This document shows, in pieces, positions 1-64,000 of a stretch of 64,000 nt of DNA. The notes below the pieces were generated by a model. The model searched no databases, was not told the origin of the DNA, and saw only the letters and a program-made list of their open reading frames with translations. The stretch lies in NCBI RefSeq assembly GCF_019056515.1, contig NZ_CP064873.1, positions 496,001 to 560,000 on the forward strand, given 5' to 3'. Numbering within the stretch: position 1 is the first letter of the stretch; the number at the start of each line of letters is the position of its first letter. The DNA comes from Microbacterium paraoxydans (GTDB lineage: Bacteria > Actinomycetota > Actinomycetes > Actinomycetales > Microbacteriaceae). The position numbers and the translations under genes are program-made.

Positions 1-74
1 ACAGACGGCCCTCCGGACAGCGGATTCATCGGCGGGGGCGGATAGTCTCGGCGAGTACCGACCCGAGGAGCAAC

Positions 75-1121
75 ATGTCGACCGTCACCGCCTACGCCGC
101 CCCCGCCGAAGCCGCCCCGCTCGAGAAGACCGTCATCGAGCGCCGGGAGCTGGGCCCGCACGACATCCTCATCGACATCGCCTTCGCCGGTATCTGCCAC
201 TCCGACATCCACACCGTGCGCGGAGACTGGGGTCCGCAGCAGTACCCGCTCGCCCCGGGACACGAGATCACCGGAACGGTCGCCGCGGTGGGGTCCGAGG
301 TCACGAAGCATGCCCTCGGCGACCGCGTCGGTGTCGGCTGCCTGGTGAACTCGTGCCGGGAGTGCGTGTACTGCCTCCGCGGCGACGAGCAGTTCTGCAC
401 GCAGGGCGCCGTCGGCACCTACGGGGCGGTCGACCGCGACGGCACGATCACCCAGGGCGGCTACTCGCAGCAGGTCGTCGTCACCGAGGACTTCGTGCTG
501 CGGATCCCGGACGCGCTGCCTCTCGACGCGGCGGCTCCGCTGCTGTGCGCGGGCATCACCACGTACTCGCCGCTGCGGCATTGGAAGGTCGGCCCCGGCA
601 CGCGCGTCGCGGTGGTCGGACTCGGCGGCCTCGGTCACATGGGCGTGCAGATCGCGCATGCCCTCGGCGCGAAGGTGACCGTGCTGTCGCAGACGCTCGC
701 GAAGCAGGACGACGGCCTCCGCCTCGGCGCCGACCGCTACTTCGCGACGGGCGACCGCGACACCTTCCGCGACCTGCGGGGCTCCTTCGACGTGATCCTC
801 AACACCGTGAGCGCCGTCATCGACCTCCGCTCCTACCTCGGGCTGCTCGACGTGGACGGCACCATCGTGTGCGTCGGTGCTCCCGCGGAGGCCCTCGCCC
901 TGAACGCGGGGTCGCTGATCGCCGGACGACGCTCCATCGCCGGCTCGAACATCGGCGGCATCCGGGAGACCCAGGAGATGCTCGACTTCTGCGCGGAGCA
1001 CGGCATCACGGCGCAGATCGAGGTCATCCCCGCCTCGGCCATCAACGACGCGTACGAGCGTGTCCTCGCGTCCGACGTCCGCTACCGCTTCGTCATCGAC
1101 GCCGCCACCTTCGCCGACTGA
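75..1121 (+). CDS. Zinc-dependent alcohol dehydrogenase, CAD/YahK type
   Basis: A 348-residue medium-chain dehydrogenase that should oxidise alcohols or reduce aldehydes with NAD(P)H in the cytoplasm. The catalytic zinc site is visible as GICHSD (Cys41) and PGHE. The structural-zinc cluster is the Cys-rich stretch [12 protein letters not shown] followed by a fourth Cys. The Rossmann motif is GLGGLGHMG. The length matches the cinnamyl-alcohol/YahK subgroup. A GAGGAG ribosome site lies 5 bases before the ATG, and GATAGT about 30 bases upstream could be a -10 box. It appears monocistronic. The family is certain; the substrate cannot be told from sequence. Confidence 0.9.
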
Positions 1122-1546
1122 CCCCGTCCCCGTCCCGGTCCCGGTCCGTCCGTTCCGTCGCAGGATCAAAACCGCACCCCCGGTGCCTGCCTGAGGAGCG
1201 ATTTCCGTCCCGCGAACATCGAGGCCGCAGAGCCGGGACGGAATAGTGTCCGGATGAGGGCCGCGCAGGCGCGGTTCTGACCCCGCGTTGGTCTCGGAGG
1301 GCACCGTCTGCCGGAGGACCTCGGTCTGGTCTCCGCGCTCGGTGTGGGATGGGAAAGGTGCCGCGGATCTGCGTCGAAGGGCCCTTTTCGATCCCCCCTC
1401 GGAGGTGTGTGTCCTGGCGGGATGGAAAACGGGCCTGGGAGGCGGGGGGGAGGGGCGGAAGTGAACTCGGACGAGGGACGCGGGACGAGGGACGGGGGCG
1501 CGGGACCGGGGACGGGGGTGTCGGTGGGGGTGGATACGGTGAGGGG
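1122..1546. other. 425-bp non-coding gap with inverted repeats and G-tracts
   Basis: No convincing gene lies between the dehydrogenase and the glycosylase. The gap holds a perfect 10-bp inverted repeat (TTCCGTCCCG at 1203-1212 and CGGGACGGAA at 1234-1243, 21-base loop), which could be a terminator stem but has no T-run. A near-palindrome, TCGAAGGGCCCTTTTCGA, lies around 1374-1391, followed by a C-run. The right end is a G-tract repeat. The left edge (1121-1151, C-runs in GTCCC) is roughly the reverse complement of the right edge (1491-1520), so the gap is framed by imperfect inverted repeats. Confidence 0.6.
1466..1546 (+). repeat. Imperfect GGGAC/GGGG tandem tract
   Basis: A purine-rich run of short, imperfect GAGGGAC, GCGGGAC and GGGGAC units reaches right up to the start codon at 1547. 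At least six runs of three or more G on the plus strand give it G-quadruplex potential, and GAGGGG just before the ATG acts as the ribosome site. An in-frame open frame extends upstream through this tract, but its composition is not protein-like. Confidence 0.6.
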
Positions 1547-2116
1547 ATGACCTCCCTCCTCCTGGGGCCCGACTCCCGCGCGCGCTGCGCCTGGGTCGGC
1601 GACGACGCAGAATATCGCCGGTACCACGACGAGGAGTGGGGGACGCCGCTGCACGGGGACCGCGCACTGTTCGAGAAGATGGCGCTCGAGGGGTTCCAGG
1701 CGGGGCTGTCCTGGATCACGATCCTGCGCAAGCGCCCGCGGTTCCGCGAGGTGTTCGCGGGGTTCGTGCCGGAGGCCGTGGCGGCGTTCGACGACGCGGA
1801 CGTGGAACGCCTCATGGGAGACACCGGCATCATCCGCAACCGCGCCAAGATCCTCGCGACGATCGGCAACGCCCGGATCGTGGAGTCGATGGCGGACGGA
1901 GAGCTCGATGCCCTGATGTGGTCCTTCGCCCCGCCGGCGACCGGAGCACGGCCTCGCGAGTTCGCCGACGTCCCCGCGGTCACGCCGGAGTCGACCGCGC
2001 TGAGCAAGGAACTGCGACGCCGGGGTTTCCGCTTCGTCGGGCCGACGACGATGTACGCCCTCATGCAGTCCGCGGGCATGGTGGACGACCACATCGAGGG
2101 GTGCTGGAAGGCCTGA
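1547..2116 (+). CDS. tag: DNA-3-methyladenine glycosylase I
   Basis: A 189-residue base-excision repair enzyme that removes 3-methyladenine from alkylated DNA. It begins with the family's N-terminal zinc-site region (CAWVGDDAEYRRYHDEEWG) and continues with GFQAGLSWITILRKR, IRNRAKI and the C-terminal FRFVGPTTMYALMQSAGMVDDH. These match the Tag family in order and length. I chose the ATG at 1547 because GAGGGG sits directly upstream and protein similarity starts here, although the frame stays open to 1349 through low-complexity DNA. It is probably transcribed alone. Confidence 0.92.
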   Translation: MTSLLLGPDSRARCAWVGDDAEYRRYHDEEWGTPLHGDRALFEKMALEGFQAGLSWITILRKRPRFREVFAGFVPEAVAAFDDADVERLMGDTGIIRNRAKILATIGNARIVESMADGELDALMWSFAPPATGARPREFADVPAVTPESTALSKELRRRGFRFVGPTTMYALMQSAGMVDDHIEGCWKA

Positions 2117-2159
2117 CGCCTCGACGGAGAAGAGCGCGGGGCCACACGCCCTCGCCCGA

Positions 2160-2187
2160 TATACTCGGCACATCGGGGGATCCCCCG
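2160..2187 (+). promoter_or_regulatory. Possible promoter and palindrome before the kinase operon
   Basis: TATACT at 2160-2165 resembles a -10 box, with no good -35. Nine bases later comes a perfect 14-bp palindrome, CGGGGGATCCCCCG (2174-2187), about 60 bases before the kinase start. It would lie at or just after the transcription start, so it could be an operator or a 5' hairpin. This is inference from position and symmetry only. Confidence 0.35.
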
Positions 2188-2246
2188 GCGCACGACGCCG
2201 GGTGGCTGCAGGCGCGCGGTCTCCCATCAGACCGTGAGGAGCAGGA

Positions 2247-3380
2247 GTGGCAACGCGCATGGCAGCGACACCGCCGACGCTGGCGGGGTACAGCTACGTG
2301 CGTCCGCTCGGGTCCGGCGGTTTCGCCGACGTGTTCCTCTACGAACAGGACATGCCGCGCCGCGTCGTCGCCGTCAAGGTCCTGCTCGCGGATGCCGTGA
2401 ACCCCGAGGTGCTGCAGACCTTCAACGTGGAAGCCGACATCTCGGCGCGGCTGAGCGCCCACCCCTCGATCGTCACCATCTACCAGGCGTCCATCTCGGC
2501 GGACGGGCGGCCGTACTTCGCGATGGAGTACTGCCCCGACACGATGAGCGCGCGCTACAAGAAGGCCCCCCTCCCGCTCGCGGAGGTGCTCGACATCGGC
2601 GTGCGCATGGCCGGCGCTCTGGAGACCGTGCACCGGGCCGGTCTGCTGCACCGCGACATCAAGCCGTCGAACGTGCTCATCAACTCGCTCGGCGCGCCCG
2701 TGCTGGCCGACTTCGGCATCGCCGCCGCCGTCATCGAGGAGGGCGAGGGCGAGACCATCGCGATGTCCGTGCCCTGGAGCTCCCCCGAGGTGCTGCAGGA
2801 GCGCGTGTCCGGATCCATCCCCAGCGAGGTCTGGAGCCTCGGCGCGACGCTCTACACGCTGCTCGCCGGCCGCAGTCCGTTCGAACGCGCCGACCGCGGT
2901 TCGAACTCGCGCGATCAGCTCACGGACCGGATCATCAAGGCGCGCTACACCGCGGTGCCCGTCCCCGGCATCCCGCCGATCATCGACGACATCTTCGCGA
3001 GCGCCATGCACCGTGACCCCGCGAAGCGGCCGGCGAGCATGGCGGAGTTCGCGGAGAAGCTGCGCTGGGCGCAGTATGAGCTCGGCATCTCGCCGACGGC
3101 CTTCGAGGCGGCGTCGTCGGAGTGGGCGGCGGCCGCGCCGGTGAGCTTCTCGGACACCTCCGTCCGCGGACCGGTCATCACGACGGTCGCACCGGACTCC
3201 CGTCGGGCCGCCCGCGCCGCTCAGGCCCAGGCCGCCCCGCGTGACCGCGACGACATCCCCGCGGGCCCCCGCGGCCGCAACCGTTCGCCGCTGGTCGTCG
3301 GCATCGTCGGAGCGGTGATCGGGGCCGCCGTGATCGCGGGCCTCGGGACCGCCGCACTGTTCCTCACCGGGGTCCTCTGA
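2247..3380 (+). CDS. Membrane-anchored Ser/Thr protein kinase (PknB-like)
   Basis: A 377-residue eukaryotic-type kinase. Visible elements are the glycine loop LGSGGFADVF, the ATP lysine (Lys44 in VAVKVLL), the catalytic loop HRDIKPSN (His135, Asp137) and DFG (Asp155). After the kinase domain and a linker, one hydrophobic segment near residues 350-375 ends the protein, so almost nothing is left outside the membrane and no PASTA sensor is present. The GTG start has AGGAGCAGGA before it; an ATG at 2259 is a second option. The stop TGA shares one base with the ATG of the giant Ig protein, which suggests the two work together, perhaps as a split receptor. Likely targets are the neighbouring FHA and Thr-motif proteins. 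Confidence 0.93.
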   Translation: MATRMAATPPTLAGYSYVRPLGSGGFADVFLYEQDMPRRVVAVKVLLADAVNPEVLQTFNVEADISARLSAHPSIVTIYQASISADGRPYFAMEYCPDTMSARYKKAPLPLAEVLDIGVRMAGALETVHRAGLLHRDIKPSNVLINSLGAPVLADFGIAAAVIEEGEGETIAMSVPWSSPEVLQERVSGSIPSEVWSLGATLYTLLAGRSPFERADRGSNSRDQLTDRIIKARYTAVPVPGIPPIIDDIFASAMHRDPAKRPASMAEFAEKLRWAQYELGISPTAFEAASSEWAAAAPVSFSDTSVRGPVITTVAPDSRRAARAAQAQAAPRDRDDIPAGPRGRNRSPLVVGIVGAVIGAAVIAGLGTAALFLTGVL

Positions 3381-6300
3381 TGGCAGCGGGGAACCGTGCC
3401 AGGGCGGAGGCCGCGCGCCCGTCTCGGGGGCGGCTGATCGCGCTGGTCTCCGGGATCCTCGCGCTCGTGGTCGTCGTGGCGCTCGCGGTGACGGCCCAGG
3501 GATATCAGTCCCAGGAGGTGCCGCGACTCGAGCCCTCGGTCTGGGTCATGCGCGACAGCGGGCAGTACGCCCGCGTCAACACCGAACTCGCCGAGATCGA
3601 CACGGTCCGCGACGTCGACGACCCCGAGGCGGTCTGGCAGAGCGGCTCCAGCACCGTGCTGTTCGCGCAGGGGAACCGGCAGCGGTGGGACGTCGATCCG
3701 GCCAGCCCCGCCGATCTGCTCTCCGACAGCTCGGAGGAGGGGACGCCGCTCGCTTCGCAGCCCACGCCCGCCGGGACCAGGGATGTCCTTTCCGCCGGGC
3801 CCTATGTGGCCTACCGCACCGACACCGGGCAGGTGTCGGTGTCGACCCTCGCGGCCGGAGCGGGCACGGCCCTCGTCGACCCCTTCGCCGAGGTCGAGGT
3901 CGAGGAGGGAGAGGACCCGCCCACTTACACCGCGGATGCGATCGGGCTGTCGCCGGATGGCCTGCTCGTCCTCTACTCGGCGGACGAGGGGGCCGTGCGC
4001 CGCTTCGACATCGACGAGCACCGGTTCCTCGGGGACGAGTCCCCCGTGGCCGATGCGCCGGAGGCGGGCGAGGGGCTGGCGATCGCGGTCGTCGGTGAGC
4101 GCTGGGCGATGCTGCAGCCGAACTCGGGCACGCTGTGGCTCTCCGGGCGCGATGCGGCGGTCACCCTCGACGTCACCGAGGACGCACGCCTGCAGCGCGG
4201 TGCCGCCGAGGGCGACGCGGTGCTCGTCGCCGACTCGGACGGCCTCGTCTCCGTGGACCTCGCGTCGGGGGAGGCCGACCGGGTGGCCGAGGCCTCCGGC
4301 GTCCCGGCCGCACCGGTCACGGTCCGCGGGGAGACGTACGCGGCGTGGCTCGACAGCGGCGGTGGAACCCTCTGGAGCGCGGGGGAGACCACCCCGCTGC
4401 AGGTTCCGGACGAGACGCTCGACGCGGCCGCCATCGACCCGGTCTTCCAGGGCAACGGCGATCGCGCGGTGCTGGTCGAGAAGGGCACCGGCCTCATCTG
4501 GACCGCGCCGGAGGGCGTGCTGATCCCGCTCGAGCAGTGGAAGATCGAAGACGACACGGAGCAGCAGGAGGGCACGATCGTCGTCGAGGACGTGGCGGAG
4601 CAGCTCCCGCCGGTCGCCGTCGACGACGCGTTCGGCGTGCGGGCCGGGGAGCAGGTCATCCTCCCCGTGCTCTTCAACGATCACGATCCGAACAAGAAGG
4701 ACGTCCTCACGATCGACCCGGACTCGGTCGCCTCCGGGCTGAGCGACCCTGACTTCGGGGATCTGTCGCTCGTGGCGAACGGTCAGTCCCTGGTCGTGAA
4801 CGTGAAGGCAGGCTCCGGGCAGACGAGCTTCACCTATGCCGTGACGGACGGCGCCGCCGTGTCGCCCCCGGCGACCGTGACGCTGACGGTGGTCGATCCC
4901 GGGGTCAACTCCGCCCCGGTGTGGTGCGGTGTCGACGCCTGCACTCAGGAATGGCCGACACCGCAGATCCTCGCCGGCGGGAGCACGATCGTCTCGGCGC
5001 TCTCCGGATGGGTCGACCCCGAGGGCGATGCGTTCGTCCTGAGCGACGCGTACGAGACGGACTCCTCCTCCCCGGTGATGGTGGCCCCGATGGCCGACGG
5101 CCGGGTCGCGATCCGGCACACCGACCCCAATGCCGCGGACGCCGTGATCTCGGTCACGGTCGTCGTACAGGACGTGCACGGGGCGACGGCGGAGAAGACC
5201 ATCGAGGTCCAGGTCAGCGGCAGTCCGGCGTTGCAGGCGTCGGCCGTCGCGGTGACCGCGCGCGTGGGCGAGCGGCAATCCCTGCGCATCTCCGATCACC
5301 TGTCCGGAGGGTCGGGCTCGTACCGCCTCGTGGACGCCGTCCAGACCGCCGCGACGGCACAGGGCTTCGAGGTCACCCCGAACGCGGCCTCCGGCACCGT
5401 CGATCTGACCGCCGCCGAGCCGGGCCAGTACGTGGTCACCTACACCGCGCAGGACGTCACGACCCAGGCCGAGCAGTCCGCGGTCATCCGGATCACCGCT
5501 GTCGACGGCTCCGCGGCGCTCGCGATGGCGCCGCTGACGGCGTTCGTCCGCGAGGGCGAGGACACGACCGTCGATGTCCTCGGCGCGGTGCAGAACACCA
5601 GCGGACGGGTGCTGCTGCTGTCCGACGCCGTGAGCTCGACGCCGCAGCTCAACGTGCGCGTGGTCGGCAACGAGAGCCTGCGGGTCAACGGCACGACCGA
5701 GGACGGCGAGCCCGGCCTGATCGGCAAGGCCACCGTCACGGTGGCGGACGGCGCGGGCGGGGCCGTGCAGGGCACCGTCAGCGTGTTCCTCACTCCGCCG
5801 TCCACGGTCACCCGGCCGATCGTCTTCCCGGATGCGGTGACGGTGCGAGCCGGTTCGCTCACGCGCATCGAAGTGGCGGCCAACGATGTGGCACCGCGCG
5901 GGGAACCGCTCCTCGTGCTCCCGGAGGTGACCGGATCCGGCGAGCCGGACGAGCTCGTGTTCGCCGACCGCAACGCGCTGCGCTATCTGGCGCCGAAGAC
6001 TCCCGGCACGTACCGCCTGACGTACTCCGTCTCCCTCGAACGGAATCCGTCGCTGTCGGATGACGGCGTCGTGACGGTCACGGTCGTGCCGCCGGGCACG
6101 AACCGGGCCCCCACGCCGACGCCGCTCACCGGCCGCGTCCTGAGCGGCCAGACGGTCTCCATCCCGGTGCCGACGACCGGGATGGACGGCGACGGCGACC
6201 GCGTGGTGCTATCCGGCGTCGAGCAGCCGAAGAAGGGCGGCGGCACGGCCACCATCTCGGCGAACGGTGAGGCGATCGTGTACCGCGCGCCGGCCGGAGG

Positions 6301-9298
6301 CGTCGCCGGCGGCCAGGTCTCGTTCCGCTACAGCGTCCGTGATCCGCAGGGCGAGGAGGGGAGCGCGGCCGTGCGCATCGGCGTCCTCGATGCGGACGTG
6401 GACGACGCCGCCCCTGTGACCTTCAGCGACTACGTCCGCGTCGAGGCGGGATCCCGCACGCCGGTCGTGCTGGACCCGCGCTCGAACGATCTCGACCCGG
6501 CGCAGAGCGAGCTCGAGATCACCGAGCTCGTGCCGAACGCGCCGCCCGTCAAGGGGAACCCGCTGTACGACCGGCTCAACGCGCTGATCGATTCCGACAC
6601 CTCGCTGAAGGACGGCCGGGTCGTGCTGCGTGCCGGCGAGACCGCCGGCACCAACTCGTACTTCTACACGGTGAAGTCGTCGCGCACGGGGAGCACGGCG
6701 CAGGGCCTCATCGTCGTGACCGTCACCGACGGCACGGTCGCCGATCAGCCGGTCATCGCGGACACCGTGCTCACCGCGCGCGACCGCGACGATCTCGCCG
6801 ATCGCGGCATCGATGTCGTGACCGACCGGGTTCGCTGGCCCTCCGGCGACGTCGGCTCGCTGCGGCTGCGCCTGTGGGGAGAGCAGCCGGGCTATTCGGT
6901 GCAGGGGAACCGCATCGTGGGCACCGCGCCGAAGGAAGGCGCCCTGGTGCCCTTCCAGCTCACCGGAACGGCAGCGAACGGACGCGACGTCGTCGCCTAC
7001 GGCTTCCTGCGCATCCCGGCGTTCGACGACATGCAGGTGCAGCTCGTCCCCGGCGCGACGCCGGTCGTCGTCGACGAGGACGCGGCGGTCTCCTTCCCCG
7101 TGCAGGACTACGCCGACCTCCCGTCGTCCGATGCGATCGAGATCGGCACCGGGTCGTTCACCGCCCAGCGGGCTGCCGCAGAATGCACCGCCGACGGCCC
7201 GCGCGAAGCGGAGTACCGGGCCGGCCGCGAGGCGCCGTGGTCGGACACCTGCCTGATCCCGGTGCGCCTGGAGGGGCAGAAGCGGTGGTCGTACCTCGAC
7301 GTGCCCATCAGCGTCCGCCCGTCCGAGCCGCAGCTGCTGCTCTCCTCCATCTCGCACACGATCGCCCCCGGAGCGACGGAGAGCGTCGACCTCTACGCCA
7401 ACATGGCCGCGTGGGAAGGGGGCCGGGAGGGCAACGCCTCCTCCCTCGAGTACCGCATCGTCTACTCCGGTTCGGCGTTCCTCGTCACGCAGAGCGGCGG
7501 GAAGCTGACGATCGAGGCGCGCGCCGATGCGCGACCGGGCAACACCGAGAACGTCAGCGTCACCGTGCCGCAGTACGGACAGCCGTCGGCGTCCGTCCGC
7601 CTCGTCGTCGGCGCGGCCCCGCCGGACGCCCCGCGGGGAGCGACCTTCACCAAGCAGTGCGTCGTCACGAGCGCCAACTGCTCGATCGACGTGGTCGACG
7701 TCGCCGGTGAGTACGATCCCTTCGCCGGGAAGCCGGGATCCGGGCTGCGCCTGATGTCGCTCGGGGCCGGCGCGCGCTGCGACGTGGCCTCGGTCTCGAC
7801 GGCGGGCGCCAAGACCATCACGGCGAGCTGGCCCGGCGGCGGGCAGGCGCCCGGCGGACAGTGCGTGATCCCGTTCGTCGTGTCGGATGCGCAGGGCCGC
7901 ACCGGCACCGGCACGCTCACCCTCGACCTCCAGGGGTTCCCGCAGGCCCCCGCGAGCGTCACGACGGTCGGCTTCACCCGCACGACCGTCGCGCTGGAGG
8001 TGCCGCTCGGCGAGGCGGGACGCGCGCATCCCGCGGTCTCCGGTGTGACGATCCTCCAGGACGGCGCCCCGGCGAATGCGTCCTGCAGCCCGGCCGGCGC
8101 CGTCTACCGCTGCACGGTCAACGGGCTGACGAACGGCACCCCGCACACGTTCACCGCCGCTGCCGTCAACGCCGTCGGCACCTCGGCCCCGACGTCGCCG
8201 CACACGAGCTGGGCCTACGCCGCTCCTGTCGTCTCGAACGCGACGGCCACGCCGGAGTACCGACCGGGGGTCTCCGACCGGGGACGCGGGGCGGTCCGGG
8301 TGTCGATCGACGCCGCCGACGACGCCGTCTCGTTCCGGATCGAGGAGACGGGCGAGGTCATCAACCGCACGGGGGCGACCACCACGGCCGAGATCGCGCT
8401 GTCGCCGGGGGCGCAGACGCTGACGATCGTCCCGATCAGCCAGTTCCAGCCGCCGACCGGCGGTGGGAACGAGGGCGGCGGGTTCCGCACCTCGGTGACG
8501 GTCGCCGGCTCGGTGTACTTCGACCCGGCGGCGACCCAGGCGACGGTCGTCTCGAACACGGCGGTGAACGTCTCCGGCATCGCCGCGCAGGCCAACGGCA
8601 GCGCCAAGGGCGTCCAGGTCGTGTACGTGGCGTGGCGGTCGGGCAACGTCAGCTGCACCGCACGCGGCGACGGCACGCTCGCGGTGTCCGGCGGCGAGGT
8701 GCAGTCCGAGTCTCCGTCCCTCCAGGGGCTGCGGCCGTACCAGGTGTACTCCGTCAAGGCCTGCGCCTCGAACGGCTACGGGGTGGCGGAGTCGTCCACC
8801 GCGACGGTCTTCACGTTCACGTTCGTCGACGGTCCCGGCGGCGACACGACCTACACGGTCGCGAAGGACCCCCGGCGCGACGGGAACCGCTACGAGTACG
8901 GGCTGGCCTCGGCCCCGCGCATCGAGGTGGAGAACGGCTTCGTGCCGAAGTACTACATGTACGGATCGTGGCGCGATGACTTCGCGCTCACACCGGACTC
9001 GTCACCGGGCCAGGTGCTCGCCCGCGCCTGCCATGCCAGCCAGAGCAACTCCTGCTCCGGCGAGGTCACCATCACCGCGACGACCGCACCGACCGTGGTC
9101 AACGCCGTGTTCCAACCCTGCATGCCCGTCGTCGAGGGCGACGTCGTGACGGTGTCCGCCGCCGCACGCGGCTCGTACATCCTCGAGGCGACGCCCCTGG
9201 TCGACACTCCCGGCACCTTCGACGTGACCATCACGTGGACCGGAGCCTTCGCCACCCTGACCCCCATCACGCATCGCATCACGGGCCTGTGCCCCTGA
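3380..9298 (+). CDS. Giant membrane-anchored Ig-like/FN3 protein, 1972 residues
   Basis: An N-terminal cytoplasmic stub of about 20 residues is followed by one membrane segment (about residues 22-45), and the rest should lie outside. Residues of roughly 60-390 resemble a repetitive beta-rich (propeller-like) region. From about 415 onward there are tandem Ig/cadherin-like domains; examples are the starts VDDAFGVRAGEQVILPVLFN and FPDAVTVRAGSLTRIEVAAN, and ends such as ATVTLTVVDPGVN. A fibronectin-III-like domain lies near residues 1525-1620. The size suggests a surface receptor or scaffold. It is translationally coupled to the upstream kinase. No LPXTG or catalytic motif was seen. Long antisense open frames under it are high-GC artefacts. 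Confidence 0.85.
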   Translation: MAAGNRARAEAARPSRGRLIALVSGILALVVVVALAVTAQGYQSQEVPRLEPSVWVMRDSGQYARVNTELAEIDTVRDVDDPEAVWQSGSSTVLFAQGNRQRWDVDPASPADLLSDSSEEGTPLASQPTPAGTRDVLSAGPYVAYRTDTGQVSVSTLAAGAGTALVDPFAEVEVEEGEDPPTYTADAIGLSPDGLLVLYSADEGAVRRFDIDEHRFLGDESPVADAPEAGEGLAIAVVGERWAMLQPNSGTLWLSGRDAAVTLDVTEDARLQRGAAEGDAVLVADSDGLVSVDLASGEADRVAEASGVPAAPVTVRGETYAAWLDSGGGTLWSAGETTPLQVPDETLDAAAIDPVFQGNGDRAVLVEKGTGLIWTAPEGVLIPLEQWKIEDDTEQQEGTIVVEDVAEQLPPVAVDDAFGVRAGEQVILPVLFNDHDPNKKDVLTIDPDSVASGLSDPDFGDLSLVANGQSLVVNVKAGSGQTSFTYAVTDGAAVSPPATVTLTVVDPGVNSAPVWCGVDACTQEWPTPQILAGGSTIVSALSGWVDPEGDAFVLSDAYETDSSSPVMVAPMADGRVAIRHTDPNAADAVISVTVVVQDVHGATAEKTIEVQVSGSPALQASAVAVTARVGERQSLRISDHLSGGSGSYRLVDAVQTAATAQGFEVTPNAASGTVDLTAAEPGQYVVTYTAQDVTTQAEQSAVIRITAVDGSAALAMAPLTAFVREGEDTTVDVLGAVQNTSGRVLLLSDAVSSTPQLNVRVVGNESLRVNGTTEDGEPGLIGKATVTVADGAGGAVQGTVSVFLTPPSTVTRPIVFPDAVTVRAGSLTRIEVAANDVAPRGEPLLVLPEVTGSGEPDELVFADRNALRYLAPKTPGTYRLTYSVSLERNPSLSDDGVVTVTVVPPGTNRAPTPTPLTGRVLSGQTVSIPVPTTGMDGDGDRVVLSGVEQPKKGGGTATISANGEAIVYRAPAGGVAGGQVSFRYSVRDPQGEEGSAAVRIGVLDADVDDAAPVTFSDYVRVEAGSRTPVVLDPRSNDLDPAQSELEITELVPNAPPVKGNPLYDRLNALIDSDTSLKDGRVVLRAGETAGTNSYFYTVKSSRTGSTAQGLIVVTVTDGTVADQPVIADTVLTARDRDDLADRGIDVVTDRVRWPSGDVGSLRLRLWGEQPGYSVQGNRIVGTAPKEGALVPFQLTGTAANGRDVVAYGFLRIPAFDDMQVQLVPGATPVVVDEDAAVSFPVQDYADLPSSDAIEIGTGSFTAQRAAAECTADGPREAEYRAGREAPWSDTCLIPVRLEGQKRWSYLDVPISVRPSEPQLLLSSISHTIAPGATESVDLYANMAAWEGGREGNASSLEYRIVYSGSAFLVTQSGGKLTIEARADARPGNTENVSVTVPQYGQPSASVRLVVGAAPPDAPRGATFTKQCVVTSANCSIDVVDVAGEYDPFAGKPGSGLRLMSLGAGARCDVASVSTAGAKTITASWPGGGQAPGGQCVIPFVVSDAQGRTGTGTLTLDLQGFPQAPASVTTVGFTRTTVALEVPLGEAGRAHPAVSGVTILQDGAPANASCSPAGAVYRCTVNGLTNGTPHTFTAAAVNAVGTSAPTSPHTSWAYAAPVVSNATATPEYRPGVSDRGRGAVRVSIDAADDAVSFRIEETGEVINRTGATTTAEIALSPGAQTLTIVPISQFQPPTGGGNEGGGFRTSVTVAGSVYFDPAATQATVVSNTAVNVSGIAAQANGSAKGVQVVYVAWRSGNVSCTARGDGTLAVSGGEVQSESPSLQGLRPYQVYSVKACASNGYGVAESSTATVFTFTFVDGPGGDTTYTVAKDPRRDGNRYEYGLASAPRIEVENGFVPKYYMYGSWRDDFALTPDSSPGQVLARACHASQSNSCSGEVTITATTAPTVVNAVFQPCMPVVEGDVVTVSAAARGSYILEATPLVDTPGTFDVTITWTGAFATLTPITHRITGLCP

Positions 9299-9332
9299 CC
9301 GCCGAGCACACCGACACGAATACTCTTTCCCT

Positions 9333-10322
9333 ATGCCAGCCACCGCAGCAGCCCCCGTCACCATCGCTCCCGAGCAGGCCTCCTGGTTCGCCGAGACGTT
9401 CTCGATCCTGAGCGGCAACATCGAGCAGGCGATCCTCGGCAAGCGCCACGTGGTCGAACTCGTGCTCGCCACCGCCGTCAGCGGCGGCCACGTCCTCCTG
9501 GAGGACTATCCGGGAACCGGCAAGACGGCGCTCGCCCGCGCCGTCGCCCAGACGGTCAACGGGACCAGCAGCCGCATCCAGTTCACGCCCGACCTCCTTC
9601 CGGGCGATGTGACCGGCATCACGGTCTATGACCAGAAGGAGGGCACGTTCGAGTTCCACGCGGGGCCCGTCTTCGCGAACATCGTGCTCGCCGACGAGAT
9701 CAACCGGGCGAGCCCGAAGACCCAGTCCGCGCTGCTCGAGGTCATGGAGGAGGGCACGGTCACGGTCGACGGCGTCACCCGGTCCGTCGGCTCCCCGTTC
9801 CTCGTGATGGCGACGCAGAACCCCATCGAGCAGGGCGGCACCTACCGGCTGCCGGAGGCCCAGCTCGACCGCTTCATGATCAAGACCTCGATCGGCTACC
9901 CCGACGAGGCGGCGACGATGCGCATCCTGCAGGGCGCCGGTCGGCCGAAGACGGTGCTCGACGGCATCGTCGACACCGACACGATCCTGACGATGGCGGA
10001 GATGTCGCGCGGGGTCTACGTGAACCCGCTGGTGTCGGACTACATCATGCGCATCGTCGACGCCACGCGGCGCGCGTCCGAGGTCCGTCTCGGGGCCAGT
10101 GTGCGCGGGGCCCTGGCGCTGTCGCGCCTGGTGATGACGTGGGCGGCCAAGAACGGGCGCACGTTCGTGACGCCCGACGACGTGCGCGAACTCGCCGTCG
10201 TCGCCCTCGCGCACCGTCTCGTGCTCGAACCGGAAGCCGAGTTCGACGGGGTGACGGCCGTGGCCGTGGTCGGACAGATCCTCCTCGACGTCGAGCCTCC
10301 GCGCGAGAACGGCACTGCGTGA
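9333..10322 (+). CDS. MoxR-family AAA+ ATPase
   Basis: A 329-residue AAA+ chaperone-like ATPase of the MoxR group, which typically helps mature or insert a VWA or membrane complex encoded next door. Walker A is DYPGTGKTAL, Walker B is VLADEINRASPKTQSALLE, and the sensor region contains FLVMATQNPIEQGGTY. The length is typical. The next gene's GTG overlaps its TGA, so it is coupled to the DUF58 protein as in many moxR-DUF58-transglutaminase operons. No VWA protein is present here, which is common for this actinobacterial arrangement. Confidence 0.93.
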   Translation: MPATAAAPVTIAPEQASWFAETFSILSGNIEQAILGKRHVVELVLATAVSGGHVLLEDYPGTGKTALARAVAQTVNGTSSRIQFTPDLLPGDVTGITVYDQKEGTFEFHAGPVFANIVLADEINRASPKTQSALLEVMEEGTVTVDGVTRSVGSPFLVMATQNPIEQGGTYRLPEAQLDRFMIKTSIGYPDEAATMRILQGAGRPKTVLDGIVDTDTILTMAEMSRGVYVNPLVSDYIMRIVDATRRASEVRLGASVRGALALSRLVMTWAAKNGRTFVTPDDVRELAVVALAHRLVLEPEAEFDGVTAVAVVGQILLDVEPPRENGTA

Positions 10323-11689
10323 CCTTCAGCACCGAATCCCGCCTGACGCGGACGACCGCCGGCACGAGCACGTCGACGCGGACGTCCACCGTCACGCGTT
10401 ACGACCGCACGCGCCGCGGTCCCGTGCGCGGCGCGGTCTTCGGCGCGCGTCGGGTGGTCCGCTCCGTGGGGCGCGCGACGAGGGCCACGGTCGGCTGGGT
10501 CCGTGAGACGGTCACCACGGCGGGGATGCTCGTCGCCGTGGCCGTGGTGCTCGGCGTGCTCGCCGGGCTGCTGTTCGGCTGGGTGGAGGCCTGGGCGGTC
10601 GCCACGATCGCGCTCGTGCTGCTGGTGGCCTGCGTGCCGTTCATCCTCGGCGCCCATGACTACCGGATCGATCTCGTGCTCGACCGCGACCGCGTCGTCG
10701 CCGGTGCCGAGATCGGTGCGACGCTCGACGTCCGCAACAACGGCGAGCGCCTCTCGCTCCCCGGCGTCGTGGACGTGCCGGTGGGGGAGGGCCTCGTCGA
10801 GGCGCACGTGCCGCTGCTCCGACCGGGCGCGCACCACCGCGAGGAGCTGACGATCGCCGCGCACCGCCGCGGCGTCATCGATGTCGGCCCCATGACGATC
10901 ACCCGCGGCGACCCGATCGGGATCCTCCGCCGAGAACTGCGCTGGCCGGATGTGCAGCGCATCCATGTGCACCCGGTGACCGTGCGGCTCCCCAGCACCA
11001 GCGCGGGCCTGATCCGCGACCTCGAGGGCACGCCGAGCACCACCCTGGTGGACGCCGACCTCTCCTTCCACGCCGTGCGGGAGTACGTCGTCGGCGACTC
11101 GCCGCGCCACATCCACTGGAAGTCGACGGCGAAGACGGGCACCCTCATGGTGCGGCAGTACGAGGAGTCCCGGCACGCGCGCATCGCCGTCATCCTCGAC
11201 CTCGACCCCGAGTCCTACGCGAGCGACGACGAGTTCGAGAACACGGTCAGCGCCGCCGCGTCCCTGGCGCTGCAGGGCGTGCGGGACGGCAGGGACGTGC
11301 TCTTCTCGGTGAGCAACGAGATCCCGGAACACGGTCGCGCGGAGGTGCTGTCGATCCGCACTCTGCCCACGGTCACCCCCAAGGCGCTCCTCGACGCGAC
11401 CTCCACGATCGATCAGGCGGCACGGGTGATGCGGCTCGAGGCCGTCGCGGCCCTCACGGCGCAGTCGTACCCCGACCTCTCGATCGGGTTCCTGCTGACC
11501 GGCTCCCTCCTGCCTCTCGAGCGTCTGCGTCACGCGGCGGTGAAGCTCCCGGCGGCCGTGGAGGCCGTGGCGGTGCGCAGTGAGCTCGGTGCGCAGCCGA
11601 CGATGCGGACGGCCAGGGAGCTCGCGGTGATGACCCTCGGGGCGCTCGGCGACCTCCCGCAGATGCTCGCCCGCGGAGCACTGCGATGA
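10319..11689 (+). CDS. DUF58 domain protein
   Basis: A 456-residue membrane protein. The N-terminal 45 or so residues are rich in Thr, Ser and Arg. Two close hydrophobic segments follow (about residues 65-110), then a cytoplasmic domain with the DUF58 signature around FHAVREYVVGDSPRHIHWKS and LMVRQYEESRHARIAVILDLD. The function is unknown; the family is nearly always encoded beside MoxR. I placed the start at the GTG at 10319, which overlaps the MoxR stop; the upstream extension overlaps moxR and is Arg-rich noise. Its 3' end overlaps the next gene in an ATGA. Confidence 0.9.
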   Translation: MTFSTESRLTRTTAGTSTSTRTSTVTRYDRTRRGPVRGAVFGARRVVRSVGRATRATVGWVRETVTTAGMLVAVAVVLGVLAGLLFGWVEAWAVATIALVLLVACVPFILGAHDYRIDLVLDRDRVVAGAEIGATLDVRNNGERLSLPGVVDVPVGEGLVEAHVPLLRPGAHHREELTIAAHRRGVIDVGPMTITRGDPIGILRRELRWPDVQRIHVHPVTVRLPSTSAGLIRDLEGTPSTTLVDADLSFHAVREYVVGDSPRHIHWKSTAKTGTLMVRQYEESRHARIAVILDLDPESYASDDEFENTVSAAASLALQGVRDGRDVLFSVSNEIPEHGRAEVLSIRTLPTVTPKALLDATSTIDQAARVMRLEAVAALTAQSYPDLSIGFLLTGSLLPLERLRHAAVKLPAAVEAVAVRSELGAQPTMRTARELAVMTLGALGDLPQMLARGALR

Positions 11690-14229
11690 ACGCGGCCGGC
11701 CCGAAGCGCGGGCGGCCGCGTCGCGGAAGCCTCCCCTCGGCCTTGACCCTCTGGTCGCTGGGATACGTGCTCGTCGGCGTGCTCCTCGCCACAGCGGCCG
11801 CCTGGCCGGTCTATGAGTCGTCCCGGGCCCTCGCCGTGGGGATCGTCGGCGGCCTCCTCGGCATGGCCGTCGCCGTCGTCGCGCGCATCCTGCGCTGGGG
11901 AACGCCGCTCGCCGCGCTTGCCGCAGCCGGTGTGTACCTGCTGGTCTCGGTGCCACTGGCCATCCCGTCCGCGCTCACCTCCGTGCCCGCATTCCTCGGC
12001 GGCGTGCGGGACGCGGTGCTCGGGGTCGTGCTGGGCTGGAAGCAGATGCTCACCCTGAACCCGCCGCTGGGCGAGTACCAGGCGGTCCTCATCCCCTTCC
12101 TCGTCGTGATGCTGTCCGGCTCGTTCGTCGCCACGCTCCTCGTCTGGAGCGGGGGCAGGCGGGCGGTGGCCGCCGTCCCCGTGGTCGTGGCGATGAGCGT
12201 CTTCGGCATCGCCTTCGGCGTGAGCGGCACGTCCTCCCCGGTCTCGGTGGCCGGAGTCGAGCTCCCCGCGCCCCGGGAATGGCTGATCGGCGTCGCCGTC
12301 TTCGTGGTGTCCCTCGTCTGGCTCGTCGGACGCACGCGGCTGCAGCGCGCCGCCGCCCTGCGCAGCGTGGCGGCGGCGAACATCTCCCGCCGTGCGACCC
12401 CCGCCTGGCTCACCGTGCGCCGGCACCTCCTCTCCGCGGGGTTGGCCGTGATCGCCCTGGCCGCGGGCTTCGCGATCGCTCCCGCGGCGGCCGGCTGGTC
12501 GGACCGCTCCGTCCTCCGCGACGAGATCGAGCCCATGGTGGTGGTGCAGGAGCAGCCGAGCCCGCTCAGCTCGTATCGATCCTGGTTCGCCGGCGGCATG
12601 CTGGACACGCCGGTCGTGCAGCTGGAAGGCGATCCCGGTGCCGTGGATCGCCTCCGTCTGGTCACCCTCGACGCCTACGACGGCGAGGACTTCCACATCG
12701 ACGCCGACGACCGCTTCAGCCGCCTGCCCCGTTCGGCCCTCCCCGGCCCCGGCCGGGTGACGATGGAGATCACGATCGGCGAGGGCTACCGGGGGATCTG
12801 GGTTCCGTCGCCGGCCGGCCTCGCCGAGGCTCCCGCCTTCTCCGGGGAGCGGGCGGACGCGCTCGCCGACGGCTTCCACGTGAACGCCGACGGCGACACC
12901 GCGATCACCGTCGCCGACGCGCCGGGCGGCGGGGAGGGGGTGGTGCCCGGGGATCGCTACGCCGTGCTCATCGATGCGCCGGGCAAGCCCGGTGACCTCA
13001 CAGCGCTCCAGGGCGGACGCTCGACCCTCGACACCGATCGGTACCCGGCGCTCGTCGAATGGGCCGAGATGCAGGAGCAGCCGCGGACCGGCGCCGGCTA
13101 CCTCGAGGTGATCGATCGCCTGCGGTCCCGCGGCTATCTCAGCCACGCGCTGCTGGAGGACGAAGCGGCCGCCGGTTGGATCGCCGCTCTGCAGCAGTCC
13201 GAGGGGTATGCCTTCGCGCCCAGCTATGCCGGGCACTCCGCCGCCCGCATCGAAGAGCTCTTCACGGCGCTGACCGAGCAGGAGCGGCGGGCGGGCGCCG
13301 ACGCGAAGCCGGAGATGCTCGTGTCGGCGGTCGGCGACGACGAGCAGTTCTCCGTGGCCGCGGCTCTCCTCGCGCAGCACTGGGGGCTGGAGTCCCGGGT
13401 GGTGATGGGCGCGCGCCTCGCCGGCGCGGACGAGGTCCCGGGGATCCCCGCCTGCGGCGACGTGTGCACCGGCGCGAACATGAGCGCGTGGGTCGAGGTT
13501 CGCACCTCAGGGGGAGAGTGGATCCCCGTCGACACCACGCCCCAGTACTCCATGCTGCCGAGCACCCTCACCGAGGGCGAGCAGCTGCCGGAGCATCCCA
13601 CGGTCCCCGAGCAGCCGCGGTCCGAGGCGTTGGACCCGCCGCAGGCGCAGAGCGACGCGAACAACGACGCGCCGCCGCTCGAGGAGCCGGCGTCGGAGGT
13701 CCTCGCCGTCCTGCTGCCGATCCTCCGGGGTGTCGGCCTCGGCCTCCTCGCCCTGCTGCTGCTCGCCCTGCCCTTCCTCGTGCTCCTCGTCGCGAAGAGC
13801 AGGCGCGCACACGCGCGCCGCACGGCCCCGGATCCCGAAGTCCGTCTGGCCGGCGCCTGGGAGGAGCTCGCCGACGTCTACGCCGATCACGACGTGCCCA
13901 TGGCCGGGCAGGGCACCCGGACGCAGCGCGCGCAGTCGAGCGGTCGCGCGGCCGCGCAACGGCTCGCCGCCCTCGTGGACCGTGCCGTGTTCGCCGAGCA
14001 CCCGCCGACTCCCGAGGACGCGACGGCCGCGTGGGCCCTCGTGGACGCGGAGCGGGCGGAGCTCGCCAAGACGGGGACACGGTGGCAGCGCCTGCGTGCC
14101 CGCATCCGGCCGACCTCGTTCGTGGCCAGGACGCGGTCGCTGCGCCTCCCCGGCTTCGGTGCACGACCCATGCTCGGTACGCTCGGATGGACCGGTTCAC
14201 TGGATGACCGGAAGAAGGGGGACTCATGA
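11686..14229 (+). CDS. TgpA-like transglutaminase-fold membrane protein, probably inactive
   Basis: An 847-residue protein with about six N-terminal membrane helices, an external domain containing a transglutaminase-like region (about 545-620), and a final helix near residues 680-705 with a cytoplasmic tail. In active members the motif before the first helix is C-E-x-F and the second is H-A-W-V-E. Here they read DEQFSVAAALLA (Asp552 in the Cys place) and MSAWVEV (Ser600 in the His place); only the Asp of VDTTP (Asp616) remains. I infer a binding or structural role rather than catalysis. It starts by ATGA overlap with the DUF58 gene and ends by ATGA overlap with the FHA gene. Confidence 0.85.
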   Translation: MNAAGPKRGRPRRGSLPSALTLWSLGYVLVGVLLATAAAWPVYESSRALAVGIVGGLLGMAVAVVARILRWGTPLAALAAAGVYLLVSVPLAIPSALTSVPAFLGGVRDAVLGVVLGWKQMLTLNPPLGEYQAVLIPFLVVMLSGSFVATLLVWSGGRRAVAAVPVVVAMSVFGIAFGVSGTSSPVSVAGVELPAPREWLIGVAVFVVSLVWLVGRTRLQRAAALRSVAAANISRRATPAWLTVRRHLLSAGLAVIALAAGFAIAPAAAGWSDRSVLRDEIEPMVVVQEQPSPLSSYRSWFAGGMLDTPVVQLEGDPGAVDRLRLVTLDAYDGEDFHIDADDRFSRLPRSALPGPGRVTMEITIGEGYRGIWVPSPAGLAEAPAFSGERADALADGFHVNADGDTAITVADAPGGGEGVVPGDRYAVLIDAPGKPGDLTALQGGRSTLDTDRYPALVEWAEMQEQPRTGAGYLEVIDRLRSRGYLSHALLEDEAAAGWIAALQQSEGYAFAPSYAGHSAARIEELFTALTEQERRAGADAKPEMLVSAVGDDEQFSVAAALLAQHWGLESRVVMGARLAGADEVPGIPACGDVCTGANMSAWVEVRTSGGEWIPVDTTPQYSMLPSTLTEGEQLPEHPTVPEQPRSEALDPPQAQSDANNDAPPLEEPASEVLAVLLPILRGVGLGLLALLLLALPFLVLLVAKSRRAHARRTAPDPEVRLAGAWEELADVYADHDVPMAGQGTRTQRAQSSGRAAAQRLAALVDRAVFAEHPPTPEDATAAWALVDAERAELAKTGTRWQRLRARIRPTSFVARTRSLRLPGFGARPMLGTLGWTGSLDDRKKGDS

Positions 14230-15746
14230 CCGCGCCCGCGGACTCCGGTCTGGCCACGATGCTCGTCATCATCGTCGGACTCGGCCTGCTCGTCGGCCTG
14301 GCCGTCTACGTCTGGTACGCCCTCGCGCTCTCGCGCCTATTCCCCCGGATCGACGGGGAGGGGTGGAAGGGCTGGGTGCCCGTCCTGAACGAGGCCGAGA
14401 TCCTCGCACGCGGGGGAGTGCCCGCCTGGTCGGTGGTGTTCTACTTCATCCCGATCGTCCAGCTCTACGGGATCTACCTCAAGGTCGTCGCGACCCACCG
14501 GATCAACCGGCGCTTCGGACGGGGCGCCGGCATGACGGTGCTCGCCATCCTGCTGCCGCCGGTCTGGGCGACCGTCCTCGCCTGGGGCCCCGCCCCCTAT
14601 CCCGAGGGCGACCGTCTCGCGGCGCTCCAGCCCGGGCCGCGCCGCAGCGCTCCGCCCGCGACGGCTCCTGCGCGTGATGCCTCGGGGTACACGATCCCCT
14701 CCCTCGCCCCGGCCGGGACCGGATCGCCGGAGACGCCGTCCCTGATCTTCCCCGACTACGCCGCGCCGCCCGCGGTGGTTCCGGCCCCCGGCGCGCCGAC
14801 CGCCGAGCCGGCGGCCCCGCGGTCGTTCGCTCCGCCTGCCGCGTCCCCGACATCCCCGCCGGCACCGTCCGTGGCATCCTCGCCGTCGGCTCCGCCGTCC
14901 CCGACCTTCGCACCCCCGGCACCGTCTGCTCCCTCTCCCGCGGCCGCGGTCCCCCCGGCACCGCCGACCCCGCCCGCGGCGCGCGTCTCGCCCCCGGCAC
15001 CCGTTCTCCCGCCCGCCGCCCCGGCGCCGCAGCCGGAGCCGCCCGTCGCAGCGCAGCCGCCGACGGGGATCATGGCCGCGATGGGCGACGCGCCTCCGCC
15101 GGCCCCGCAGCCCGCGCCGGCACCGGCCGTCCCGCCGGCCGAGCAGATCCCGGCCTCCGCGCCGACGACGGAGGCGAATCGTGTCGTGCGCCCGGTGCCG
15201 CCGTCGTTCCGCGACGCTGGTCAGGCCGAGGCCCCGCCGATGCCGACGATCCGTCCCGTCCCGTCTCCGGCCGATGCCCCCGCGGCAGCGCAGAGCGCGC
15301 CCGTACCGGCTCCGGCTGCGCCCGAGGGCCTCATCCCCGATGTCGACAAGACCGTGGTGACGCCGCGTCCCACCGACGACGACCTCGACGCCACGGTGGT
15401 CGTCGCCCGCAAGCGCGGGGTGCGGCGCGTCCTCGTGCTGGACGACGGTCGTCGGTTCTCGCTGTCCGGCGCGAGCGTCGTGATCGGCCGGAACCCCACC
15501 GGGGAGCCGGGCGAGCAGCGGCTGGCCATCCCGGACACCACCCGCACGCTGTCGAAGACCCACGCCCGCCTGGTGGTGCAGGAGGACGAGTGGCGCCTGA
15601 CCGACCTGCACGCCACCAACGGCGTCGTCGTGGTGGCCGACGACGGCTCGGAGACGCTCCTGGACGCCGGTGAGAGCGTGGTGGGCACCGGCCGGTTCAT
15701 CCTGGGCGAAGTGGGCATGCACGTCGTCGCGGAGCGCGATTCGTGA
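14226..15746 (+). CDS. Membrane protein with Pro-rich linker and C-terminal FHA domain
   Basis: A 506-residue protein. The N-terminal ~130 residues carry three or four hydrophobic segments and resemble small DUF5684-type membrane domains. A long Pro/Ala-rich linker (about 140-370) follows, and the C-terminal ~110 residues form an FHA phospho-Thr-binding domain (IGRNPTGEPG, LSKTHARLVV, HATNGVVV). Just before the FHA domain are two acidic-x-Thr-Val-Val sites, DKTVVTPR (Thr376) and DATVVVAR (Thr390), placed like the phospho-acceptor before the FHA domain of GarA/OdhI. This suggests phosphorylation by the operon kinase and self-binding. It is coupled to PP2C by a GTGA overlap. Confidence 0.88.
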   Translation: MTAPADSGLATMLVIIVGLGLLVGLAVYVWYALALSRLFPRIDGEGWKGWVPVLNEAEILARGGVPAWSVVFYFIPIVQLYGIYLKVVATHRINRRFGRGAGMTVLAILLPPVWATVLAWGPAPYPEGDRLAALQPGPRRSAPPATAPARDASGYTIPSLAPAGTGSPETPSLIFPDYAAPPAVVPAPGAPTAEPAAPRSFAPPAASPTSPPAPSVASSPSAPPSPTFAPPAPSAPSPAAAVPPAPPTPPAARVSPPAPVLPPAAPAPQPEPPVAAQPPTGIMAAMGDAPPPAPQPAPAPAVPPAEQIPASAPTTEANRVVRPVPPSFRDAGQAEAPPMPTIRPVPSPADAPAAAQSAPVPAPAAPEGLIPDVDKTVVTPRPTDDDLDATVVVARKRGVRRVLVLDDGRRFSLSGASVVIGRNPTGEPGEQRLAIPDTTRTLSKTHARLVVQEDEWRLTDLHATNGVVVVADDGSETLLDAGESVVGTGRFILGEVGMHVVAERDS

Positions 15747-16570
15747 CCGTGGAATCCGTCGTCCTCCGGGTCGCCGCGCTGACCGACACCGGGCTCACGC
15801 GGACGGCCAACGAGGACGCGGTGCTCGACGCGCGTCCGGTCTTCCTGGTCGCCGACGGCATGGGCGGGCACGACGCCGGTGATCGCGCCAGCGCGGCCGT
15901 CGTCGCCGCCTTCGAGCCGCTGCGCGGGCGGACGGTCGACGTCGGCGACATCAGTGACGCGCTGAGTCGAGCCGCGGCCGTCGTCGAGGGCATCGCCGCC
16001 GCGCACGCCCGCGGTGCGGGCAGCACCGTGACGGGTGTGGCCCTCGTGGATCACGAGGGTGCGCCGCACTGGCTCGTCTTCAACGTGGGGGACTCCCGGG
16101 TCTACCGGCACCACGGTACCGAGCTGGCGCAGCTCACGATCGACCACTCCCTCGGACAGGAGCTCGTCGATGCCGGGGAGCTCCGCCCCGAAGACCTGGC
16201 CTCATTCTCGCGCCGCAACGTCATCACGCGCGCGGTCGGGGCTCCGGACAGCACCGCGGACAGTTGGCTGCTCCCCGTCGTCGACGGCGAGCGGCTCCTC
16301 CTGTGCTCCGACGGACTCACCGGCGAGGTGAGCGATGAGGCCATCCGCGCGACGCTGACCATGAACGGCCGCCCGGAGACCGCGGCGGCGGCCCTCGTCC
16401 GCCGCGCGCTGCAGGGCGGAGGACGAGACAACATCTCGGTCCTGGTGATCGATGTCGTCTCCGGCGGCGCACGCACGCGTCCCGACGACGCCACGGGCGG
16501 ACGGGCCGCCGTGTCCGCGGTCACCGATTCGATGCTCGAGGGCACGACGGTCCCGGTGCGAGCGCGATGA
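15743..16570 (+). CDS. PP2C-type Ser/Thr protein phosphatase
   Basis: A 275-residue metal-dependent phosphatase that should reverse the action of the kinase at 2247. Family motifs appear in order: TRTANEDAVL, the metal-site stretch VADGMGGHDAGDRAS, FNVGDSRVYR, LLLCSDGLTGEV and GGRDNISVLVIDV. It has no membrane segment, unlike PstP of mycobacteria. The extreme C-terminus, LEGTTVPVRAR (Thr268/Thr269), resembles the Thr-Val peptide repeated in the two neighbouring proteins. The start is GTG at 15743 inside the FHA stop; the stop overlaps the next ATG. Confidence 0.95.
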   Translation: MTVESVVLRVAALTDTGLTRTANEDAVLDARPVFLVADGMGGHDAGDRASAAVVAAFEPLRGRTVDVGDISDALSRAAAVVEGIAAAHARGAGSTVTGVALVDHEGAPHWLVFNVGDSRVYRHHGTELAQLTIDHSLGQELVDAGELRPEDLASFSRRNVITRAVGAPDSTADSWLLPVVDGERLLLCSDGLTGEVSDEAIRATLTMNGRPETAAAALVRRALQGGGRDNISVLVIDVVSGGARTRPDDATGGRAAVSAVTDSMLEGTTVPVRAR

Positions 16571-17238
16571 GCGACGAGGAGGCCGAGGAGACCGTCATCC
16601 TGACACGGCGCGACCGCCGGCGGGCCGAAGCGGCGGACCCGGTGCCCCCGGGGGCCGATGACACGTCGTCCGCCGTCGATGAGGCCACCATCGTGGTGGA
16701 TCGCGCGAAGACGGCTCCGGCTCCCGACCGAACCGACGCTGCCGCGGAGGATGCGCCCGAAGGCGCCGTCGCCGATGAGCCGGACGATGCCGGGCCCGAG
16801 GAGGACGCGGGGGAGGCCATCGACGACGCGACCGTGGTCGTCGATCGCTCCGGGCCTCCGGCGGCCGACGCCCCCGAGGACGCCACCGTGGCGGTCGCGC
16901 GTCCGGCTCGACGCCTGCGGCGGAAGAAGGGCGCCGCCGCAGAGGGCGACGGCACCGCACCCCAGGCCGCCGAACCGCGGTTCCGCGTCGACTCCTTCGC
17001 CGCCCCAGACGGCGCGCCGGCTCCCGCGATCTACAAGCCGCGTCCGGCTCCGCGCACCCCCGCCGCTCCGCCCGTCGTCGTCGGGGCGGCCGCGCCCACG
17101 CGGGTGGTGGAGCCCGGGCTGCCGTCGGTCGCCAAGCAGGCGCAGCGATGGAGCGTCGTCACCCTTGTTGCGACCGTCGGGGCGGGCGTCGTGTCGGTCG
17201 TCGGTCTCGTCGTGCTGGGCTTCGTCGTCTTCGCCTGA
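16567..17238 (+). CDS. Tail-anchored protein with four repeated Thr-Val/Ile motifs
   Basis: A 223-residue protein of unrecognised family. It is acidic and Pro/Ala-rich, with one C-terminal membrane helix (about 195-222) and no folded domain visible before it. Four short repeats have the form acidic-x-Thr-Val/Ile-x-x-x-Arg: EETVILTR (Thr9), EATIVVDR (Thr41), DATVVVDR (Thr89) and DATVAVAR (Thr107). The same motif lies before the FHA domain of the gene two upstream. I infer a disordered membrane-tethered phospho-peptide array for the local kinase and FHA proteins. It is coupled to PP2C by ATGA. Confidence 0.75.
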   Translation: MSDEEAEETVILTRRDRRRAEAADPVPPGADDTSSAVDEATIVVDRAKTAPAPDRTDAAAEDAPEGAVADEPDDAGPEEDAGEAIDDATVVVDRSGPPAADAPEDATVAVARPARRLRRKKGAAAEGDGTAPQAAEPRFRVDSFAAPDGAPAPAIYKPRPAPRTPAAPPVVVGAAAPTRVVEPGLPSVAKQAQRWSVVTLVATVGAGVVSVVGLVVLGFVVFA

Positions 17239-17300
17239 GGAGGCCGGCGCCCTGCGGCCCTCGCTAGGGTGGGGGAAGTCCAAAGAGGGGGGACAGACGG

Positions 17301-17762
17301 ATGGATCGAGATGCGAAGCAGTCGACGGCGACGAGCAGCACGTCGCGCAGGCCGCGTGTCGCCGGCGTGTTCGCCGTCGTGCTCGGTGCTCTGTCGGCGA
17401 TCGTCGCGATTCCTGCGCTCGTCGCGGTGTCGACCGACCCGGAATTCCTCTTCGGGGGTCTCGTGGCTCTGGTCGTCGCAGCGGTGTCGTTCCTCTTCGC
17501 CGGCTTCGCCTTCCGGTTCGTCCGCGAGCCGTCGACCATGCGCACCGCGATGACCCCGTTGCTCTGGCTCGTCGCGGCGGCGCTCTTCGTCGGAGTGCTC
17601 GGCAGCATGGGGGCGTTCGTCTACGGTCAGGTCGTTCAGAACCCGCAGAGCGCGGCCGTCGGGTTGCTCCTGCTGCCGTTGGCGGGAGGCGTCATGGTCA
17701 CCGGTGCGGTGCTTGTGGGGGCGGTCGTCCGGGCGCGACAGGCGGCAGCCGCCGGCCGCTGA
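17301..17762 (+). CDS. Small four-helix membrane protein
   Basis: A 153-residue hypothetical protein with about four hydrophobic segments (near 20-45, 48-75, 85-112 and 118-145) and a short Ser/Thr/Arg-rich N-terminus. GAGGGGGGAC precedes the ATG at a workable distance. It lies 62 bases after the Thr-repeat gene on the same strand and converges with the mycosin gene 15 bases away. I do not recognise a family. Confidence 0.65.
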   Translation: MDRDAKQSTATSSTSRRPRVAGVFAVVLGALSAIVAIPALVAVSTDPEFLFGGLVALVVAAVSFLFAGFAFRFVREPSTMRTAMTPLLWLVAAALFVGVLGSMGAFVYGQVVQNPQSAAVGLLLLPLAGGVMVTGAVLVGAVVRARQAAAAGR

Positions 17763-17777
17763 TCCGGCCTCTGCCTC

Positions 17778-19088
17778 TCAGGCTTCGGGGTCGGGGCGGT
17801 CGAGGAGGCCGCCCTGTCGTTCGACCTCGACCGCCGCGTCGGCGGGGGTCTCCCGGCGTCGCCGGAGGACGATGAGGATGCCGAGGACTCCGAGCAGGCT
17901 CGCCCCGGCGATCGCGGCGATGAGGGCCACTTCGCGGGTGAGGACGAACGGCGGCACCCCGTGGTCGGGCTCGACGCTCACGACCGGGGGCCGCACCGCA
18001 CTCTCCCCGGTGTCGAAGAAGGGGCTGACGGGTCCGCGGGTGGTGGGGTCGGGGAGGAGCTGAATGGCGGCGGAGGGCCGGATGAAGCCCCAGCCGTTCA
18101 CGTCATCGCGGTTGTCGGCATCCGCGCGAAGTGCGGTCGCCGTGAGCCGGTACGCCCACCCCGCGGGCGGATCCTCCGGGTGCGCCTCGGCGACCAGGGC
18201 CGCCGCCGCGCTCACGTAGCCGGTCGCGAAGCTCGATGCCGGGGCGTCGGAGGCGAACAGGCAGTCGCCGCCGCCGGTCGCCGCGGTGAGCACGTTCGCG
18301 CCGGGGGCCGTGACCCCGACCTGCGGACCGTGGATCGAGCTGTCGGTCGCGAGCCCCGTCGCATCGGCCGCGCTGACGCCGAGCGCCTGCTCGTAGGCGG
18401 CGGGATACCGGGCTCCGTCTTCGGCCTCCGGGTCGGAGGCCCTGTTGCCGCCACTGGCGACGACGAGCGCTCCGACGGCGGCCGCGTGCTCCACCGCCGC
18501 GCGCAGCGCAGGCGAGTCCGTCTCCTGCGACGACGAGACGTTGATGATGTCCGCGCCGTTGTCCGCCGCCCAGTTGATGCCGTCGGCGAGGCGCTGGGCG
18601 CTCGGTCCCCACCCCTTGTCGATGTCCTGCGGCGAGTCGCTGCGGAACGCGCGCACCGACAGCAGGCGCGCATCGGGGGCGAGCCCCACCACGCCGGAGC
18701 CGGAGACGGGCTGCGCCGCGATCTGCCCGGCGATGGCGGTGCCGTGCCCGGTCAGATCGCTCAGGCCGTCGCCGCGTTCGTCGTCGCCGACGAGGTTCAC
18801 GCCCCCGACGACGACGCCGGCGAGGTGCGGGTTGCCGGCGTCGATCCCGGAGTCGACGACCGCCACGACGACGCCCTTCCCGGTGGCGAGACGGTTCGCA
18901 TCCTCCGCCCCGAGGGCCGCGAGTGCCGACGGCGCCTCGGGAGCGAACACCACGGTGCCGGGCTCGCAGGCGCCGGTCGCCATCGACACGATCGTCGTGG
19001 GAGCGGTCGGCGCGGCCACCACGGCGGCCGGCGTCCCCCATACGGCAGCACCCACCACGAGGGTGGCGAGAGCGGCGCGGCGGCGCAT
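17778..19088 (-). CDS. mycP: Mycosin: membrane-anchored subtilisin-like protease of the T7SS
   Basis: A 436-residue S8 protease expected to act on the outer face of the membrane with the ESX machinery. It has an N-terminal signal peptide (about 1-26) and a catalytic triad of Asp79 (VVAVVDSGID), His115 (TGHGTAIAG) and Ser286 (SSFATGYVSA). A C-terminal membrane helix (about 385-410) is followed by an Arg-rich tail. This is the mycosin layout. I chose the ATG at 19088 because it opens the signal peptide and shares one base with the EccB stop. It is the last gene of a minus-strand eccD-eccB-mycP run. Confidence 0.92.
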   Translation of the reverse strand: MRRRAALATLVVGAAVWGTPAAVVAAPTAPTTIVSMATGACEPGTVVFAPEAPSALAALGAEDANRLATGKGVVVAVVDSGIDAGNPHLAGVVVGGVNLVGDDERGDGLSDLTGHGTAIAGQIAAQPVSGSGVVGLAPDARLLSVRAFRSDSPQDIDKGWGPSAQRLADGINWAADNGADIINVSSSQETDSPALRAAVEHAAAVGALVVASGGNRASDPEAEDGARYPAAYEQALGVSAADATGLATDSSIHGPQVGVTAPGANVLTAATGGGDCLFASDAPASSFATGYVSAAAALVAEAHPEDPPAGWAYRLTATALRADADNRDDVNGWGFIRPSAAIQLLPDPTTRGPVSPFFDTGESAVRPPVVSVEPDHGVPPFVLTREVALIAAIAGASLLGVLGILIVLRRRRETPADAAVEVERQGGLLDRPDPEA

Positions 19089-20443
19089 CACTCGTCCCCG
19101 GAGCCGGGCGACTCTCTCGCGGCCTCTGTGGTCAGCGCCGGCCCGGCGGCGAAGAAGTCGATCCACGCGCTCGGCACCCGCCCGACGTCGCCGGGGGCAT
19201 AACCGAGCTGGGCGAGCGGTCCGCTGGCGGCGTCCTCCGCCGACTCGTCCGGCACGGCGCCCGGGATGGCATAGGCGGTTCCGGACTCGTCGACGAGCAC
19301 GGCCATGCCCACCGCCTCGTCCGACGGGCCGCTCGTCTGCACGAGGGCCCCACCGCCGACCGTGACGGCGACACGGTCGCGGTCCTCCGGCAGCTCGGTG
19401 CTCGTGGACCCGAGGACGGTGCGGGCGTCGTCGCCCAAGACCGCGCACGGGGTCTCGCCGGAGGCGAGCGGCGTCAGCGGAAGCGTGGGCCAGTCGTCGC
19501 CACCGGCGTTCGGAACGGTGGGAACGTCGGCCACCTCCGCCGGGGACACCTCTTCCTCGTCCGCGCCGGCCTCCTGCGCGCTGCCGAGCAGGTAGAGCTG
19601 GTACGCGAGCGGGCTGAGGCGCGCGAGCTCTCCGGTCGCGAGGGCCACGTAGCGCTCGTCCGCGGGGCTGCCCTGCACGTGCACGATCGTGCCCGCCGTC
19701 AGGTCGGTCCCCGGCACCCGGGCGCCGACGGCGTTCAGGCGGATCGGCTCGAGGTCGGCGCCGCTCTCGAAGAGGTTGAGCCAGCGTCCGTCGACCTCGA
19801 TGACGTCGCTGGTGCCGAGGCCGACCGCGCGCAGCACCGCGTTGGCGTCGTCGGCGGGGACGGCGTAGCGGAGGCCGTCGGCGATCACGAAGAGCTCATC
19901 ACCGCGCTGCACCACGGCCCCGGTGCCCGTCGACGGCTCCGCGATCGGCGCCCCTGACAGCGAGACGGCGGTCCCGGCAGAGTCGTCGATGCACGCGGTC
20001 CATGCCGTGTTGATGAGGGCGCTCGGGGTGGGCAGGTCGTCAGGGGCACCGAGGATGCCGATCGAACCGCCGACCGGGATGCCGTCGAGGGCGGCCTGAT
20101 CCGTGCGCACGACCTTGAACTCGCCGGCGGGGATGAGCAGGCGGGCGCTGGCGGTGTTGATGACGGGGTACAGCGTCCCCTCGACCGAGACGTAGCGGGC
20201 GCCCGTGTCGGTGGCGACGATGAGGCGGTTGTTCTGCCAGTCGCCGGGGAGGCCCGGCTGCATGATGCCCCAGAACACGCCGACGAGGATCACGCCGACG
20301 GTGAGGGCGATGCCCGCGATGACGGCGCGCAGCGGCTTGGCCGGTTCGAGCTCCTTGCCGCCGGGGGCACCGCCGGTGAAGGCGGAGAGGAGCCGTCGTC
20401 GGCTGAAGCCCTGGGCTTCGATCAGGTCCTTCTTGGTCGCCAT
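19088..20443 (-). CDS. eccB: Type VII secretion protein EccB
   Basis: A 451-residue T7SS core component. The N-terminus (MATKKDLIEAQGFSRRRLL) is the cytoplasmic EccB start, followed by one membrane helix (about 43-66) and a large external domain of repeated beta units with motifs such as LYPVINTASARLLI and LRYAVP, as in the family. The length is close to the usual 450-500. Its start lies 3 bases from the EccD stop, and its stop overlaps the mycosin start, so the three are co-translated. In mycobacteria EccB sits in the membrane channel with EccC, EccD and EccE. Confidence 0.95.
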   Translation of the reverse strand: MATKKDLIEAQGFSRRRLLSAFTGGAPGGKELEPAKPLRAVIAGIALTVGVILVGVFWGIMQPGLPGDWQNNRLIVATDTGARYVSVEGTLYPVINTASARLLIPAGEFKVVRTDQAALDGIPVGGSIGILGAPDDLPTPSALINTAWTACIDDSAGTAVSLSGAPIAEPSTGTGAVVQRGDELFVIADGLRYAVPADDANAVLRAVGLGTSDVIEVDGRWLNLFESGADLEPIRLNAVGARVPGTDLTAGTIVHVQGSPADERYVALATGELARLSPLAYQLYLLGSAQEAGADEEEVSPAEVADVPTVPNAGGDDWPTLPLTPLASGETPCAVLGDDARTVLGSTSTELPEDRDRVAVTVGGGALVQTSGPSDEAVGMAVLVDESGTAYAIPGAVPDESAEDAASGPLAQLGYAPGDVGRVPSAWIDFFAAGPALTTEAARESPGSGDE

Positions 20444-20446
20444 CGG

Positions 20447-21781
20447 TCAGACGAGCCCCGCCGTGATGACCCCGAGCGGGAGCAGGAGGGCGAGCGCGAC
20501 GACCTCGACCGTGTCGCCGAGCCGCGTGAGGCGGAGGCGGGCCTTCGGCGTGAGCAGCGTGAGCCCGATGAGCACCACGGTGGCGACCACGAGGATGAGC
20601 AGCATCCAGGTGCGCACGTCGGGGAGGGCGAGGGCGACGGTCACACCGGTCGCGGCGAGGCCGATCGCCCCGATCGCCATCAGCACGAGTACCCCGAGCC
20701 GGGCGTGCATCTGCCGCGACTGGAACATCATGCCGACGAAGGCGAGCACGCACAGCACGGCGCCCGTGACGCCGCTGGCGGCGACGAGCGGGGTCGCGAT
20801 GAGGGCGGCGAGGCCGAGCGCGGCACGGAGCGCGATGAGCGTGCGGGTGCCGGCGGCGGCGCGACGCTTCACCTCCTCGGCGTCGATGGGCTGCGGCGCG
20901 GAGAACATGTCGGCGTCGCTCTGCGGCGAGATCACCCGGATGCGGGTGGAGCTCAGAGCCAGCCAGGGGATGCCGTTCGCGAGCAGGGCCGTGGTCGCGA
21001 GCATCAGCGCGTACGAGGCGAGCGGGTCGCCGAAGACCGCGGCCGCCGTGGCCGTGATCCCGATCGAGGCACCGAGGGCGATGGGCACGAGGTGGATCTC
21101 GGGCTTGTCCTGGGTGACGGCCAGGCTGAGGCCCCCGACGACGACGAGTCCGAGCCCGAGAGCCGCGAGCGGCCAGCCCCAGATGCTCTGCGCGGGGACC
21201 GCGAGGTAGCCCGCGAGCCCGCCGTACGCCGCGGCGGTGAGTCCGAGCGCATGACCGGCCTCGGGCTGCCGCAGCCGCATCAGCACGGCGGCGGCGACGC
21301 TGAGCACGACCGCGCCCGATCCCGCGATGATCGCCGGGAGCAGAGACGTCGGCGGCGTCGCGACGAGGAGCACGGCGCAGAGGGCGAGGAAGGTGAGGCT
21401 GACGAAGAGGGCGGTGCGGGAGCTGTCCGCGGGGGTCCAGGAGTTGTGCTGCTCCGCCGTCGCGTCGATCACGGCTTCCACGACGTCGTCGTAGACGCGC
21501 GGCTCGCGCATGAGCCCGCCGCGCACCAGGGTCAGCAGCTCGCCGTCGTGCACGCCCTGGGCCGCAGCACCGCGAGCGGGGTCGAGGGGCGTGCCGTCCG
21601 CCCGCTGCAGCGCGTATCCGCCGTGCGTGAGGGTCGGGTCGAGCACGCCGAGACTGCGGGCGAAGCCGGGGATGATCTCGACCAGGGGGACCTGCGACGG
21701 CACCCCCACGTCGAGCCTGCGGTCGTCGCTGACCACGGAGATCCGCAGCACGGTTCCTGCCACGGTGCCGCTCTGGCTCAT
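20447..21781 (-). CDS. eccD: Type VII secretion protein EccD (first copy)
   Basis: A 444-residue polytopic membrane protein. The first ~85 residues form the ubiquitin-like (YukD) domain, including RLDVGVPSQVPLVEIIPGF, and the rest contains about eleven hydrophobic helices, as expected for EccD. I placed the start at the ATG at 21781, the first Met of the ubiquitin-like fold. The upstream extension is not protein-like. It heads the minus-strand operon and is divergent from the WXG100 genes. A second EccD lies at 26076; the two differ throughout, so they are not a recent duplication. Confidence 0.9.
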   Translation of the reverse strand: MSQSGTVAGTVLRISVVSDDRRLDVGVPSQVPLVEIIPGFARSLGVLDPTLTHGGYALQRADGTPLDPARGAAAQGVHDGELLTLVRGGLMREPRVYDDVVEAVIDATAEQHNSWTPADSSRTALFVSLTFLALCAVLLVATPPTSLLPAIIAGSGAVVLSVAAAVLMRLRQPEAGHALGLTAAAYGGLAGYLAVPAQSIWGWPLAALGLGLVVVGGLSLAVTQDKPEIHLVPIALGASIGITATAAAVFGDPLASYALMLATTALLANGIPWLALSSTRIRVISPQSDADMFSAPQPIDAEEVKRRAAAGTRTLIALRAALGLAALIATPLVAASGVTGAVLCVLAFVGMMFQSRQMHARLGVLVLMAIGAIGLAATGVTVALALPDVRTWMLLILVVATVVLIGLTLLTPKARLRLTRLGDTVEVVALALLLPLGVITAGLV

Positions 21782-22105
21782 ATCGGTGGTGTCCCCCCAC
21801 GTGTGTGATGCTCTCCCGCCGCAGGCATTGCGGGGGGTCCGGCCCGGACTCACTCTAGTTGACAGGCCAGATACTATCTGTTGCGCACGCGCGGGCTGCG
21901 GCTGAGGCGGCTCGGGCCTGCTTCAGGCCATTCATCGATCGAACGTAGAAATTTCGATACGGATCTGTCCAGGCCGTTGGAAATGGGCACCGACCTGCTT
22001 TAGCCTATGTGCGGAAACAGATTGTCGGGGGTTGTTCCGAAGTCGTCCCGTATCGGGAAGGCGCTCCCCCGCGTGTGTCCTCATGGGGACCGGAGGGAGT
22101 GAGTA
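21782..22105. promoter_or_regulatory. Divergent control region of the T7SS locus
   Basis: This 324-bp gap carries no gene and must hold promoters for eccD (minus) and the WXG100 genes (plus). A perfect 13-bp palindrome, CAGATACTATCTG, lies at 21868-21880 and is a candidate operator. Reading minus, TAGAGT at 21857-21852 could be a -10 for eccD, with the palindrome over its -35 position. Reading plus, TAGCCTATGT near 22000-22010 could hold a -10 for the WXG100 genes. GGAGGGA precedes the ATG at 22106. Confidence 0.5.
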
Positions 22106-22420
22106 ATGGCTGATGTCATCTCCGCAGAAGAGGGGGCTCTGCGTCGCGGAGCCCAGGCCGTGCGGGAGACGAAGTCCGGGATCGATCAGCAGACCAAGAA
22201 GGTCCGCGGTGAGATCGAGCAGCTGCGCGGGTTCTGGACGGGTGCGGCCGCCGCATCGTTCACCACGCTGATGTCGCGGTGGGACGAGCAGGCTCGTCAG
22301 CTCAACGAGGTCCTCGTGACGCTCGAGGATGCCCTCGCCGGCACCGAGCGCGACCAGGCCGCGACCGAAGAATCCCACCAGCAGACCATCGCGGGCCTCG
22401 GCTCGATGATGGGCGCCTGA
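22106..22420 (+). CDS. WXG100 (ESAT-6-like) secreted protein 1
   Basis: A 104-residue helical-hairpin protein with the WXG turn at FWTG (Trp44), flanked by two long amphipathic helices. This is the standard WXG100 size and layout. No clear YxxxD/E signal is seen at its C-terminus, so it probably leaves as a heterodimer with the next protein, which has one. The ribosome site is strong (GGAGGGA). It is the first gene of the plus-strand T7SS run, 29 bases before the second WXG100 gene. Confidence 0.93.
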   Translation: MADVISAEEGALRRGAQAVRETKSGIDQQTKKVRGEIEQLRGFWTGAAAASFTTLMSRWDEQARQLNEVLVTLEDALAGTERDQAATEESHQQTIAGLGSMMGA

Positions 22421-22449
22421 GCGCAGTCCGCAGAGATTTCAAGGAGAAC

Positions 22450-22743
22450 ATGATGCAGTCGATGTCCGTTCGCCCGGAGCAGGTCAACGCTCTCGCGGCG
22501 CAGATCCGCAGCGGGTCGCAGGGTATTCGTTCCGAGCTGGACCGCCTCGAGTCCGAGGTCAGCAAGCTTCGTGCGGCGTGGGATGGTGCCGCGCAGCAGG
22601 CCTACGACCAGGCGCAGGCCAAGTGGAACCGCTCGCTGAGCGAGATGCAGCAGCTGCTCACGCAGATCGCCGGGAAGACCGAGGAGATCTCGGGTCAGTA
22701 CGTGCAGACCGATAAGTCGGCTGCGGGGCGCTTCGGCGCGTGA
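22450..22743 (+). CDS. WXG100 (ESAT-6-like) secreted protein 2 with YxxxD signal
   Basis: A 97-residue WXG100 protein with its turn at AWDG (Trp44) between two helices. Near the end is YVQTD (Tyr84 to Asp88), matching the YxxxD/E secretion signal known from mycobacterial ESX substrates. I start it at the first of two adjacent ATGs (22450, 22453) behind AAGGAGAAC; an upstream open extension overlaps the first WXG100 gene. The pair 22106/22450 is inferred to be the EsxA/EsxB-type dimer. Strong hairpins follow the stop. Confidence 0.93.
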   Translation: MMQSMSVRPEQVNALAAQIRSGSQGIRSELDRLESEVSKLRAAWDGAAQQAYDQAQAKWNRSLSEMQQLLTQIAGKTEEISGQYVQTDKSAAGRFGA

Positions 22744-22750
22744 ACCCGGG

Positions 22751-22828
22751 GCGCGGGTCTGACGCGGAGATGCGTCGGGCCCGCGCCGTCTGCTGTGCTT
22801 TTCGGTGAGCCACCGGACGGCACAGCAG
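22751..22828 (+). terminator. Two consecutive stem-loops after the WXG100 pair
   Basis: Hairpin 1 (22751-22786) pairs GCGCGGG with CCCGCGC and internally GACGC with GCGTC. Hairpin 2 (22790-22828) pairs CTGCTGTGC with GCACAGCAG, a perfect 9-bp arm, and internally CGGTG with CACCG around AGC. A short T-run (CTTTT) falls between the arms of the second. They could partly terminate transcription or protect the wxg100 mRNA end, giving more WXG100 protein than downstream products. Confidence 0.6.
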
Positions 22829-22867
22829 GCGTGACGGGATCGCCGGAGGAAAGAAGAGGGGGCGTCG

Positions 22868-23215
22868 ATGACCATCGGAATCGACTTCGATCAGATCATG
22901 GCCGAGCTCAAGCGGCTGGCCCGTGAAGCAGCGGCTTTTCCTGCCGCGAACGAAGTCGCCGTGTCCGAGGGTGGCACGTCGAAGGCGACGGATGAGCTGC
23001 GGAACGCGGTGGCCTACGCGGCCGGTCGTCTGAGCGTGGCCACGCAGAATGCTGTGGACTCCTTGAACGAGACGCAGGAGACGATCCGTCAGGCCGTCAT
23101 GATGATCGCGGAGCAGGACGCAGCCATCGCTGATGACTCGAAGCTGATCCTGTCGCTCCTCGACTCTGCCGTCGCGCAGAGCGACTCGGACACGAGCGCG
23201 GAGGCCGACTACTGA
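22868..23215 (+). CDS. Small helical T7SS-associated protein
   Basis: A 115-residue, mostly alpha-helical, acidic protein with no signal peptide, no membrane segment and no WXG motif. It lies between the WXG100 pair and a mycosin and shares a one-base stop/start overlap with the mycosin (TGATG at 23213-23217). Size and helicity suggest an ESX substrate or partner of the WXG100/EspC kind, but I do not recognise a family. GGAGGAAAG precedes the ATG. Confidence 0.75.
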   Translation: MTIGIDFDQIMAELKRLAREAAAFPAANEVAVSEGGTSKATDELRNAVAYAAGRLSVATQNAVDSLNETQETIRQAVMMIAEQDAAIADDSKLILSLLDSAVAQSDSDTSAEADY

Positions 23216-24563
23216 TGCGACGCGGTGTGCTATCCGGCGCATCCACTGCGGTCGCGTCGATCGTCGCGCTGGCGCTTCTCCTCCCTGCGTCCGCTCACGC
23301 AGCGACGCTGGAGTCGGGTCTGTGGTGGTTCGATCGCGGAAAGGTGCAGGCAGCGCACGATGCGGGCTTCGACGGGACGGGTGTCACCGTCGCGGTCATC
23401 GACGGTCAGATCAATCCCGACATCGTCGGTCTCCGCGGCGCGGATCTCGAGGTGAAGGACTCCTACTGTCGCGACGCCAAGGGAGACCCGGTGCCGGCGA
23501 CGTCGACCGATTATGTGGCGGCGTCGCATGCGACGCACGTCGTCTCGATGATCGCAGGGACCGGAGATGCGCCGGCAGGCGGCCTTCCCGTTACCGGGGC
23601 CGCGCCTGGTGCGAAGGTCCTCTACTACCCGGCGATCGTCACCGACGGGGTGTTCGATACCGCGATGGGGGAGAAGTTCGACGAGCAGTGTCTGCTCGAA
23701 GACGGCAGCACGGTCATGGCTGATGGGACGACCGGGGTGTCGCGTGCGATCGAGGATGCGGTCGAGGATGGCGCCGACATCATCTCCATCTCCCTCGAGG
23801 GCTTCGATCTGACCGACGCCCTCGCCAAGGCGGAGGCCGCCGGCGTGATCGTGGTGGCGGCTCTTCCGAACAACTCCGGGGTGGCCTCGCAGCCTGCGTC
23901 GGGCAACGGCGTCGTTGCAGTGCAGTCGTTCGGTGCCGATGGGAAGATCCAGAGCTCCACCACCATCGAGGGCGTGGGCGAGCCTTCGCCGAATCAGAGC
24001 GACGACGTGATCGTCGCTGCGCCGGGGATGGGTCTGCTCGGGCAGGGCAGCGAGAACTCCTGGGACGAGCAGGTCCTCCTCACCGGCACGTCGTATGCGA
24101 CGCCGATCGCGGCGGGCTTCCTCGCCGTGGTGAAACAGAAGTACCCGGATGCCACCTCGGGTCAGCTGCTGCAGAGCCTCATCCGCAACACGGGCACCAA
24201 GGGCGAGCACGAGCCGGAGTGGAACGACAGCGTCGGCTATGGAGCGGTCTCGCTGACGGGGATGCTCGCTGTCGATCCGACGGCGTACCCGGATGTCAAC
24301 CCGATCTTCGATGCAGAAGACCCGAACGCCCAGCCGTCGGCGGCCGACGTCCGCGCTGCAGCTGCTGCTGCGACGCCGGCGCCGACCGCCGACAGCGACG
24401 AGCCTGGCGAGACTTCGTCCACGCAGGACGCATTGGTGCCGCTGCTGGTCGGGGCGGCATCCTGGTCGCTGTCCTTCTCGTGGGCGGCATCATTCTCGCG
24501 GTCGTGCTCACACGATCTTCACGACGACGGAACAACGAGCAAGGGGGAGCCCATGGCCGGTAA
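23215..24563 (+). CDS. Second mycosin-like S8 protease, frame-broken near its C-terminal anchor
   Basis: A secreted subtilisin-like protease: signal peptide (about 1-24), Asp63 (VAVIDGQ), His105 (ASHATHVV) and Ser293 (GTSYATP). The original frame runs through codon 412 (24450). After GGGG at 24451-24454 the expected membrane helix (ILVAVLLVGGIILAVVL) and basic tail continue in the -1 frame and stop at TAA 24561-24563. As written, the sequence instead runs in frame into the next gene and would make a 912-residue fusion ending at 25953. Adding one G at 24451-24454 restores a normal mycosin. This is either a sequencing deletion or a real mutation. Confidence 0.75.
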
Positions 24564-25953
24564 GCAGGCTGGTGGCGGTTACGAAGCGGAACTCAATCGC
24601 ATCCGAGCTGTTGAGGACTGGCGCATCCCGAAGGCTCCTGCGCTTCAGAACGCGCTGCGCTCGTTGGACAGTGCGCTTGCTGCTGTGCTCGCATCGTCTG
24701 CCTGGGAGGGGAGCGCTGCTGAGAGCGCCAGGACGTCGCTGAACACCCTGCGTGCACGGTTCCGCAACGTGGAAGCGCACGTCTCACACATCACGCGGGT
24801 CATCGACACGGCGAACTCGATCCGCCGGGAGACCGCAGCGGCAGAACTCCCGAGCGCGCAGGTCGATTCCTTCTGGGCGAACGCCGCGCGCGTCGGCTCG
24901 GTGGTCGTCCACCCTGTGTTGGGGCCGCTGGCCGCCGACACCGCACTCGATGCCATCGGGAACTTCCTCGGCAACAAGCGGGAAGAAGAGGCCCGCAAGA
25001 TCGTCGAGCGGGTCGAGGCGTCGCTCCAGGAGCCGGCCAAGGAACTCCGCGAGTCCTCCGCGCGGGTGGCGTCGCTCGACATGGACGTCACCGTGCCCGG
25101 CGGCACGGATGACCAGCCCGGCGGATCCGATCCCGGTGTGACGGCTCCACGGATCTCGTATCCGAGCGGCATCGGCGGCCCGTCCGGCTCCGCACCGGGC
25201 GTCGGAGGTGTGCCTCCTTCCGGCGCCGGTGTCGGCGAGTATCATCCCCCGGTCCCGACGAACCCTTCGGTGCCCTCGGTCCCCACCGGGCCGGGCGGCG
25301 GAGGATGGGTTCCAGAAGGTCCCGGCGATCGCCCGGGCGATGTGGGTATCGATGATCCCTCAATCGACTCTCCCGGCGGCGGCCTGCTTCCGGGCGGGCC
25401 CGGTGGCGGTCTTCCCGGCGGTTCCGGTGGTCCCGGCGGCTCCGGTTCCGGCTCGCTTCCCGGCGGTGCCCTTCCGGGCGGGGTCTTCCCCGGCGGTGGC
25501 GGGGGACTCGGCGGCATCGTGGGCGGTGGCGCCGGTGCGGCGGCGATCGCGGCGAGCTCGAAGATCGCCGGCTTCGGCAGCATGGGCGGGCTCGGCGGTG
25601 CCGGCTTGGGGCCGGGCGCAGGCGCTGGGCTCAAGGCCGGTGGCGGTCTGCTCGGTAACTCCGCCGTCGGTGGTGTTGGCGGCGTCGGTGGTGCAGGCGG
25701 CCCTGGCGGTATGGCCGGTACTGGCGGCGTCGGCGGGGCGGGTGCCGCGGGCACCGGGTCTTCCGGCGCGGCAGGAGCCGGTGGCCGACCGGGCATGGGC
25801 ATGATGGGCGGCGCCGGTGGCGCCGACGAGGAGGAGAAGGCGAAGCGTTCGGGCCTCGGTGGTCCTATCGCGCCGAAGCTGGAGGACGACGAGGAAGCTG
25901 GTCCCCGCGCCAAGGGAGCGCGCGCCGGATCCCGCGACGAACCCACCGACTGA
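24553..25953 (+). CDS. WXG-motif protein with long Gly/Pro-rich tail
   Basis: A 466-residue protein of unrecognised family. The first ~100 residues form a helical hairpin with a WXG turn at AWEG (Trp51). A helical region to about residue 180 follows. The second half (about 190-440) is dominated by Gly, Pro, Ser and Ala, with many PGG and GGxGG units, before an acidic-basic end. The ATG at 24553 has AAGGGGGAG upstream and overlaps the restored mycosin stop by 11 bases. It is probably an ESX substrate with an extended surface tail, by analogy with PPE/Esp proteins. Confidence 0.75.
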   Translation: MAGKQAGGGYEAELNRIRAVEDWRIPKAPALQNALRSLDSALAAVLASSAWEGSAAESARTSLNTLRARFRNVEAHVSHITRVIDTANSIRRETAAAELPSAQVDSFWANAARVGSVVVHPVLGPLAADTALDAIGNFLGNKREEEARKIVERVEASLQEPAKELRESSARVASLDMDVTVPGGTDDQPGGSDPGVTAPRISYPSGIGGPSGSAPGVGGVPPSGAGVGEYHPPVPTNPSVPSVPTGPGGGGWVPEGPGDRPGDVGIDDPSIDSPGGGLLPGGPGGGLPGGSGGPGGSGSGSLPGGALPGGVFPGGGGGLGGIVGGGAGAAAIAASSKIAGFGSMGGLGGAGLGPGAGAGLKAGGGLLGNSAVGGVGGVGGAGGPGGMAGTGGVGGAGAAGTGSSGAAGAGGRPGMGMMGGAGGADEEEKAKRSGLGGPIAPKLEDDEEAGPRAKGARAGSRDEPTD

Positions 25954-26075
25954 ATGACGCCGCTCCGGTTCGAGAAGGCGCGGTACGAGGGTCGACGCGG
26001 GGGCATCGTGAACCCCGGGAACGCCGGAGGCGGTGCCCCGCAGCGAGAGTCGCGCGCAGTGGATAAGGTGCAGGT

Positions 26076-27440
26076 GTGTCAGTCGAGATCGTAGAGCGGC
26101 GTCGGATCGTCCTCCAGAGCGAAGACCGCCGCATCGACCTCTCCCTGCCGCTCGACGAGACGCTGGAGGACGCTCTCACCCTGAGCGGGATCCCCGACGC
26201 GGACCGGTTCGTCACGATCGGCCCCGGGGGATACGAGATCCCCGGCGACACCGAGTGCGAAGACCTCGTCGACGGCGGCCTCTACGCGCTCATCGACCGT
26301 ACGGCTCTGGCTCCGCCGGTGCGCCCGGTGGAGAAGGCGTCGGGCCCGACGCGCGCCGACCACGGCGCACGGTGGTGGCTGCTGGCCGTGAGCGGGATGC
26401 TGCTCGTCGCGGTCTTCGCCCAGGGCGCCGTCGATCCTCTGATCCGGCTGCTCGTCGCCCTCCTCGTCGCCGCCGGTGCGGTCGGTGGCGCCGTCGCGTG
26501 GGCGCGACGGGACTCCGCGGCGGGAGTGCGCGGCATCCTCGGGGTGCTCGCGCCGGTGCTGCTGTCGTTCGCGGCCGGCGCTCTCCTCATCCCGGCCGGG
26601 CTGGAGGACGCGTCGCACCTGTCGACCGCCACCGGGTTCCTCGCGGCCGGCATCACCACCGCGATCATCGCCGTCACGGCCCGGGCTCGGCCGATGCGCG
26701 CCGCCGCCGGCACGGCGACGGTGCTGCTCGTGGGCCTGGCCGCCGTCTGGGGCCTCGCCCTGCTGCTGCGGTGGGGGGAGGCGGAGGCCGCCGCCCTCTC
26801 GCTCGGCCTCGTGCCGCTGGGCCTGCGTGCCCTCCCGAGCAGCCTCGTCAACCTGCCCGAGGGCTACTTCATCGACTACAAGCACTTCATGACCAGCCGG
26901 TGGACCGTGCGCGGAGCCATCCCCGACTCGGTCGGGCTGCTGCGTCCGGAGCGCATCACCGCGGTCGTCGACGATTCCTCCGCGCGACTCATCGCGGGCA
27001 CCGCCGTGCTGAGCATCGTGGCCGCGGTGATGGCTCCGGTCGCGTTCCTCCGGCCCTGGCCCGACGACGCGTTCGTGGTCTCCGGCGGGATCGCCCTGCT
27101 CTGCTGCCTCGCGCTCGCCCTGCTGCTCACGCCGCGGCACACCACCTCCCGCCTCCTCCGATGGTTCCCCCGCGCCGCGGCCGCCGTGGTCTGCCTCGTC
27201 GCCGGCATCCAGGTCGCGGCGGCCCTCGGGAGCGGCTTCCACCTGCTCGGAGCGGCCCTGCTGTTCCTCGTCGGGTTGGCGGCGGTCGCCGTCGTCATCC
27301 CGGTGTCCAAGGGCGCGAAGTCGCTGGTCTGGTCGCGGGTCGGAGACGCGTTCGAATGGCTCGCCGTCGCGCTCGCCCTGCCGTCGGCCCTGCTGTACGC
27401 GAATGCGCTCTCCCTGGTTCGTGGAATGATGGCCGGATGA
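26076..27440 (+). CDS. eccD: Type VII secretion protein EccD (second copy)
   Basis: A 454-residue polytopic protein. The first ~85 residues make a ubiquitin-like domain (RRIDLSLPLDETLEDALTLS), followed after a linker by about eleven hydrophobic helices from residue 105 on. This is the EccD architecture, though diverged from the copy at 20447. Short loops between helices carry Arg and Asp pairs, for example FMTSRWTVRGAIPDSVG. GTG at 26076 is used with GGTGCAGGT upstream. It ends by ATGA overlap with the RDD-FHA gene. EccD is a dimeric membrane core component; having two could allow a heterodimer. Confidence 0.85.
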   Translation: MSVEIVERRRIVLQSEDRRIDLSLPLDETLEDALTLSGIPDADRFVTIGPGGYEIPGDTECEDLVDGGLYALIDRTALAPPVRPVEKASGPTRADHGARWWLLAVSGMLLVAVFAQGAVDPLIRLLVALLVAAGAVGGAVAWARRDSAAGVRGILGVLAPVLLSFAAGALLIPAGLEDASHLSTATGFLAAGITTAIIAVTARARPMRAAAGTATVLLVGLAAVWGLALLLRWGEAEAAALSLGLVPLGLRALPSSLVNLPEGYFIDYKHFMTSRWTVRGAIPDSVGLLRPERITAVVDDSSARLIAGTAVLSIVAAVMAPVAFLRPWPDDAFVVSGGIALLCCLALALLLTPRHTTSRLLRWFPRAAAAVVCLVAGIQVAAALGSGFHLLGAALLFLVGLAAVAVVIPVSKGAKSLVWSRVGDAFEWLAVALALPSALLYANALSLVRGMMAG

Positions 27441-28672
27441 GCGGGAACGGCCCATCACAGTCCTGGCCGAGCGGGGGTCCGATCCCGCCGATGGCGCCCG
27501 GCGGAGACCGTCCGGGGGAGATCCCTGCGCTGCCGCCCGCCCTGATCGCGGCGCCCCCCGGTGTCGACGGCACGCCGCTGCGCCAGACGCCCGCGCCGCC
27601 CACGCCGATCGCCTCGTCGCGGCGCACCGTCCCTCGGCCGGCCGAGGGACTCGGCCCCGCCTTCCGCGGAGCCCCCGCCGGCACCGTTCAGCGGATCGCG
27701 GCCTTCACCCTCGACGCGGCTGCCGTGTTCCTCGCCTCCGCCGTCGTCCTCGTGCTGACGCAGAGCGTGCTGCTCGCCGCCCTCACGGTCTTCGAGCTCG
27801 CCCTGTTCCTCTGGGTGCTGGAAGCGCGGACCGGCCTCACCCTCGGCAACGCCGTGCTGCGCCTGCGCAGCGCGCGCGCCGACCGGCCGTGGTCGCCGGG
27901 GATCGGGCGCCAGTTCGTCCGCGGCATCATCACCGGAGCCGGCTTCCTCGTGGCTGTCGGCAGCTGGGTGGTCGTCGCCTCCAGCGCCTGGGATCGCGGC
28001 GGCAGACGGCAGTCCTGGGCCGACCGCGTCGCCGGCACCGTCGTGGTCGCCGTGCCCGCCAAGGCGGCCGTCGAGGCTCCGCCGGCTCCTGCCGCGGTGG
28101 AGGCCGCTCCGCTCGCTCCGCCGCAGGTCGTGCCGCTGGTGGCGGCGCCGTCCGTCGTGGACGAGGACTCCCAGCCCACCGACGCCCGCGCCGCCTCCCG
28201 CCGTACCGAGACCCCGGAACCGGCAGCACCCGGATCGGATCGGCCGCTCTTCACCGTCGCCCCCGCCCCGGCGCCGCAGACGGGCGCCGAGGCTCCCGCG
28301 CCGGAGACCGGGGCGCTCCTGCTCATCTTCGACACGGGCCAGCGGGTGCAGCTCGCCCTCCCCGTGGCCGCGAACCTCGGGCGCGGCCCCGTCGCCAGCG
28401 CGCACGACGACCGCCTCATCGTCGTCACCGACCCCGACGCGTCCGTCTCGAAGACCCATCTGCGCATCGAGCACTCCCGCGGCCGCACCTGGGTGACCGA
28501 CTTCGGTTCCACGAACGGCTCCGACGTCCGCAGCGACGACGGCCAGACGACCGAGCTCGTCGCTGGCGAGCGCGTGCTCCTCGACGATGCCGACCGTGTC
28601 CGCATGGGCAACCGCAGCTTCACCATCAGCCTCCTGCTAGGTACAGACAGCAGCGCCGGAGAGAGAGCATGA
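27437..28672 (+). CDS. RDD-domain membrane protein with C-terminal FHA domain
   Basis: A 411-residue protein. A Pro-rich cytoplasmic start (1-75) leads into an RDD-type membrane domain with three or so helices (about 80-205; LEARTGLTLGNAVLRLRS and WADRVAGTVVV are typical). A Pro/Ala linker follows, and the last ~105 residues are an FHA domain (LGRGPV, VSKTHLRIEH, STNGSDV). It starts within the EccD2 stop and ends within the EccC start, so it is physically built into the secretion operon. I infer that it brings phospho-Thr recognition to the EccC/EccD complex. Confidence 0.88.
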   Translation: MSGNGPSQSWPSGGPIPPMAPGGDRPGEIPALPPALIAAPPGVDGTPLRQTPAPPTPIASSRRTVPRPAEGLGPAFRGAPAGTVQRIAAFTLDAAAVFLASAVVLVLTQSVLLAALTVFELALFLWVLEARTGLTLGNAVLRLRSARADRPWSPGIGRQFVRGIITGAGFLVAVGSWVVVASSAWDRGGRRQSWADRVAGTVVVAVPAKAAVEAPPAPAAVEAAPLAPPQVVPLVAAPSVVDEDSQPTDARAASRRTETPEPAAPGSDRPLFTVAPAPAPQTGAEAPAPETGALLLIFDTGQRVQLALPVAANLGRGPVASAHDDRLIVVTDPDASVSKTHLRIEHSRGRTWVTDFGSTNGSDVRSDDGQTTELVAGERVLLDDADRVRMGNRSFTISLLLGTDSSAGERA

Positions 28673-31600
28673 CAGGACCCCGTCTCGCCCCGCCCCGTGT
28701 CCCCTCCGGGAGGCTCCCGGTCCAGGCCCCGCCGGAGCTGCAGCCGAACGACGGCGGCATCGGGATCCTCGGGTCGCTGCTGCCCATGCTCGGCAGCGTC
28801 GGCGCGATCGTCATGGTCACCATGTCGAACCAATCCGTCACCGGTCTGCTCACCGGCGGCATGTTCCTGCTGTCCTCGCTCGGCTTCGTCGCCGTCAACG
28901 GCTGGCGGCAGCGCTCTCAGCGGCAGGCGGCCACGCTCGGTGCCCGTCGCGAGTACCTGGCGTACCTGACCGAGCTGCGGCAGACCGTCCGCGTCGCCGC
29001 CCGGCAGCAGCGCCGCTCCGCGAACTGGCACCTGCCGGCGCCGTCGACCCTGCCGTACCTCGCGGAGGAGCGCACCCGCGTCTGGGAGCGCGGCGTGAAC
29101 GACCCCGACTTCCTGTCGGTCCGCGTGGGGGTCACCGACCAGCCGCTGTGCGTCACGCTCGAAGCTCCGGAGCTCCCGCCGCTGGCGCAGCTCGACCCTG
29201 TCGCCGCCTCGGCCGCGCACCGCTTCATGCTGACGCACGAGGTCCAGAAGAACCTCCCGCTCGGCGTCACCCTCCGCGACTACGCCCGCATCGAGATCAC
29301 GGGTGACGAGGACGAGACCCGGGCGCTGGCCAGGGCCATGCTGCTGCACGCGGCCACCATGCACGACCCCGACGTGCTGCAGATCGTCATCGCCGCGGAC
29401 ACCGGGGTGCTCCCGCAGTGGGAGTGGGCGAAGTGGCTGCCGCACACGCACTCGCGCACCGTCCGCGACGGCCTCGGCGCCGCCCGGATGATCGGCTCGC
29501 AGCTGTCCGAGCTCGAGGACATGCTGCCGCCCGAGGTGCGCGAGCGCTCGCGCTTCGCCCGCGACGGCTCCGGACCGAAGACGCCGCACATCGTCATCGT
29601 CACGGACGGCGCCACGACGTCGTTCAACGACGCCCTCGTCACCGGCGACGGCGTCCAGGGTGTGACCGTGATCGACCTGCCCGCCCGGTGGGGCGACCTC
29701 GACGACCCGAACGCCCTGCGCATCGCGTTCGAGACCGGCGGTGCGAGCACACGCGCCGAGCTCGTCAGCCTGCAGGTGCCCGCGCGCCCGTTCGAGGCCG
29801 ACGCGATCACCATCGTCGAGGCCGAGGCGACCGCTCGTCGGCTCATCGCCCTGTACTCGGGCGGCACGGCGATCGCGAGCAAGAAGAGCGCGACCGGCCA
29901 GGCCGAGCTCGTCGAGCTCCTCGGTCTTCCCGATGTGCGCGACCTCGACCTCGACGCCGCCTGGGCACCGCGCCTGGAGCGCGACCGGCTCCGCGTGCCG
30001 ATCGGCCAGACCGAGGACGGCAGCCCGCTCATCCTCGACATCAAGGAATCGGCGCAGCAGGGTATGGGCCCGCACGGCCTCATCATCGGTGCCACCGGCT
30101 CGGGGAAGTCGGAGGTGCTCCGCACGCTCGTGCTCGCGCTCGCGATGACCCACTCGCCGGAGCAGCTCAACTTCGTGCTCGTCGACTTCAAGGGTGGCGC
30201 GACGTTCGCCGGCATGGCCGACATGCCGCACGTCTCGGCCATCATCACGAACCTCGGTGAGGAGATCTCCCTCGTCGACCGCATGCAGGACGCGCTCCAG
30301 GGCGAGATGGTGCGCCGACAGGAGCTGCTGCGGGCCACCGGTCCGTTCGCCAACGTGGCCGACTACGAGAAGGCGCGTCGCGGCGGCCGCACCGACCTGG
30401 CGCCGCTGCCGGCCCTGCTCATCGTCGCCGACGAGTTCTCCGAGCTCCTGTCGGCCAAGCCGGAGTTCGTCGACACGTTCGTCAACATCGGCCGGCTCGG
30501 CCGCTCGCTGCAGGTGCACCTGCTGCTGTCCTCCCAGCGGCTGGAGGAGGGCAAGCTGCGCGGCCTCGACACGCACCTCTCCTACCGCATCGGTCTTCGG
30601 ACGTTCTCGGCGGCCGAGTCCCGTACGGTCCTCGGCGTGCCGGATGCCTATCACCTGCCCACGCAGCCGGGCGCCGGCATCCTGAAGTCCGACACCGAGA
30701 CCATGACCCAGTTCCGCGCCGCGTACGTGTCCGGACCACCGCCGCGTCGTCGTCGTCGGGCCTCGTCCGGCTCCGGCCAGAGCACGGGTTCGACCGCGGT
30801 CGAGCTGTTCACCGCCGCGCCGGTGTGGCGGGCGGAGGCGCCGGTGGACGAGCCGGAGGTCGTGGTCGACGCCGAGCCGGAGGAGAAGCGCAACACCTTC
30901 GAGATCGCGGTCGAGTCCATGAAGGGACGCGGCCCCGCGGCGCACCAGGTGTGGCTGCCGCCGCTGGTGACACCGGCCACCCTCGACCAGCTCTTCGGCG
31001 ACCTCGTCGAGGACCCGTCGCTCGGTCTCGTCTCCCCGCGCTGGCGGAAGGCGGGAGCGCTCACGGTCCCGCTCGGCATCGTCGACGTGCCGCTGGAGCA
31101 GCGCCGCGAGAACCTCGCGGTCTCGCTCGGCGGCGCGGCCGGACACATGGCCATCGTCGGCGCGCCCCTGAGCGGTAAGAGCACGCTCGCGCGGACGACG
31201 GTCGCCGCCCTGGCGCTCACGCACACGCCGCAGGAGGTGCAGTTCTTCGTCATCGACTTCGGCGGCGGCAGCTTCACCGGCATGCAGGACTTCACGCACA
31301 TCAGCGGCGTCGCGACGCGGTCCGAGCCGGACGTCGTCCGCCGCACGGTGGCTGAGGTCACCAGCCTGCTGAACGCCCGCGAGGTGTACTTCCGGCAGCA
31401 CGGCATCGACTCGATCGACGCCTACCGGCAGCGCCGCGGGCAGGGACTGGCCGACGACGGCTACGGCGACATCTTCCTCATCGTCGACGGATGGGGCACG
31501 CTCCGCGCCGAGTTCGAGATGCTGGAGCCGCAGATCCAGGCGATCGCCGCCCGCGGTCTCACCTACGGCGTCCACGTCGTGATCACGGCGGCGCGCTGGA

Positions 31601-32643
31601 TGGAGATCCGGGCCAACATCAAGGACCTCATCGGCACACGCATCGAGCTGCGTCTGGGCGACCCGACGGACTCCGAGGTCAACCGCAAGGCGGCGGAGAA
31701 CGTCACAGCCATCCCCGGCCGCGGCCTCAACGACCGCGGTCTGCAGATGCTCACGGCGCTGCCGCGTGTCGACGGCGTGGACGACGCGTCGAGCCTGCCG
31801 GACGGGATCGACGACCTCGTGGCCCGCGTCGCGGCGGCGTGGCACGGACCGGCCGGACCCAAGCTGCGCCTGCTGCCCTCGCGCATCAGCCATGCCGATC
31901 TGCGCGCCGTCGCGGCCGCGCAGTCGCCGGACGGCGCGGAGCCCCGCGAACTGCTGCTGGGTATCGACGAGGCGAACCTCGCCCCGTTCTCGATCGATCC
32001 GGTCGCCGAGCCGCTGCTGTATCTGTACGGCGACGCGGACTCCGGCAAGTCGTCGATGCTCCGCGGCGTCGTGCACGAGATCACGCGTCTGTACGGGCCG
32101 ACCGAGGCGAAGATCTTCGTCGTCGACTACCGTCGTGCCCTGCTCGGCGAGATCCCGCAGGAATACCTCGGCGCCTACCTCACGTCGCATGAGATGACCG
32201 AGGGCGGGATGAACGAGCTCGCGCAGTTCTTCCGGAGCCGCATCCCCGGACCCGACGTCACGCCCGACCAGCTCCGCAGCCGGTCGTGGTGGAAGGGGGC
32301 GGAGGGTTTCGTCCTCATCGACGACTACGACCTCGTGGCGACCTCGCAGGGCAATCCGGTCGCGGTCCTCGCGCCGCTGCTCGCGCAGGCGGCCGACCTC
32401 GGCCTCCACGTGATCCTCACCCGCCGCACCGGCGGGGCGAGCCGCGCCGCGTACGATCCGATCATCCAGCGCATGACCGACCTGGGTGCGACCGGCATCC
32501 TGCTCTCGGGCAGCCCCGAGGAGGGCCAGCTCATCGGCAAGGTGAAGGCCGTTCCCGCGATTCCGGGCCGTGCGCAGATCGTCAGCCGCGATCGGGGCCT
32601 CGTCTCCGCGCAGCTGCTGTGGGTGCCGCCGAGCTACGAGTGA
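28669..32643 (+). CDS. eccC: Type VII secretion ATPase EccC, three FtsK/SpoIIIE domains
   Basis: A 1324-residue fused EccCa-EccCb motor that drives T7SS export and recognises substrate C-terminal signals. Two membrane helices lie near residues 28-85. The three ATPase modules have Walker A motifs GATGSGKS (from residue 474), GAPLSGKS (831) and GDADSGKS (1121). Walker B of the first is LLIVADEFSELL; the second and third read LIVDGWGTL and VLIDDYDLV, without the usual acidic pair, as in known EccCs where domain 1 is the main ATPase. It starts by ATGA overlap with the RDD-FHA gene. A 19-base gap separates it from the next gene. Confidence 0.96.
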   Translation: MTGPRLAPPRVPSGRLPVQAPPELQPNDGGIGILGSLLPMLGSVGAIVMVTMSNQSVTGLLTGGMFLLSSLGFVAVNGWRQRSQRQAATLGARREYLAYLTELRQTVRVAARQQRRSANWHLPAPSTLPYLAEERTRVWERGVNDPDFLSVRVGVTDQPLCVTLEAPELPPLAQLDPVAASAAHRFMLTHEVQKNLPLGVTLRDYARIEITGDEDETRALARAMLLHAATMHDPDVLQIVIAADTGVLPQWEWAKWLPHTHSRTVRDGLGAARMIGSQLSELEDMLPPEVRERSRFARDGSGPKTPHIVIVTDGATTSFNDALVTGDGVQGVTVIDLPARWGDLDDPNALRIAFETGGASTRAELVSLQVPARPFEADAITIVEAEATARRLIALYSGGTAIASKKSATGQAELVELLGLPDVRDLDLDAAWAPRLERDRLRVPIGQTEDGSPLILDIKESAQQGMGPHGLIIGATGSGKSEVLRTLVLALAMTHSPEQLNFVLVDFKGGATFAGMADMPHVSAIITNLGEEISLVDRMQDALQGEMVRRQELLRATGPFANVADYEKARRGGRTDLAPLPALLIVADEFSELLSAKPEFVDTFVNIGRLGRSLQVHLLLSSQRLEEGKLRGLDTHLSYRIGLRTFSAAESRTVLGVPDAYHLPTQPGAGILKSDTETMTQFRAAYVSGPPPRRRRRASSGSGQSTGSTAVELFTAAPVWRAEAPVDEPEVVVDAEPEEKRNTFEIAVESMKGRGPAAHQVWLPPLVTPATLDQLFGDLVEDPSLGLVSPRWRKAGALTVPLGIVDVPLEQRRENLAVSLGGAAGHMAIVGAPLSGKSTLARTTVAALALTHTPQEVQFFVIDFGGGSFTGMQDFTHISGVATRSEPDVVRRTVAEVTSLLNAREVYFRQHGIDSIDAYRQRRGQGLADDGYGDIFLIVDGWGTLRAEFEMLEPQIQAIAARGLTYGVHVVITAARWMEIRANIKDLIGTRIELRLGDPTDSEVNRKAAENVTAIPGRGLNDRGLQMLTALPRVDGVDDASSLPDGIDDLVARVAAAWHGPAGPKLRLLPSRISHADLRAVAAAQSPDGAEPRELLLGIDEANLAPFSIDPVAEPLLYLYGDADSGKSSMLRGVVHEITRLYGPTEAKIFVVDYRRALLGEIPQEYLGAYLTSHEMTEGGMNELAQFFRSRIPGPDVTPDQLRSRSWWKGAEGFVLIDDYDLVATSQGNPVAVLAPLLAQAADLGLHVILTRRTGGASRAAYDPIIQRMTDLGATGILLSGSPEEGQLIGKVKAVPAIPGRAQIVSRDRGLVSAQLLWVPPSYE

Positions 32644-32662
32644 CAACCGAGGAGAGACCGAG

Positions 32663-32965
32663 ATGACCTTCGAACCGATGCCGGCCGCAACGCCGATGGT
32701 CCCACCCGTGCTGTACCTGCCCCTGAGCGTGACGTCGACGCCCGAGGAGCAGCTCGTCGAGATCCGGGAGCTGAAGGACGGGCGGCGTGCACTGCTCGCC
32801 TACACCGCCCTCGACCGGCTGCTGGAGCTCGCCGGCGAGCGGCAGCCCTGGGTGCTGGTGCGCACCGAGGACCTCGGTCAGATCAAGGAGGCGCAGCCCT
32901 ACGATGTCGTGATCTTCGACCTCGACGTGCCCCCGTCCTACCGCCGGAACGGAGCCATCGCATGA
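32663..32965 (+). CDS. SAV_915-like small protein
   Basis: A 100-residue alpha/beta protein resembling the SAV_915/SseB-like group: VLYLPLSV, LKDGRRALLAYTALDRLLEL, QPWVLVRTEDL and DVVIFDLDVP. Such proteins are common beside actinobacterial T7SS and effector genes, but their function is not known. GAGGAGAGACCGAG precedes the ATG. It overlaps the next gene's ATG (ATGA at 32962-32965), so it belongs to the same small cassette as the putative effector. Confidence 0.75.
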   Translation: MTFEPMPAATPMVPPVLYLPLSVTSTPEEQLVEIRELKDGRRALLAYTALDRLLELAGERQPWVLVRTEDLGQIKEAQPYDVVIFDLDVPPSYRRNGAIA

Positions 32966-33258
32966 GCCGCATCGCGATGGACCCGGAGGTGATGGCCGTC
33001 CATGCGGACATGCACGAGGAGGCGGTCGAGGTCATCGAGACGAAGCTCTCCGGCATTCCGACGGCCGTCGACGGCGGGCTCGCCTCAGACACGGTCGCCG
33101 CGATCATGCAGCGGGTGGGGGAGGGCGTCGACGCCCTCTACCGGATCAACGGCACCCTCGGAGAGATCGTCCGCGCCATCGCCGACGACGCGGAGACGAA
33201 CGAGCAGGACGTGATCGACCAGCTCGACCCGGTCGCGGCCATCGTCGAGGACCTCTGA
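32962..33258 (+). CDS. Small helical ESX-type partner protein
   Basis: A 98-residue, acidic, all-helical protein without a signal peptide. It has the size and pattern of EspC-like or Lap-type partners that pair with WXG/LXG effectors: two helices separated by a short turn near residues 45-50. There is no WXG motif. The stop overlaps the ATG of the larger WXG protein by one base (TGATG). I infer a targeting or chaperone role for the next gene's product. Confidence 0.7.
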   Translation: MSRIAMDPEVMAVHADMHEEAVEVIETKLSGIPTAVDGGLASDTVAAIMQRVGEGVDALYRINGTLGEIVRAIADDAETNEQDVIDQLDPVAAIVEDL

Positions 33259-34469
33259 TGACGATCGACACGACCACGTACGGCGACGCTGACCAGGTGC
33301 AGGCGGCCGCGGACTGGCTCGACCCCGACCTGAAGGACGCCGCAGACGTCTCCTCCAACGTCACGACCTTCATCCCGACCGGCGTGCGCGGGCACTGGTA
33401 CGGCGAGTCGGCGGACGACTACGTCACGATCCTCTCGCGCACGACCGACGCCGCGAAGGAGATCAAGGACCTCGCCCGTGACGCCGCCGAGAAGCTCCGG
33501 TCGTACGCCGGGCAGCTGCGGCGCATGAAGGAGGACTTCGCGACGCACCGCGACAATGCGCGGGCGGCGGGGCTCCCGGTCAACGGGATGATCATCGGCC
33601 GGCCGGTGTCCCTGATCCCGGTGTGCCCCACCTCGCGCGACGACCCCTACTGGGACGAGTGGCAGGAGCACCTCGACCGCATCGAGCTGTACAACGAGAT
33701 CGCCGCCGACGTCGGCTCCTGGTGGGGCGAGCTCGAGGTGTGGATCAGCGAGAACCTCGACGGCTTCCTCGGGACCATGCCGAGCCAGTCCACGGCGGAC
33801 AAGATCCTGTCCGGTCTGCGGGAGGCGAGCGGCGAGGTCCCGAAGATCTACCTCGAGGGCCAGGGCCTGGCGTGGGCGGAGACGGCGGCCGAGCTCACCT
33901 CCCACGCGGAGGATCTGCGTCTCGGAGCATCGGACTTCGTTCGCGAGCTGCGCTCCGGCAACCCTGCCGTCAAGGCCGCCGCCGAGGCCGCCAACCCCAC
34001 CGGCATGCGGTGGGCGGCGGACGAGGCCGAGGATCTGGCCCGCGGACTCTCTCGCGCGAGTCGGGCGGTGCCGTTCATCGGCTGGGGCGTCGACGCCTGG
34101 AACCTGGGCTCGGCGATGTCGTCGGGCGATGACCCGTCGTCCACCGCGGTGGAGATCATCGGCGGTGCGGCGGGTGGCGCGGCTGCGGCTGCCGGGGTCG
34201 CCGCGCTCGCGGCGGCCGGTGTCGTCACGCTCCCGGTCTGGGGCACGGCGGTGGTCGTCGGCGGGGCCGCGGTGGCGGTCGGTGCCGGTGCGGTGTGGGC
34301 GTACGAGAACTGGGTGCCGCAGGACGTCCGGGAGTCGATCGACGCCGGCATGGCGGATGCATGGGACGCCACGACGGACTTCGCGGAGGACGCCTGGGAG
34401 AACACGACCGACTTCGTGGGCGACGCGGGGCACAACATCGGCAAGGCGTGGAAGGGACTGTTCGGGTGA
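33258..34469 (+). CDS. Putative T7SS effector: WXG N-terminus and glycine-zipper C-terminus
   Basis: A 403-residue protein. The first ~100 residues form helices around a WYG turn (Trp47, HWYGESADDY). A middle region of about 110-260 is helical. From about residue 272 a short hydrophobic segment (VPFIGWGVDAWNLGSAM) is followed by a Gly/Ala/Val-rich stretch (about 298-350) and a Trp-containing amphipathic end. WXG front plus glycine-zipper back is the layout of membrane-acting T7SS effectors such as TspA. No enzymatic motif was seen. The effector role is inference; a surface structural protein is the alternative. Confidence 0.7.
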   Translation: MTIDTTTYGDADQVQAAADWLDPDLKDAADVSSNVTTFIPTGVRGHWYGESADDYVTILSRTTDAAKEIKDLARDAAEKLRSYAGQLRRMKEDFATHRDNARAAGLPVNGMIIGRPVSLIPVCPTSRDDPYWDEWQEHLDRIELYNEIAADVGSWWGELEVWISENLDGFLGTMPSQSTADKILSGLREASGEVPKIYLEGQGLAWAETAAELTSHAEDLRLGASDFVRELRSGNPAVKAAAEAANPTGMRWAADEAEDLARGLSRASRAVPFIGWGVDAWNLGSAMSSGDDPSSTAVEIIGGAAGGAAAAAGVAALAAAGVVTLPVWGTAVVVGGAAVAVGAGAVWAYENWVPQDVRESIDAGMADAWDATTDFAEDAWENTTDFVGDAGHNIGKAWKGLFG

Positions 34470-35227
34470 CAGGGCAGCAGCAGTCGACGTCTCCGGAGAC
34501 GATCTGGGTACCCGGTCATCCGGGGTGGCAGGGGCAGCAGCGGGCGACCACGGCACTCACCGTGTTCGGCGTCGTGTTCGCCATCGTGGTCCTGCTGTTC
34601 AGCCTGATCCTGTTCGCCGATCCGGCTCCCGCGATGAAGGCTCTGGGGATCGGTGTGCTCGCGGCCGTCGCCGTGGGCGTCTGGCTGCTGGTGGCCCATG
34701 CCCGCGTCTCGCGGGTCCGAGTCGTCCGGCCGGTCGTCGACGGTCCGGCGATCGCGTTCGGCGGGGCCGCGGGAATCGTCTGGCCGCTGCGCGCCCTCGC
34801 GCCCGTGGGGGCCCTGCTCCTCGCGGCGTGGGCATGGAGCATCTTCACGGTGCCCGCAGACCGACTGCCGCTCCTCACCCTGCTCCTCCTCCCGGTGGTC
34901 GCGCTGATCATGACGATCGCCGGCACCCGGTCGTGGTTCCGGGCTCCCTCCGCCCATCGCCTGACGCTGCGCCCGGACGGGGTGGAGCTTCGGATCCCGC
35001 GCAACAACGTGGCCGTGGCATGGGAGGAGGTCGTCGGCGCCGGCCTGGAAGGCAACCGCGTGGTGCTGCGGACGGCGACCGCGCAGCCGTCCTCGTGGGC
35101 GGCGGCCGACCTCGCGAGCGATCCTGTGCTCCTGGCCGAGCTCGTCACCTTCTACGCGAACCGTCCCGACGTCCGTGCCGAGATCGGTGCGGGCACGCTC
35201 GCCCGCCTGCGGTCCGGGGAGTTCTAG
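34466..35227 (+). CDS. Four-helix membrane protein, possible immunity partner
   Basis: A 253-residue protein with four hydrophobic segments (about 28-50, 52-75, 90-118 and 122-145) and a C-terminal soluble beta-rich domain starting near residue 160 (HRLTLRPDGVELRIPRNNVAVAW), which looks PH-like. The GTG at 34466 overlaps the effector stop, so its synthesis is coupled to that protein. A coupled membrane protein after a glycine-zipper effector suggests immunity, but this is positional inference. I do not recognise an exact family. Confidence 0.7.
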   Translation: MTGQQQSTSPETIWVPGHPGWQGQQRATTALTVFGVVFAIVVLLFSLILFADPAPAMKALGIGVLAAVAVGVWLLVAHARVSRVRVVRPVVDGPAIAFGGAAGIVWPLRALAPVGALLLAAWAWSIFTVPADRLPLLTLLLLPVVALIMTIAGTRSWFRAPSAHRLTLRPDGVELRIPRNNVAVAWEEVVGAGLEGNRVVLRTATAQPSSWAAADLASDPVLLAELVTFYANRPDVRAEIGAGTLARLRSGEF

Positions 35228-35236
35228 CGGTGCCTC

Positions 35237-35713
35237 TCAGCGGGCGCCGGCGGCGTCAGCGAGATGACGCGCCTCGTGGCCAAGCACCTTCACGATGATC
35301 CCGTGGCGCCGGAGCTCGGCGACCGTGCGCGCGCCCTCCTCGGCGTCGAGCCCCAGAGCCCGGATGTTCGCCACCACGACCACGTCTCCGGTCCGGAGCG
35401 TCGAGATGAGTCGCGCGAGGCGGTCGTTCCAGCTCTCCAGGATGTCCGGCGCCGGGTGACGGAAGCCCTCGATGGGCACGCCGAAGCGGGTGAGGTCGGC
35501 GCGCTGCTCGACGACCGACGGCATGCCCTCGCGGGCGACGACGAGGCCGACCAGGCGGGAGCCGGCGGGACGCGCGGTCCAGAAGTTGCGGTTCTGCTGC
35601 AGCTCCGTGAAGCACTTCGGGCACTTCGCTGCGTCGTGCGGGAGGTGGAGCGGGCTCGTCAGCGCATCGTCGAGAGACGGCGTCGTTCCCGCCGGGTCAA
35701 TCGTGTCGCTCAT
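35237..35713 (-). CDS. Degenerate resolvase-fold protein with zinc-knuckle-like CxxC
   Basis: A 158-residue protein. A CPKC pair lies near residue 31. From residue 53 the pattern resembles a serine-recombinase catalytic domain: [21 protein letters not shown], then [20 protein letters not shown] and [14 protein letters not shown]. The position where resolvases have the catalytic Ser (YxRVS) reads VAREG, so recombinase activity is unlikely, and no DNA-binding C-terminal domain follows. I chose the ATG at 35713, where the fold begins. It converges with the membrane protein gene at 35227. It may be a domesticated remnant with a DNA- or nucleotide-binding role. Confidence 0.65.
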
Positions 35714-35766
35714 CCCGCACCTCCGCCCTCTATTCTGCCCTGCCCAGGTGTCCCGCGGCGACCGGA

Positions 35767-36765
<999 letters not shown>

Positions 36766-36807
36766 CTACGTCCGTCGCGGTGTCGGCGCGCGGAGTACCC
36801 TCGACGC

Positions 36808-37689
36808 ATGACGTTCAATCCCGACGCCGACCTCTCCCGCAACACCACGCGTCGCCGCGGACGCACGGCGGCGATCGCGGGCGGCTCCGGCGTCGGCGTG
36901 CTCGCCCTCCTCGCCCTCATCGCCGGCCCCCTGCTGGGCATCGACCTGAGCGGACTCGTCGGGGGCGCGCCCGGGGGTGGGAGCGAGCCCGCCGGTGGTT
37001 CGGCCATCGAGAACTGCGACAGCGGCGCCGACGCGAACGCGAACGTCGACTGCCGCATGGCGGGGGCGCAGGTCGCGCTCGACGCCTTCTGGGAGGACAA
37101 CGTGGAGGGGTATCAGGCTCCGCAGCTCATCGTCGTCGACGGAGCGACCTCCACGCAGTGCGGCACCGCTTCCAACGCGGTCGGCCCGTTCTACTGCCCG
37201 CCGGAGGAGACCGTCTACATCGACCCCACGTTCTTCCAGCTCATGCAGCAGCAGTTCGGGGCCTCGGCCGGGAACCTCGCGCAGCTCTACATCGTCGGGC
37301 ACGAGTGGGGTCACCACATTCAGAACCTCCTCGGGGCGATGGAGCGGTACCCGAACAACGGGACGGGTCCCGGCAGCAACGGCGTGCGCATGGAGCTGCA
37401 GGCCGACTGTTATGCCGGCGGCTGGCTCGGCCGCGCGACCGAGCAGACCGACGCCGACGGCGATCCGTACCTCGAGAAGCCGACGGAGGAGCAGATCCGC
37501 GACGCCCTGAACGCGGCGTCGACCGTCGGCGACGATCACATCCAGGAGCAGTCCGGGCAGGTGAACCCGGAGACCTGGACCCACGGCTCCAGCGAGCAGC
37601 GTCAGCGCTGGTTCGCGGAGGGATACCAGAACGGGCTCGATGCGTGCGGGCAGGTGTTCACCCTCCCCGCCGATCAGCTCGACCCGTAG
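36808..37689 (+). CDS. YpfJ/KPN_02809-type neutral zinc metallopeptidase
   Basis: A 293-residue predicted membrane-anchored zinc protease. After a short basic N-terminus there is one membrane helix (about 26-50). The external domain carries the metal-binding HEWGHH motif (HExxH) in IVGHEWGHHIQNLLG, and ELQADCYAGGW supplies the third ligand region of this family. I start at the ATG at 36808, where similarity begins. The true substrate is unknown. Confidence 0.9.
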   Translation: MTFNPDADLSRNTTRRRGRTAAIAGGSGVGVLALLALIAGPLLGIDLSGLVGGAPGGGSEPAGGSAIENCDSGADANANVDCRMAGAQVALDAFWEDNVEGYQAPQLIVVDGATSTQCGTASNAVGPFYCPPEETVYIDPTFFQLMQQQFGASAGNLAQLYIVGHEWGHHIQNLLGAMERYPNNGTGPGSNGVRMELQADCYAGGWLGRATEQTDADGDPYLEKPTEEQIRDALNAASTVGDDHIQEQSGQVNPETWTHGSSEQRQRWFAEGYQNGLDACGQVFTLPADQLDP

Positions 37690-37759
37690 GCCCGGTGGTC
37701 CCGCCGTTGTCAGATAACGTGGACTCGGCAGGACCGCACGACCGGTTGGGGGACCGAAC

Positions 37760-38731
37760 ATGACGAACACCGAGGGGCTCTATCCGCCCATCGAGCCGCA
37801 CGAGACCGGAGTGCTGCTCGTCGGCGACGGGCATCGCGTGGCCTGGGAGATCAGCGGCAACCCCGAGGGGAAACCCGTCGTGTTCCTCCATGGCGGCCCC
37901 GGCAGCGGCACCTCGCCGTGGCAGCGCCAGTTCTTCGACCCCGACGTCTACCGGATCGTCCTTCTCGATCAGCGCGGATGCGGTCGGAGCACGCCGTCCG
38001 CCGCGGAGCCGGAGGCCGATCTCCGGCACATCACCACCGCGCACCTCATCGCCGACCTCGAACTGCTGCGCAAGAACCTCGGCATCGAGACGTGGCAGGT
38101 GTTCGGCGGGTCCTGGGGCAGCGCCCTCGCGCTCGCCTACGCCCAGGCCCACCCCGACGTGGTCTCCGAGCTGATCCTGCGTGGGATCTTCACGCTCCGT
38201 CGCGCCGAGCTCGAGTGGTTCTACGAGGGCGGGGCGGCGGCGCTCTTCCCCGACCTGTGGGAGGACTTCATCGCGCCGATCCCGGTCCTGGAGCGCTCCC
38301 GGATGATCGAGGCGTACCACCGGCGGCTGTTCGACCCGGACCCGGCGGTCCATGAACCGGCGGCCCTCGCATGGGCGGCGTGGGAGGCGGCGACCGTCAC
38401 GCTGCGCCCCGACCCGGAGCAGATCGCGGCGATGGCCGATCCCCGCCGGGCCGTCGCTTTCGCACGCATCGAGAACCACTTCTTCGTGCACCGCGGCTGG
38501 TGGGCCGAGGGGCAGCTGCTCGCGGGGATCCACGCCATCCGGCACATCCCGACCGTGATCGTGCAGGGCCGCCACGACGTGGTCACCCCGATGATGACGG
38601 CGTGGGACCTGCACCGTGCCTGGCCGGAAGCCGACTTCCAGGTGATCGATGACGCGGGGCACTCCGCCGCCGAACCCGGCATCCGCGCGGCTCTCCGCGC
38701 CGCGACCGATCGGTTCCGCCCCGAGGGCTGA
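37760..38731 (+). CDS. pip: Proline iminopeptidase (prolyl aminopeptidase)
   Basis: A 323-residue alpha/beta hydrolase that removes N-terminal proline from peptides. Features are HGGPGSG (oxyanion region), DQRGCGRSTPSA, the nucleophile elbow GGSWGSALALAYA, the acid in GRHDVVTP and the base in GHSAAE near the end. The sequence GGPGSG plus DQRGCGRS is diagnostic for the S33 prolyl aminopeptidases. TTGGGGGA upstream serves as the ribosome site. It appears to be a single-gene unit, converging on the aldehyde dehydrogenase. Confidence 0.92.
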   Translation: MTNTEGLYPPIEPHETGVLLVGDGHRVAWEISGNPEGKPVVFLHGGPGSGTSPWQRQFFDPDVYRIVLLDQRGCGRSTPSAAEPEADLRHITTAHLIADLELLRKNLGIETWQVFGGSWGSALALAYAQAHPDVVSELILRGIFTLRRAELEWFYEGGAAALFPDLWEDFIAPIPVLERSRMIEAYHRRLFDPDPAVHEPAALAWAAWEAATVTLRPDPEQIAAMADPRRAVAFARIENHFFVHRGWWAEGQLLAGIHAIRHIPTVIVQGRHDVVTPMMTAWDLHRAWPEADFQVIDDAGHSAAEPGIRAALRAATDRFRPEG

Positions 38732-38741
38732 CGCGTTCCGC

Positions 38742-40505
38742 TCAGGCGCGGAGCGCGCGCAGCAGTGTCTTCACGAGGCCGAGGGCGCCGCCGTCCGCAC
38801 GATGGCGGGTGAGGCCCTCGCTCACGGCGGCACCGGTGCGGGAGGAGGCGAACCACGGCGGCTTGGGGAGGATGGTCATCCGCCCTCCGCCGTTCGCGAC
38901 GGGGAGCGAGCGCGGGAACGGCCGGAAGGGGCCGCGCAGCACGGAGCGCTCCACCCGATCCAGGAGCAGGGCGTTGTGGACGACGCCGATGCCGCTGCCG
39001 ACGTCATCGATCGTGCCGCCGGGGAACGCGCCCCAGGTGAGCGTCGGCGTGATGAACCCGAAGGCGGTCCAGCCGTTGATCGCGATCGAGCCGTAGTGCA
39101 AGGCGGTGAGAGCGCGCTCGAACCCGCTGCCGAGCGCCTTCTCGGTCGCCGGGTCGATGAGCAGGTTCGCGCCGAGCGTGCCCTGCAGCTTCTCGTTCGC
39201 GTGGGCGACCGCGGCGTCGAGGAACTCCTGGCCCGTGCCGGGCAGGCTCACCACGCCGAGGACCGGCGCGAAGTACTCCGTGTTCTCCAGGGCCGAGGGG
39301 TCGTCGTCGGCATCGATCTCGACGAGGAGCCGGTCGCCGAGCACGAGGGCGTCCGGGTAGTCGTCCGCGGCGGACTGCATGCGGGAGGGGGCGCCGGGGT
39401 ACCAGATGGGGCGCTCCGGAGCGGTGGCGTAGGCGCGGCGCAGTTCGGCGCGGAAGTCGTCGGCCTGGTCCCAGTCCGCGGAGAGGATGACGACCTGCCC
39501 CGCGATGCAGTTGTGGCCGCTGTTCTGCAGGCGCATGGTCGCGATGTGCTCGGCCTGGTACGCGAGGTCGGCGGCCGTCCACTTCCCCGGCACGACGATG
39601 ATGGGGGAGACCCCGCCGAGTTCCGCGGTGATGGGCTTCTTCAGCAGCGGGCGGTTCTCGCGACGGCGGCGCTTCGTCGCGGCCGCCCCCTCGCCGGTCG
39701 ACGGTCCCCAGACGATGGTGTCGAAGGTCGCTGCCGAGCCGGTGATGTGCACGTGGGCGAGGCCGGGGTGCTGGGTGAGGTAGGCGCCGGCGGCCGGGCC
39801 CCCGCGCACGATCCGCAGCAGGCCCGGCTCGATGAGTGGGGCGAGCGCGCGCTTGTAGACGGGGACCAGCGCATCCTGCGTGGGATTCACCTTCAGCAGG
39901 GCGGTGCGGTTGTGGGCGAGCAGTTCGTACAGCACGTCCAGCACGGGGATGGAGGTCACGTTCCCGGCGCCGAGCACGAGTCCGACGCCCCCGGACACCG
40001 TCGGCGTGCGCTGTGCCAGACCGGCGGTCGCGCGGGCGGTGTTCGGCGTGGTCCCCGGTTCGAGCCAGACCTCGCCGGTGAAGCCGGACAGCAGGAACCG
40101 GTCGATGCCGGTGAGGGGGAAGGCATGCACGCGCGCGCGGCCGCCGGGTGCGCGGTCGACCCGGATGCCGTCGAGCGGATTCGCACCGTTCGCGATCCGG
40201 GTGAGCGTGGCGATCGAGGCATCGAGTGCTCCGAGGACGCTGTACGGACCGCTCAGCCACTCCTCGCCGCGGAGCGGATGCCGCGCGTCCAGGCCCTTGG
40301 AGGCGGCGGCTATGGTCGCCCAGTCCTCCGCGGTCGCGGCGACGCTCGTGCGGACCTGCCGGAGCAGCGTCGCGCGCTGCGCTACGGTGAGCGCGGTCCA
40401 CACCGCGGTCCCCGTCTGCAGATCGGCGACGGCGGCGTCGAGCCGTTCCTTCTCGCCCTCGCCGAGGGCGGGGGTGGCGGGCGCGGTCGTGGGCGCAGAA
40501 GTCAT
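38742..40505 (-). CDS. Aldehyde dehydrogenase-family protein, 587 residues
   Basis: An ALDH-fold enzyme, about 90 residues longer than typical ALDHs. The cofactor region shows ITGSAATFD, the glutamate motif is ITAELGGVSP and the catalytic cysteine is Cys333 in NSGHNCIAGQ. The C-terminal part (FGFITPTLTWGAFPGG) differs from ordinary ALDHs, so the substrate is unclear. The ATG at 40505 follows a GGAGAC site; the open frame continues upstream without plausible protein. It lies 67 bases after the mycoredoxin gene on the same strand but may have its own promoter. Confidence 0.88.
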   Translation of the reverse strand: MTSAPTTAPATPALGEGEKERLDAAVADLQTGTAVWTALTVAQRATLLRQVRTSVAATAEDWATIAAASKGLDARHPLRGEEWLSGPYSVLGALDASIATLTRIANGANPLDGIRVDRAPGGRARVHAFPLTGIDRFLLSGFTGEVWLEPGTTPNTARATAGLAQRTPTVSGGVGLVLGAGNVTSIPVLDVLYELLAHNRTALLKVNPTQDALVPVYKRALAPLIEPGLLRIVRGGPAAGAYLTQHPGLAHVHITGSAATFDTIVWGPSTGEGAAATKRRRRENRPLLKKPITAELGGVSPIIVVPGKWTAADLAYQAEHIATMRLQNSGHNCIAGQVVILSADWDQADDFRAELRRAYATAPERPIWYPGAPSRMQSAADDYPDALVLGDRLLVEIDADDDPSALENTEYFAPVLGVVSLPGTGQEFLDAAVAHANEKLQGTLGANLLIDPATEKALGSGFERALTALHYGSIAINGWTAFGFITPTLTWGAFPGGTIDDVGSGIGVVHNALLLDRVERSVLRGPFRPFPRSLPVANGGGRMTILPKPPWFASSRTGAAVSEGLTRHRADGGALGLVKTLLRALRA

Positions 40506-40572
40506 CGGCGTCTCCTTCGAACGGGCTTTCAGCTTAGGCGTCCGCGCGGAGATCCGCCGAGTGCGAGGACGA

Positions 40573-40836
40573 TCAGATGATCGAGAGCTCGCGCAGCTTC
40601 GACTCCACGTCGGCGTTCGACGGCTCGACGTGGTGCGAGGCGTCGGGGTAGACCACGACGGGGATGTTCGTGCGGCCCGAGATGTCCTTCGCGATGTCCG
40701 CGGCGGCGGGGTCGGCGACCAGGTCGACATACGTGTACGCGACGCCGAGCTCGTCGAGCTGCTTCTTCGTGCGGATGCAGTCGCGGCACCAGTCGGCGCC
40801 GAACATCGTGATGGTGTCGGAGGCGGGGTTGGTCAT
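40573..40836 (-). CDS. mrx1: Mycoredoxin (glutaredoxin-like)
   Basis: An 87-residue thioredoxin-fold protein that reduces mixed disulfides with mycothiol, the thiol of actinobacteria. It has the redox motif WCRDC (family WCxxC), the cis-proline in NIPVVVYP and the usual short length. It begins 9 bases after the stop of the dehalogenase-like hydrolase gene on the same strand, so it is probably co-transcribed with 43222-40846. Its presence supports the actinobacterial assignment. Confidence 0.93.
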   Translation of the reverse strand: MTNPASDTITMFGADWCRDCIRTKKQLDELGVAYTYVDLVADPAAADIAKDISGRTNIPVVVYPDASHHVEPSNADVESKLRELSII

Positions 40837-40845
40837 GCCTCCAGC

Positions 40846-41751
40846 CTACGGCCGTGGGGGAGGGCTGGCTCCGAAGAAGCCCGCCAGTGCGGCGGCGAGA
40901 GGTTCAGGCGCCTCCTCCGCCATGTGGTGCCCGCTGTCGATGCCGTGGCCGCGGACATCGTCGGCCCAGTCCCGCCAGATGCGGAGGGGGTCGCCGTAGA
41001 GCTCCTCGAGATCGTCGCGTTCGGACCACAGCACGAGGGTCGGCATCCGGAGCCGACGCCCGGCGGCGCGATCGGCCTCCTCGTGCGCGCGGTCGATCGT
41101 GAGGCCGGCACGGTAGTCCTCGAGCATCGCCCGGACGACCGACGGCTGCCGCACCGCCTGCAGGAACTCGGCGTGGTTCGCCGTGCCCATCGTCGACGGG
41201 TCGGCCTTGGGGGCGTACCAGGCCTCCGGATCCGCGCCGATGACGCGCTCCGGGATGTCCGGCTGGGCGAAGAAGAACCAGTGCCACCAGTGCGCGGCGA
41301 AGGTCGCGTCGCAGCGTCGGAGGTACTCCGAGATCGGCAGGCAGTCCAGCAGGGCGACCTGTTCGACGGTCTCCGGGTGATCGAGGGCGAGTCGGAGCGC
41401 GACGTAGCTGCCACGGTCGTGACCGACCAGGCGGAAGCGCTCATGGCCGAGTCGCTCGGCGACGGTGCGGATGTCGCGGGCGACGGCGCGTTTGGAATGG
41501 GCCGCATGATCGGCGGTGGGCGCCGGGCCGCGGGAACGCCCGTATCCGCGCAGGTCGGGGCAGATCACCGTGAAGCCGCGCTCGACGAGCACCGGGGCCA
41601 CCCGATGCCAGGTCGCCGAGGTGCGGGGGTGACCGTGCAGGAGCACCACGGGCGGTCCCGAGCCCCCGTGGCGCACGAGGATGTCCGCCTCGGCGGTTGG
41701 GATCCGCGTGGTCGTGAAGCCGGGGAACAGTGCCTCGTCGGAGCTGCTCAT
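40846..41751 (-). CDS. Alpha/beta hydrolase, haloacetate-dehalogenase-like
   Basis: A 301-residue hydrolase. HGHPRTSATWHRV and CPDLRGYGRS match the fluoroacetate/haloacetate dehalogenase group. The nucleophile elbow is GHDRGSYVALRLALDHP with Asp, not Ser, as nucleophile, and the halide-pocket segment WHWFFFAQPDIPERVIG follows. The base is in SGHHMAEEAPE. In characterised fluoroacetate dehalogenases the elbow reads DRGAR with a second carboxylate-binding Arg; here it is Tyr, so the substrate may differ, and an epoxide hydrolase is possible. Its ATG overlaps the stop of the CDF transporter. Confidence 0.82.
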   Translation of the reverse strand: MSSSDEALFPGFTTTRIPTAEADILVRHGGSGPPVVLLHGHPRTSATWHRVAPVLVERGFTVICPDLRGYGRSRGPAPTADHAAHSKRAVARDIRTVAERLGHERFRLVGHDRGSYVALRLALDHPETVEQVALLDCLPISEYLRRCDATFAAHWWHWFFFAQPDIPERVIGADPEAWYAPKADPSTMGTANHAEFLQAVRQPSVVRAMLEDYRAGLTIDRAHEEADRAAGRRLRMPTLVLWSERDDLEELYGDPLRIWRDWADDVRGHGIDSGHHMAEEAPEPLAAALAGFFGASPPPRP

Positions 41752-42725
41752 CGACCGGGGTCCGCTTCGTCCGGCAGCTTCTCGACCGGCACGATCACCA
41801 CGTCCTGCACCTTCCAGTCCAGGTCGGCGATCCCCTCGGACGCGGCGGTCAGGTCGGCCGTACGGACGCCACGATGATGCGGCACCACGAACGCCTCGAT
41901 GTGGAACACCTGGCCCTGATCCCGCATGCGCACGGCAGCCTGATCCACCCAGGGGCGGCTGCGCAGGTACGAGACGACATCGCGGGCCAGCGGGTGCGGC
42001 TCCGCGCTGTCGAAGGTGCGTGCCCGCTGGTCGATGAGGTCGACGATCGCGGTCTTCGTGTTGCGGAAGCCGTCCCAGATGATGCCGAGCGAGATGAAGA
42101 GTGCCGCAGCACCGTCGAGCCACCAGACGCCGGCGCCCACGCCCAGTACGCCGACGATGGAGGCGACCGTCGTCTGCCAGTCCGCCTTCGCCATGTCGGC
42201 GTCGGCGTAGAGCAGCTTGTTGTGCAGGACGGGGGCGAGCTTGGCCTTGGCCGGACCGTAGAAGAACACCGGCCCGACGATCACGACGGCCATGACGGCG
42301 ACCATCAGCCAGCCGAGCCAGATCGTCTGGCCGAAAACCTGCACGGTGCCGATGGTCGGATGCTCCCCGCGGATGAGCCCGGCCACGGCCTCGGCGGCGA
42401 GGTTCAGGCCGACCGCGAGGAGCGCGACACCGGCGACGAGGTGGCCGACGCCCATCGCCCGGTGCAGGCCGTAGGGGTGCTTCCGGGTGGGGCGTCGCCG
42501 CACGAACAGGAGCGCGAGGAGGAAGGCGAACTGCGGGATGAGCGACAGCATGTCCTCGATCCACGCCGTGCGCATCGCCTGGGACTCGCCCACGACGAGG
42601 GCGATCACGGTGATCGTGATCGAGGTGTAGACGATCGTGAAGATCTCCCAGCGCACGGCCTTGCGCGTGGCCCGCTGCTGTTCGTCGGGGAGCTCGGTGC
42701 GCCCGAACTGCTTCGTCCCGGTCAT
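41748..42725 (-). CDS. Cation diffusion facilitator-family transporter
   Basis: A 325-residue membrane protein with about six helices and a C-terminal cytoplasmic domain (about 230-320), like CDF metal exporters. In canonical members helix 2 has DxxxD and helix 5 has HxxxD. Here helix 2 reads WIEDMLSLIPQ and helix 5 reads ADMAKADWQ, so one Asp and the His are replaced. This fits a divergent CDF subgroup of unknown ion. Both ends overlap neighbours by ATGA: the binding lipoprotein upstream and the hydrolase downstream. Confidence 0.85.
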   Translation of the reverse strand: MTGTKQFGRTELPDEQQRATRKAVRWEIFTIVYTSITITVIALVVGESQAMRTAWIEDMLSLIPQFAFLLALLFVRRRPTRKHPYGLHRAMGVGHLVAGVALLAVGLNLAAEAVAGLIRGEHPTIGTVQVFGQTIWLGWLMVAVMAVVIVGPVFFYGPAKAKLAPVLHNKLLYADADMAKADWQTTVASIVGVLGVGAGVWWLDGAAALFISLGIIWDGFRNTKTAIVDLIDQRARTFDSAEPHPLARDVVSYLRSRPWVDQAAVRMRDQGQVFHIEAFVVPHHRGVRTADLTAASEGIADLDWKVQDVVIVPVEKLPDEADPGR

Positions 42726-43222
42726 CGAGCGACCTCCTCGTCGAGGGAGGCCTCGAGGGCCGAGAGAAAGGCATTCTCTCCGAGGGGGACGAGCATGACG
42801 AGTTCCCGATCGCCCGCGCCCTCGATCCCCGGATAGCCGCGGGTCACGCCCGCCTTGTCGATCCACGGGGTGTCCGGCGTCAGTCCGCCGGCCACGAGGT
42901 CGAGGTCGCCCGTCTCCAGCATGCCCACCAGGCTCTCCTCGGTCGCGACCGTCCAGGTGACGTTCGCGTCGATGCTCGCGGCGAAGTCGTCGACGAGATC
43001 CACGACCGGCCCGCGCGGCTCGCCGCGGTCGATCTCGACGAGGCCGGGCTCGGGCGAGGTGCCGACCCGCAGCTCCCCGCCCGTGACCCGGTCCAGGGTG
43101 CCGTCCGGGTCCGCCGGGACCGTCATCCCGCATCCGCCGAGGGCCGTGGCGACGAGGAGGCCGGCCAGGGCGCCGATCAGGCGTCGTCCGGCGGATGTCC
43201 GTCGATTCCTGTTGCTGCTCAC
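42722..43222 (-). CDS. Short solute-binding-like lipoprotein
   Basis: A 166-residue protein with a lipoprotein signal (LVATALGGC, Cys31) and a region resembling the first lobe of extracellular solute-binding proteins of family 3 (GELRVGTSPEPGLVEI and LVGMLETGDLDLVAGGLTPD), then abruptly the family's closing motif LVPLGENAFLSALE. Family members are usually about 250 residues; most of lobe 2 is missing. I prefer the GTG at 43222 because it gives a clean lipoprotein signal; an ATG at 43276 would add 18 residues with another Cys. It is coupled to a CDF transporter, not to ABC subunits. Confidence 0.7.
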   Translation of the reverse strand: MSSNRNRRTSAGRRLIGALAGLLVATALGGCGMTVPADPDGTLDRVTGGELRVGTSPEPGLVEIDRGEPRGPVVDLVDDFAASIDANVTWTVATEESLVGMLETGDLDLVAGGLTPDTPWIDKAGVTRGYPGIEGAGDRELVMLVPLGENAFLSALEASLDEEVAR

Positions 43223-43298
43223 GGAACAAGGCTGCCCCGCGGCGACGTCGCCGGCCAACGGCGTTGACGAGCGCAACCGTCGAAGGCTAGTCGCCCTT

Positions 43299-43317
43299 GA
43301 AGGTAAGGGTAGCCTTA
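43299..43317 (+). promoter_or_regulatory. DtxR/IdeR-type iron box
   Basis: The 19-bp site GAAGGTAAGGGTAGCCTTA matches the DtxR/IdeR consensus TWAGGTWAGSCTWACCTWA at about 16 of 19 positions. It overlaps the expected -35 to -10 spacer of the SIP-domain gene; TATAGT at 43320-43325 is the likely -10. Binding of iron-loaded regulator would block transcription when iron is plentiful. Confidence 0.75.
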
Positions 43318-43331
43318 CCTATAGTGGAGGT

Positions 43332-43724
43332 ATGAGCAGCGCGTGCGAGCACCTGGAGGATCCGGGCTGGGAAGCGATGGAAGGAGCGGTGCTCATCGCC
43401 GGGGATGCGGCCGATGCCGGAGCCATCGCGCGCGTCGCGTCGCGGCTCCCGTGGGACGCGCACGGCGTCATCCTCATCGAAGCGGCGGCCCGCATCCAGT
43501 TCCGGCACATCGACGTCCCCCCGGGGGTCTCGGTCCGCTGGCTCGTACGGGCCGAGGGGACGCGCGCCCACGCGCGTGGCGAGCGCCTCGCGAACGCCGT
43601 CTACGCGTGGTGCCTGGAGTGGACGTGCAGCGAGCCCCCGGAGCATTGGACGGTGTGGCTCGGTCCGCACACGCCGCCGCACGTGGCGCGGATGGCGCGC
43701 AGCCTCCTCGGCGTCGCGAACTGA
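43332..43724 (+). CDS. SIP-domain (siderophore-interacting-like) protein, iron regulated
   Basis: A 130-residue protein resembling the C-terminal NAD(P)H-side domain of siderophore-interacting flavoproteins (HGVILIEAAARIQF and VRWLVRAEGTRAHARGERLA). The N-terminal FAD domain is absent. Such stand-alone SIP domains are found in actinobacteria; their precise role is not known to me. An iron box lies just upstream. The -10-like TATAGT ends only 6 bases before the ATG at 43332, so transcription may begin at the start codon (leaderless), or translation may start at the ATG at 43377. Confidence 0.8.
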   Translation: MSSACEHLEDPGWEAMEGAVLIAGDAADAGAIARVASRLPWDAHGVILIEAAARIQFRHIDVPPGVSVRWLVRAEGTRAHARGERLANAVYAWCLEWTCSEPPEHWTVWLGPHTPPHVARMARSLLGVAN

Positions 43725-43730
43725 CCCGCC

Positions 43731-44186
43731 TCAGCGGGTCGCGCCGACCGCGGATGCCGTGGCGTTGGCGGTGATCGCGTCGAGCGCGCGGCGGAGCGCC
43801 GAGCTCGACGTGTGCGCGGTGTACGGGAAGTACACGACCTCGACGCCCACCTCCGCGAACTCGCTCTCCAGCCGGAGGCCCTTCTCGGTGCCGCGCCAGT
43901 CGTCGCCCTTGAAGAAGTGGGTGAAGCGCACGTCGCGCCACGAGTCCATCTTCGACGGCGTCGTCTCGACGTAGACGTCGTCGACGAAGGAGATGTGCCG
44001 GACGATCTCGGCACGTTCGGCGGTCGGGATGACCGGCTCGATCCCCTTGACCTGACGCAGCATCTCGTCGCTCACGACGCCGGCGACCAGGATGTCGCAG
44101 TGCTGTTTGGCGTGTCGCAGCAGATTCAGATGCCCGACGTGAAAAAGGTCGAAAGCTCCGACGGCATAGCCGATACGCGTCCCCAT
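43731..44186 (-). CDS. Cytidylyltransferase-family nucleotidyltransferase (TagD-like)
   Basis: A 151-residue enzyme of the glycerol-3-phosphate cytidylyltransferase kind. It has the nucleotide site GAFDLFHVGHLNLL (HxGH), VSDEM, and KGDDWRGTEKG; the usual RTxGIST-like signature is replaced by TAHTSSSALR. It would make a CDP-activated alcohol or sugar phosphate for polymer synthesis. I start at the ATG at 44186. A CDP-alcohol phosphotransferase at 48544 could use its product. It converges with the SIP gene and is divergent from the GT2-GtrA gene. Confidence 0.85.
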   Translation of the reverse strand: MGTRIGYAVGAFDLFHVGHLNLLRHAKQHCDILVAGVVSDEMLRQVKGIEPVIPTAERAEIVRHISFVDDVYVETTPSKMDSWRDVRFTHFFKGDDWRGTEKGLRLESEFAEVGVEVVYFPYTAHTSSSALRRALDAITANATASAVGATR

Positions 44187-44268
44187 GATCTCCCCAGATC
44201 GATCATTCCCCAGTCGAACGGATCCCCACCCGTTCGGCGCGACTCCCACAGCCGCAGACGACACTCTA

Positions 44269-44285
44269 GCAGGAACGTGTCCTGC
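44269..44285. promoter_or_regulatory. Inverted repeat between divergent polysaccharide genes
   Basis: GCAGGA and TCCTGC, six-base perfect arms around ACGTG, lie midway between the cytidylyltransferase and glycosyltransferase starts. The position and symmetry suit a regulator binding site; there is no further support. Confidence 0.3.
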
Positions 44286-44355
44286 AGCCCATAGGAACCC
44301 ATGGAACGATGGATGCCGGAGCCGATGGGGCTGCGGAACGACGAAGGGGACCACG

Positions 44356-45534
44356 TTGGGGGCAGGGGTCACGGTCATCGTGCCGACGTACAACGAGCGC
44401 GACAACGTCGCCGAGCTCGTGGAGCGCACGGCCGCGGCCTTGGCGGGACGGGACGCCGAGATCCTCTTCGTCGACGACAGCAGCGACGACACCGCGGCCG
44501 AGGTGGAGCGCGTCGCGGTCGACGCCCCGATCCCGGTGCGGGTGATCCATCGCTCGGACAACGTCGGAGGCCTCGGCGGAGCGGTCGTCGTCGGCCTGGG
44601 CGCCGCGGCGGCCGATGTCTGCATCGTGATGGACGGCGACCTCCAGCATCCCCCCGAGCTGCTGCCGACACTGCTGGACCGCTTCGCGGACGGCGACGCG
44701 GACGTGGTCGCGGCCTCCCGCTACGTCGGCGGCGGAGACACGAGCGGCCTGGGAACGGCCGTGCGCTTCGGCGTGTCCCGCGCCGCGACGTGGCTGGCCC
44801 GCGCGATGTTCCCCCGTCGGCTCGCCCGGAGCACCGACCCGATGACCGGGTTCTTCCTCGTCGACCGGCGTCGCCTGCGGCTGGATGCACTGCAGCCGCA
44901 GGGCTTCAAGATCCTCCTGGAGATCCTCGCCCGGACGGATCTGCGGATCGCGGAGATCCCGATGGAGTTCGCCGAGCGTCGACACGGCACCTCGAAGGCG
45001 AGCCTGCGCCAGGGGGCCACGTTCATCGCTCATCTCGCACGGCTGCGGTTCGGGAAGATGTCGCTGTTCGCGGCGATCGGCGTGCTCGGCGCCATCGCCA
45101 ACCTCGCGATCATGTGGGCCCTGACGGCGGCGGGCGTCCCCTACGTCTGGGCGGCCATCATCGGCGCCGAGGTCACGATCATCGGCAACTTCCTGCTGCA
45201 GGAGCGCTTCGTCTTCGCCGACATGCGCACCGACGCCCGCAGCGCCGGGGTGCGCTTCGCGGCGTCCTTCACGTTCAACAACGTCGAGGCGGCCCTGCGC
45301 ATCCCGGTGATGGCGCTCATGGTCGAGACATGGCACATCTCCAGCGTCCTGGCGACCGCGCTGTCCCTCATCGTGGCCTTCTTCGCCCGGTTCCTGTTCC
45401 ACTCCCTGGTCGTCTACGCGCCCCGTCGGCGGCGTGAGGAGAGGGCGGCGGCGGGCGAGCCGGAGCCGGACACCGCGACGCTGCGGATCATCCGCGCCAT
45501 CGATGCCGAGGCCATGAAGCCGGGCGAGCTCTAG
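44356..45534 (+). CDS. GT2 glycosyltransferase fused to GtrA membrane domain
   Basis: A 392-residue protein. The GT2 domain (about 1-230) shows VIVPTYNERDNVAELV, the acidic FVDDSSDD and VMDGDLQHPPE motifs, and RRHGTSKAS, as in polyprenyl-phosphate mannosyl/glucosyl transferases. The C-terminal ~130 residues hold four helices of the GtrA type, thought to flip the lipid-linked sugar. I use the TTG at 44356 because AAGGGGA lies 8 bases upstream and the GT2 fold starts here; an earlier Met has no protein-like sequence. It converges with the ligase gene; the two stop codons share the bases CTAG. Confidence 0.88.
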   Translation: MGAGVTVIVPTYNERDNVAELVERTAAALAGRDAEILFVDDSSDDTAAEVERVAVDAPIPVRVIHRSDNVGGLGGAVVVGLGAAAADVCIVMDGDLQHPPELLPTLLDRFADGDADVVAASRYVGGGDTSGLGTAVRFGVSRAATWLARAMFPRRLARSTDPMTGFFLVDRRRLRLDALQPQGFKILLEILARTDLRIAEIPMEFAERRHGTSKASLRQGATFIAHLARLRFGKMSLFAAIGVLGAIANLAIMWALTAAGVPYVWAAIIGAEVTIIGNFLLQERFVFADMRTDARSAGVRFAASFTFNNVEAALRIPVMALMVETWHISSVLATALSLIVAFFARFLFHSLVVYAPRRRREERAAAGEPEPDTATLRIIRAIDAEAMKPGEL

Positions 45535-46817
45535 TCCTCGACCGTCCGCGAGGTGCGGGCGGCGTGGTCGCGGCGCGGCGCAGAGAAGGGCAGACGAGAT
45601 CTCGGGGCCGGTGCGGTCCCGCGACGGACGGCGACGGCGGCGGGGATCGCGGTCAGCGCGAACAGCAGCGCGAGAGTCCGGGAGGAGGTGAGCAGAGGGC
45701 TGAAGAACGTGTCCCACGCTCCGAGCAGAGTGAGCCACACGACGATGCCGGGGGCGGCCTTGAGGGAGACGGCGCGGGCTACGGCGTAGATTGCGCATCC
45801 GAGAAGGACGAGCGCGAACGCCGCGCCCAACGGACCGAAGCGCAGCCACAGGTCGCCGAGCACCGAATGCACTTCGTACTGCCCGCCGAACATGTAGCCC
45901 TCGACGTACCCGTTGTCCGGATCGTAGTTGAGCTCGCTCATGCCGGTCTTGGCGATCCAGACGTCCTGTGAGGTGGGCAGGGTCCCGCTCCCGAAGCCCA
46001 GCGGGCGGGCGGAGATCAAGGCGGTCGCGGCGCCCAACTCTGGCCGCCCGCCGGCGATCAGCGACCCGGAGGTGTCGATCTGGGCCTGCGTGCGCTGCTG
46101 CGCGGCGTCGCCGAGGACTCCCTCAAGGATCAGAGCCTGCAGCATGCTGAACGCGGCGAGGCTCAACACGCCCAGGAGCACCAGGGTCTGTGCAGGGCGC
46201 GGACGCCTGGTTCCCGCCGGAAGGAAGATCTGCCACAGCACGATCACGGCGGCAAGGAGGAGAAAGGACGTCATCGATCGCGAGTCCGAGAAGAGGCAGA
46301 CGCCCGCGAGGAGGGCGAGTGCCAGCAGATCCAACGACCGCCGCCGGGAGGTCGACGTGAAGCCCAGGATGACGATGATGACCGGGACAGCGAGGGAGTA
46401 CTTCCAGAGGTTGGCGGGGTTGCCTCCCGTGAGAGCCACATTCGCCAGTGCTCCCACCCCGAACGCGATGGCCGTGGCGCCGAGGCCGAGCTCGCTCCGC
46501 GCCCACAGGAGCACGCCGATGCCTCCCGCGAGGGACAGAAGCGTGAGGGACTGTTCGAGCATGAGGCTCGTCGAGGCCGCCCGCGTGGTCTCGAGGAGGG
46601 TGGTCGCCGCTCCCCAGACCGCCGCGCCGGCTGCGAGCGCGAGCAACGGCCGAGCGAAACGGTAGCCGCGCAACGCCGGCCACCAGACCGGCAGCAGGAC
46701 CACGGCAACGACGACGGAGATGCTGATACCGGGGCCGAACGTGAACCGCACCGCCGACGCTGCGGCTGCGGCCGCGGCGACGATGGAGGTGGTCGTCCAC
46801 GACGTCACGCTGCGCAT
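45531..46817 (-). CDS. O-antigen ligase/polymerase-like membrane protein
   Basis: A 428-residue protein with ten or more hydrophobic helices and a large external loop (about 260-330) rich in polar residues, containing SARPLGFGSGTLPTS and GGQYEVHSVLGDLWLRFGPLG. The loop and final helices resemble Wzy/WaaL (O-antigen ligase superfamily) enzymes that join or polymerise lipid-linked glycans outside the cell. The sequence is typically divergent, so the assignment rests on topology and the HS-x-LGD-W-x-RFG pattern. The next gene on the strand (46832) lies 14 bases upstream, suggesting an operon from 47473 or 48451. Confidence 0.8.
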   Translation of the reverse strand: MRSVTSWTTTSIVAAAAAAASAVRFTFGPGISISVVVAVVLLPVWWPALRGYRFARPLLALAAGAAVWGAATTLLETTRAASTSLMLEQSLTLLSLAGGIGVLLWARSELGLGATAIAFGVGALANVALTGGNPANLWKYSLAVPVIIVILGFTSTSRRRSLDLLALALLAGVCLFSDSRSMTSFLLLAAVIVLWQIFLPAGTRRPRPAQTLVLLGVLSLAAFSMLQALILEGVLGDAAQQRTQAQIDTSGSLIAGGRPELGAATALISARPLGFGSGTLPTSQDVWIAKTGMSELNYDPDNGYVEGYMFGGQYEVHSVLGDLWLRFGPLGAAFALVLLGCAIYAVARAVSLKAAPGIVVWLTLLGAWDTFFSPLLTSSRTLALLFALTAIPAAVAVRRGTAPAPRSRLPFSAPRRDHAARTSRTVED

Positions 46818-46831
46818 ACGGAGGTCTCCGA

Positions 46832-47473
46832 TCAGCGGAGGTCGCCGCGGAAGACACCGACCTCCGCGCCGAAGAGGTAGTCGACCGTGAGGGTGACGTC
46901 CTCACGGTCCTCCTCCGGAATGGTGAACAGATAGACGCCCTCCGCGGCGTCTCCGGGGGAGAGCATCCCCTCGAACGGCACGCCACCGGGCCGGGTCAGC
47001 GTGCCGGCGGGTGCCCGGTCGGCGCCGGAATACGCGTTCACAGCGACGTAGTCGAGGTCGAGCGGTTCGGAGCCGGTGTTGACGATCCTGACAGTGGCGC
47101 GCACGGCAGGACCCGAAGTCTCCCCGGCGAGTGCCGCCTCGCCCTGCACGGCTTCCACGCGGGCGAGGAGGATGTCCGCACCCTCCGCGACGATCGTGGC
47201 GTTGGGCTCCACCGGCGTGAGCTCGGCGAACGGGAGGCCGCTCTCCGACGGAGCGGGCCGCGGCGTCTCCGTCGGGCGCGGCGCGTCGGTGGACACGATG
47301 TCACGGGGCGGGACGGTCGGCGTGCTCGTCGGTTCCGGCTGCCCGGCGGGAGTCAGCATCGGGGGAACGAGGAACGCGGCGGCCACGGCGAGACCGACCA
47401 CCACGACCAGGATCGTCAGGGGAAGCCAGACGCGTCGGCGTCCCGGTGCGTTGTCCTCGTGCACGTCCTTCAT
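46832..47473 (-). CDS. Membrane-anchored extracellular protein, DUF4352-like
   Basis: A 213-residue protein. A short cytoplasmic start is followed by one helix (about 17-40), a Pro/Thr-rich linker (about 45-85), and a ~120-residue external beta domain (VRATVRIVNTGSEPLDLDYVAVNAYSG) resembling DUF4352 immunoglobulin-like domains. It carries no catalytic motif. It lies between a GT2 gene and the ligase on the same strand and may help anchor or shape the polysaccharide machinery; this is positional inference. Confidence 0.7.
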   Translation of the reverse strand: MKDVHEDNAPGRRRVWLPLTILVVVVGLAVAAAFLVPPMLTPAGQPEPTSTPTVPPRDIVSTDAPRPTETPRPAPSESGLPFAELTPVEPNATIVAEGADILLARVEAVQGEAALAGETSGPAVRATVRIVNTGSEPLDLDYVAVNAYSGADRAPAGTLTRPGGVPFEGMLSPGDAAEGVYLFTIPEEDREDVTLTVDYLFGAEVGVFRGDLR

Positions 47474-47524
47474 GTGATCCCCACTCCCCGGTGTCCTCGC
47501 GGTGCGAGAGACGGTGCTCCGAGT

Positions 47525-48451
47525 TTAGACTGGCGCCCCTGTCGAGCGGTGCCGGGACAGGAATCGTCTTCCATCCCTGACCCCGCGCCATGCTGCGCGC
47601 AGCGGCGGAAGGGGGCGGAGGAACTGTCGCCGGCCGCCCCGGAGCAGCACCTGCCAGGCGTTGCGCGGAGCCGACCGTTCCCATGCCGCGACGTCATCGT
47701 CGTCGAGATGCAGCGCCGCGAAGAGCAGGCGGTTCCGGATGTTGTAGTAGTAGTAGAGCTCGGATTTCGCCTCGGCTCGCTGCCCGCGACCGCGATGAGT
47801 GCTGCCTTCGTCATGGATGGCCGTCGCGTCGTCGACCACCACCAGCCGCGCACCCGCGCGTGCGGCGCGCACGGAGATGTCGACGTCCTCCCAGTAGAGG
47901 AAGTACTCCTCGTGGAAGCCTCCCGTCAGTTCCCACACGGATCGCGGGATGAGCATGCACGCGCCGCTGATCCACGGCAGCCGCCGTGCCGAGGGTTGCT
48001 CCCGCCGCCTCCGCGGGCCGCCCATCGCACCGTCGTCCAGATAGACGTCCATCCCGGCGAACCACACGCGACCGTCCGCGTCGACCACGCGGGGAGAGGC
48101 GAGGGTCAGGTCGTCCGCCGTGGCATCCAGCAGAGCGGCGACGGAACCGCCGTCGATACGGGCGTCCGGGTTGAGGAGCAGGAGGTCGGTGGCACCGAGC
48201 ACGTCGAACGCGTGCGCGGCGCCGGCGTTCACCCCGCCGCCGAAGCCGGCGTTCGTCGCCATCGGGACGAGGTCCCAGCCCCGCGCGGCGCAGAGCGCCG
48301 ACACGGTCTCCCGCTCCGTCGGCGTGGACAGATTGTCGACGACGACGATCCGGGCCTCCGGAACATCGGAGGCCGTGGAGACGAGGTTCGACTCGAGCAG
48401 TCGGGCGGCGCCGTAATTGACGACGACCACCGCGAGGACCCGCGCGCTCAT
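47525..48451 (-). CDS. GT2 glycosyltransferase, rhamnosyltransferase-like
   Basis: A 308-residue inverting glycosyltransferase of the WbbL/rhamnosyl type. Motifs are VVVVNYGAARLL, VVDNLSTP, NAGFGGGVNAGA, LLLNPDARI and the acceptor-side WISGACMLIPR followed by GGFHEEYFLYWEDVD. It should transfer a sugar from an NDP donor to a lipid-linked glycan at the inner face of the membrane. It is divergent from the CDP-alcohol phosphotransferase, with a 92-bp gap holding promoters. Confidence 0.9.
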   Translation of the reverse strand: MSARVLAVVVVNYGAARLLESNLVSTASDVPEARIVVVDNLSTPTERETVSALCAARGWDLVPMATNAGFGGGVNAGAAHAFDVLGATDLLLLNPDARIDGGSVAALLDATADDLTLASPRVVDADGRVWFAGMDVYLDDGAMGGPRRRREQPSARRLPWISGACMLIPRSVWELTGGFHEEYFLYWEDVDISVRAARAGARLVVVDDATAIHDEGSTHRGRGQRAEAKSELYYYYNIRNRLLFAALHLDDDDVAAWERSAPRNAWQVLLRGGRRQFLRPLPPLRAAWRGVRDGRRFLSRHRSTGAPV

Positions 48452-48502
48452 CCATGCTCCTCTCTGGCCGCACGCGAAGATCAGCCGGGCGCAGCCTGTG
48501 GA

Positions 48503-48508
48503 TATAGT
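48503..48508 (+). promoter_or_regulatory. Candidate -10 box before the phosphotransferase operon
   Basis: TATAGT lies 35 bases before the GTG at 48544, in the 92-bp divergent gap. No good -35 hexamer is present at 16-18 bases upstream, so it may need an activator or another sigma factor. Confidence 0.35.
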
Positions 48509-48543
48509 GAAGGCTACATTCGACGTCGCCTGGGGGAGTTGTC

Positions 48544-49287
48544 GTGTCAGAGATCCGAGCGGCGATGGGACGCCTGCAGCAGGCGCAGAAGTCGTCCAAA
48601 GGGGCGGCGGCCTATTCCCGCTACATCAACCGACCACTCGGTCGGCCGATGGCCGCGCTCGCGTACGTGATGGGGATGACCCCCACGCAGGTCACACTGG
48701 TCAGCGCGGCGTTCACCCTGACCGGTGTCGCCCTGATCGCCACCTTGCCGCCCGAGATCTGGTCTTCGATCCTCGTATCCGTCCTGCTCGTCCTCGGTTA
48801 CGCGCTCGACTCCGCCGATGGCCAGCTCGCGCGGCTGACAGGCTCCGGATCGTTGGCGGGAGAGTGGCTCGACCACTTCTTCGATGCGATCAAGCTCGCG
48901 ACCATCCATCTCGCGGTGCTCGTCTGCTGGTTCCGGTTCTTCGACCTTCCGGACGGCTGGCTGCTCGTCCCGCTGGTGTTCGCGGCTTCGGCCAACGTGT
49001 TCTTCTTCGGGATCATCGCCGCCGACTTCCTCCGCCGCGTGCACCGTCTGCGGCACCCTCAAGCGCCCGCTGAGACGCCTCGGGAGGCTTGGCGGTCCGG
49101 TGGGTTGTACTCCTTGGCGGTCATCCCGACGGACTACGGCTTCCTCTGCCTGGTGTTCGCGGTGCTGTGGTGGCAGCCGGTCTTCGTCGTCCTCTATACC
49201 GCGCTGGCCGTGATCAACGTGCTCATGCTTCTTCTCGCCGCGATGCGTTGGTACCGGTCGATCCGAGGGTTGGCGATCCATGTCTGA
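48544..49287 (+). CDS. CDP-alcohol phosphatidyltransferase-family protein
   Basis: A 247-residue membrane enzyme with about six helices. The catalytic signature DG-x2-AR-x8-G-x3-D-x3-D reads DGQLARLTGSGSLAGEWLDHFFD, fully conserved in its acidic residues. It would move a phospho-alcohol from a CDP-activated donor to a lipid or sugar acceptor. Inside a polysaccharide cluster containing a cytidylyltransferase, a phosphoglycerol- or phosphopolyol-type step is plausible, but an ordinary phospholipid step cannot be excluded. The GTG start has GGGGGAG upstream; the 3' end overlaps the next gene by 8 bases. Confidence 0.9.
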   Translation: MSEIRAAMGRLQQAQKSSKGAAAYSRYINRPLGRPMAALAYVMGMTPTQVTLVSAAFTLTGVALIATLPPEIWSSILVSVLLVLGYALDSADGQLARLTGSGSLAGEWLDHFFDAIKLATIHLAVLVCWFRFFDLPDGWLLVPLVFAASANVFFFGIIAADFLRRVHRLRHPQAPAETPREAWRSGGLYSLAVIPTDYGFLCLVFAVLWWQPVFVVLYTALAVINVLMLLLAAMRWYRSIRGLAIHV

Positions 49288-50338
49288 GGGCCAGCGTCCG
49301 ATCCGCGTCATGCAGTCCTTCGGTGCGCCTCGGGTCACCACGAATCCCTACATCACCATGCTGGATGAGGCGCTCACTGCGACGCCAGGCATCGAGCATC
49401 TCCGGTTCTCCTGGCGCGAGGCCCTTCTCGGTCGATACGACGTGTTCCACTGGCACTGGCCTGAGGTGAAACTCCACGGGGGATCGGCCGTCTCTTCCGT
49501 CGGCAAATACGTCCTGACGGCGCTGCTCTCGTTACGGCATTCCCTGTCACGGCGGATCGCGGTCGTGCGCACGGTGCACAACTTGGAACTGCCGGACGAC
49601 AACGCCGCCCGGCTGTGGCTGCTGCGACGGATCGACCGCCAGGCCGATCACCGCATCGTGTTGAACGAGACGACTCCGCTCCCTGCCGGAACGGCGCAGT
49701 CGCTCATCCTGCACGGCCATTACCGGGATTGGTACCGGCCGCAGCCGCGAGCGGAGCGGATCCGCGGACGAATGGGAACGTTCGGAGGGGTCCGACGGTA
49801 CAAGGGAGTGTCCGGCTTCGTCGATGCCTACGCCGCTGCCGTCGCCGTCGATCCCGAGATGAGTGTCGTCATCGGCGGGAAGGCGTCGAGCGCGGACCTG
49901 GCCGACGATCTGCGCGAGCGTGTGGCGGACCTGCCGCAGGTCACGCTCCGTCTGGAGTTTCTGAGCGACGCCGAGCTGGTCGAGCTCGTCACGGGTTCCG
50001 AGCTGGTCGTGCTGGCCTATCGATTCATGCACAACTCTGGGAGCGTGCTCGCAGCGCTGTCGCTCGATCGGCCAGTCCTCGTGCCGCGCAATGCGCCCAA
50101 TGAGGCGCTCGCCGCCGAGGTGGGGCCGGAGTGGGTGCAGATGTACGACGGCGAGCTGGATGGTGAGCGGCTGCGTGCCGCCCTGGCCGCGGTGCGGCAG
50201 ATCACCACGGAGAGACCGGACCTGTCTCGGCGCGAGTGGGACGACGCCGGCGCTGCCCACGCACACGCGTACCGTTCGGCGCTTCGAGCTCGGCACTCCC
50301 GCGTCCGTCCCCGTGGCCGCACGAAGGAGGAGACATGA
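49280..50338 (+). CDS. Glycosyltransferase, GT-B fold
   Basis: A 352-residue retaining-type GT-B enzyme. The N-terminal half includes YDVFHWHWPEVKLHG, seen in GumK/WcaK-like enzymes, and TVHNLELPDD. The C-terminal donor domain has GTFGGVRRYKGV, LEFLSDAELVELV and a nucleotide-sugar end around LALDRPVLVPRNAPNEALAAEVG. It overlaps the CDP-alcohol phosphotransferase by 8 bases and ends in an ATGA overlap with the CapK-like gene, so 48544-51681 is one operon. The donor and acceptor sugars cannot be named. Confidence 0.85.
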   Translation: MSEGQRPIRVMQSFGAPRVTTNPYITMLDEALTATPGIEHLRFSWREALLGRYDVFHWHWPEVKLHGGSAVSSVGKYVLTALLSLRHSLSRRIAVVRTVHNLELPDDNAARLWLLRRIDRQADHRIVLNETTPLPAGTAQSLILHGHYRDWYRPQPRAERIRGRMGTFGGVRRYKGVSGFVDAYAAAVAVDPEMSVVIGGKASSADLADDLRERVADLPQVTLRLEFLSDAELVELVTGSELVVLAYRFMHNSGSVLAALSLDRPVLVPRNAPNEALAAEVGPEWVQMYDGELDGERLRAALAAVRQITTERPDLSRREWDDAGAAHAHAYRSALRARHSRVRPRGRTKEET

Positions 50339-51681
50339 TGCGAGAAGCGGCTTTCCGTCTCAAGACTGCGGCGGGCGGACGGAGCAGCACGGCCGCTTAT
50401 CGGGACTTCCTCGTCGTGGATGCTCTGCCTCCGGAGGAGGCCATCGAGCTGAGCGCCCAGAGGTCCGCCGCGCACGCGCGCTTCGCGTTCGAGCACAGCG
50501 CGTTCTACCGCGAGCTGTATTCCGCGCACGGCTTCTCCGCCGAGGATCTGCGCGACCCCGCGTCGTTCTCCTCGCTGCCCATCGTCGACAAGACGATGCT
50601 CCGCGAGAACTTCGAGAGCATTCGCACGGATGAAGCCGATGCGCGCACCAGCGTCGTCTCGAAGACGGGTGGGAGTACGGGTCTGCCGCTGCACCTGCTG
50701 CGAGACCTCCGTTTTCCTGCCCGCGCACTCGAGTGGCGCCTGTTCGACTGGTGGGGGGTGAAACCCTGGGATGACCGGGCGATCGTGACGCGCCACGTGC
50801 TCACCGGGGCGGCCCGCCTGCGCCACGACCTCGGGTGGCTCCCCTCGCGACGGGTGCAGCTCGACGCCTTCCAGATCACGGACGATGCGGTGCGAGCGTT
50901 CGTGGAGCGCTGGAACCGGGTGGAGCCCCGTTTCCTGATCGGCTATGGCGGCGGCGTCCTGGACACGGTCCGACGGATGCGTCGACTGGGGCTCCGGGTC
51001 GTTCCGCCGGCGGCCGTGGCCGTGACGGCTGCTCCGCTGTCCCCTGGTACGAGGGCGGAGATCGAGGACGCCTTCGGCGCGCCGTGCTACGACCACTACC
51101 GCTCGGCCGAGATCCCCTGGATGGCGGGTGAGTGCGCCGAGCAGAGCGGACTCCACGTCTTCTCCGACGTGCGACGCATCGAGATCGTCGATGAGGCGGA
51201 TCGGGTCCTGCCCGAGGGACGGGAAGGAGAGGTCATCGTCTCGGATCTGACGAACCGGGTCTTCCCGATCGTCCGATATCGTCTCGGCGACATCAGCAGC
51301 TATCGACCAGGGGTGTGCGCGTGCGGGCGGGGGCTTCCTCGCCTGGGCGCGATCTCGGGCCGCTCCTCCGATGCCGTGCGCCTGCCGGATGGGACCACGA
51401 TCGCGGGCGCTCTCGGACACATCTTCGACGACGCGCCCCTGTCCATCCGTCAGTTCGAGATCGTCCAGGACTCGGATTACGCGGTGACGCTGCGGTGCAT
51501 ACCCGCGGACGGGCAGGACGTACAGGCCGGCATCGACGGCGCGGAGGCGAAGCTGCGTCATGCGACCAGAGGCCTCGTCCCCGTTCGTGTCGAGCGCGTC
51601 GACCACATTCCTCAGGTCGGCGGGAAGATGCGCTTCATCCGCAGTTCGGTCGGCACCGATCTGTCCGGGGATCCGTCGTGA
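50335..51681 (+). CDS. CapK/PaaK-like adenylate-forming enzyme
   Basis: A 448-residue member of the phenylacetate-CoA ligase/CapK group. The adenylate motif is SKTGGSTGLPL, followed by YDHYRSAEIPWMAGEC and TNRVFPIVRYRLGDISSY, then a small C-terminal domain with VPVRVERVDHIPQVGGKMRF. CapK-type homologues are common in surface-polysaccharide clusters, where they are thought to activate an acyl group for glycan decoration. Two adjacent ATGs (50335, 50338) follow AAGGAGG; I give the first. It is coupled to the glycosyltransferase before it. Confidence 0.88.
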   Translation: MMREAAFRLKTAAGGRSSTAAYRDFLVVDALPPEEAIELSAQRSAAHARFAFEHSAFYRELYSAHGFSAEDLRDPASFSSLPIVDKTMLRENFESIRTDEADARTSVVSKTGGSTGLPLHLLRDLRFPARALEWRLFDWWGVKPWDDRAIVTRHVLTGAARLRHDLGWLPSRRVQLDAFQITDDAVRAFVERWNRVEPRFLIGYGGGVLDTVRRMRRLGLRVVPPAAVAVTAAPLSPGTRAEIEDAFGAPCYDHYRSAEIPWMAGECAEQSGLHVFSDVRRIEIVDEADRVLPEGREGEVIVSDLTNRVFPIVRYRLGDISSYRPGVCACGRGLPRLGAISGRSSDAVRLPDGTTIAGALGHIFDDAPLSIRQFEIVQDSDYAVTLRCIPADGQDVQAGIDGAEAKLRHATRGLVPVRVERVDHIPQVGGKMRFIRSSVGTDLSGDPS

Positions 51682-51689
51682 ATATCTCG

Positions 51690-51724
51690 GTTACACAACG
51701 ATCGTCGTCCGAGCGTGTGTAAAC
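51690..51724 (+). promoter_or_regulatory. Imperfect inverted repeat before the beta-helix gene
   Basis: GTTACACA (51690-51697) and TGTGTAAAC (51716-51724) form imperfect inverted arms 18 bases apart, about 120 bases before the next start codon. It could be an operator; it is AT-richer than its surroundings. Confidence 0.3.
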
Positions 51725-51844
51725 TGTGCCGTGGCCGTCGCCCGTCCGGGTAGGCGGTGCGTACCGATACTGCACACCATCTCGCCCGGAGGGGGCTGGT
51801 TGGAGGGGCGCGGTGTACGCGGGTTAGACCCCTAGGAGACTCAG

Positions 51845-54367
51845 TTGCGTTCGCGACGTCGCTCGACCCTCACCCGACCCTCCCCTTCACGAACCTCGGC
51901 CGCCCTGGCGTCGGTCGTCGCGGCCACGACGATCGTGGCCGGCCTCTTCGGTGCTTCCCCCGCGGCGGCCGCCGACAGCGATTCCGCCGACGTGCTGCTG
52001 CGCGATGACTTCGATCGCGCGGCACCGTCCGGATGGGGGGCTTCCGACAACGGCCTCGCCTACTCGTCGTGGTCGTCCCGCGCCGAGGTGGCCAGTGTGG
52101 CCGATGGCGCGGCGGCCCTCACCCTCGACCCCGGAGAGTCCGCCTATCTCACCCCGCAGGCCGTCCGGGCGCGAGACGTCCGCGTCTCGGCGGATCTCCG
52201 CCTCGAAGCAACAGGTGGTCGGGGCTACTACGCCTACACGACGCGCGTCCAGGCCGACGGCTCCGCCTACCGAGTCCGACTGCTGACCGACGCCGAGGGG
52301 CAGGCGCAGCTCTCCGTCATCCGGACCCGGGGAGGTATGGAGACGGAGCTGAAAAGCGTGGCCGTTCCCTTGAGCGTTCTCGGCGACGGATGGGTCACGT
52401 TCGACGCCACGGTCACCGGGGCCGACGCCGTCGACTTCGAAGCGCGCCTCACGCCGGTCGGCTCCTCACCTGGGGCGCCCCAGCTCCGGACAACCGACTC
52501 CTCCGCCGCCCGGCTTTCCGGCGCGGGAGGCTTCGCCGTCTGGGCCTATGCATCGAGCAGCGCGACCGCGCCGGTCGACCTGCGGATCGACTCGCTGGAT
52601 GCCACGGTCGCCGACGCGCCCTTGAGTGCCGAGCAGCCCGAACCGCAGCCGCAGCCGGAGCCGCAGCCCGAACCGGAGCCGGAACCGCAGCCGGAGCCGG
52701 AACCGCAGCCGGAACCGGAGCCGCAGCCCGAGCCGCAGCCCGGGACCCCCGAACGCGGTGCGGCTCCTGTCGGCACCGCCCAGTACGCGGTGCCCGCCGG
52801 TGCCTTGTTCGTCGATGCGCGGAGCACCGCGGAGAGCCCCACAGGCACAATGGTCGCACCGTACCGTTCCGTTCAAGCCGCCGTGAACGCCGCCCGCCCC
52901 GGATCCACGGTCGTCCTTCGGGCTGGCGTCTATCATCAGTCCGTCGACGTCCCGTACAGCAAGACGTTGACCATCCAGGCCTACCCGGGAGAGGCCGTCT
53001 GGTTCGACGGCTCGACACGGGTCGCGAACTGGACGAAGTCGGGGTCGGCATGGGTCAGTGCCGGATGGACGGCGGAATTCGACGACGACATGCTCAACGG
53101 CAATGCCGGATGGTTCGTCGACCCGGCGTACCCGATGGCGAACCACCCGGACCAGCTCTACATCGACGGTGTCCCGCAGCGTCAGGTCGCCACGGCCGCT
53201 GAGGTCGTTGCCGGGACGTTCGCCGTCGACGACGCGCGCGACCGGTTGATCCTCGGGACCGACCCTTCCGGTAAGGAGGTGCGGGCGAGCGACCTCGGAC
53301 AGGCGCTCAACGTACAGTCGGCGAATTCCGTGCTGCAGGGTTTCGGTGTCCGGCGCTACGCAACCTCCTACGACGTGCTCGGCACCGTCCGTATGCACAA
53401 CGTCGGCGTCACGGTACGCGACCTCGTCATCGAGGACAACGCGACGATCGGGCTGTTCGTGGGTAACGACCGGGCGAAGATCGACGATCTGACCGTCCGC
53501 AGGAACGGGCTGCTCGGGATGTCTATAACCACGGCGTACGGCACGACCTTCACGGACTCTCTCATCACCGACAACAACACCGAGCGGTTCAACGGCTCGC
53601 CCGTCGCCGGCGGGGTCAAGGTCACTCGCACCCGCGGCATCGTGATGAGCAACGTCGACACGAGCCGCAACGTGGGCAGCGGGACCTGGTTCGACGAGTC
53701 GTGCTACGACGTCAAGATCCTCGACGTGACGTCGAACGGGAACACCGAGATCGGGATCCACGCGGAACTGTCGTCCCAGGTCACCATCGCGCGGAGTCAG
53801 GCGTTCGACAACCGCGAAGGGATTCGCATCTTCGACACCGAGAACGTACTGATCACGAACAACGACCTCGGGAACAATGCGCGCCACGATCTCAATCTCA
53901 TGCAGGACGAACGACGCCAGGCCACCCATCGTGTGGGCCGCGACCCGCGTGTCGACGGAGTGGATCCGACCGTGACGTGGATCACGCGCAACATCACCAT
54001 CCGCAACAACGTGTTCGGTGCGGGCGGACCCCGCGCTATCTTCGCCCACGACACGGCGACGGGGCGCGCGGTGAACACGTGGAATGTCACGATCGACGGC
54101 AACCTGTTCAGCAGCTCCACTCGTGGCCCGTCGATGGTCACCTGGGGAGGGTCTGGCGACGTCTACGAGACGTTCTCGACGCCCGCGCAGCTCGCCGCGG
54201 CGAAGAACCCCGGTTGGCGCAACGCGCAGACGGCCGTTGCCCAACCCTTCGCGGACATGAGGGACGACATCGCCGCGAACACCGCCATCGCCCGGCCGCT
54301 CCCGTCAGCGGTCGCGAGTCTGCTGGGCATCGCGACGGGCACAGTGATGCTCGGCAGCGGCCGGTGA
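51845..54367 (+). CDS. Secreted right-handed beta-helix protein
   Basis: An 840-residue exported protein. A signal peptide (about 1-42, ending SPAAAADS) leads to a ~210-residue lectin-like beta-sandwich domain (DDFDRAAPSGWG start). A Pro/Glu/Gln linker (about 263-299) follows, then a parallel beta-helix (about 310-760) of the DUF1565/pectate-lyase-like type, with repeats such as VRDLVIEDNATIGLFV and VLITNNDLGNNA. It may bind or cleave polysaccharide outside the cell. The start is TTG at 51845 with TAGGAGACTCAG before it, which fits the signal peptide. No catalytic residues can be assigned with confidence. Confidence 0.85.
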   Translation: MRSRRRSTLTRPSPSRTSAALASVVAATTIVAGLFGASPAAAADSDSADVLLRDDFDRAAPSGWGASDNGLAYSSWSSRAEVASVADGAAALTLDPGESAYLTPQAVRARDVRVSADLRLEATGGRGYYAYTTRVQADGSAYRVRLLTDAEGQAQLSVIRTRGGMETELKSVAVPLSVLGDGWVTFDATVTGADAVDFEARLTPVGSSPGAPQLRTTDSSAARLSGAGGFAVWAYASSSATAPVDLRIDSLDATVADAPLSAEQPEPQPQPEPQPEPEPEPQPEPEPQPEPEPQPEPQPGTPERGAAPVGTAQYAVPAGALFVDARSTAESPTGTMVAPYRSVQAAVNAARPGSTVVLRAGVYHQSVDVPYSKTLTIQAYPGEAVWFDGSTRVANWTKSGSAWVSAGWTAEFDDDMLNGNAGWFVDPAYPMANHPDQLYIDGVPQRQVATAAEVVAGTFAVDDARDRLILGTDPSGKEVRASDLGQALNVQSANSVLQGFGVRRYATSYDVLGTVRMHNVGVTVRDLVIEDNATIGLFVGNDRAKIDDLTVRRNGLLGMSITTAYGTTFTDSLITDNNTERFNGSPVAGGVKVTRTRGIVMSNVDTSRNVGSGTWFDESCYDVKILDVTSNGNTEIGIHAELSSQVTIARSQAFDNREGIRIFDTENVLITNNDLGNNARHDLNLMQDERRQATHRVGRDPRVDGVDPTVTWITRNITIRNNVFGAGGPRAIFAHDTATGRAVNTWNVTIDGNLFSSSTRGPSMVTWGGSGDVYETFSTPAQLAAAKNPGWRNAQTAVAQPFADMRDDIAANTAIARPLPSAVASLLGIATGTVMLGSGR
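52631..52743 (+). repeat. Pro-Glu/Pro-Gln dipeptide-coding repeat
   Basis: About 113 bases of alternating CCG-GAG, CCG-GAA and CCG-CAG/CCC-GAG codons encode a 37-residue stretch of EP and QP pairs inside the beta-helix protein (residues 263-299). It is likely an extended, wall-spanning spacer and prone to length change by slippage. Confidence 0.85.
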
Positions 54368-54435
54368 GCATCTCCCGGTCCGCCCTCCGGGGCGGACCGG
54401 GTCGCGTCCCGGCTCCGTCCGGGCACAATGGAGGT

Positions 54436-55584
54436 GTGACCCACGACTCTCGTGCCCCGCATCTCCTCGTGCACCCGGGATGGGAGCTGTTCGGCTCCGA
54501 TCGTATGCTCCTCGAGACCGCGACAGCGCTGCGGGAGCGAGGGGAGCCGGTCGTCGTCGTGTTGCCGCGACGTGGCCCTCTCGTGGACGAACTGCAGGCA
54601 CTCGGCGCGCAGGTGCTCCTTCCCCCGATGTTCGTGCTGCGCAAGTCGAACCTGCGGCCCCGGAACTGGCTGCGGTCCGCGCGGGACGCGGTTCAGGGAT
54701 TCGCTGCCTCCATCGCGATCGTCCGGCGGCTGCGTCCCCGGAGCATCTACGTGAGCACCATCGTCCTGCCCACCTGGCCCCTCGTGGGTCGACTGAGCCG
54801 TATACCGACCGTCACCCATGTCCACGAGGCGGAGGCCTCCGCGTCCCGCTGGGTGAACCTCGCACTCTACGCACCGCATCTCGCGGCGCATCGGGTCGTC
54901 GCGAACAGCCGCTTCACGTTGCAGACCGTTCAAGCGGCGCTTCCTGCCCTCGCTCGGCGCGCAGCGGTTATCCCCAACGGTGTGGCCGCCCCCTCCGAGG
55001 TCGACGAGCCGCGGCCGTACGTGGACCGCCTCCGTATCGGTTACGTCGGTCGGCTCTCGCACCGGAAGGGCCCCGACCTCGCCGTCGAGGCCTTGGCCGA
55101 GCTCGCCGTCGCCGGCGTCGACGCCGATCTCCATCTGGTGGGTGCCGCCTTCGTGGAGAACGCGGGATACGAGCGGGAGCTGCGCGAGCGTGCGGAGGCG
55201 CTCGGCGTCGGCGATCGCGTGACGTTCCTCGGATTCCAGTCCGACGTCTGGCCGTTCCTCGCCGGCATCGATGTGCTCGTCGTGCCTTCCCGGCAGGACG
55301 AGTCCTTCGGCAACACCGCCGTCGAGGGCGTGCTCGCCGCTCGGCCGGTGGTCGCATCGGACATCCCCGGGCTTCGCGAGGCGGTCGGCAGCTATCAGAG
55401 CGTCGCCTTCACGACGCCGGGGGAATCCCAGGAGCTCGCCGCGGCACTGCGGTCCGTGGTGGACGGCTGGGAGGAGCGGCGGGCCGACGCGCTCTCCGCC
55501 CGCGCGTCGGCGCTGCACAGGTTTGCTCCGGCGACCTACCGCCGGACCACGGCGGAGTTCCTGACCTCGGTCGCGCCGCGCTGA
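54436..55584 (+). CDS. GT4-family glycosyltransferase
   Basis: A 382-residue GT-B retaining glycosyltransferase. The N-terminal part has LVHPGWELFGSDRMLLETA; the donor domain has GYVGRLSHRKGPDLAVEAL, VTFLGFQSDVWPFLAGIDV and the E-x7-E motif ESFGNTAVEGVLAARPVVAS, all typical of GT4. The GTG at 54436 follows GGAGGT; the longer open frame upstream overlaps the beta-helix gene and is not protein-like. Its donor sugar is unknown. Confidence 0.92.
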   Translation: MTHDSRAPHLLVHPGWELFGSDRMLLETATALRERGEPVVVVLPRRGPLVDELQALGAQVLLPPMFVLRKSNLRPRNWLRSARDAVQGFAASIAIVRRLRPRSIYVSTIVLPTWPLVGRLSRIPTVTHVHEAEASASRWVNLALYAPHLAAHRVVANSRFTLQTVQAALPALARRAAVIPNGVAAPSEVDEPRPYVDRLRIGYVGRLSHRKGPDLAVEALAELAVAGVDADLHLVGAAFVENAGYERELRERAEALGVGDRVTFLGFQSDVWPFLAGIDVLVVPSRQDESFGNTAVEGVLAARPVVASDIPGLREAVGSYQSVAFTTPGESQELAAALRSVVDGWEERRADALSARASALHRFAPATYRRTTAEFLTSVAPR

Positions 55585-55594
55585 CCGTCCGCCT

Positions 55595-56242
55595 TCAGCG
55601 GGAGAGGAGATCCGGGGTGGGCGGCACGAGGAACGCCGAGACCTGTCGGTAGAGCGCCGATGCCTCCAGGGCGGTGCGCTCCAGCATCGCCCGGTGCGCC
55701 CGCGCGGCGTCGTGGTGGGCGTCCGGGATGTCGAACGGGTTCGAGCGCCGACGACCGAGGAGGGTCCTTCGGGTTTTCGGTGGGGCGACGAACCCGCGTC
55801 GCCCGTGCAAGGCCGCCGCGTATGCGGCGAGGCCGTCCGCTGCGCGCTCGTCATCCAGAAGGGCGCTCGCATTCTCCTCGCCGAAGACCGCGGCACCCAG
55901 ATGGAGGGCCTCGCGCAGGGTGAACGCCTTGGACCGCGCCTGCGGGACCAGCTGAGAGATGAAAGAGCGTTCCGCTCGGCTTGCCGTGAGGATGAGATCG
56001 GCGGTGCGGATCCGGTCGGCGTCGACGGCGGAGGAGCGATGGTCGTCGGCGCCGGCACCCGCGCCCACCGCGCGCGCCACCTCGACCGCCGCCTCACACA
56101 TCGGCCGGTCCCCGGGGCCCACGCGGATCCCGGCGCTGGTGATGTCCCAGAGCTGTTCCTCAGCGCTGGCACGAAGGACCTGTGCCATCAGGGGCGACCG
56201 ACAGATGTTCGCCTCGCAGACGAAGATGAGCCTGTGTGCCAC
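55595..56242 (-). CDS. Low-molecular-weight protein tyrosine phosphatase-like
   Basis: A 215-residue protein with the phosphatase loop FVCEANICRSPLMA (C-x5-R-S) near its start and the general-acid region FDIPDAHHDAARAHRAM near its end. It is longer than usual (about 150-180) because of an insertion at about residues 120-170. It should dephosphorylate the BY-kinase encoded divergently at 56360, as in Wzb/Wzc pairs. I prefer the GTG at 56242, which follows GAGGGGAA; the ATG at 56290 has no ribosome site. It converges with the GT4 gene. Confidence 0.85.
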   Translation of the reverse strand: MAHRLIFVCEANICRSPLMAQVLRASAEEQLWDITSAGIRVGPGDRPMCEAAVEVARAVGAGAGADDHRSSAVDADRIRTADLILTASRAERSFISQLVPQARSKAFTLREALHLGAAVFGEENASALLDDERAADGLAAYAAALHGRRGFVAPPKTRRTLLGRRRSNPFDIPDAHHDAARAHRAMLERTALEASALYRQVSAFLVPPTPDLLSR

Positions 56243-56359
56243 GTGTTCCCCTCGGTGCCGAGTCGGAACCGCCGACCCGCTTTCCAACATAGGCGATAAT
56301 GAGGTGCTGCGAACCGGCGCACAGATCGCACGGCGTCGTGCCGAGGGGGACGGGAACAC

Positions 56360-57745
56360 ATGACACTGCAGGATTACTTCCAGGCGCTGAGGGGTCACTG
56401 GGTGGTGATCATCGTGCTCACGCTCCTGGGGGGCGGAGCGGCATACGGGTACTCTCAGCTCGTCGACCCGGAGTACCGGGCGGAAGCCCAGGTGATGGTG
56501 ATCCCGACTCGCGGTGAGAGCACCAGCGAACTGCTGCAGGGCTCCAACTACGTCCAGAGTCTCGTCCAGACATACACGCTTCTCGTGGTCTCGCCCACCG
56601 TGCTCGGTCCGGTCATCGAGGAGGTCGGCCTCAACGAGACGCCCAACCGGCTCGCCCGCCGCGTCGACGTCAACGTGCCGCTCAACACGGTCGTCATCGA
56701 GATCGGCGTCACCGACGCCGACGGCGAGACCGCGCAGGAGACCGCGAACGCCATCGCGAGCGAGCTCGCTGTCGCGGTTCGGGACATCTCCCCACTGGGG
56801 GCTGACGAGAAGCCCGCCGTGCGGATCGAGACCATCTCGCCCGCCCGGACGCCGACAGTGCCCATCTCGCCCAACACCCGCAACAATGTCGCTCTCGGCG
56901 CGGCAGGCGGCCTCCTCCTTGGTGTCGTGTACGCCGTGCTGCGCCGACGGTTCGCGACCCGTATCGTGAGCGCGAGCTCGCTCGGCGAGATCACCGACGT
57001 CGCGGTTCTCGGGGAGATCCCCGAGGCCGCGGACAATCAGACGCTCGCCCGGGTCATTCGCTCGCAGCCCGACGGACGCATCGCGGAGGCGATGCGGCAG
57101 GTCTCCGCGAGCCTGCGATTCGTCGACGTCGACAAGAGCCGACGGGTGATCCTGGTGACCTCGTGTTCGGCACAGGAGGGCAAGTCTTCCGTCGGTCTGG
57201 GGCTCGCGCTGACCCTCGCCGAGGGGGGACGGACGGTCCTCTTCATCGAGGCGGACCTGCGGCGCCCCAGTACCGCGCGCTACACCCAGCTCGAAGGGGC
57301 GGTGGGTCTCACCACGGTGTTGATCGGTGACGTCGAGCTGGATGATGCGGTGCAGCAGTGGGGTCGCCCCGGGCTGGACATCCTCACGGCCGGTGCGCAG
57401 CCTCCGAACCCGGGGCAGCTGCTGTCCAGTGGAGAGCTGCACAAGGTCGTCGACGACGCGCGGGAGAAGTACGACTACGTCATCATCGACACCGCGCCGG
57501 TTCTCTCCGTGAGTGACGCTCTCTGGCTCTCGACCACGGCCGACGGCACCCTGTTCGTCGTTCGCGCCCATCGCACGAAGGGGACCGAGCTCGCGCGTGC
57601 GCTCTCGTCGCTCGAGTCCACGCGGACGCCGGTCCTCGGCATCGTCCTCAACGGCATCCGCGGCGCGGCGAAGAGCCCGTACTATACGGACGAGCGCCCT
57701 CGCGGGCTGCGTCCTCGGCTGAGCCGCCGCGGCGCCCGAGGCTGA
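56360..57745 (+). CDS. Wzz-type chain-length protein fused to BY-kinase domain
   Basis: A 461-residue polysaccharide co-polymerase/autokinase. Two helices (about 14-35 and 172-192) flank an external Wzz domain. The cytoplasmic ATPase has Walker A SCSAQEGKSS (Lys275), Walker A' FIEADLRRP (Glu297, Asp299) and Walker B VIIDTAPVLS. The first residue of Walker A' is usually Asp; here it is Glu. Only two tyrosines (Tyr-Tyr in SPYYTDER) lie near the C-terminus, so autophosphorylation capacity looks limited. It is likely to control chain length and export of the cluster's polymer together with the flippase that follows 6 bases later. Confidence 0.9.
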   Translation: MTLQDYFQALRGHWVVIIVLTLLGGGAAYGYSQLVDPEYRAEAQVMVIPTRGESTSELLQGSNYVQSLVQTYTLLVVSPTVLGPVIEEVGLNETPNRLARRVDVNVPLNTVVIEIGVTDADGETAQETANAIASELAVAVRDISPLGADEKPAVRIETISPARTPTVPISPNTRNNVALGAAGGLLLGVVYAVLRRRFATRIVSASSLGEITDVAVLGEIPEAADNQTLARVIRSQPDGRIAEAMRQVSASLRFVDVDKSRRVILVTSCSAQEGKSSVGLGLALTLAEGGRTVLFIEADLRRPSTARYTQLEGAVGLTTVLIGDVELDDAVQQWGRPGLDILTAGAQPPNPGQLLSSGELHKVVDDAREKYDYVIIDTAPVLSVSDALWLSTTADGTLFVVRAHRTKGTELARALSSLESTRTPVLGIVLNGIRGAAKSPYYTDERPRGLRPRLSRRGARG

Positions 57746-57751
57746 GGCCCC

Positions 57752-59104
57752 GTGAACTCGCTCCTGGCGCTCGGCGCCCGCGCGGCCACCATGGTCGTCT
57801 CCCTCGTCTGCGGTGTGATCACCACCAGGATGATCCTGGGCGAGACCGACGTCGAGCACTACGCGCTCTATACACTGCTCATCACGATTCCATCGCTGCT
57901 GACGTTCACGGACCTCGGCAGTGGTGCGGTGCTGGTCAATGCGGTGGCGACCAGCGAAGACGTCCGCACGGACCGCAAGCTGCGCCTTCAGGTGACGTCG
58001 GTCGGACGGATCCTGCTGCTCTTCGCCTCCGGCCTCATGATCATCAACACCGTGCTGCTCGTCAGCGGGGGATGGCGCGTGCTGTTCGGGGATGCGGGAG
58101 CCATCCCCGGGGCTCCCCTCGCCGCCTTCCTGTGCATCACGCTGTTCAGCCTCACGGTGACCCTCGGCGTGTGGTTCCGGATCCTGCTGGGACAGCGCCG
58201 CAACCACCTCGTCATCCTCGTGCAAGGCCTCATCTCCCCCCTCACGCTCGGCGGCGTCTGGCTCCTGCTCACCGTCGGAGGCCGGGCCTTCGACTCCTTC
58301 CTCGCACTCGCCTCGTACGGCGCCTCCCTGATCACCGCCGTCATCGGGTTCACCCTGGTGACGCGTTCGACCGCGCCTCTCATCCCCGACGCCCTCCGCG
58401 TCCTGTTCCGATGGCGGCGTGTGCCCGGCGTGCGGGTGATGGACGTGGGGTGGCCGATGCTGGCGCAGATGGTCACGTATCCCATCGCCGTCGGCTCGCA
58501 GCGGTACGTGCTCGCCCAGTACGGCACGCCGACCGACGTCGCGGAGTACGGTGTCGCAGGCCAGGTGTTCTTCGCGCTCAACGGGTTGGTCATGGCCGCA
58601 GGGGTGGCGCTCTGGCCACAGTTCGCGCGGCGGCGGCACCGCGGCGAGCTCACGCGCGGGCCGTATCTGCTGTCCCTCCTCTTCGGCGGTGCTGTGGCCA
58701 TGGCTACGGCGCTCGTCTGGGTGATCGGTCCCTGGCTGTTCGACTTCATCACGCGCGGCGAATTGGAGGTCCGCCCCTCGACGATCCTCGCGTTCGGCGC
58801 CATGATCATGCTGACGGCCGCCGTCTATCCCCTGGGCATGTTCATCATGGACAAACCGGGTATCCGCTTCCAGGTCGTTCCGACGTTGGCGATGGCGGCG
58901 CTGAGCATCGTGCTGTCGGTCGTGCTGACACCGCTGCTGGGCATCATCGGGCCGCTGCTCGGCGTAGCGTTCGCGCTGACCGTCTGCCAGCTCATCCCGT
59001 ACGCCATCTACATCCACCGCCACCGTGGGCGCCTGCTCGCTTCCGACCGCGCCCACGATCCGGCGGCCGAAGACGATCCGGCCTCCGCAGGCCAGCCGGG
59101 TTAG
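57752..59104 (+). CDS. Polysaccharide flippase (Wzx-like, MOP superfamily)
   Basis: A 450-residue membrane protein with twelve or more hydrophobic helices (start LALGARAATMVVSLVCGVIT; last helix near 405-425), matching Wzx/oligosaccharide flippases in size and pattern (TDLGSGAVLVNAVA). It should move lipid-linked repeat units across the membrane. GTG start, 6 bases after the BY-kinase stop. Its TAG stop overlaps the TAA stop of the converging glycosyltransferase gene (bases TTAG at 59101-59104). Confidence 0.88.
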   Translation: MNSLLALGARAATMVVSLVCGVITTRMILGETDVEHYALYTLLITIPSLLTFTDLGSGAVLVNAVATSEDVRTDRKLRLQVTSVGRILLLFASGLMIINTVLLVSGGWRVLFGDAGAIPGAPLAAFLCITLFSLTVTLGVWFRILLGQRRNHLVILVQGLISPLTLGGVWLLLTVGGRAFDSFLALASYGASLITAVIGFTLVTRSTAPLIPDALRVLFRWRRVPGVRVMDVGWPMLAQMVTYPIAVGSQRYVLAQYGTPTDVAEYGVAGQVFFALNGLVMAAGVALWPQFARRRHRGELTRGPYLLSLLFGGAVAMATALVWVIGPWLFDFITRGELEVRPSTILAFGAMIMLTAAVYPLGMFIMDKPGIRFQVVPTLAMAALSIVLSVVLTPLLGIIGPLLGVAFALTVCQLIPYAIYIHRHRGRLLASDRAHDPAAEDDPASAGQPG

Positions 59105-60288
59105 CCGGTCCACTCCTCGGCTCGGCGATGCGCGCGCCTCGCCGAGTCGTGGAACGACTCCCCGCGCGCGATCCGCAGCGCCAGATCCTCGTAGTCTTCG
59201 GCGACGGCGTCCCACGTGAAATCATCGGCGGCGCGGGTCCGGGCGGCAGCTCCGGCTCTGGCCACGCCGTCCGCGTCGGCCTCGGCGGCGGTGATCGCGG
59301 TGGCCGCCTGGGCCGGGTCCGAGAAGTACCAACCATGGCCGTCGAGGACCTCACGGTTGAAGACGACGTCGTACGCGATCACGGCCGTGCCGGCTCCCAT
59401 GGCGCGCAGGAGCGACGGGTTCGTCCCCCCGACGGAATGACCGTGGAGGTAGGTGAAGGCGTGGTGGTAGAGCGCGTCGAGAAGGTCTTGGTCGTACACC
59501 GCGCCGAGGAGGCGGATTCGGTCGTCCGCGGCCGCGAGGTCGTCGATGGCCGCGGTGTAGTCGGCGGCATAGGGGGCGGAGCCCACGACCACGAGGGGCT
59601 TCCCGGCCGCAGACGCGGCGTACCCCTCGACGATCTCACGGACATGGTTCTCGGGTTCGAACCGCGCGACCACGAGGTGGTACTCGCCGGGCTCGAGGCC
59701 GAGCGCGCGGATGCCGGCCACCGGTGCGTCGTCGAGGAGAGGGGCGCCGTAGCGGATCATCTCGCTGGCCACGCCGAACTGGTGATCGTAGTATTCGGCG
59801 ATTCCGGGAGCGTCGGCGATGATCGCATCGGCCGTCCGCACGCCGAACGACTCGGCCCAGCGATAGTAGGCCTTTCCACGGGGCCCCCACTTCGAGCGTC
59901 GCCACTCGAGTCCGTCCATGTGGAGCGCGACGGGGATGCCCCGGGCGCGCAGCAACGGGAGGAACGGCGAGTTGGCGGCGTTGAAGACGAAAGCTGCGTC
60001 GGGACGGGCCCTGGTGACCGCGTGCGCGGTCGACAGCGCGGTGTGGCTGAGCGTCTCGAGCGCTTTGTGCCGTACCGCCGGCAGGGTCACCCTCCGCATG
60101 CCCAGGTGTACGTCGCCCGCGGTGCCGGCATCCCGCCCGTACACCAGCACACGGTGTCCCCGGGCGACGAGCCGCCGCCCGACCTCTTCGACGGCCGTCT
60201 CGAATCCTCCGTATGCGGCGGGGATTCCGCGCGTGCCGATCAGCGCGATGCGGAGCGAGGGAGAGGGGGACGTCGCGGCGGAGTGCAT
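59101..60288 (-). CDS. Glycosyltransferase with DUF1972 N-terminus (rhamnosyl-type)
   Basis: A 395-residue GT-B enzyme. IALIGTRGIPAAYGGFETAVEEV is the DUF1972 signature, found in many rhamnosyltransferases of exopolysaccharide clusters. The donor half shows VARFEPENHVREIVEGY, LLGAVYDQDLLDALYHHA and HSVGGTNPSLLRAMGAG. I start at the ATG at 60288; an upstream extension lacks similarity. It is divergent from the glycosyltransferase at 60342, with only 53 bases between start codons, so their promoters overlap. Confidence 0.9.
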   Translation of the reverse strand: MHSAATSPSPSLRIALIGTRGIPAAYGGFETAVEEVGRRLVARGHRVLVYGRDAGTAGDVHLGMRRVTLPAVRHKALETLSHTALSTAHAVTRARPDAAFVFNAANSPFLPLLRARGIPVALHMDGLEWRRSKWGPRGKAYYRWAESFGVRTADAIIADAPGIAEYYDHQFGVASEMIRYGAPLLDDAPVAGIRALGLEPGEYHLVVARFEPENHVREIVEGYAASAAGKPLVVVGSAPYAADYTAAIDDLAAADDRIRLLGAVYDQDLLDALYHHAFTYLHGHSVGGTNPSLLRAMGAGTAVIAYDVVFNREVLDGHGWYFSDPAQAATAITAAEADADGVARAGAAARTRAADDFTWDAVAEDYEDLALRIARGESFHDSARRAHRRAEEWTG

Positions 60289-60341
60289 CGGAACAGTATG
60301 CCCGAGCCTTGATCGCCGAGTGCGGGGGCTAATCTGGGGCG

Positions 60342-61382
60342 GTGTCGTCAGAACCTTCCTCGGACTCATCCCTCGCCTGGGGCTTTCCTGCCGAACAGTC
60401 GGTGAGCGCGTGGGAGCGCCGTCACGCGGCAGGTGAGGTGCCGAGCGCCTGGCAGTACGGCTTGGACGGCCTGCGCGCGTTCGCGCCCGTCGACGTGCTC
60501 GACCTGCCGGCGCCCGGACGGGTGGCGCGAATGCGGAGCCGCGTCGGCCTCGGCCCGCGCCCGGTCGACGGCCGCGCCTTCACCTGGGACGAGAACGCCG
60601 CCTTTCGGATGCAGGTGCGGCGTCCTCGGCGGAGCTTCGCGTCAGGCGTCATCTGGCTGACCGACATGGTGGAGCGGGGCCACGTTCCGCAGCGTCTGAT
60701 CGAGGTGCTGCAGAGCGCGGACGATCTGTGGGTGCTGAGCCGGGGACAGGTCGAACCGCTCCGGGCAGTGATCGGGGCCGGAGGGCCACGCATCACCGCC
60801 GTTCCGTTCGGAGTGGACGCCGACTTCTTCCCGCCGCGGCCCTACCCGGAGCGGCCGCGCATCGTGAGCATCGGCAACGACAGGGATCGTGATCCGCAGA
60901 CGCTCTTCCGAGCGCTGGAGATCGTCCGGGCGCAGCGCCCCGACGTGGAGGCCGTCGTGCAGACATCGGCGACCGGCGCGCCGGACGGCGTCCGTGTCGT
61001 CGAGCGCATGAGCCATCGCGATCTCCGGGACCTGTACGCGACAGCGACAGTGGTGGCGACGGCAACCCGACCGAATCTTCACGTGTCGGGGATGACGGTG
61101 ACTCTGGAGGCACTCGCGACCGCACGACCGGTCGTGAACACGGACACGCCGGGGATGTCGCAGTACGTCGAGGAGGGAGTGACGGGCCACCTCGCTCCGG
61201 TGGGAGACGCCGAGGCGCTGGCCGATCGGCTCCTGTCCCTCCTCTCGAACCCGGCGGAGGCGGCACGGATGGGGCTCGCCGGCCGCGCGGCGGTCGAGTC
61301 GTCGTTCACTACGGCGATCATGTGCGCCCATCTCGCGGAGATCCTGGTGCCCACCGCGGATCGCACGGCCATCGGGTCCTGA
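60342..61382 (+). CDS. Glycosyltransferase, GT-B fold
   Basis: A 346-residue GT1/GT4-like protein. The C-terminal half shows ITAVPFGVDADFFPPR, IVSIGNDRDRDPQTLFRAL, MSHRDLRDLYATATVV and the E-x-A region MTVTLEALATARPVVNTDTPG followed by VEEGVTGHLAP. The N-terminal half is short and poorly conserved. GTG start. It is probably the last enzyme of the cluster within the window and ends 115 bases before the large exported protein. Confidence 0.88.
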   Translation: MSSEPSSDSSLAWGFPAEQSVSAWERRHAAGEVPSAWQYGLDGLRAFAPVDVLDLPAPGRVARMRSRVGLGPRPVDGRAFTWDENAAFRMQVRRPRRSFASGVIWLTDMVERGHVPQRLIEVLQSADDLWVLSRGQVEPLRAVIGAGGPRITAVPFGVDADFFPPRPYPERPRIVSIGNDRDRDPQTLFRALEIVRAQRPDVEAVVQTSATGAPDGVRVVERMSHRDLRDLYATATVVATATRPNLHVSGMTVTLEALATARPVVNTDTPGMSQYVEEGVTGHLAPVGDAEALADRLLSLLSNPAEAARMGLAGRAAVESSFTTAIMCAHLAEILVPTADRTAIGS

Positions 61383-61497
61383 GGTCGGGTAGCGCTGCGG
61401 CGAGTGCTGCGCTATTCTGACGGCGGATGCGTCTTTGGGGGACGCGAGGGGATCCATCATCCGCCGATATTTCGGCATGTGCCTGTGGGGAGGCGCC

Positions 61498-64000
61498 ATG
61501 CGAGTCCAGCGACTCGAGGCAATCGAACGCGACGAAGAATCGCGCGCACGTCCATTCCGTCGTCTCGCGATGGGAGTCGTCGCCGTCGTGGTGACCGCGC
61601 TCCTCGGCGCGACCATCACCGCACCGGCCGCGCAGGCGGATACAGTGCCGACCGATCCCGCTCTGCCGGCGACGGTGAGCGCTGACCCGCTGCCGACGAC
61701 GCAGATCAACGGCATCGTCTGGGCTCAGGCGGTGGGCGGCACCAAGGTGTACGCGGGCGGGCAGTTCACGAGCGCGCGCCCGGCGGGAGCGCCGGCCGGC
61801 ACCAACGAGACGCCGCGATCCAACCTCCTCGCCTACGATCTCGCAACCGGTGTGCTCGACACATCCTTCGCCCCCCAGGTCAACGGCCGCATCCTCGCCG
61901 CGGCGGTGTCGCCCGACGGCTCGCGGCTGTACATCGGCGGCGGCTTCACCGCCGTCAACGGTCAGAACCGCTACCGTCTGGCGGCCTTCGACACGGCCAC
62001 CGGCCAGCTGATCGGCAATTGGACCCCCGGTACCAACACGATCGTGCAGGGCATCGTCGCCACCGATACGACCGTGTACGTCACGGGGGAGTTCTCGAAC
62101 ATCAACAACACCGCCCGTACCGGCGTCGCGGCCGTGAGCGCGTCGACCGGTGCCGTGCTCGACTTCAACCCGGTCCTCGCCGGCGGGTACGGCGTCCGCT
62201 CCGTCGTGGTGTCCCCCGATGCCTCGAAGGTGGTCATCGCCGGCTCGTTCACGTCCACCAACGGGTCGACCAACCCGGGTCGCGGCATGGCCGCGCTCGA
62301 CGCCTCCAGCGGAGCCAGCCTCCCCTGGGCGATCAACAGTGTCATCCGCAACGCCGGCACCGGCGCCTCCATCTATTCGCTCGCCTCCGACGGGGACAGC
62401 GTCTACGGCAGTGGGTACGACTTCGGAGGATCGAAGACGGAGGACGACTTCGAAGGCGCGTTCCGCGCGCGCTGGAGCGACGGCTCGATGGTGTGGATGG
62501 AGGATTGCCACGGCGACACCTATTCGGTGTACCCGACCGGGGGTGTGCTCTACACGGCGGCGCACTCGCATTACTGCGGCAACATCGGAGAGTTCCCGCA
62601 GCTCGACCCGTGGAGCTTCAACTTCTCGCTCGCGTTCGACAAGAACCCGTCGGACCGCACCATCACTCCTGACATCTACGGGTACCGCAGCTTCACCGGC
62701 AACCCGGCGGCCCGTCTGCTGCACTGGTACCCGACGTGGCAGCCCGGCACGGTGTCCGGCATGAATCAGGCCGCATGGTCGGTCACGGGCGGTGGCGACT
62801 ACCTCGTCTACGGCGGTGAGTTCACGGCCGTGAGCGGTAGCGCACAACAGGGACTCGTGCGCTTCGCGAAGCCCGGGACGGCGCCGAACAAGATCGGTCC
62901 GACCATCAAGGGCGGCGCCTACCAGATCAGCGCTCAGTCTTTCCGCGCGGGGCAGGCACGCGTCGCCTGGTCCGCGAACTACGACGCCGACAACGCCCGC
63001 TTGACCTACGAGGTCTTCCGTCGTGACCTCGCGCAGCCGATCCACACGACCACTGCCGACTCCACCTACTGGGTGCGACCGCGGCTCACGTACTCCGACA
63101 CGGCGGTGACCGCCGGCCAGACATACGAGTACCGGGTCAAGGTGACCGACCCCAACGGGAACACCACGACGTCCGACTGGACGCCGGTGACGATCGCGGC
63201 CGCCGGGACCTCGAACACGTACAACGAAGCCGTGCTCTCGTCCTCGCCGAGGTATTACTGGCCCATGAACGAGGCGTCCGGTTCGTCCGCGACCGACTGG
63301 ATCTCCGGGAACGACCTCACGCTGTCCGGAGGGACGACCCGTGGCCAGGCGGGCCAGGTCGTCGGTGAGACCTCGGCCTCCACGGCCTTCAACGGCACCG
63401 ACGGCACCTCTGCCAGTTCGGTCTCCGAGGTCGGTCCTGACGAGTTCTCGATCGAGGCATGGTTCCAGACGACCAGCACGAGCGGCGGGAAGATCGTCGG
63501 CTTCGGCAACAACGCCAAGGGGCTGTCCGGAAGCTACGACCGGCACCTCTACCTGAGCAATTCGGGGCAGGTCACGTTCGGCGTGTACCCCGGGACTGCG
63601 CGGACGCTCACCAGCGGGGCCGGTCTCAACGACGGCAAGTGGCACCACGTGGTCGGCACGATGAACAGCTCGGGCATGGTGCTGTACGTCGACGGCGTGC
63701 GGGTGAGCTCGCGCTCCGACACGACGACCGGTCAGAGCTATTCAGGCTACTGGCGCATCGGCGGGGACTCCCAGAGCGGCTGGCCGTCCGCGGGGTCGTC
63801 GAACTACCTCAACGCCCGCATCGCGGACGTGGCCGTGTACGGCAGTGCGTTGACCCGTGACGCGGTGGATGCGCACTGGGTGGCTTCTGGGCGCACGTCG
63901 TCGCTCCCCGCTGCGCCCGCAGACGCCTACGGCAAAGCCGTGTACGACCTCGACCCGACACTGTACTGGCGCCTCGGCGAGACCAGCGGGACGGTCGCGA
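61498..64000 (+). CDS. Large exported beta-propeller/FN3/LamG protein (3' end outside window)
   Basis: At least 834 residues are encoded here with no stop before the window ends. After a ~48-residue signal region (helix VVAVVVTALLGATITAPAA, cleavage near AQA) comes a propeller-like domain (about 65-455) with repeats such as VSPDGSRLYIGGGFTAV and VSPDASKVVIAGSFTST. An Ig/FN3-like domain lies at about 470-565, then a LamG/concanavalin-type domain (about 580-795; FSIEAWFQTT, WHHVVGTMN, ARIADVAVYGSALT). A second LamG copy is just beginning (LDPTLYWRLGETSG, compare SSPRYYWPMNEASG). It is probably a cell-surface carbohydrate-binding protein. ATG at 61498 with GGGGAGG upstream. Confidence 0.88.
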   Translation, partial: MRVQRLEAIERDEESRARPFRRLAMGVVAVVVTALLGATITAPAAQADTVPTDPALPATVSADPLPTTQINGIVWAQAVGGTKVYAGGQFTSARPAGAPAGTNETPRSNLLAYDLATGVLDTSFAPQVNGRILAAAVSPDGSRLYIGGGFTAVNGQNRYRLAAFDTATGQLIGNWTPGTNTIVQGIVATDTTVYVTGEFSNINNTARTGVAAVSASTGAVLDFNPVLAGGYGVRSVVVSPDASKVVIAGSFTSTNGSTNPGRGMAALDASSGASLPWAINSVIRNAGTGASIYSLASDGDSVYGSGYDFGGSKTEDDFEGAFRARWSDGSMVWMEDCHGDTYSVYPTGGVLYTAAHSHYCGNIGEFPQLDPWSFNFSLAFDKNPSDRTITPDIYGYRSFTGNPAARLLHWYPTWQPGTVSGMNQAAWSVTGGGDYLVYGGEFTAVSGSAQQGLVRFAKPGTAPNKIGPTIKGGAYQISAQSFRAGQARVAWSANYDADNARLTYEVFRRDLAQPIHTTTADSTYWVRPRLTYSDTAVTAGQTYEYRVKVTDPNGNTTTSDWTPVTIAAAGTSNTYNEAVLSSSPRYYWPMNEASGSSATDWISGNDLTLSGGTTRGQAGQVVGETSASTAFNGTDGTSASSVSEVGPDEFSIEAWFQTTSTSGGKIVGFGNNAKGLSGSYDRHLYLSNSGQVTFGVYPGTARTLTSGAGLNDGKWHHVVGTMNSSGMVLYVDGVRVSSRSDTTTGQSYSGYWRIGGDSQSGWPSAGSSNYLNARIADVAVYGSALTRDAVDAHWVASGRTSSLPAAPADAYGKAVYDLDPTLYWRLGETSGTVA

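Follow-up and report, generated by a model that had tools for sequence, protein, structure and literature searches.

Repeated Threonine Motifs in a Tail-Anchored Protein of a PFNA-Type Operon: Candidate Ligands for a Neighboring FHA Domain

In the window (the whole stretch of 64,000 nucleotides of Microbacterium paraoxydans DNA analyzed here), three adjacent proteins of one operon share a short peptide centered on Thr, the operon itself being of the PFNA type, known from bifidobacteria. We consider it probable that this peptide is a phosphorylation-switched FHA ligand, with the operon kinase as its writer, the FHA domain as its reader, and the PP2C as its eraser, and with the membrane-bound array of copies gathering the FHA proteins.

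Operon Layout and Motif Copies

The features are as follows (window positions):
2247..3380, + strand: membrane Ser/Thr kinase and likely writer, encoded by the operon's first gene (Pfam Pkinase, E 5e-41; C-terminal hydrophobic segment at residues 349-367)
3380..14229, + strand: PFNA-type core, namely Ig/fibronectin-type giant protein, MoxR ATPase, DUF58 protein, and transglutaminase-like protein (Pfam)
14226..15746, + strand: DUF5684-FHA membrane protein (506 aa), likely reader (Pfam DUF5684 and FHA above cut-off; hydrophobic segments)
15345..15368, + strand: motif DKTVVTPR, residues 374-381 (Thr376), found in the closest clade only
15387..15410, + strand: motif DATVVVAR, residues 388-395, with the pre-FHA Thr (Thr390; Thr in 56/56 aligned)
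15420..15737, + strand: FHA domain (AlphaFold2, pLDDT >90 for most; conserved G, R422, S443, H446, T464, N465, G)
15743..16570, + strand: PP2C phosphatase (275 aa), likely eraser (Pfam PP2C_2, E 1e-8; NCBIfam Stp1, E 5e-51, under cut-off)
16538..16561, + strand: variant copy EGTTVPVR, residues 266-273 of the PP2C, in its C-terminal tail (Thr268/269; from the translation)
16567..17238, + strand: tail-anchored (TA) array protein (223 aa; Pfam/NCBIfam match absent)
16585..16608, + strand: array motif 1, EETVILTR, from residue 7 (Thr9)
16681..16704, + strand: array motif 2, EATIVVDR, from residue 39 (Thr41)
16825..16848, + strand: array motif 3, DATVVVDR, from residue 87 (Thr89)
16879..16902, + strand: array motif 4, DATVAVAR, from residue 105 (Thr107)
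17032..17043, + strand: conserved juxtamembrane motif YKPR, residues 156-159 (YxPR-like comparison)
17176..17232, + strand: C-terminal membrane anchor, residues 204-222 (mean hydropathy 2.65)

The kinase, FN3, AAA, DUF58, and TGM genes stand in the order of the PFNA operon, each above its Pfam cut-off (the core matches being fn3, at 26.6 versus 25, Big_9, AAA_3, DUF58, and Transglut_core), and the core order is identical in 29 of 31 kinase-anchored loci. A PADLOC search gave no matches for the DUF58, FHA, PP2C, or TA proteins and two weak families for MoxR, while the kinase matched 34 families, mostly of kinase type among the best 25 of 34.

Translation of the window confirmed a repeated acidic-x-Thr peptide in the FHA, PP2C, and TA proteins, as the first-pass annotation had proposed, and its numbering of the Thr residues (9/41/89/107, 376/390, and 268/269) was correct on recheck. 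Its count of seven copies stands with a qualification: six fit [DE]xT[VI][VIA]xxR, and the PP2C copy is a variant that misses the strict form. The pattern used on the window DNA, [DE]xT[VIM][VIM]xxR, was matched 7 times, versus a mean of 0.68 and a maximum of 3 in 100 dinucleotide shuffles. In the 3.59-Mb genome the Thr pattern has 32 matches, five of them inside a single 1.5-kb stretch here; 25 of the other 27 were read with approximately 43 residues of context each, some lying in long frames and others in short or probably non-coding ones, and a second copy was absent from that context. With Ser (TCN) in place of Thr, the pattern is likewise matched 32 times genome-wide, and never within this operon. 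When the residues of the TA protein are shuffled, the mean is 0.009 copies versus the four observed, and 0 of 20,000 shuffles reach four. A chance origin of the copies is rejected by the shuffles and the genome-wide counts, and a genome-wide bias toward the peptide by the context of the other matches along with the Ser control.

The FHA Reader Protein

The FHA domain (PF00498) scores 26.8 bits versus a Pfam cut-off of 20.7, and its fold is modeled with confidence; a fold search matched, among others, Rv0020c/FhaA, OdhI, and GarA, while searching PDB sequences with this domain returned zero matches. The phospho-Thr pocket appears intact: G, R, S, H, T, N, and G are each retained in 56/56 aligned proteins (a set limited to loci with a readable FHA ORF upstream of the PP2C, identical FHA tails being removed), and in 13/13 named sequences G-R, S-x-x-H, and N could be placed by eye against Rad53, whose pocket residues are quoted as G69/R70/S85/H88/N107 in the available portion of PMC5549992. 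The pre-FHA Thr is kept in the same 56/56 proteins, 54 by pattern and two by eye, and lies approximately nine residues upstream of the first FHA strand, within a segment modeled as disordered (AlphaFold2, unphosphorylated model).

One rival reading is a self-switch of the GarA/OdhI type, in which the phosphorylated pre-FHA Thr would bend back and close the FHA domain of the same molecule, leaving the array as a competing ligand or phosphate sink; both the fold matches to OdhI and GarA and the invariable Thr motif ahead of the FHA speak for it. However, in the model the disordered spacing of some nine residues looks short for folding back, and the variable copy number and the fusions of the array would be left unexplained, and we regard the self-switch as unlikely. 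Because the universal Thr is so near the first strand, in a stretch modeled as disordered, its position would favor intermolecular binding over the self-switch.

Selection for Threonine and Shared Motif Flavor

Array proteins recur in other Microbacterium, in other genera, and in a second family. Of 49 such proteins, 43 remained after dropping six near-identical ones (L158, probably from the same genome as L016, was left out), and among these the motif center is Thr in 192 cases, Ser in one, and another residue in 54, compared with 436 Ser versus 417 Thr outside the motifs. As this main set had been selected for Thr motifs, the count was repeated without a motif condition, and 36 hydrophobic-tail ORFs following a PP2C gene (near-duplicates included) gave 149 Thr motifs versus one Ser motif. 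FHA domains in general favor phospho-Thr over phospho-Ser. With each position left free in turn, Arg at +5 and an acidic residue at -2 are each found in 118/120; the +3 residue is mixed (V 88, S 45, A 28 of 192), and thus no single classical +3 class applies. In 14 orthologues the Thr columns are 86-100% conserved, versus 70% for motif columns and 25% for the linker; loss of the Thr in orthologues, named beforehand as a possible refutation, was not observed. The motif is also found in 69/105 PP2C tails, versus 4.8 in shuffles (largest 13); of the control forms, Ser matches 4, and Ala or Val in place of Thr match 13 each.

The flavor of the motif is shared within genomes. The array and the pre-FHA motif of the same genome agree at +2/+3 at 0.58, versus 0.36 and 0.35 when permuted, and the overall agreement score was reached by 0/5000 permutations. 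Agreement is absent at +1, and intermediate at -1 before thinning (0.319 vs 0.212), and neither of these positions shows anything at any thinning level. After thinning to FHA identity <65% the score was reached by 7/5000 permutations and at <55% by 102/5000, figures in which relatedness is only partly removed and to which the widened pattern, taking a wrong peptide for L020, adds noise.

This agreement could stem from the specificity of the kinase instead of the FHA. A second rival is that the motif serves the kinase and phosphatase alone, as substrate or docking site, with multisite phosphorylation shifting the charge at the membrane and the FHA reading something else. The acidic residue upstream and the hydrophobic +3 fit the sites of a mycobacterial kinase (for mycobacteria, the available text of PMC7164672 gives PknA-dependent Thr sites with L/V at +3, K/R at +4, and acidic residues on the upstream side), and the motif is present in PP2C tails and in fusions to kinase-like domains. 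Yet FHA reading would predict a near-exclusive Thr more readily than would kinases that accept Ser as well, and the +2/+3 flavor tracks the FHA protein's own motif; we regard this rival as unlikely too.

Array Architecture and Distribution

Copy number varies: 39/43 array proteins have 3-8 copies, and 4/43 (L011, L128, L144, and L147) have fewer than three by the pattern used. Some arrays (L013, L146, and L152) are formed by near-perfect tandem units. Where two repeats share a residue, the codons differ synonymously in 948/2264 pairs, and selection therefore acts on the peptide; a repeat artefact at the level of DNA is rejected on the same ground. The tandem arrays notwithstanding, functionless repeats from recent slippage or duplication are very improbable, given the synonymous differences, linkers that vary while motifs stay, and copies dispersed over three genes. 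The first-pass annotation saw no other domain in the TA protein, and Pfam/NCBIfam agree, but a conserved Y-x-P-R stretch is recognizable approximately 68 residues from its C-terminus; a YxPR-like match occurs in 37/43 array proteins, 61-82 residues ahead of the C-terminus.

The array is found in 34/110 PP2C-anchored loci, many of these PP2Cs resembling paralogues, and in 16/31 kinase-anchored loci, of which L150 and L167 end at a contig edge. In L134, L136, L138, and L140 a different FHA-like protein replaces it. The eraser is not always adjacent: the array of L155 and L156 comes after the FHA gene, and no PP2C match separates the two. Fusions are also seen: one joins PP2C, array, and membrane anchor (L166, analyzed with Pfam), and others join kinase-like domains to the array (L012, L013, L023, and L133; Pfam run on L013).

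T7SS genes lie close downstream of the array gene in the window and in L146, L178, and L179. Among the eight loci with approximately 19 kb past the PP2C (L178-L185), T7SS genes are nearby in two, an EccD-like match lies approximately 18 kb off in one, and in five (L181-L185) no T7SS matches are found downstream. Since linkage to EccB/C/D is not constant among these, an obligatory T7SS component is rejected.

Proposed Mechanism

In the reading that we prefer, the membrane kinase would phosphorylate the Thr of [DE]xT[VI][VIL]xxR, the phospho-Thr form would be bound by the FHA domain of the DUF5684-FHA protein, and the PP2C would take the phosphate off. The TA protein would serve as a membrane-bound disordered strip whose several ligand copies allow graded, multivalent gathering of FHA proteins. 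The FHA protein's own ligand, approximately nine residues before its FHA, probably binds a neighbor's FHA in the head-to-tail manner of TIFA, and array-bound FHA proteins would thereby be joined into membrane clusters. A dedicated phospho-Thr/FHA-ligand array, as put forward in the first-pass annotation, gains strong comparative support from Thr over Ser, the pre-FHA Thr, the +2/+3 flavor, the pocket, and the fusions, while its likeness to GarA/OdhI turns out to be only loose. More tentatively, and with our doubts slightly prevailing, we suggest a new kind of scaffold, tail-anchored and apparently disordered, whose main conserved content is the ligand motifs and YxPR, which evolves jointly with its FHA reader and, through readers bound head to tail, builds phosphorylation-controlled membrane assemblies gating the PFNA surface machinery. 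If true, PFNA-type operons, whose signaling logic is poorly known, would gain a concrete wiring in which a multi-copy ligand strip is served by a writer, a reader, and an eraser.

Comparison with Known Systems

The bifidobacterial operon is given in the available portion of PMC8430577 as pkb2-fn3-aaa-duf58-tgm, with prpC, a hypothetical gene, and fha added in some species; core genes and order are equal to those here, as is the presence of FHA and PP2C genes, while a phospho-Thr array is not mentioned in that portion. In L186 and L188, assigned to Bifidobacterium by inference only, as is L190, WDSTVLS precedes the FHA and EDATLQTLR lies in the PP2C tail. The array protein was not found in these putative Bifidobacterium loci, the gene after PP2C in L186, L188, and L190 encoding neither an array nor a membrane protein, and its equation with the TA protein is rejected, sequence and architecture differing by eye.

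GarA and OdhI are small soluble proteins. Here the FHA is part of a membrane protein, with a short linker to the FHA and an anchoring Arg at +5, and NCBIfam gives only FhaB_Rv0019c (27.6 bits vs 125) and TagH, both under cut-off, placing the protein outside the GarA/OdhI family. Shared with GarA/OdhI (and DgcB) are Glu at -2, hydrophobic +2/+3, and a Thr ahead of an FHA of similar fold, whereas those proteins have a single tail motif, and the available text mentions no array partner (PMC6733907). The resemblance to the ETTSVFR switch, noted at first pass, thus holds as a loose analogue, the +5 Arg and the Thr some nine residues before the first strand setting this motif apart.

To our knowledge, TIFA has no separate array protein. 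It is a eukaryotic innate-immune adaptor in which a phospho-Thr a few residues ahead of the FHA is read by a neighboring molecule, resulting in oligomers (PMC7083832, in part). T7SS variants have kinase, PPM phosphatase, and FHA parts beside the T7SS, and TseK, by description only, is similarly a small protein with one membrane helix and a short unstructured cytoplasmic stretch (PMC11217815, in part), whereas T7SS adjacency of the array is not constant here. In the open-license literature searched, no description of the array protein was found.

Rv1747, with PknF and PstP, is likewise a membrane-bound FHA system with a disordered linker, and its condensates in vitro are promoted by the kinase and reversed by the phosphatase; its FHA domains and linker lie within one ABC transporter (sections of PMC9312465), whereas in this operon the ligand array, which repeats a consensus, and the FHA belong to separate proteins. 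In the parts of the literature covered, bacterial FHA ligands are single sites or linker sites inside one protein. Were a dedicated protein to supply many ligand copies and follow the motif of its reader from species to species, multivalent bacterial phospho-Thr assembly could be tested directly using a single FHA domain and short peptides, with the varying number of array copies as a natural series for valency.

Threonine peptides of the tail-anchored protein

Translation of the window confirmed the positions at which the first-pass annotation had placed copies of an acidic, Thr- and Arg-containing peptide in three adjacent proteins: a 506-residue DUF5684-FHA membrane protein, a 275-residue PP2C phosphatase and a 223-residue tail-anchored protein (here, the array protein). 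As to the seven copies claimed, six match [DE]xT[VI][VIA]xxR strictly, but the PP2C copy, EGTTVPVR, is only a variant. The array protein has four copies, versus a maximum of one in 20000 residue shuffles. The motif DNA pattern occurs seven times in the window versus 0.68 in shuffles, and 32 times in the 3.59 Mb genome, with 5 of these inside 1.5 kb of the operon; near 25 of the 27 other matches, no second copy was seen by eye in about 43 residues of context each. The Ser (TCN) version of the pattern also has 32 genomic matches, none in the operon.

Across 43 non-redundant array proteins, 192 motifs were found (mean of 3.8 and largest count of 16 in 2000 shuffles), with a copy number of 3-8 in 39 of the proteins; a wider pattern gives nine copies in one locus, L131. 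When the central residue was left free, it was Thr in 192 cases, Ser in one, and another residue in 54 (Val 17, Ala 7, Leu 7, Pro 6, Arg 6, the rest fewer each), with Ser and Thr about equal outside the motifs (436 versus 417); a narrower hydrophobic pattern gave Thr 118, Ser 1 and others 15. Counting the Thr as position 0, +5 is Arg and -2 is acidic in 118 of 120 cases each, when left free. Conservation of the Thr in orthologues, which had been set as a test, was borne out, with values of 86-100% for the Thr columns, 70% for the motif columns and 25% for the linkers (14 orthologues). Different codons are used for 948 of the 2264 identical residues between repeats within one protein, and therefore it is the peptide, not the DNA, that is being kept. 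The array protein had been described as free of any other visible domain, a statement to be amended by a second short motif, Y-x-P-R (AIYKPR, window 17032-17043), which lies 61-82 residues ahead of the C-terminus, a YxPR-like match being present in 37 of the 43 proteins.

Distribution and genomic setting

Among 110 PP2C-anchored loci, 34 encode an array protein (at least two motifs by a wide pattern, plus a C-terminal hydrophobic stretch) directly after PP2C. Of these, 11 belong to the 18 best named loci (L006-L023) and 23 to the 30 whole-genome loci (L116-L145); the remaining 62 loci, many of whose PP2Cs look paralogous, yield none. In a recount without a motif condition, of ORFs with a hydrophobic tail after PP2C (n=36, near-duplicates included), 31 have at least two Thr motifs, two are kinases (L019, L022) and three resemble array proteins, with at most one copy by the pattern (L011, L130, L144), the total being 149 Thr motifs versus one Ser motif. 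Arrays of at least three motifs are present in 16 of 31 kinase-anchored loci from relatives; in L155 and L156 the array comes after the FHA gene, and no PP2C match lies between the two. Going by genome labels, the arrays extend over four or more genera of the family to which the window belongs, and into one other family. Of 7997 candidates scored in a protein search, 99 reached E <=0.01, the window's own protein among them; the displayed names were hypothetical or uncharacterized protein. In four Microbacterium loci (L134, L136, L138, L140) the position of the array protein is occupied by a different FHA-like protein, in which a CxxC stretch resembling a zinc ribbon was recognized by eye.

The FHA/PP2C and PP2C/array gene pairs overlap by 4 bases each, and thus the three genes look like one unit. 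The closest named locus is that of Microbacterium sp. LCT-H2 (PP2C 96% identical). Five genes lie 5' of the FHA gene, encoding a membrane kinase, a giant protein of Ig/fibronectin type, a MoxR ATPase, then a DUF58 and a transglutaminase-like protein, the same order as in the PFNA operon of bifidobacteria (PMC8430577). These five core genes keep the window's order in 29 of the 31 kinase-anchored loci (L146-L176), and both FHA and PP2C matches follow the transglutaminase gene in 14 of these, as scored against the window proteins, so that distant FHA or PP2C genes may escape. A type VII secretion locus (EccB, EccC, EccD) lies 3' of the array gene in the window. Of eight loci with approximately 19 kb downstream of PP2C (L178-L185), five have no match in that stretch, type VII genes are found nearby in L178 and L179, and in L180 a second PFNA-like cluster is present, together with an EccD-like match about 18 kb away; in L146 a mycosin and EccB directly follow the array gene. 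As the linkage varies, the array goes with the PFNA cluster and not with secretion as such.

The second cluster of L180 (~2300-18100), located after the first, has its own FHA, PP2C and kinase genes, and the FHA protein has the motif EETIVQPR ahead of FHA. Two further ORFs of the window were noted:
17301-17762, small protein after the array gene, four hydrophobic segments, no Pfam match; weak match (55 bits) in L178, ~1.8 kb past its array gene
23215-25953, second mycosin-like ORF, 912 residues in one frame, extending beyond the membrane segment into a seemingly separate downstream gene; looks like a fusion or frame error

Fusions and PP2C tails

In L166, PP2C is fused to an array and membrane anchor (Pfam). 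In L012, L013, L023 and L133, array and anchor are fused to a kinase-like domain (Pfam for L013), whose HRD motif reads HGR and whose DFG motif reads GFD, and which is probably inactive. Loci of Pseudoclavibacter and Leucobacter without an array protein (L019, L021, L022) have such peptides in the PP2C tail itself. In total, the Thr motif is present in 69 of the 105 distinct PP2C tails, versus 4.8 in shuffles (largest 13), and the Ser, Ala and Val forms occupy this place in 4, 13 and 13 tails, respectively. In many PP2Cs from other loci of Microbacteriaceae, Cellulomonas and Arthrobacter relatives (L024-L085), a Thr peptide akin to the motif (DDTRPR, EDTVPR or GATVPR) is located at the C-terminus or close to it. 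Putative Bifidobacterium loci (L186, L188, L190) have no array protein; in L186 and L188, WDSTVLS precedes FHA and EDATLQTLR plus a few residues closes PP2C, and L190 has DSTMQS at the PP2C end, with no FHA ORF found in the stretch read.

The FHA protein and its agreement with the array

In 56 aligned FHA proteins, selected by an FHA-like pattern independent of the Thr, the pre-FHA Thr motif is universal (54 by pattern; L152 and L153 by eye), as are G, R, S, H, T, N and G of the pocket, and the Thr (Thr390 in the window) is 31 or 32 residues from the FHA arginine (R422) in 53 of 54. An AlphaFold2 model, about a quarter of it low-confidence, has a confident FHA domain and disordered motifs, with the Thr about 9 residues before the first FHA strand. 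A fold search against solved structures placed Rv0020c/FhaA first and also returned, among others, OdhI, ArnA, GarA and DgcB, at query TM-scores of ~0.4-0.6.

Pre-FHA and array motifs of the same genome (41 loci, close relatives included) agree at +2 (0.583 versus 0.361 with genomes shuffled) and +3 (0.584 versus 0.352), but not beyond shuffled at +1 (0.515 versus 0.495), with -1 intermediate (0.319 versus 0.212, largest permuted 0.352). After thinning to FHA identity below 90% (30 loci) or 75% (21 loci), none of 5000 permutations matched the +2/+3 agreement; below 65% (17 loci) 7 did, and below 55% (12 loci) 102, with no signal at -1 or +1 at any of these levels. As relatedness would affect all positions, this contrast argues for a shared recogniser of the two motifs, which may be the FHA domain or the kinase alike.

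A proposed mechanism and known systems

The FHA, kinase, PP2C and operon core are already known; in the open-licence literature, as far as its text was available, no description of a tail-anchored multi-motif ligand protein was found. In the simplest reading, the kinase would be the writer, the array protein a multi-copy ligand strip, the FHA protein the reader and PP2C the eraser.

The motif fits a kinase site, by likeness to PknA-dependent Thr sites of Mycobacterium tuberculosis, in which acidic residues precede the Thr, with L/V at +3 and K/R at +4 (PMC7164672). It also fits an FHA ligand, by likeness to the tails of GarA, OdhI and DgcB, with Glu at -2 and hydrophobic residues at +2/+3 (PMC6733907). 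The likeness to GarA/OdhI first proposed holds for the acidic -2 and hydrophobic +2/+3 residues, but probably not for self-binding: the short distance between Thr390 and FHA in the model suggests binding by a neighbour's FHA, as in TIFA, where pThr9 binds a neighbouring molecule (PMC7083832). Obvious candidates for what clusters would control are the PFNA surface proteins; for comparison, condensates of Rv1747 are reported to be promoted by a kinase and reversed by a phosphatase (review PMC9312465).
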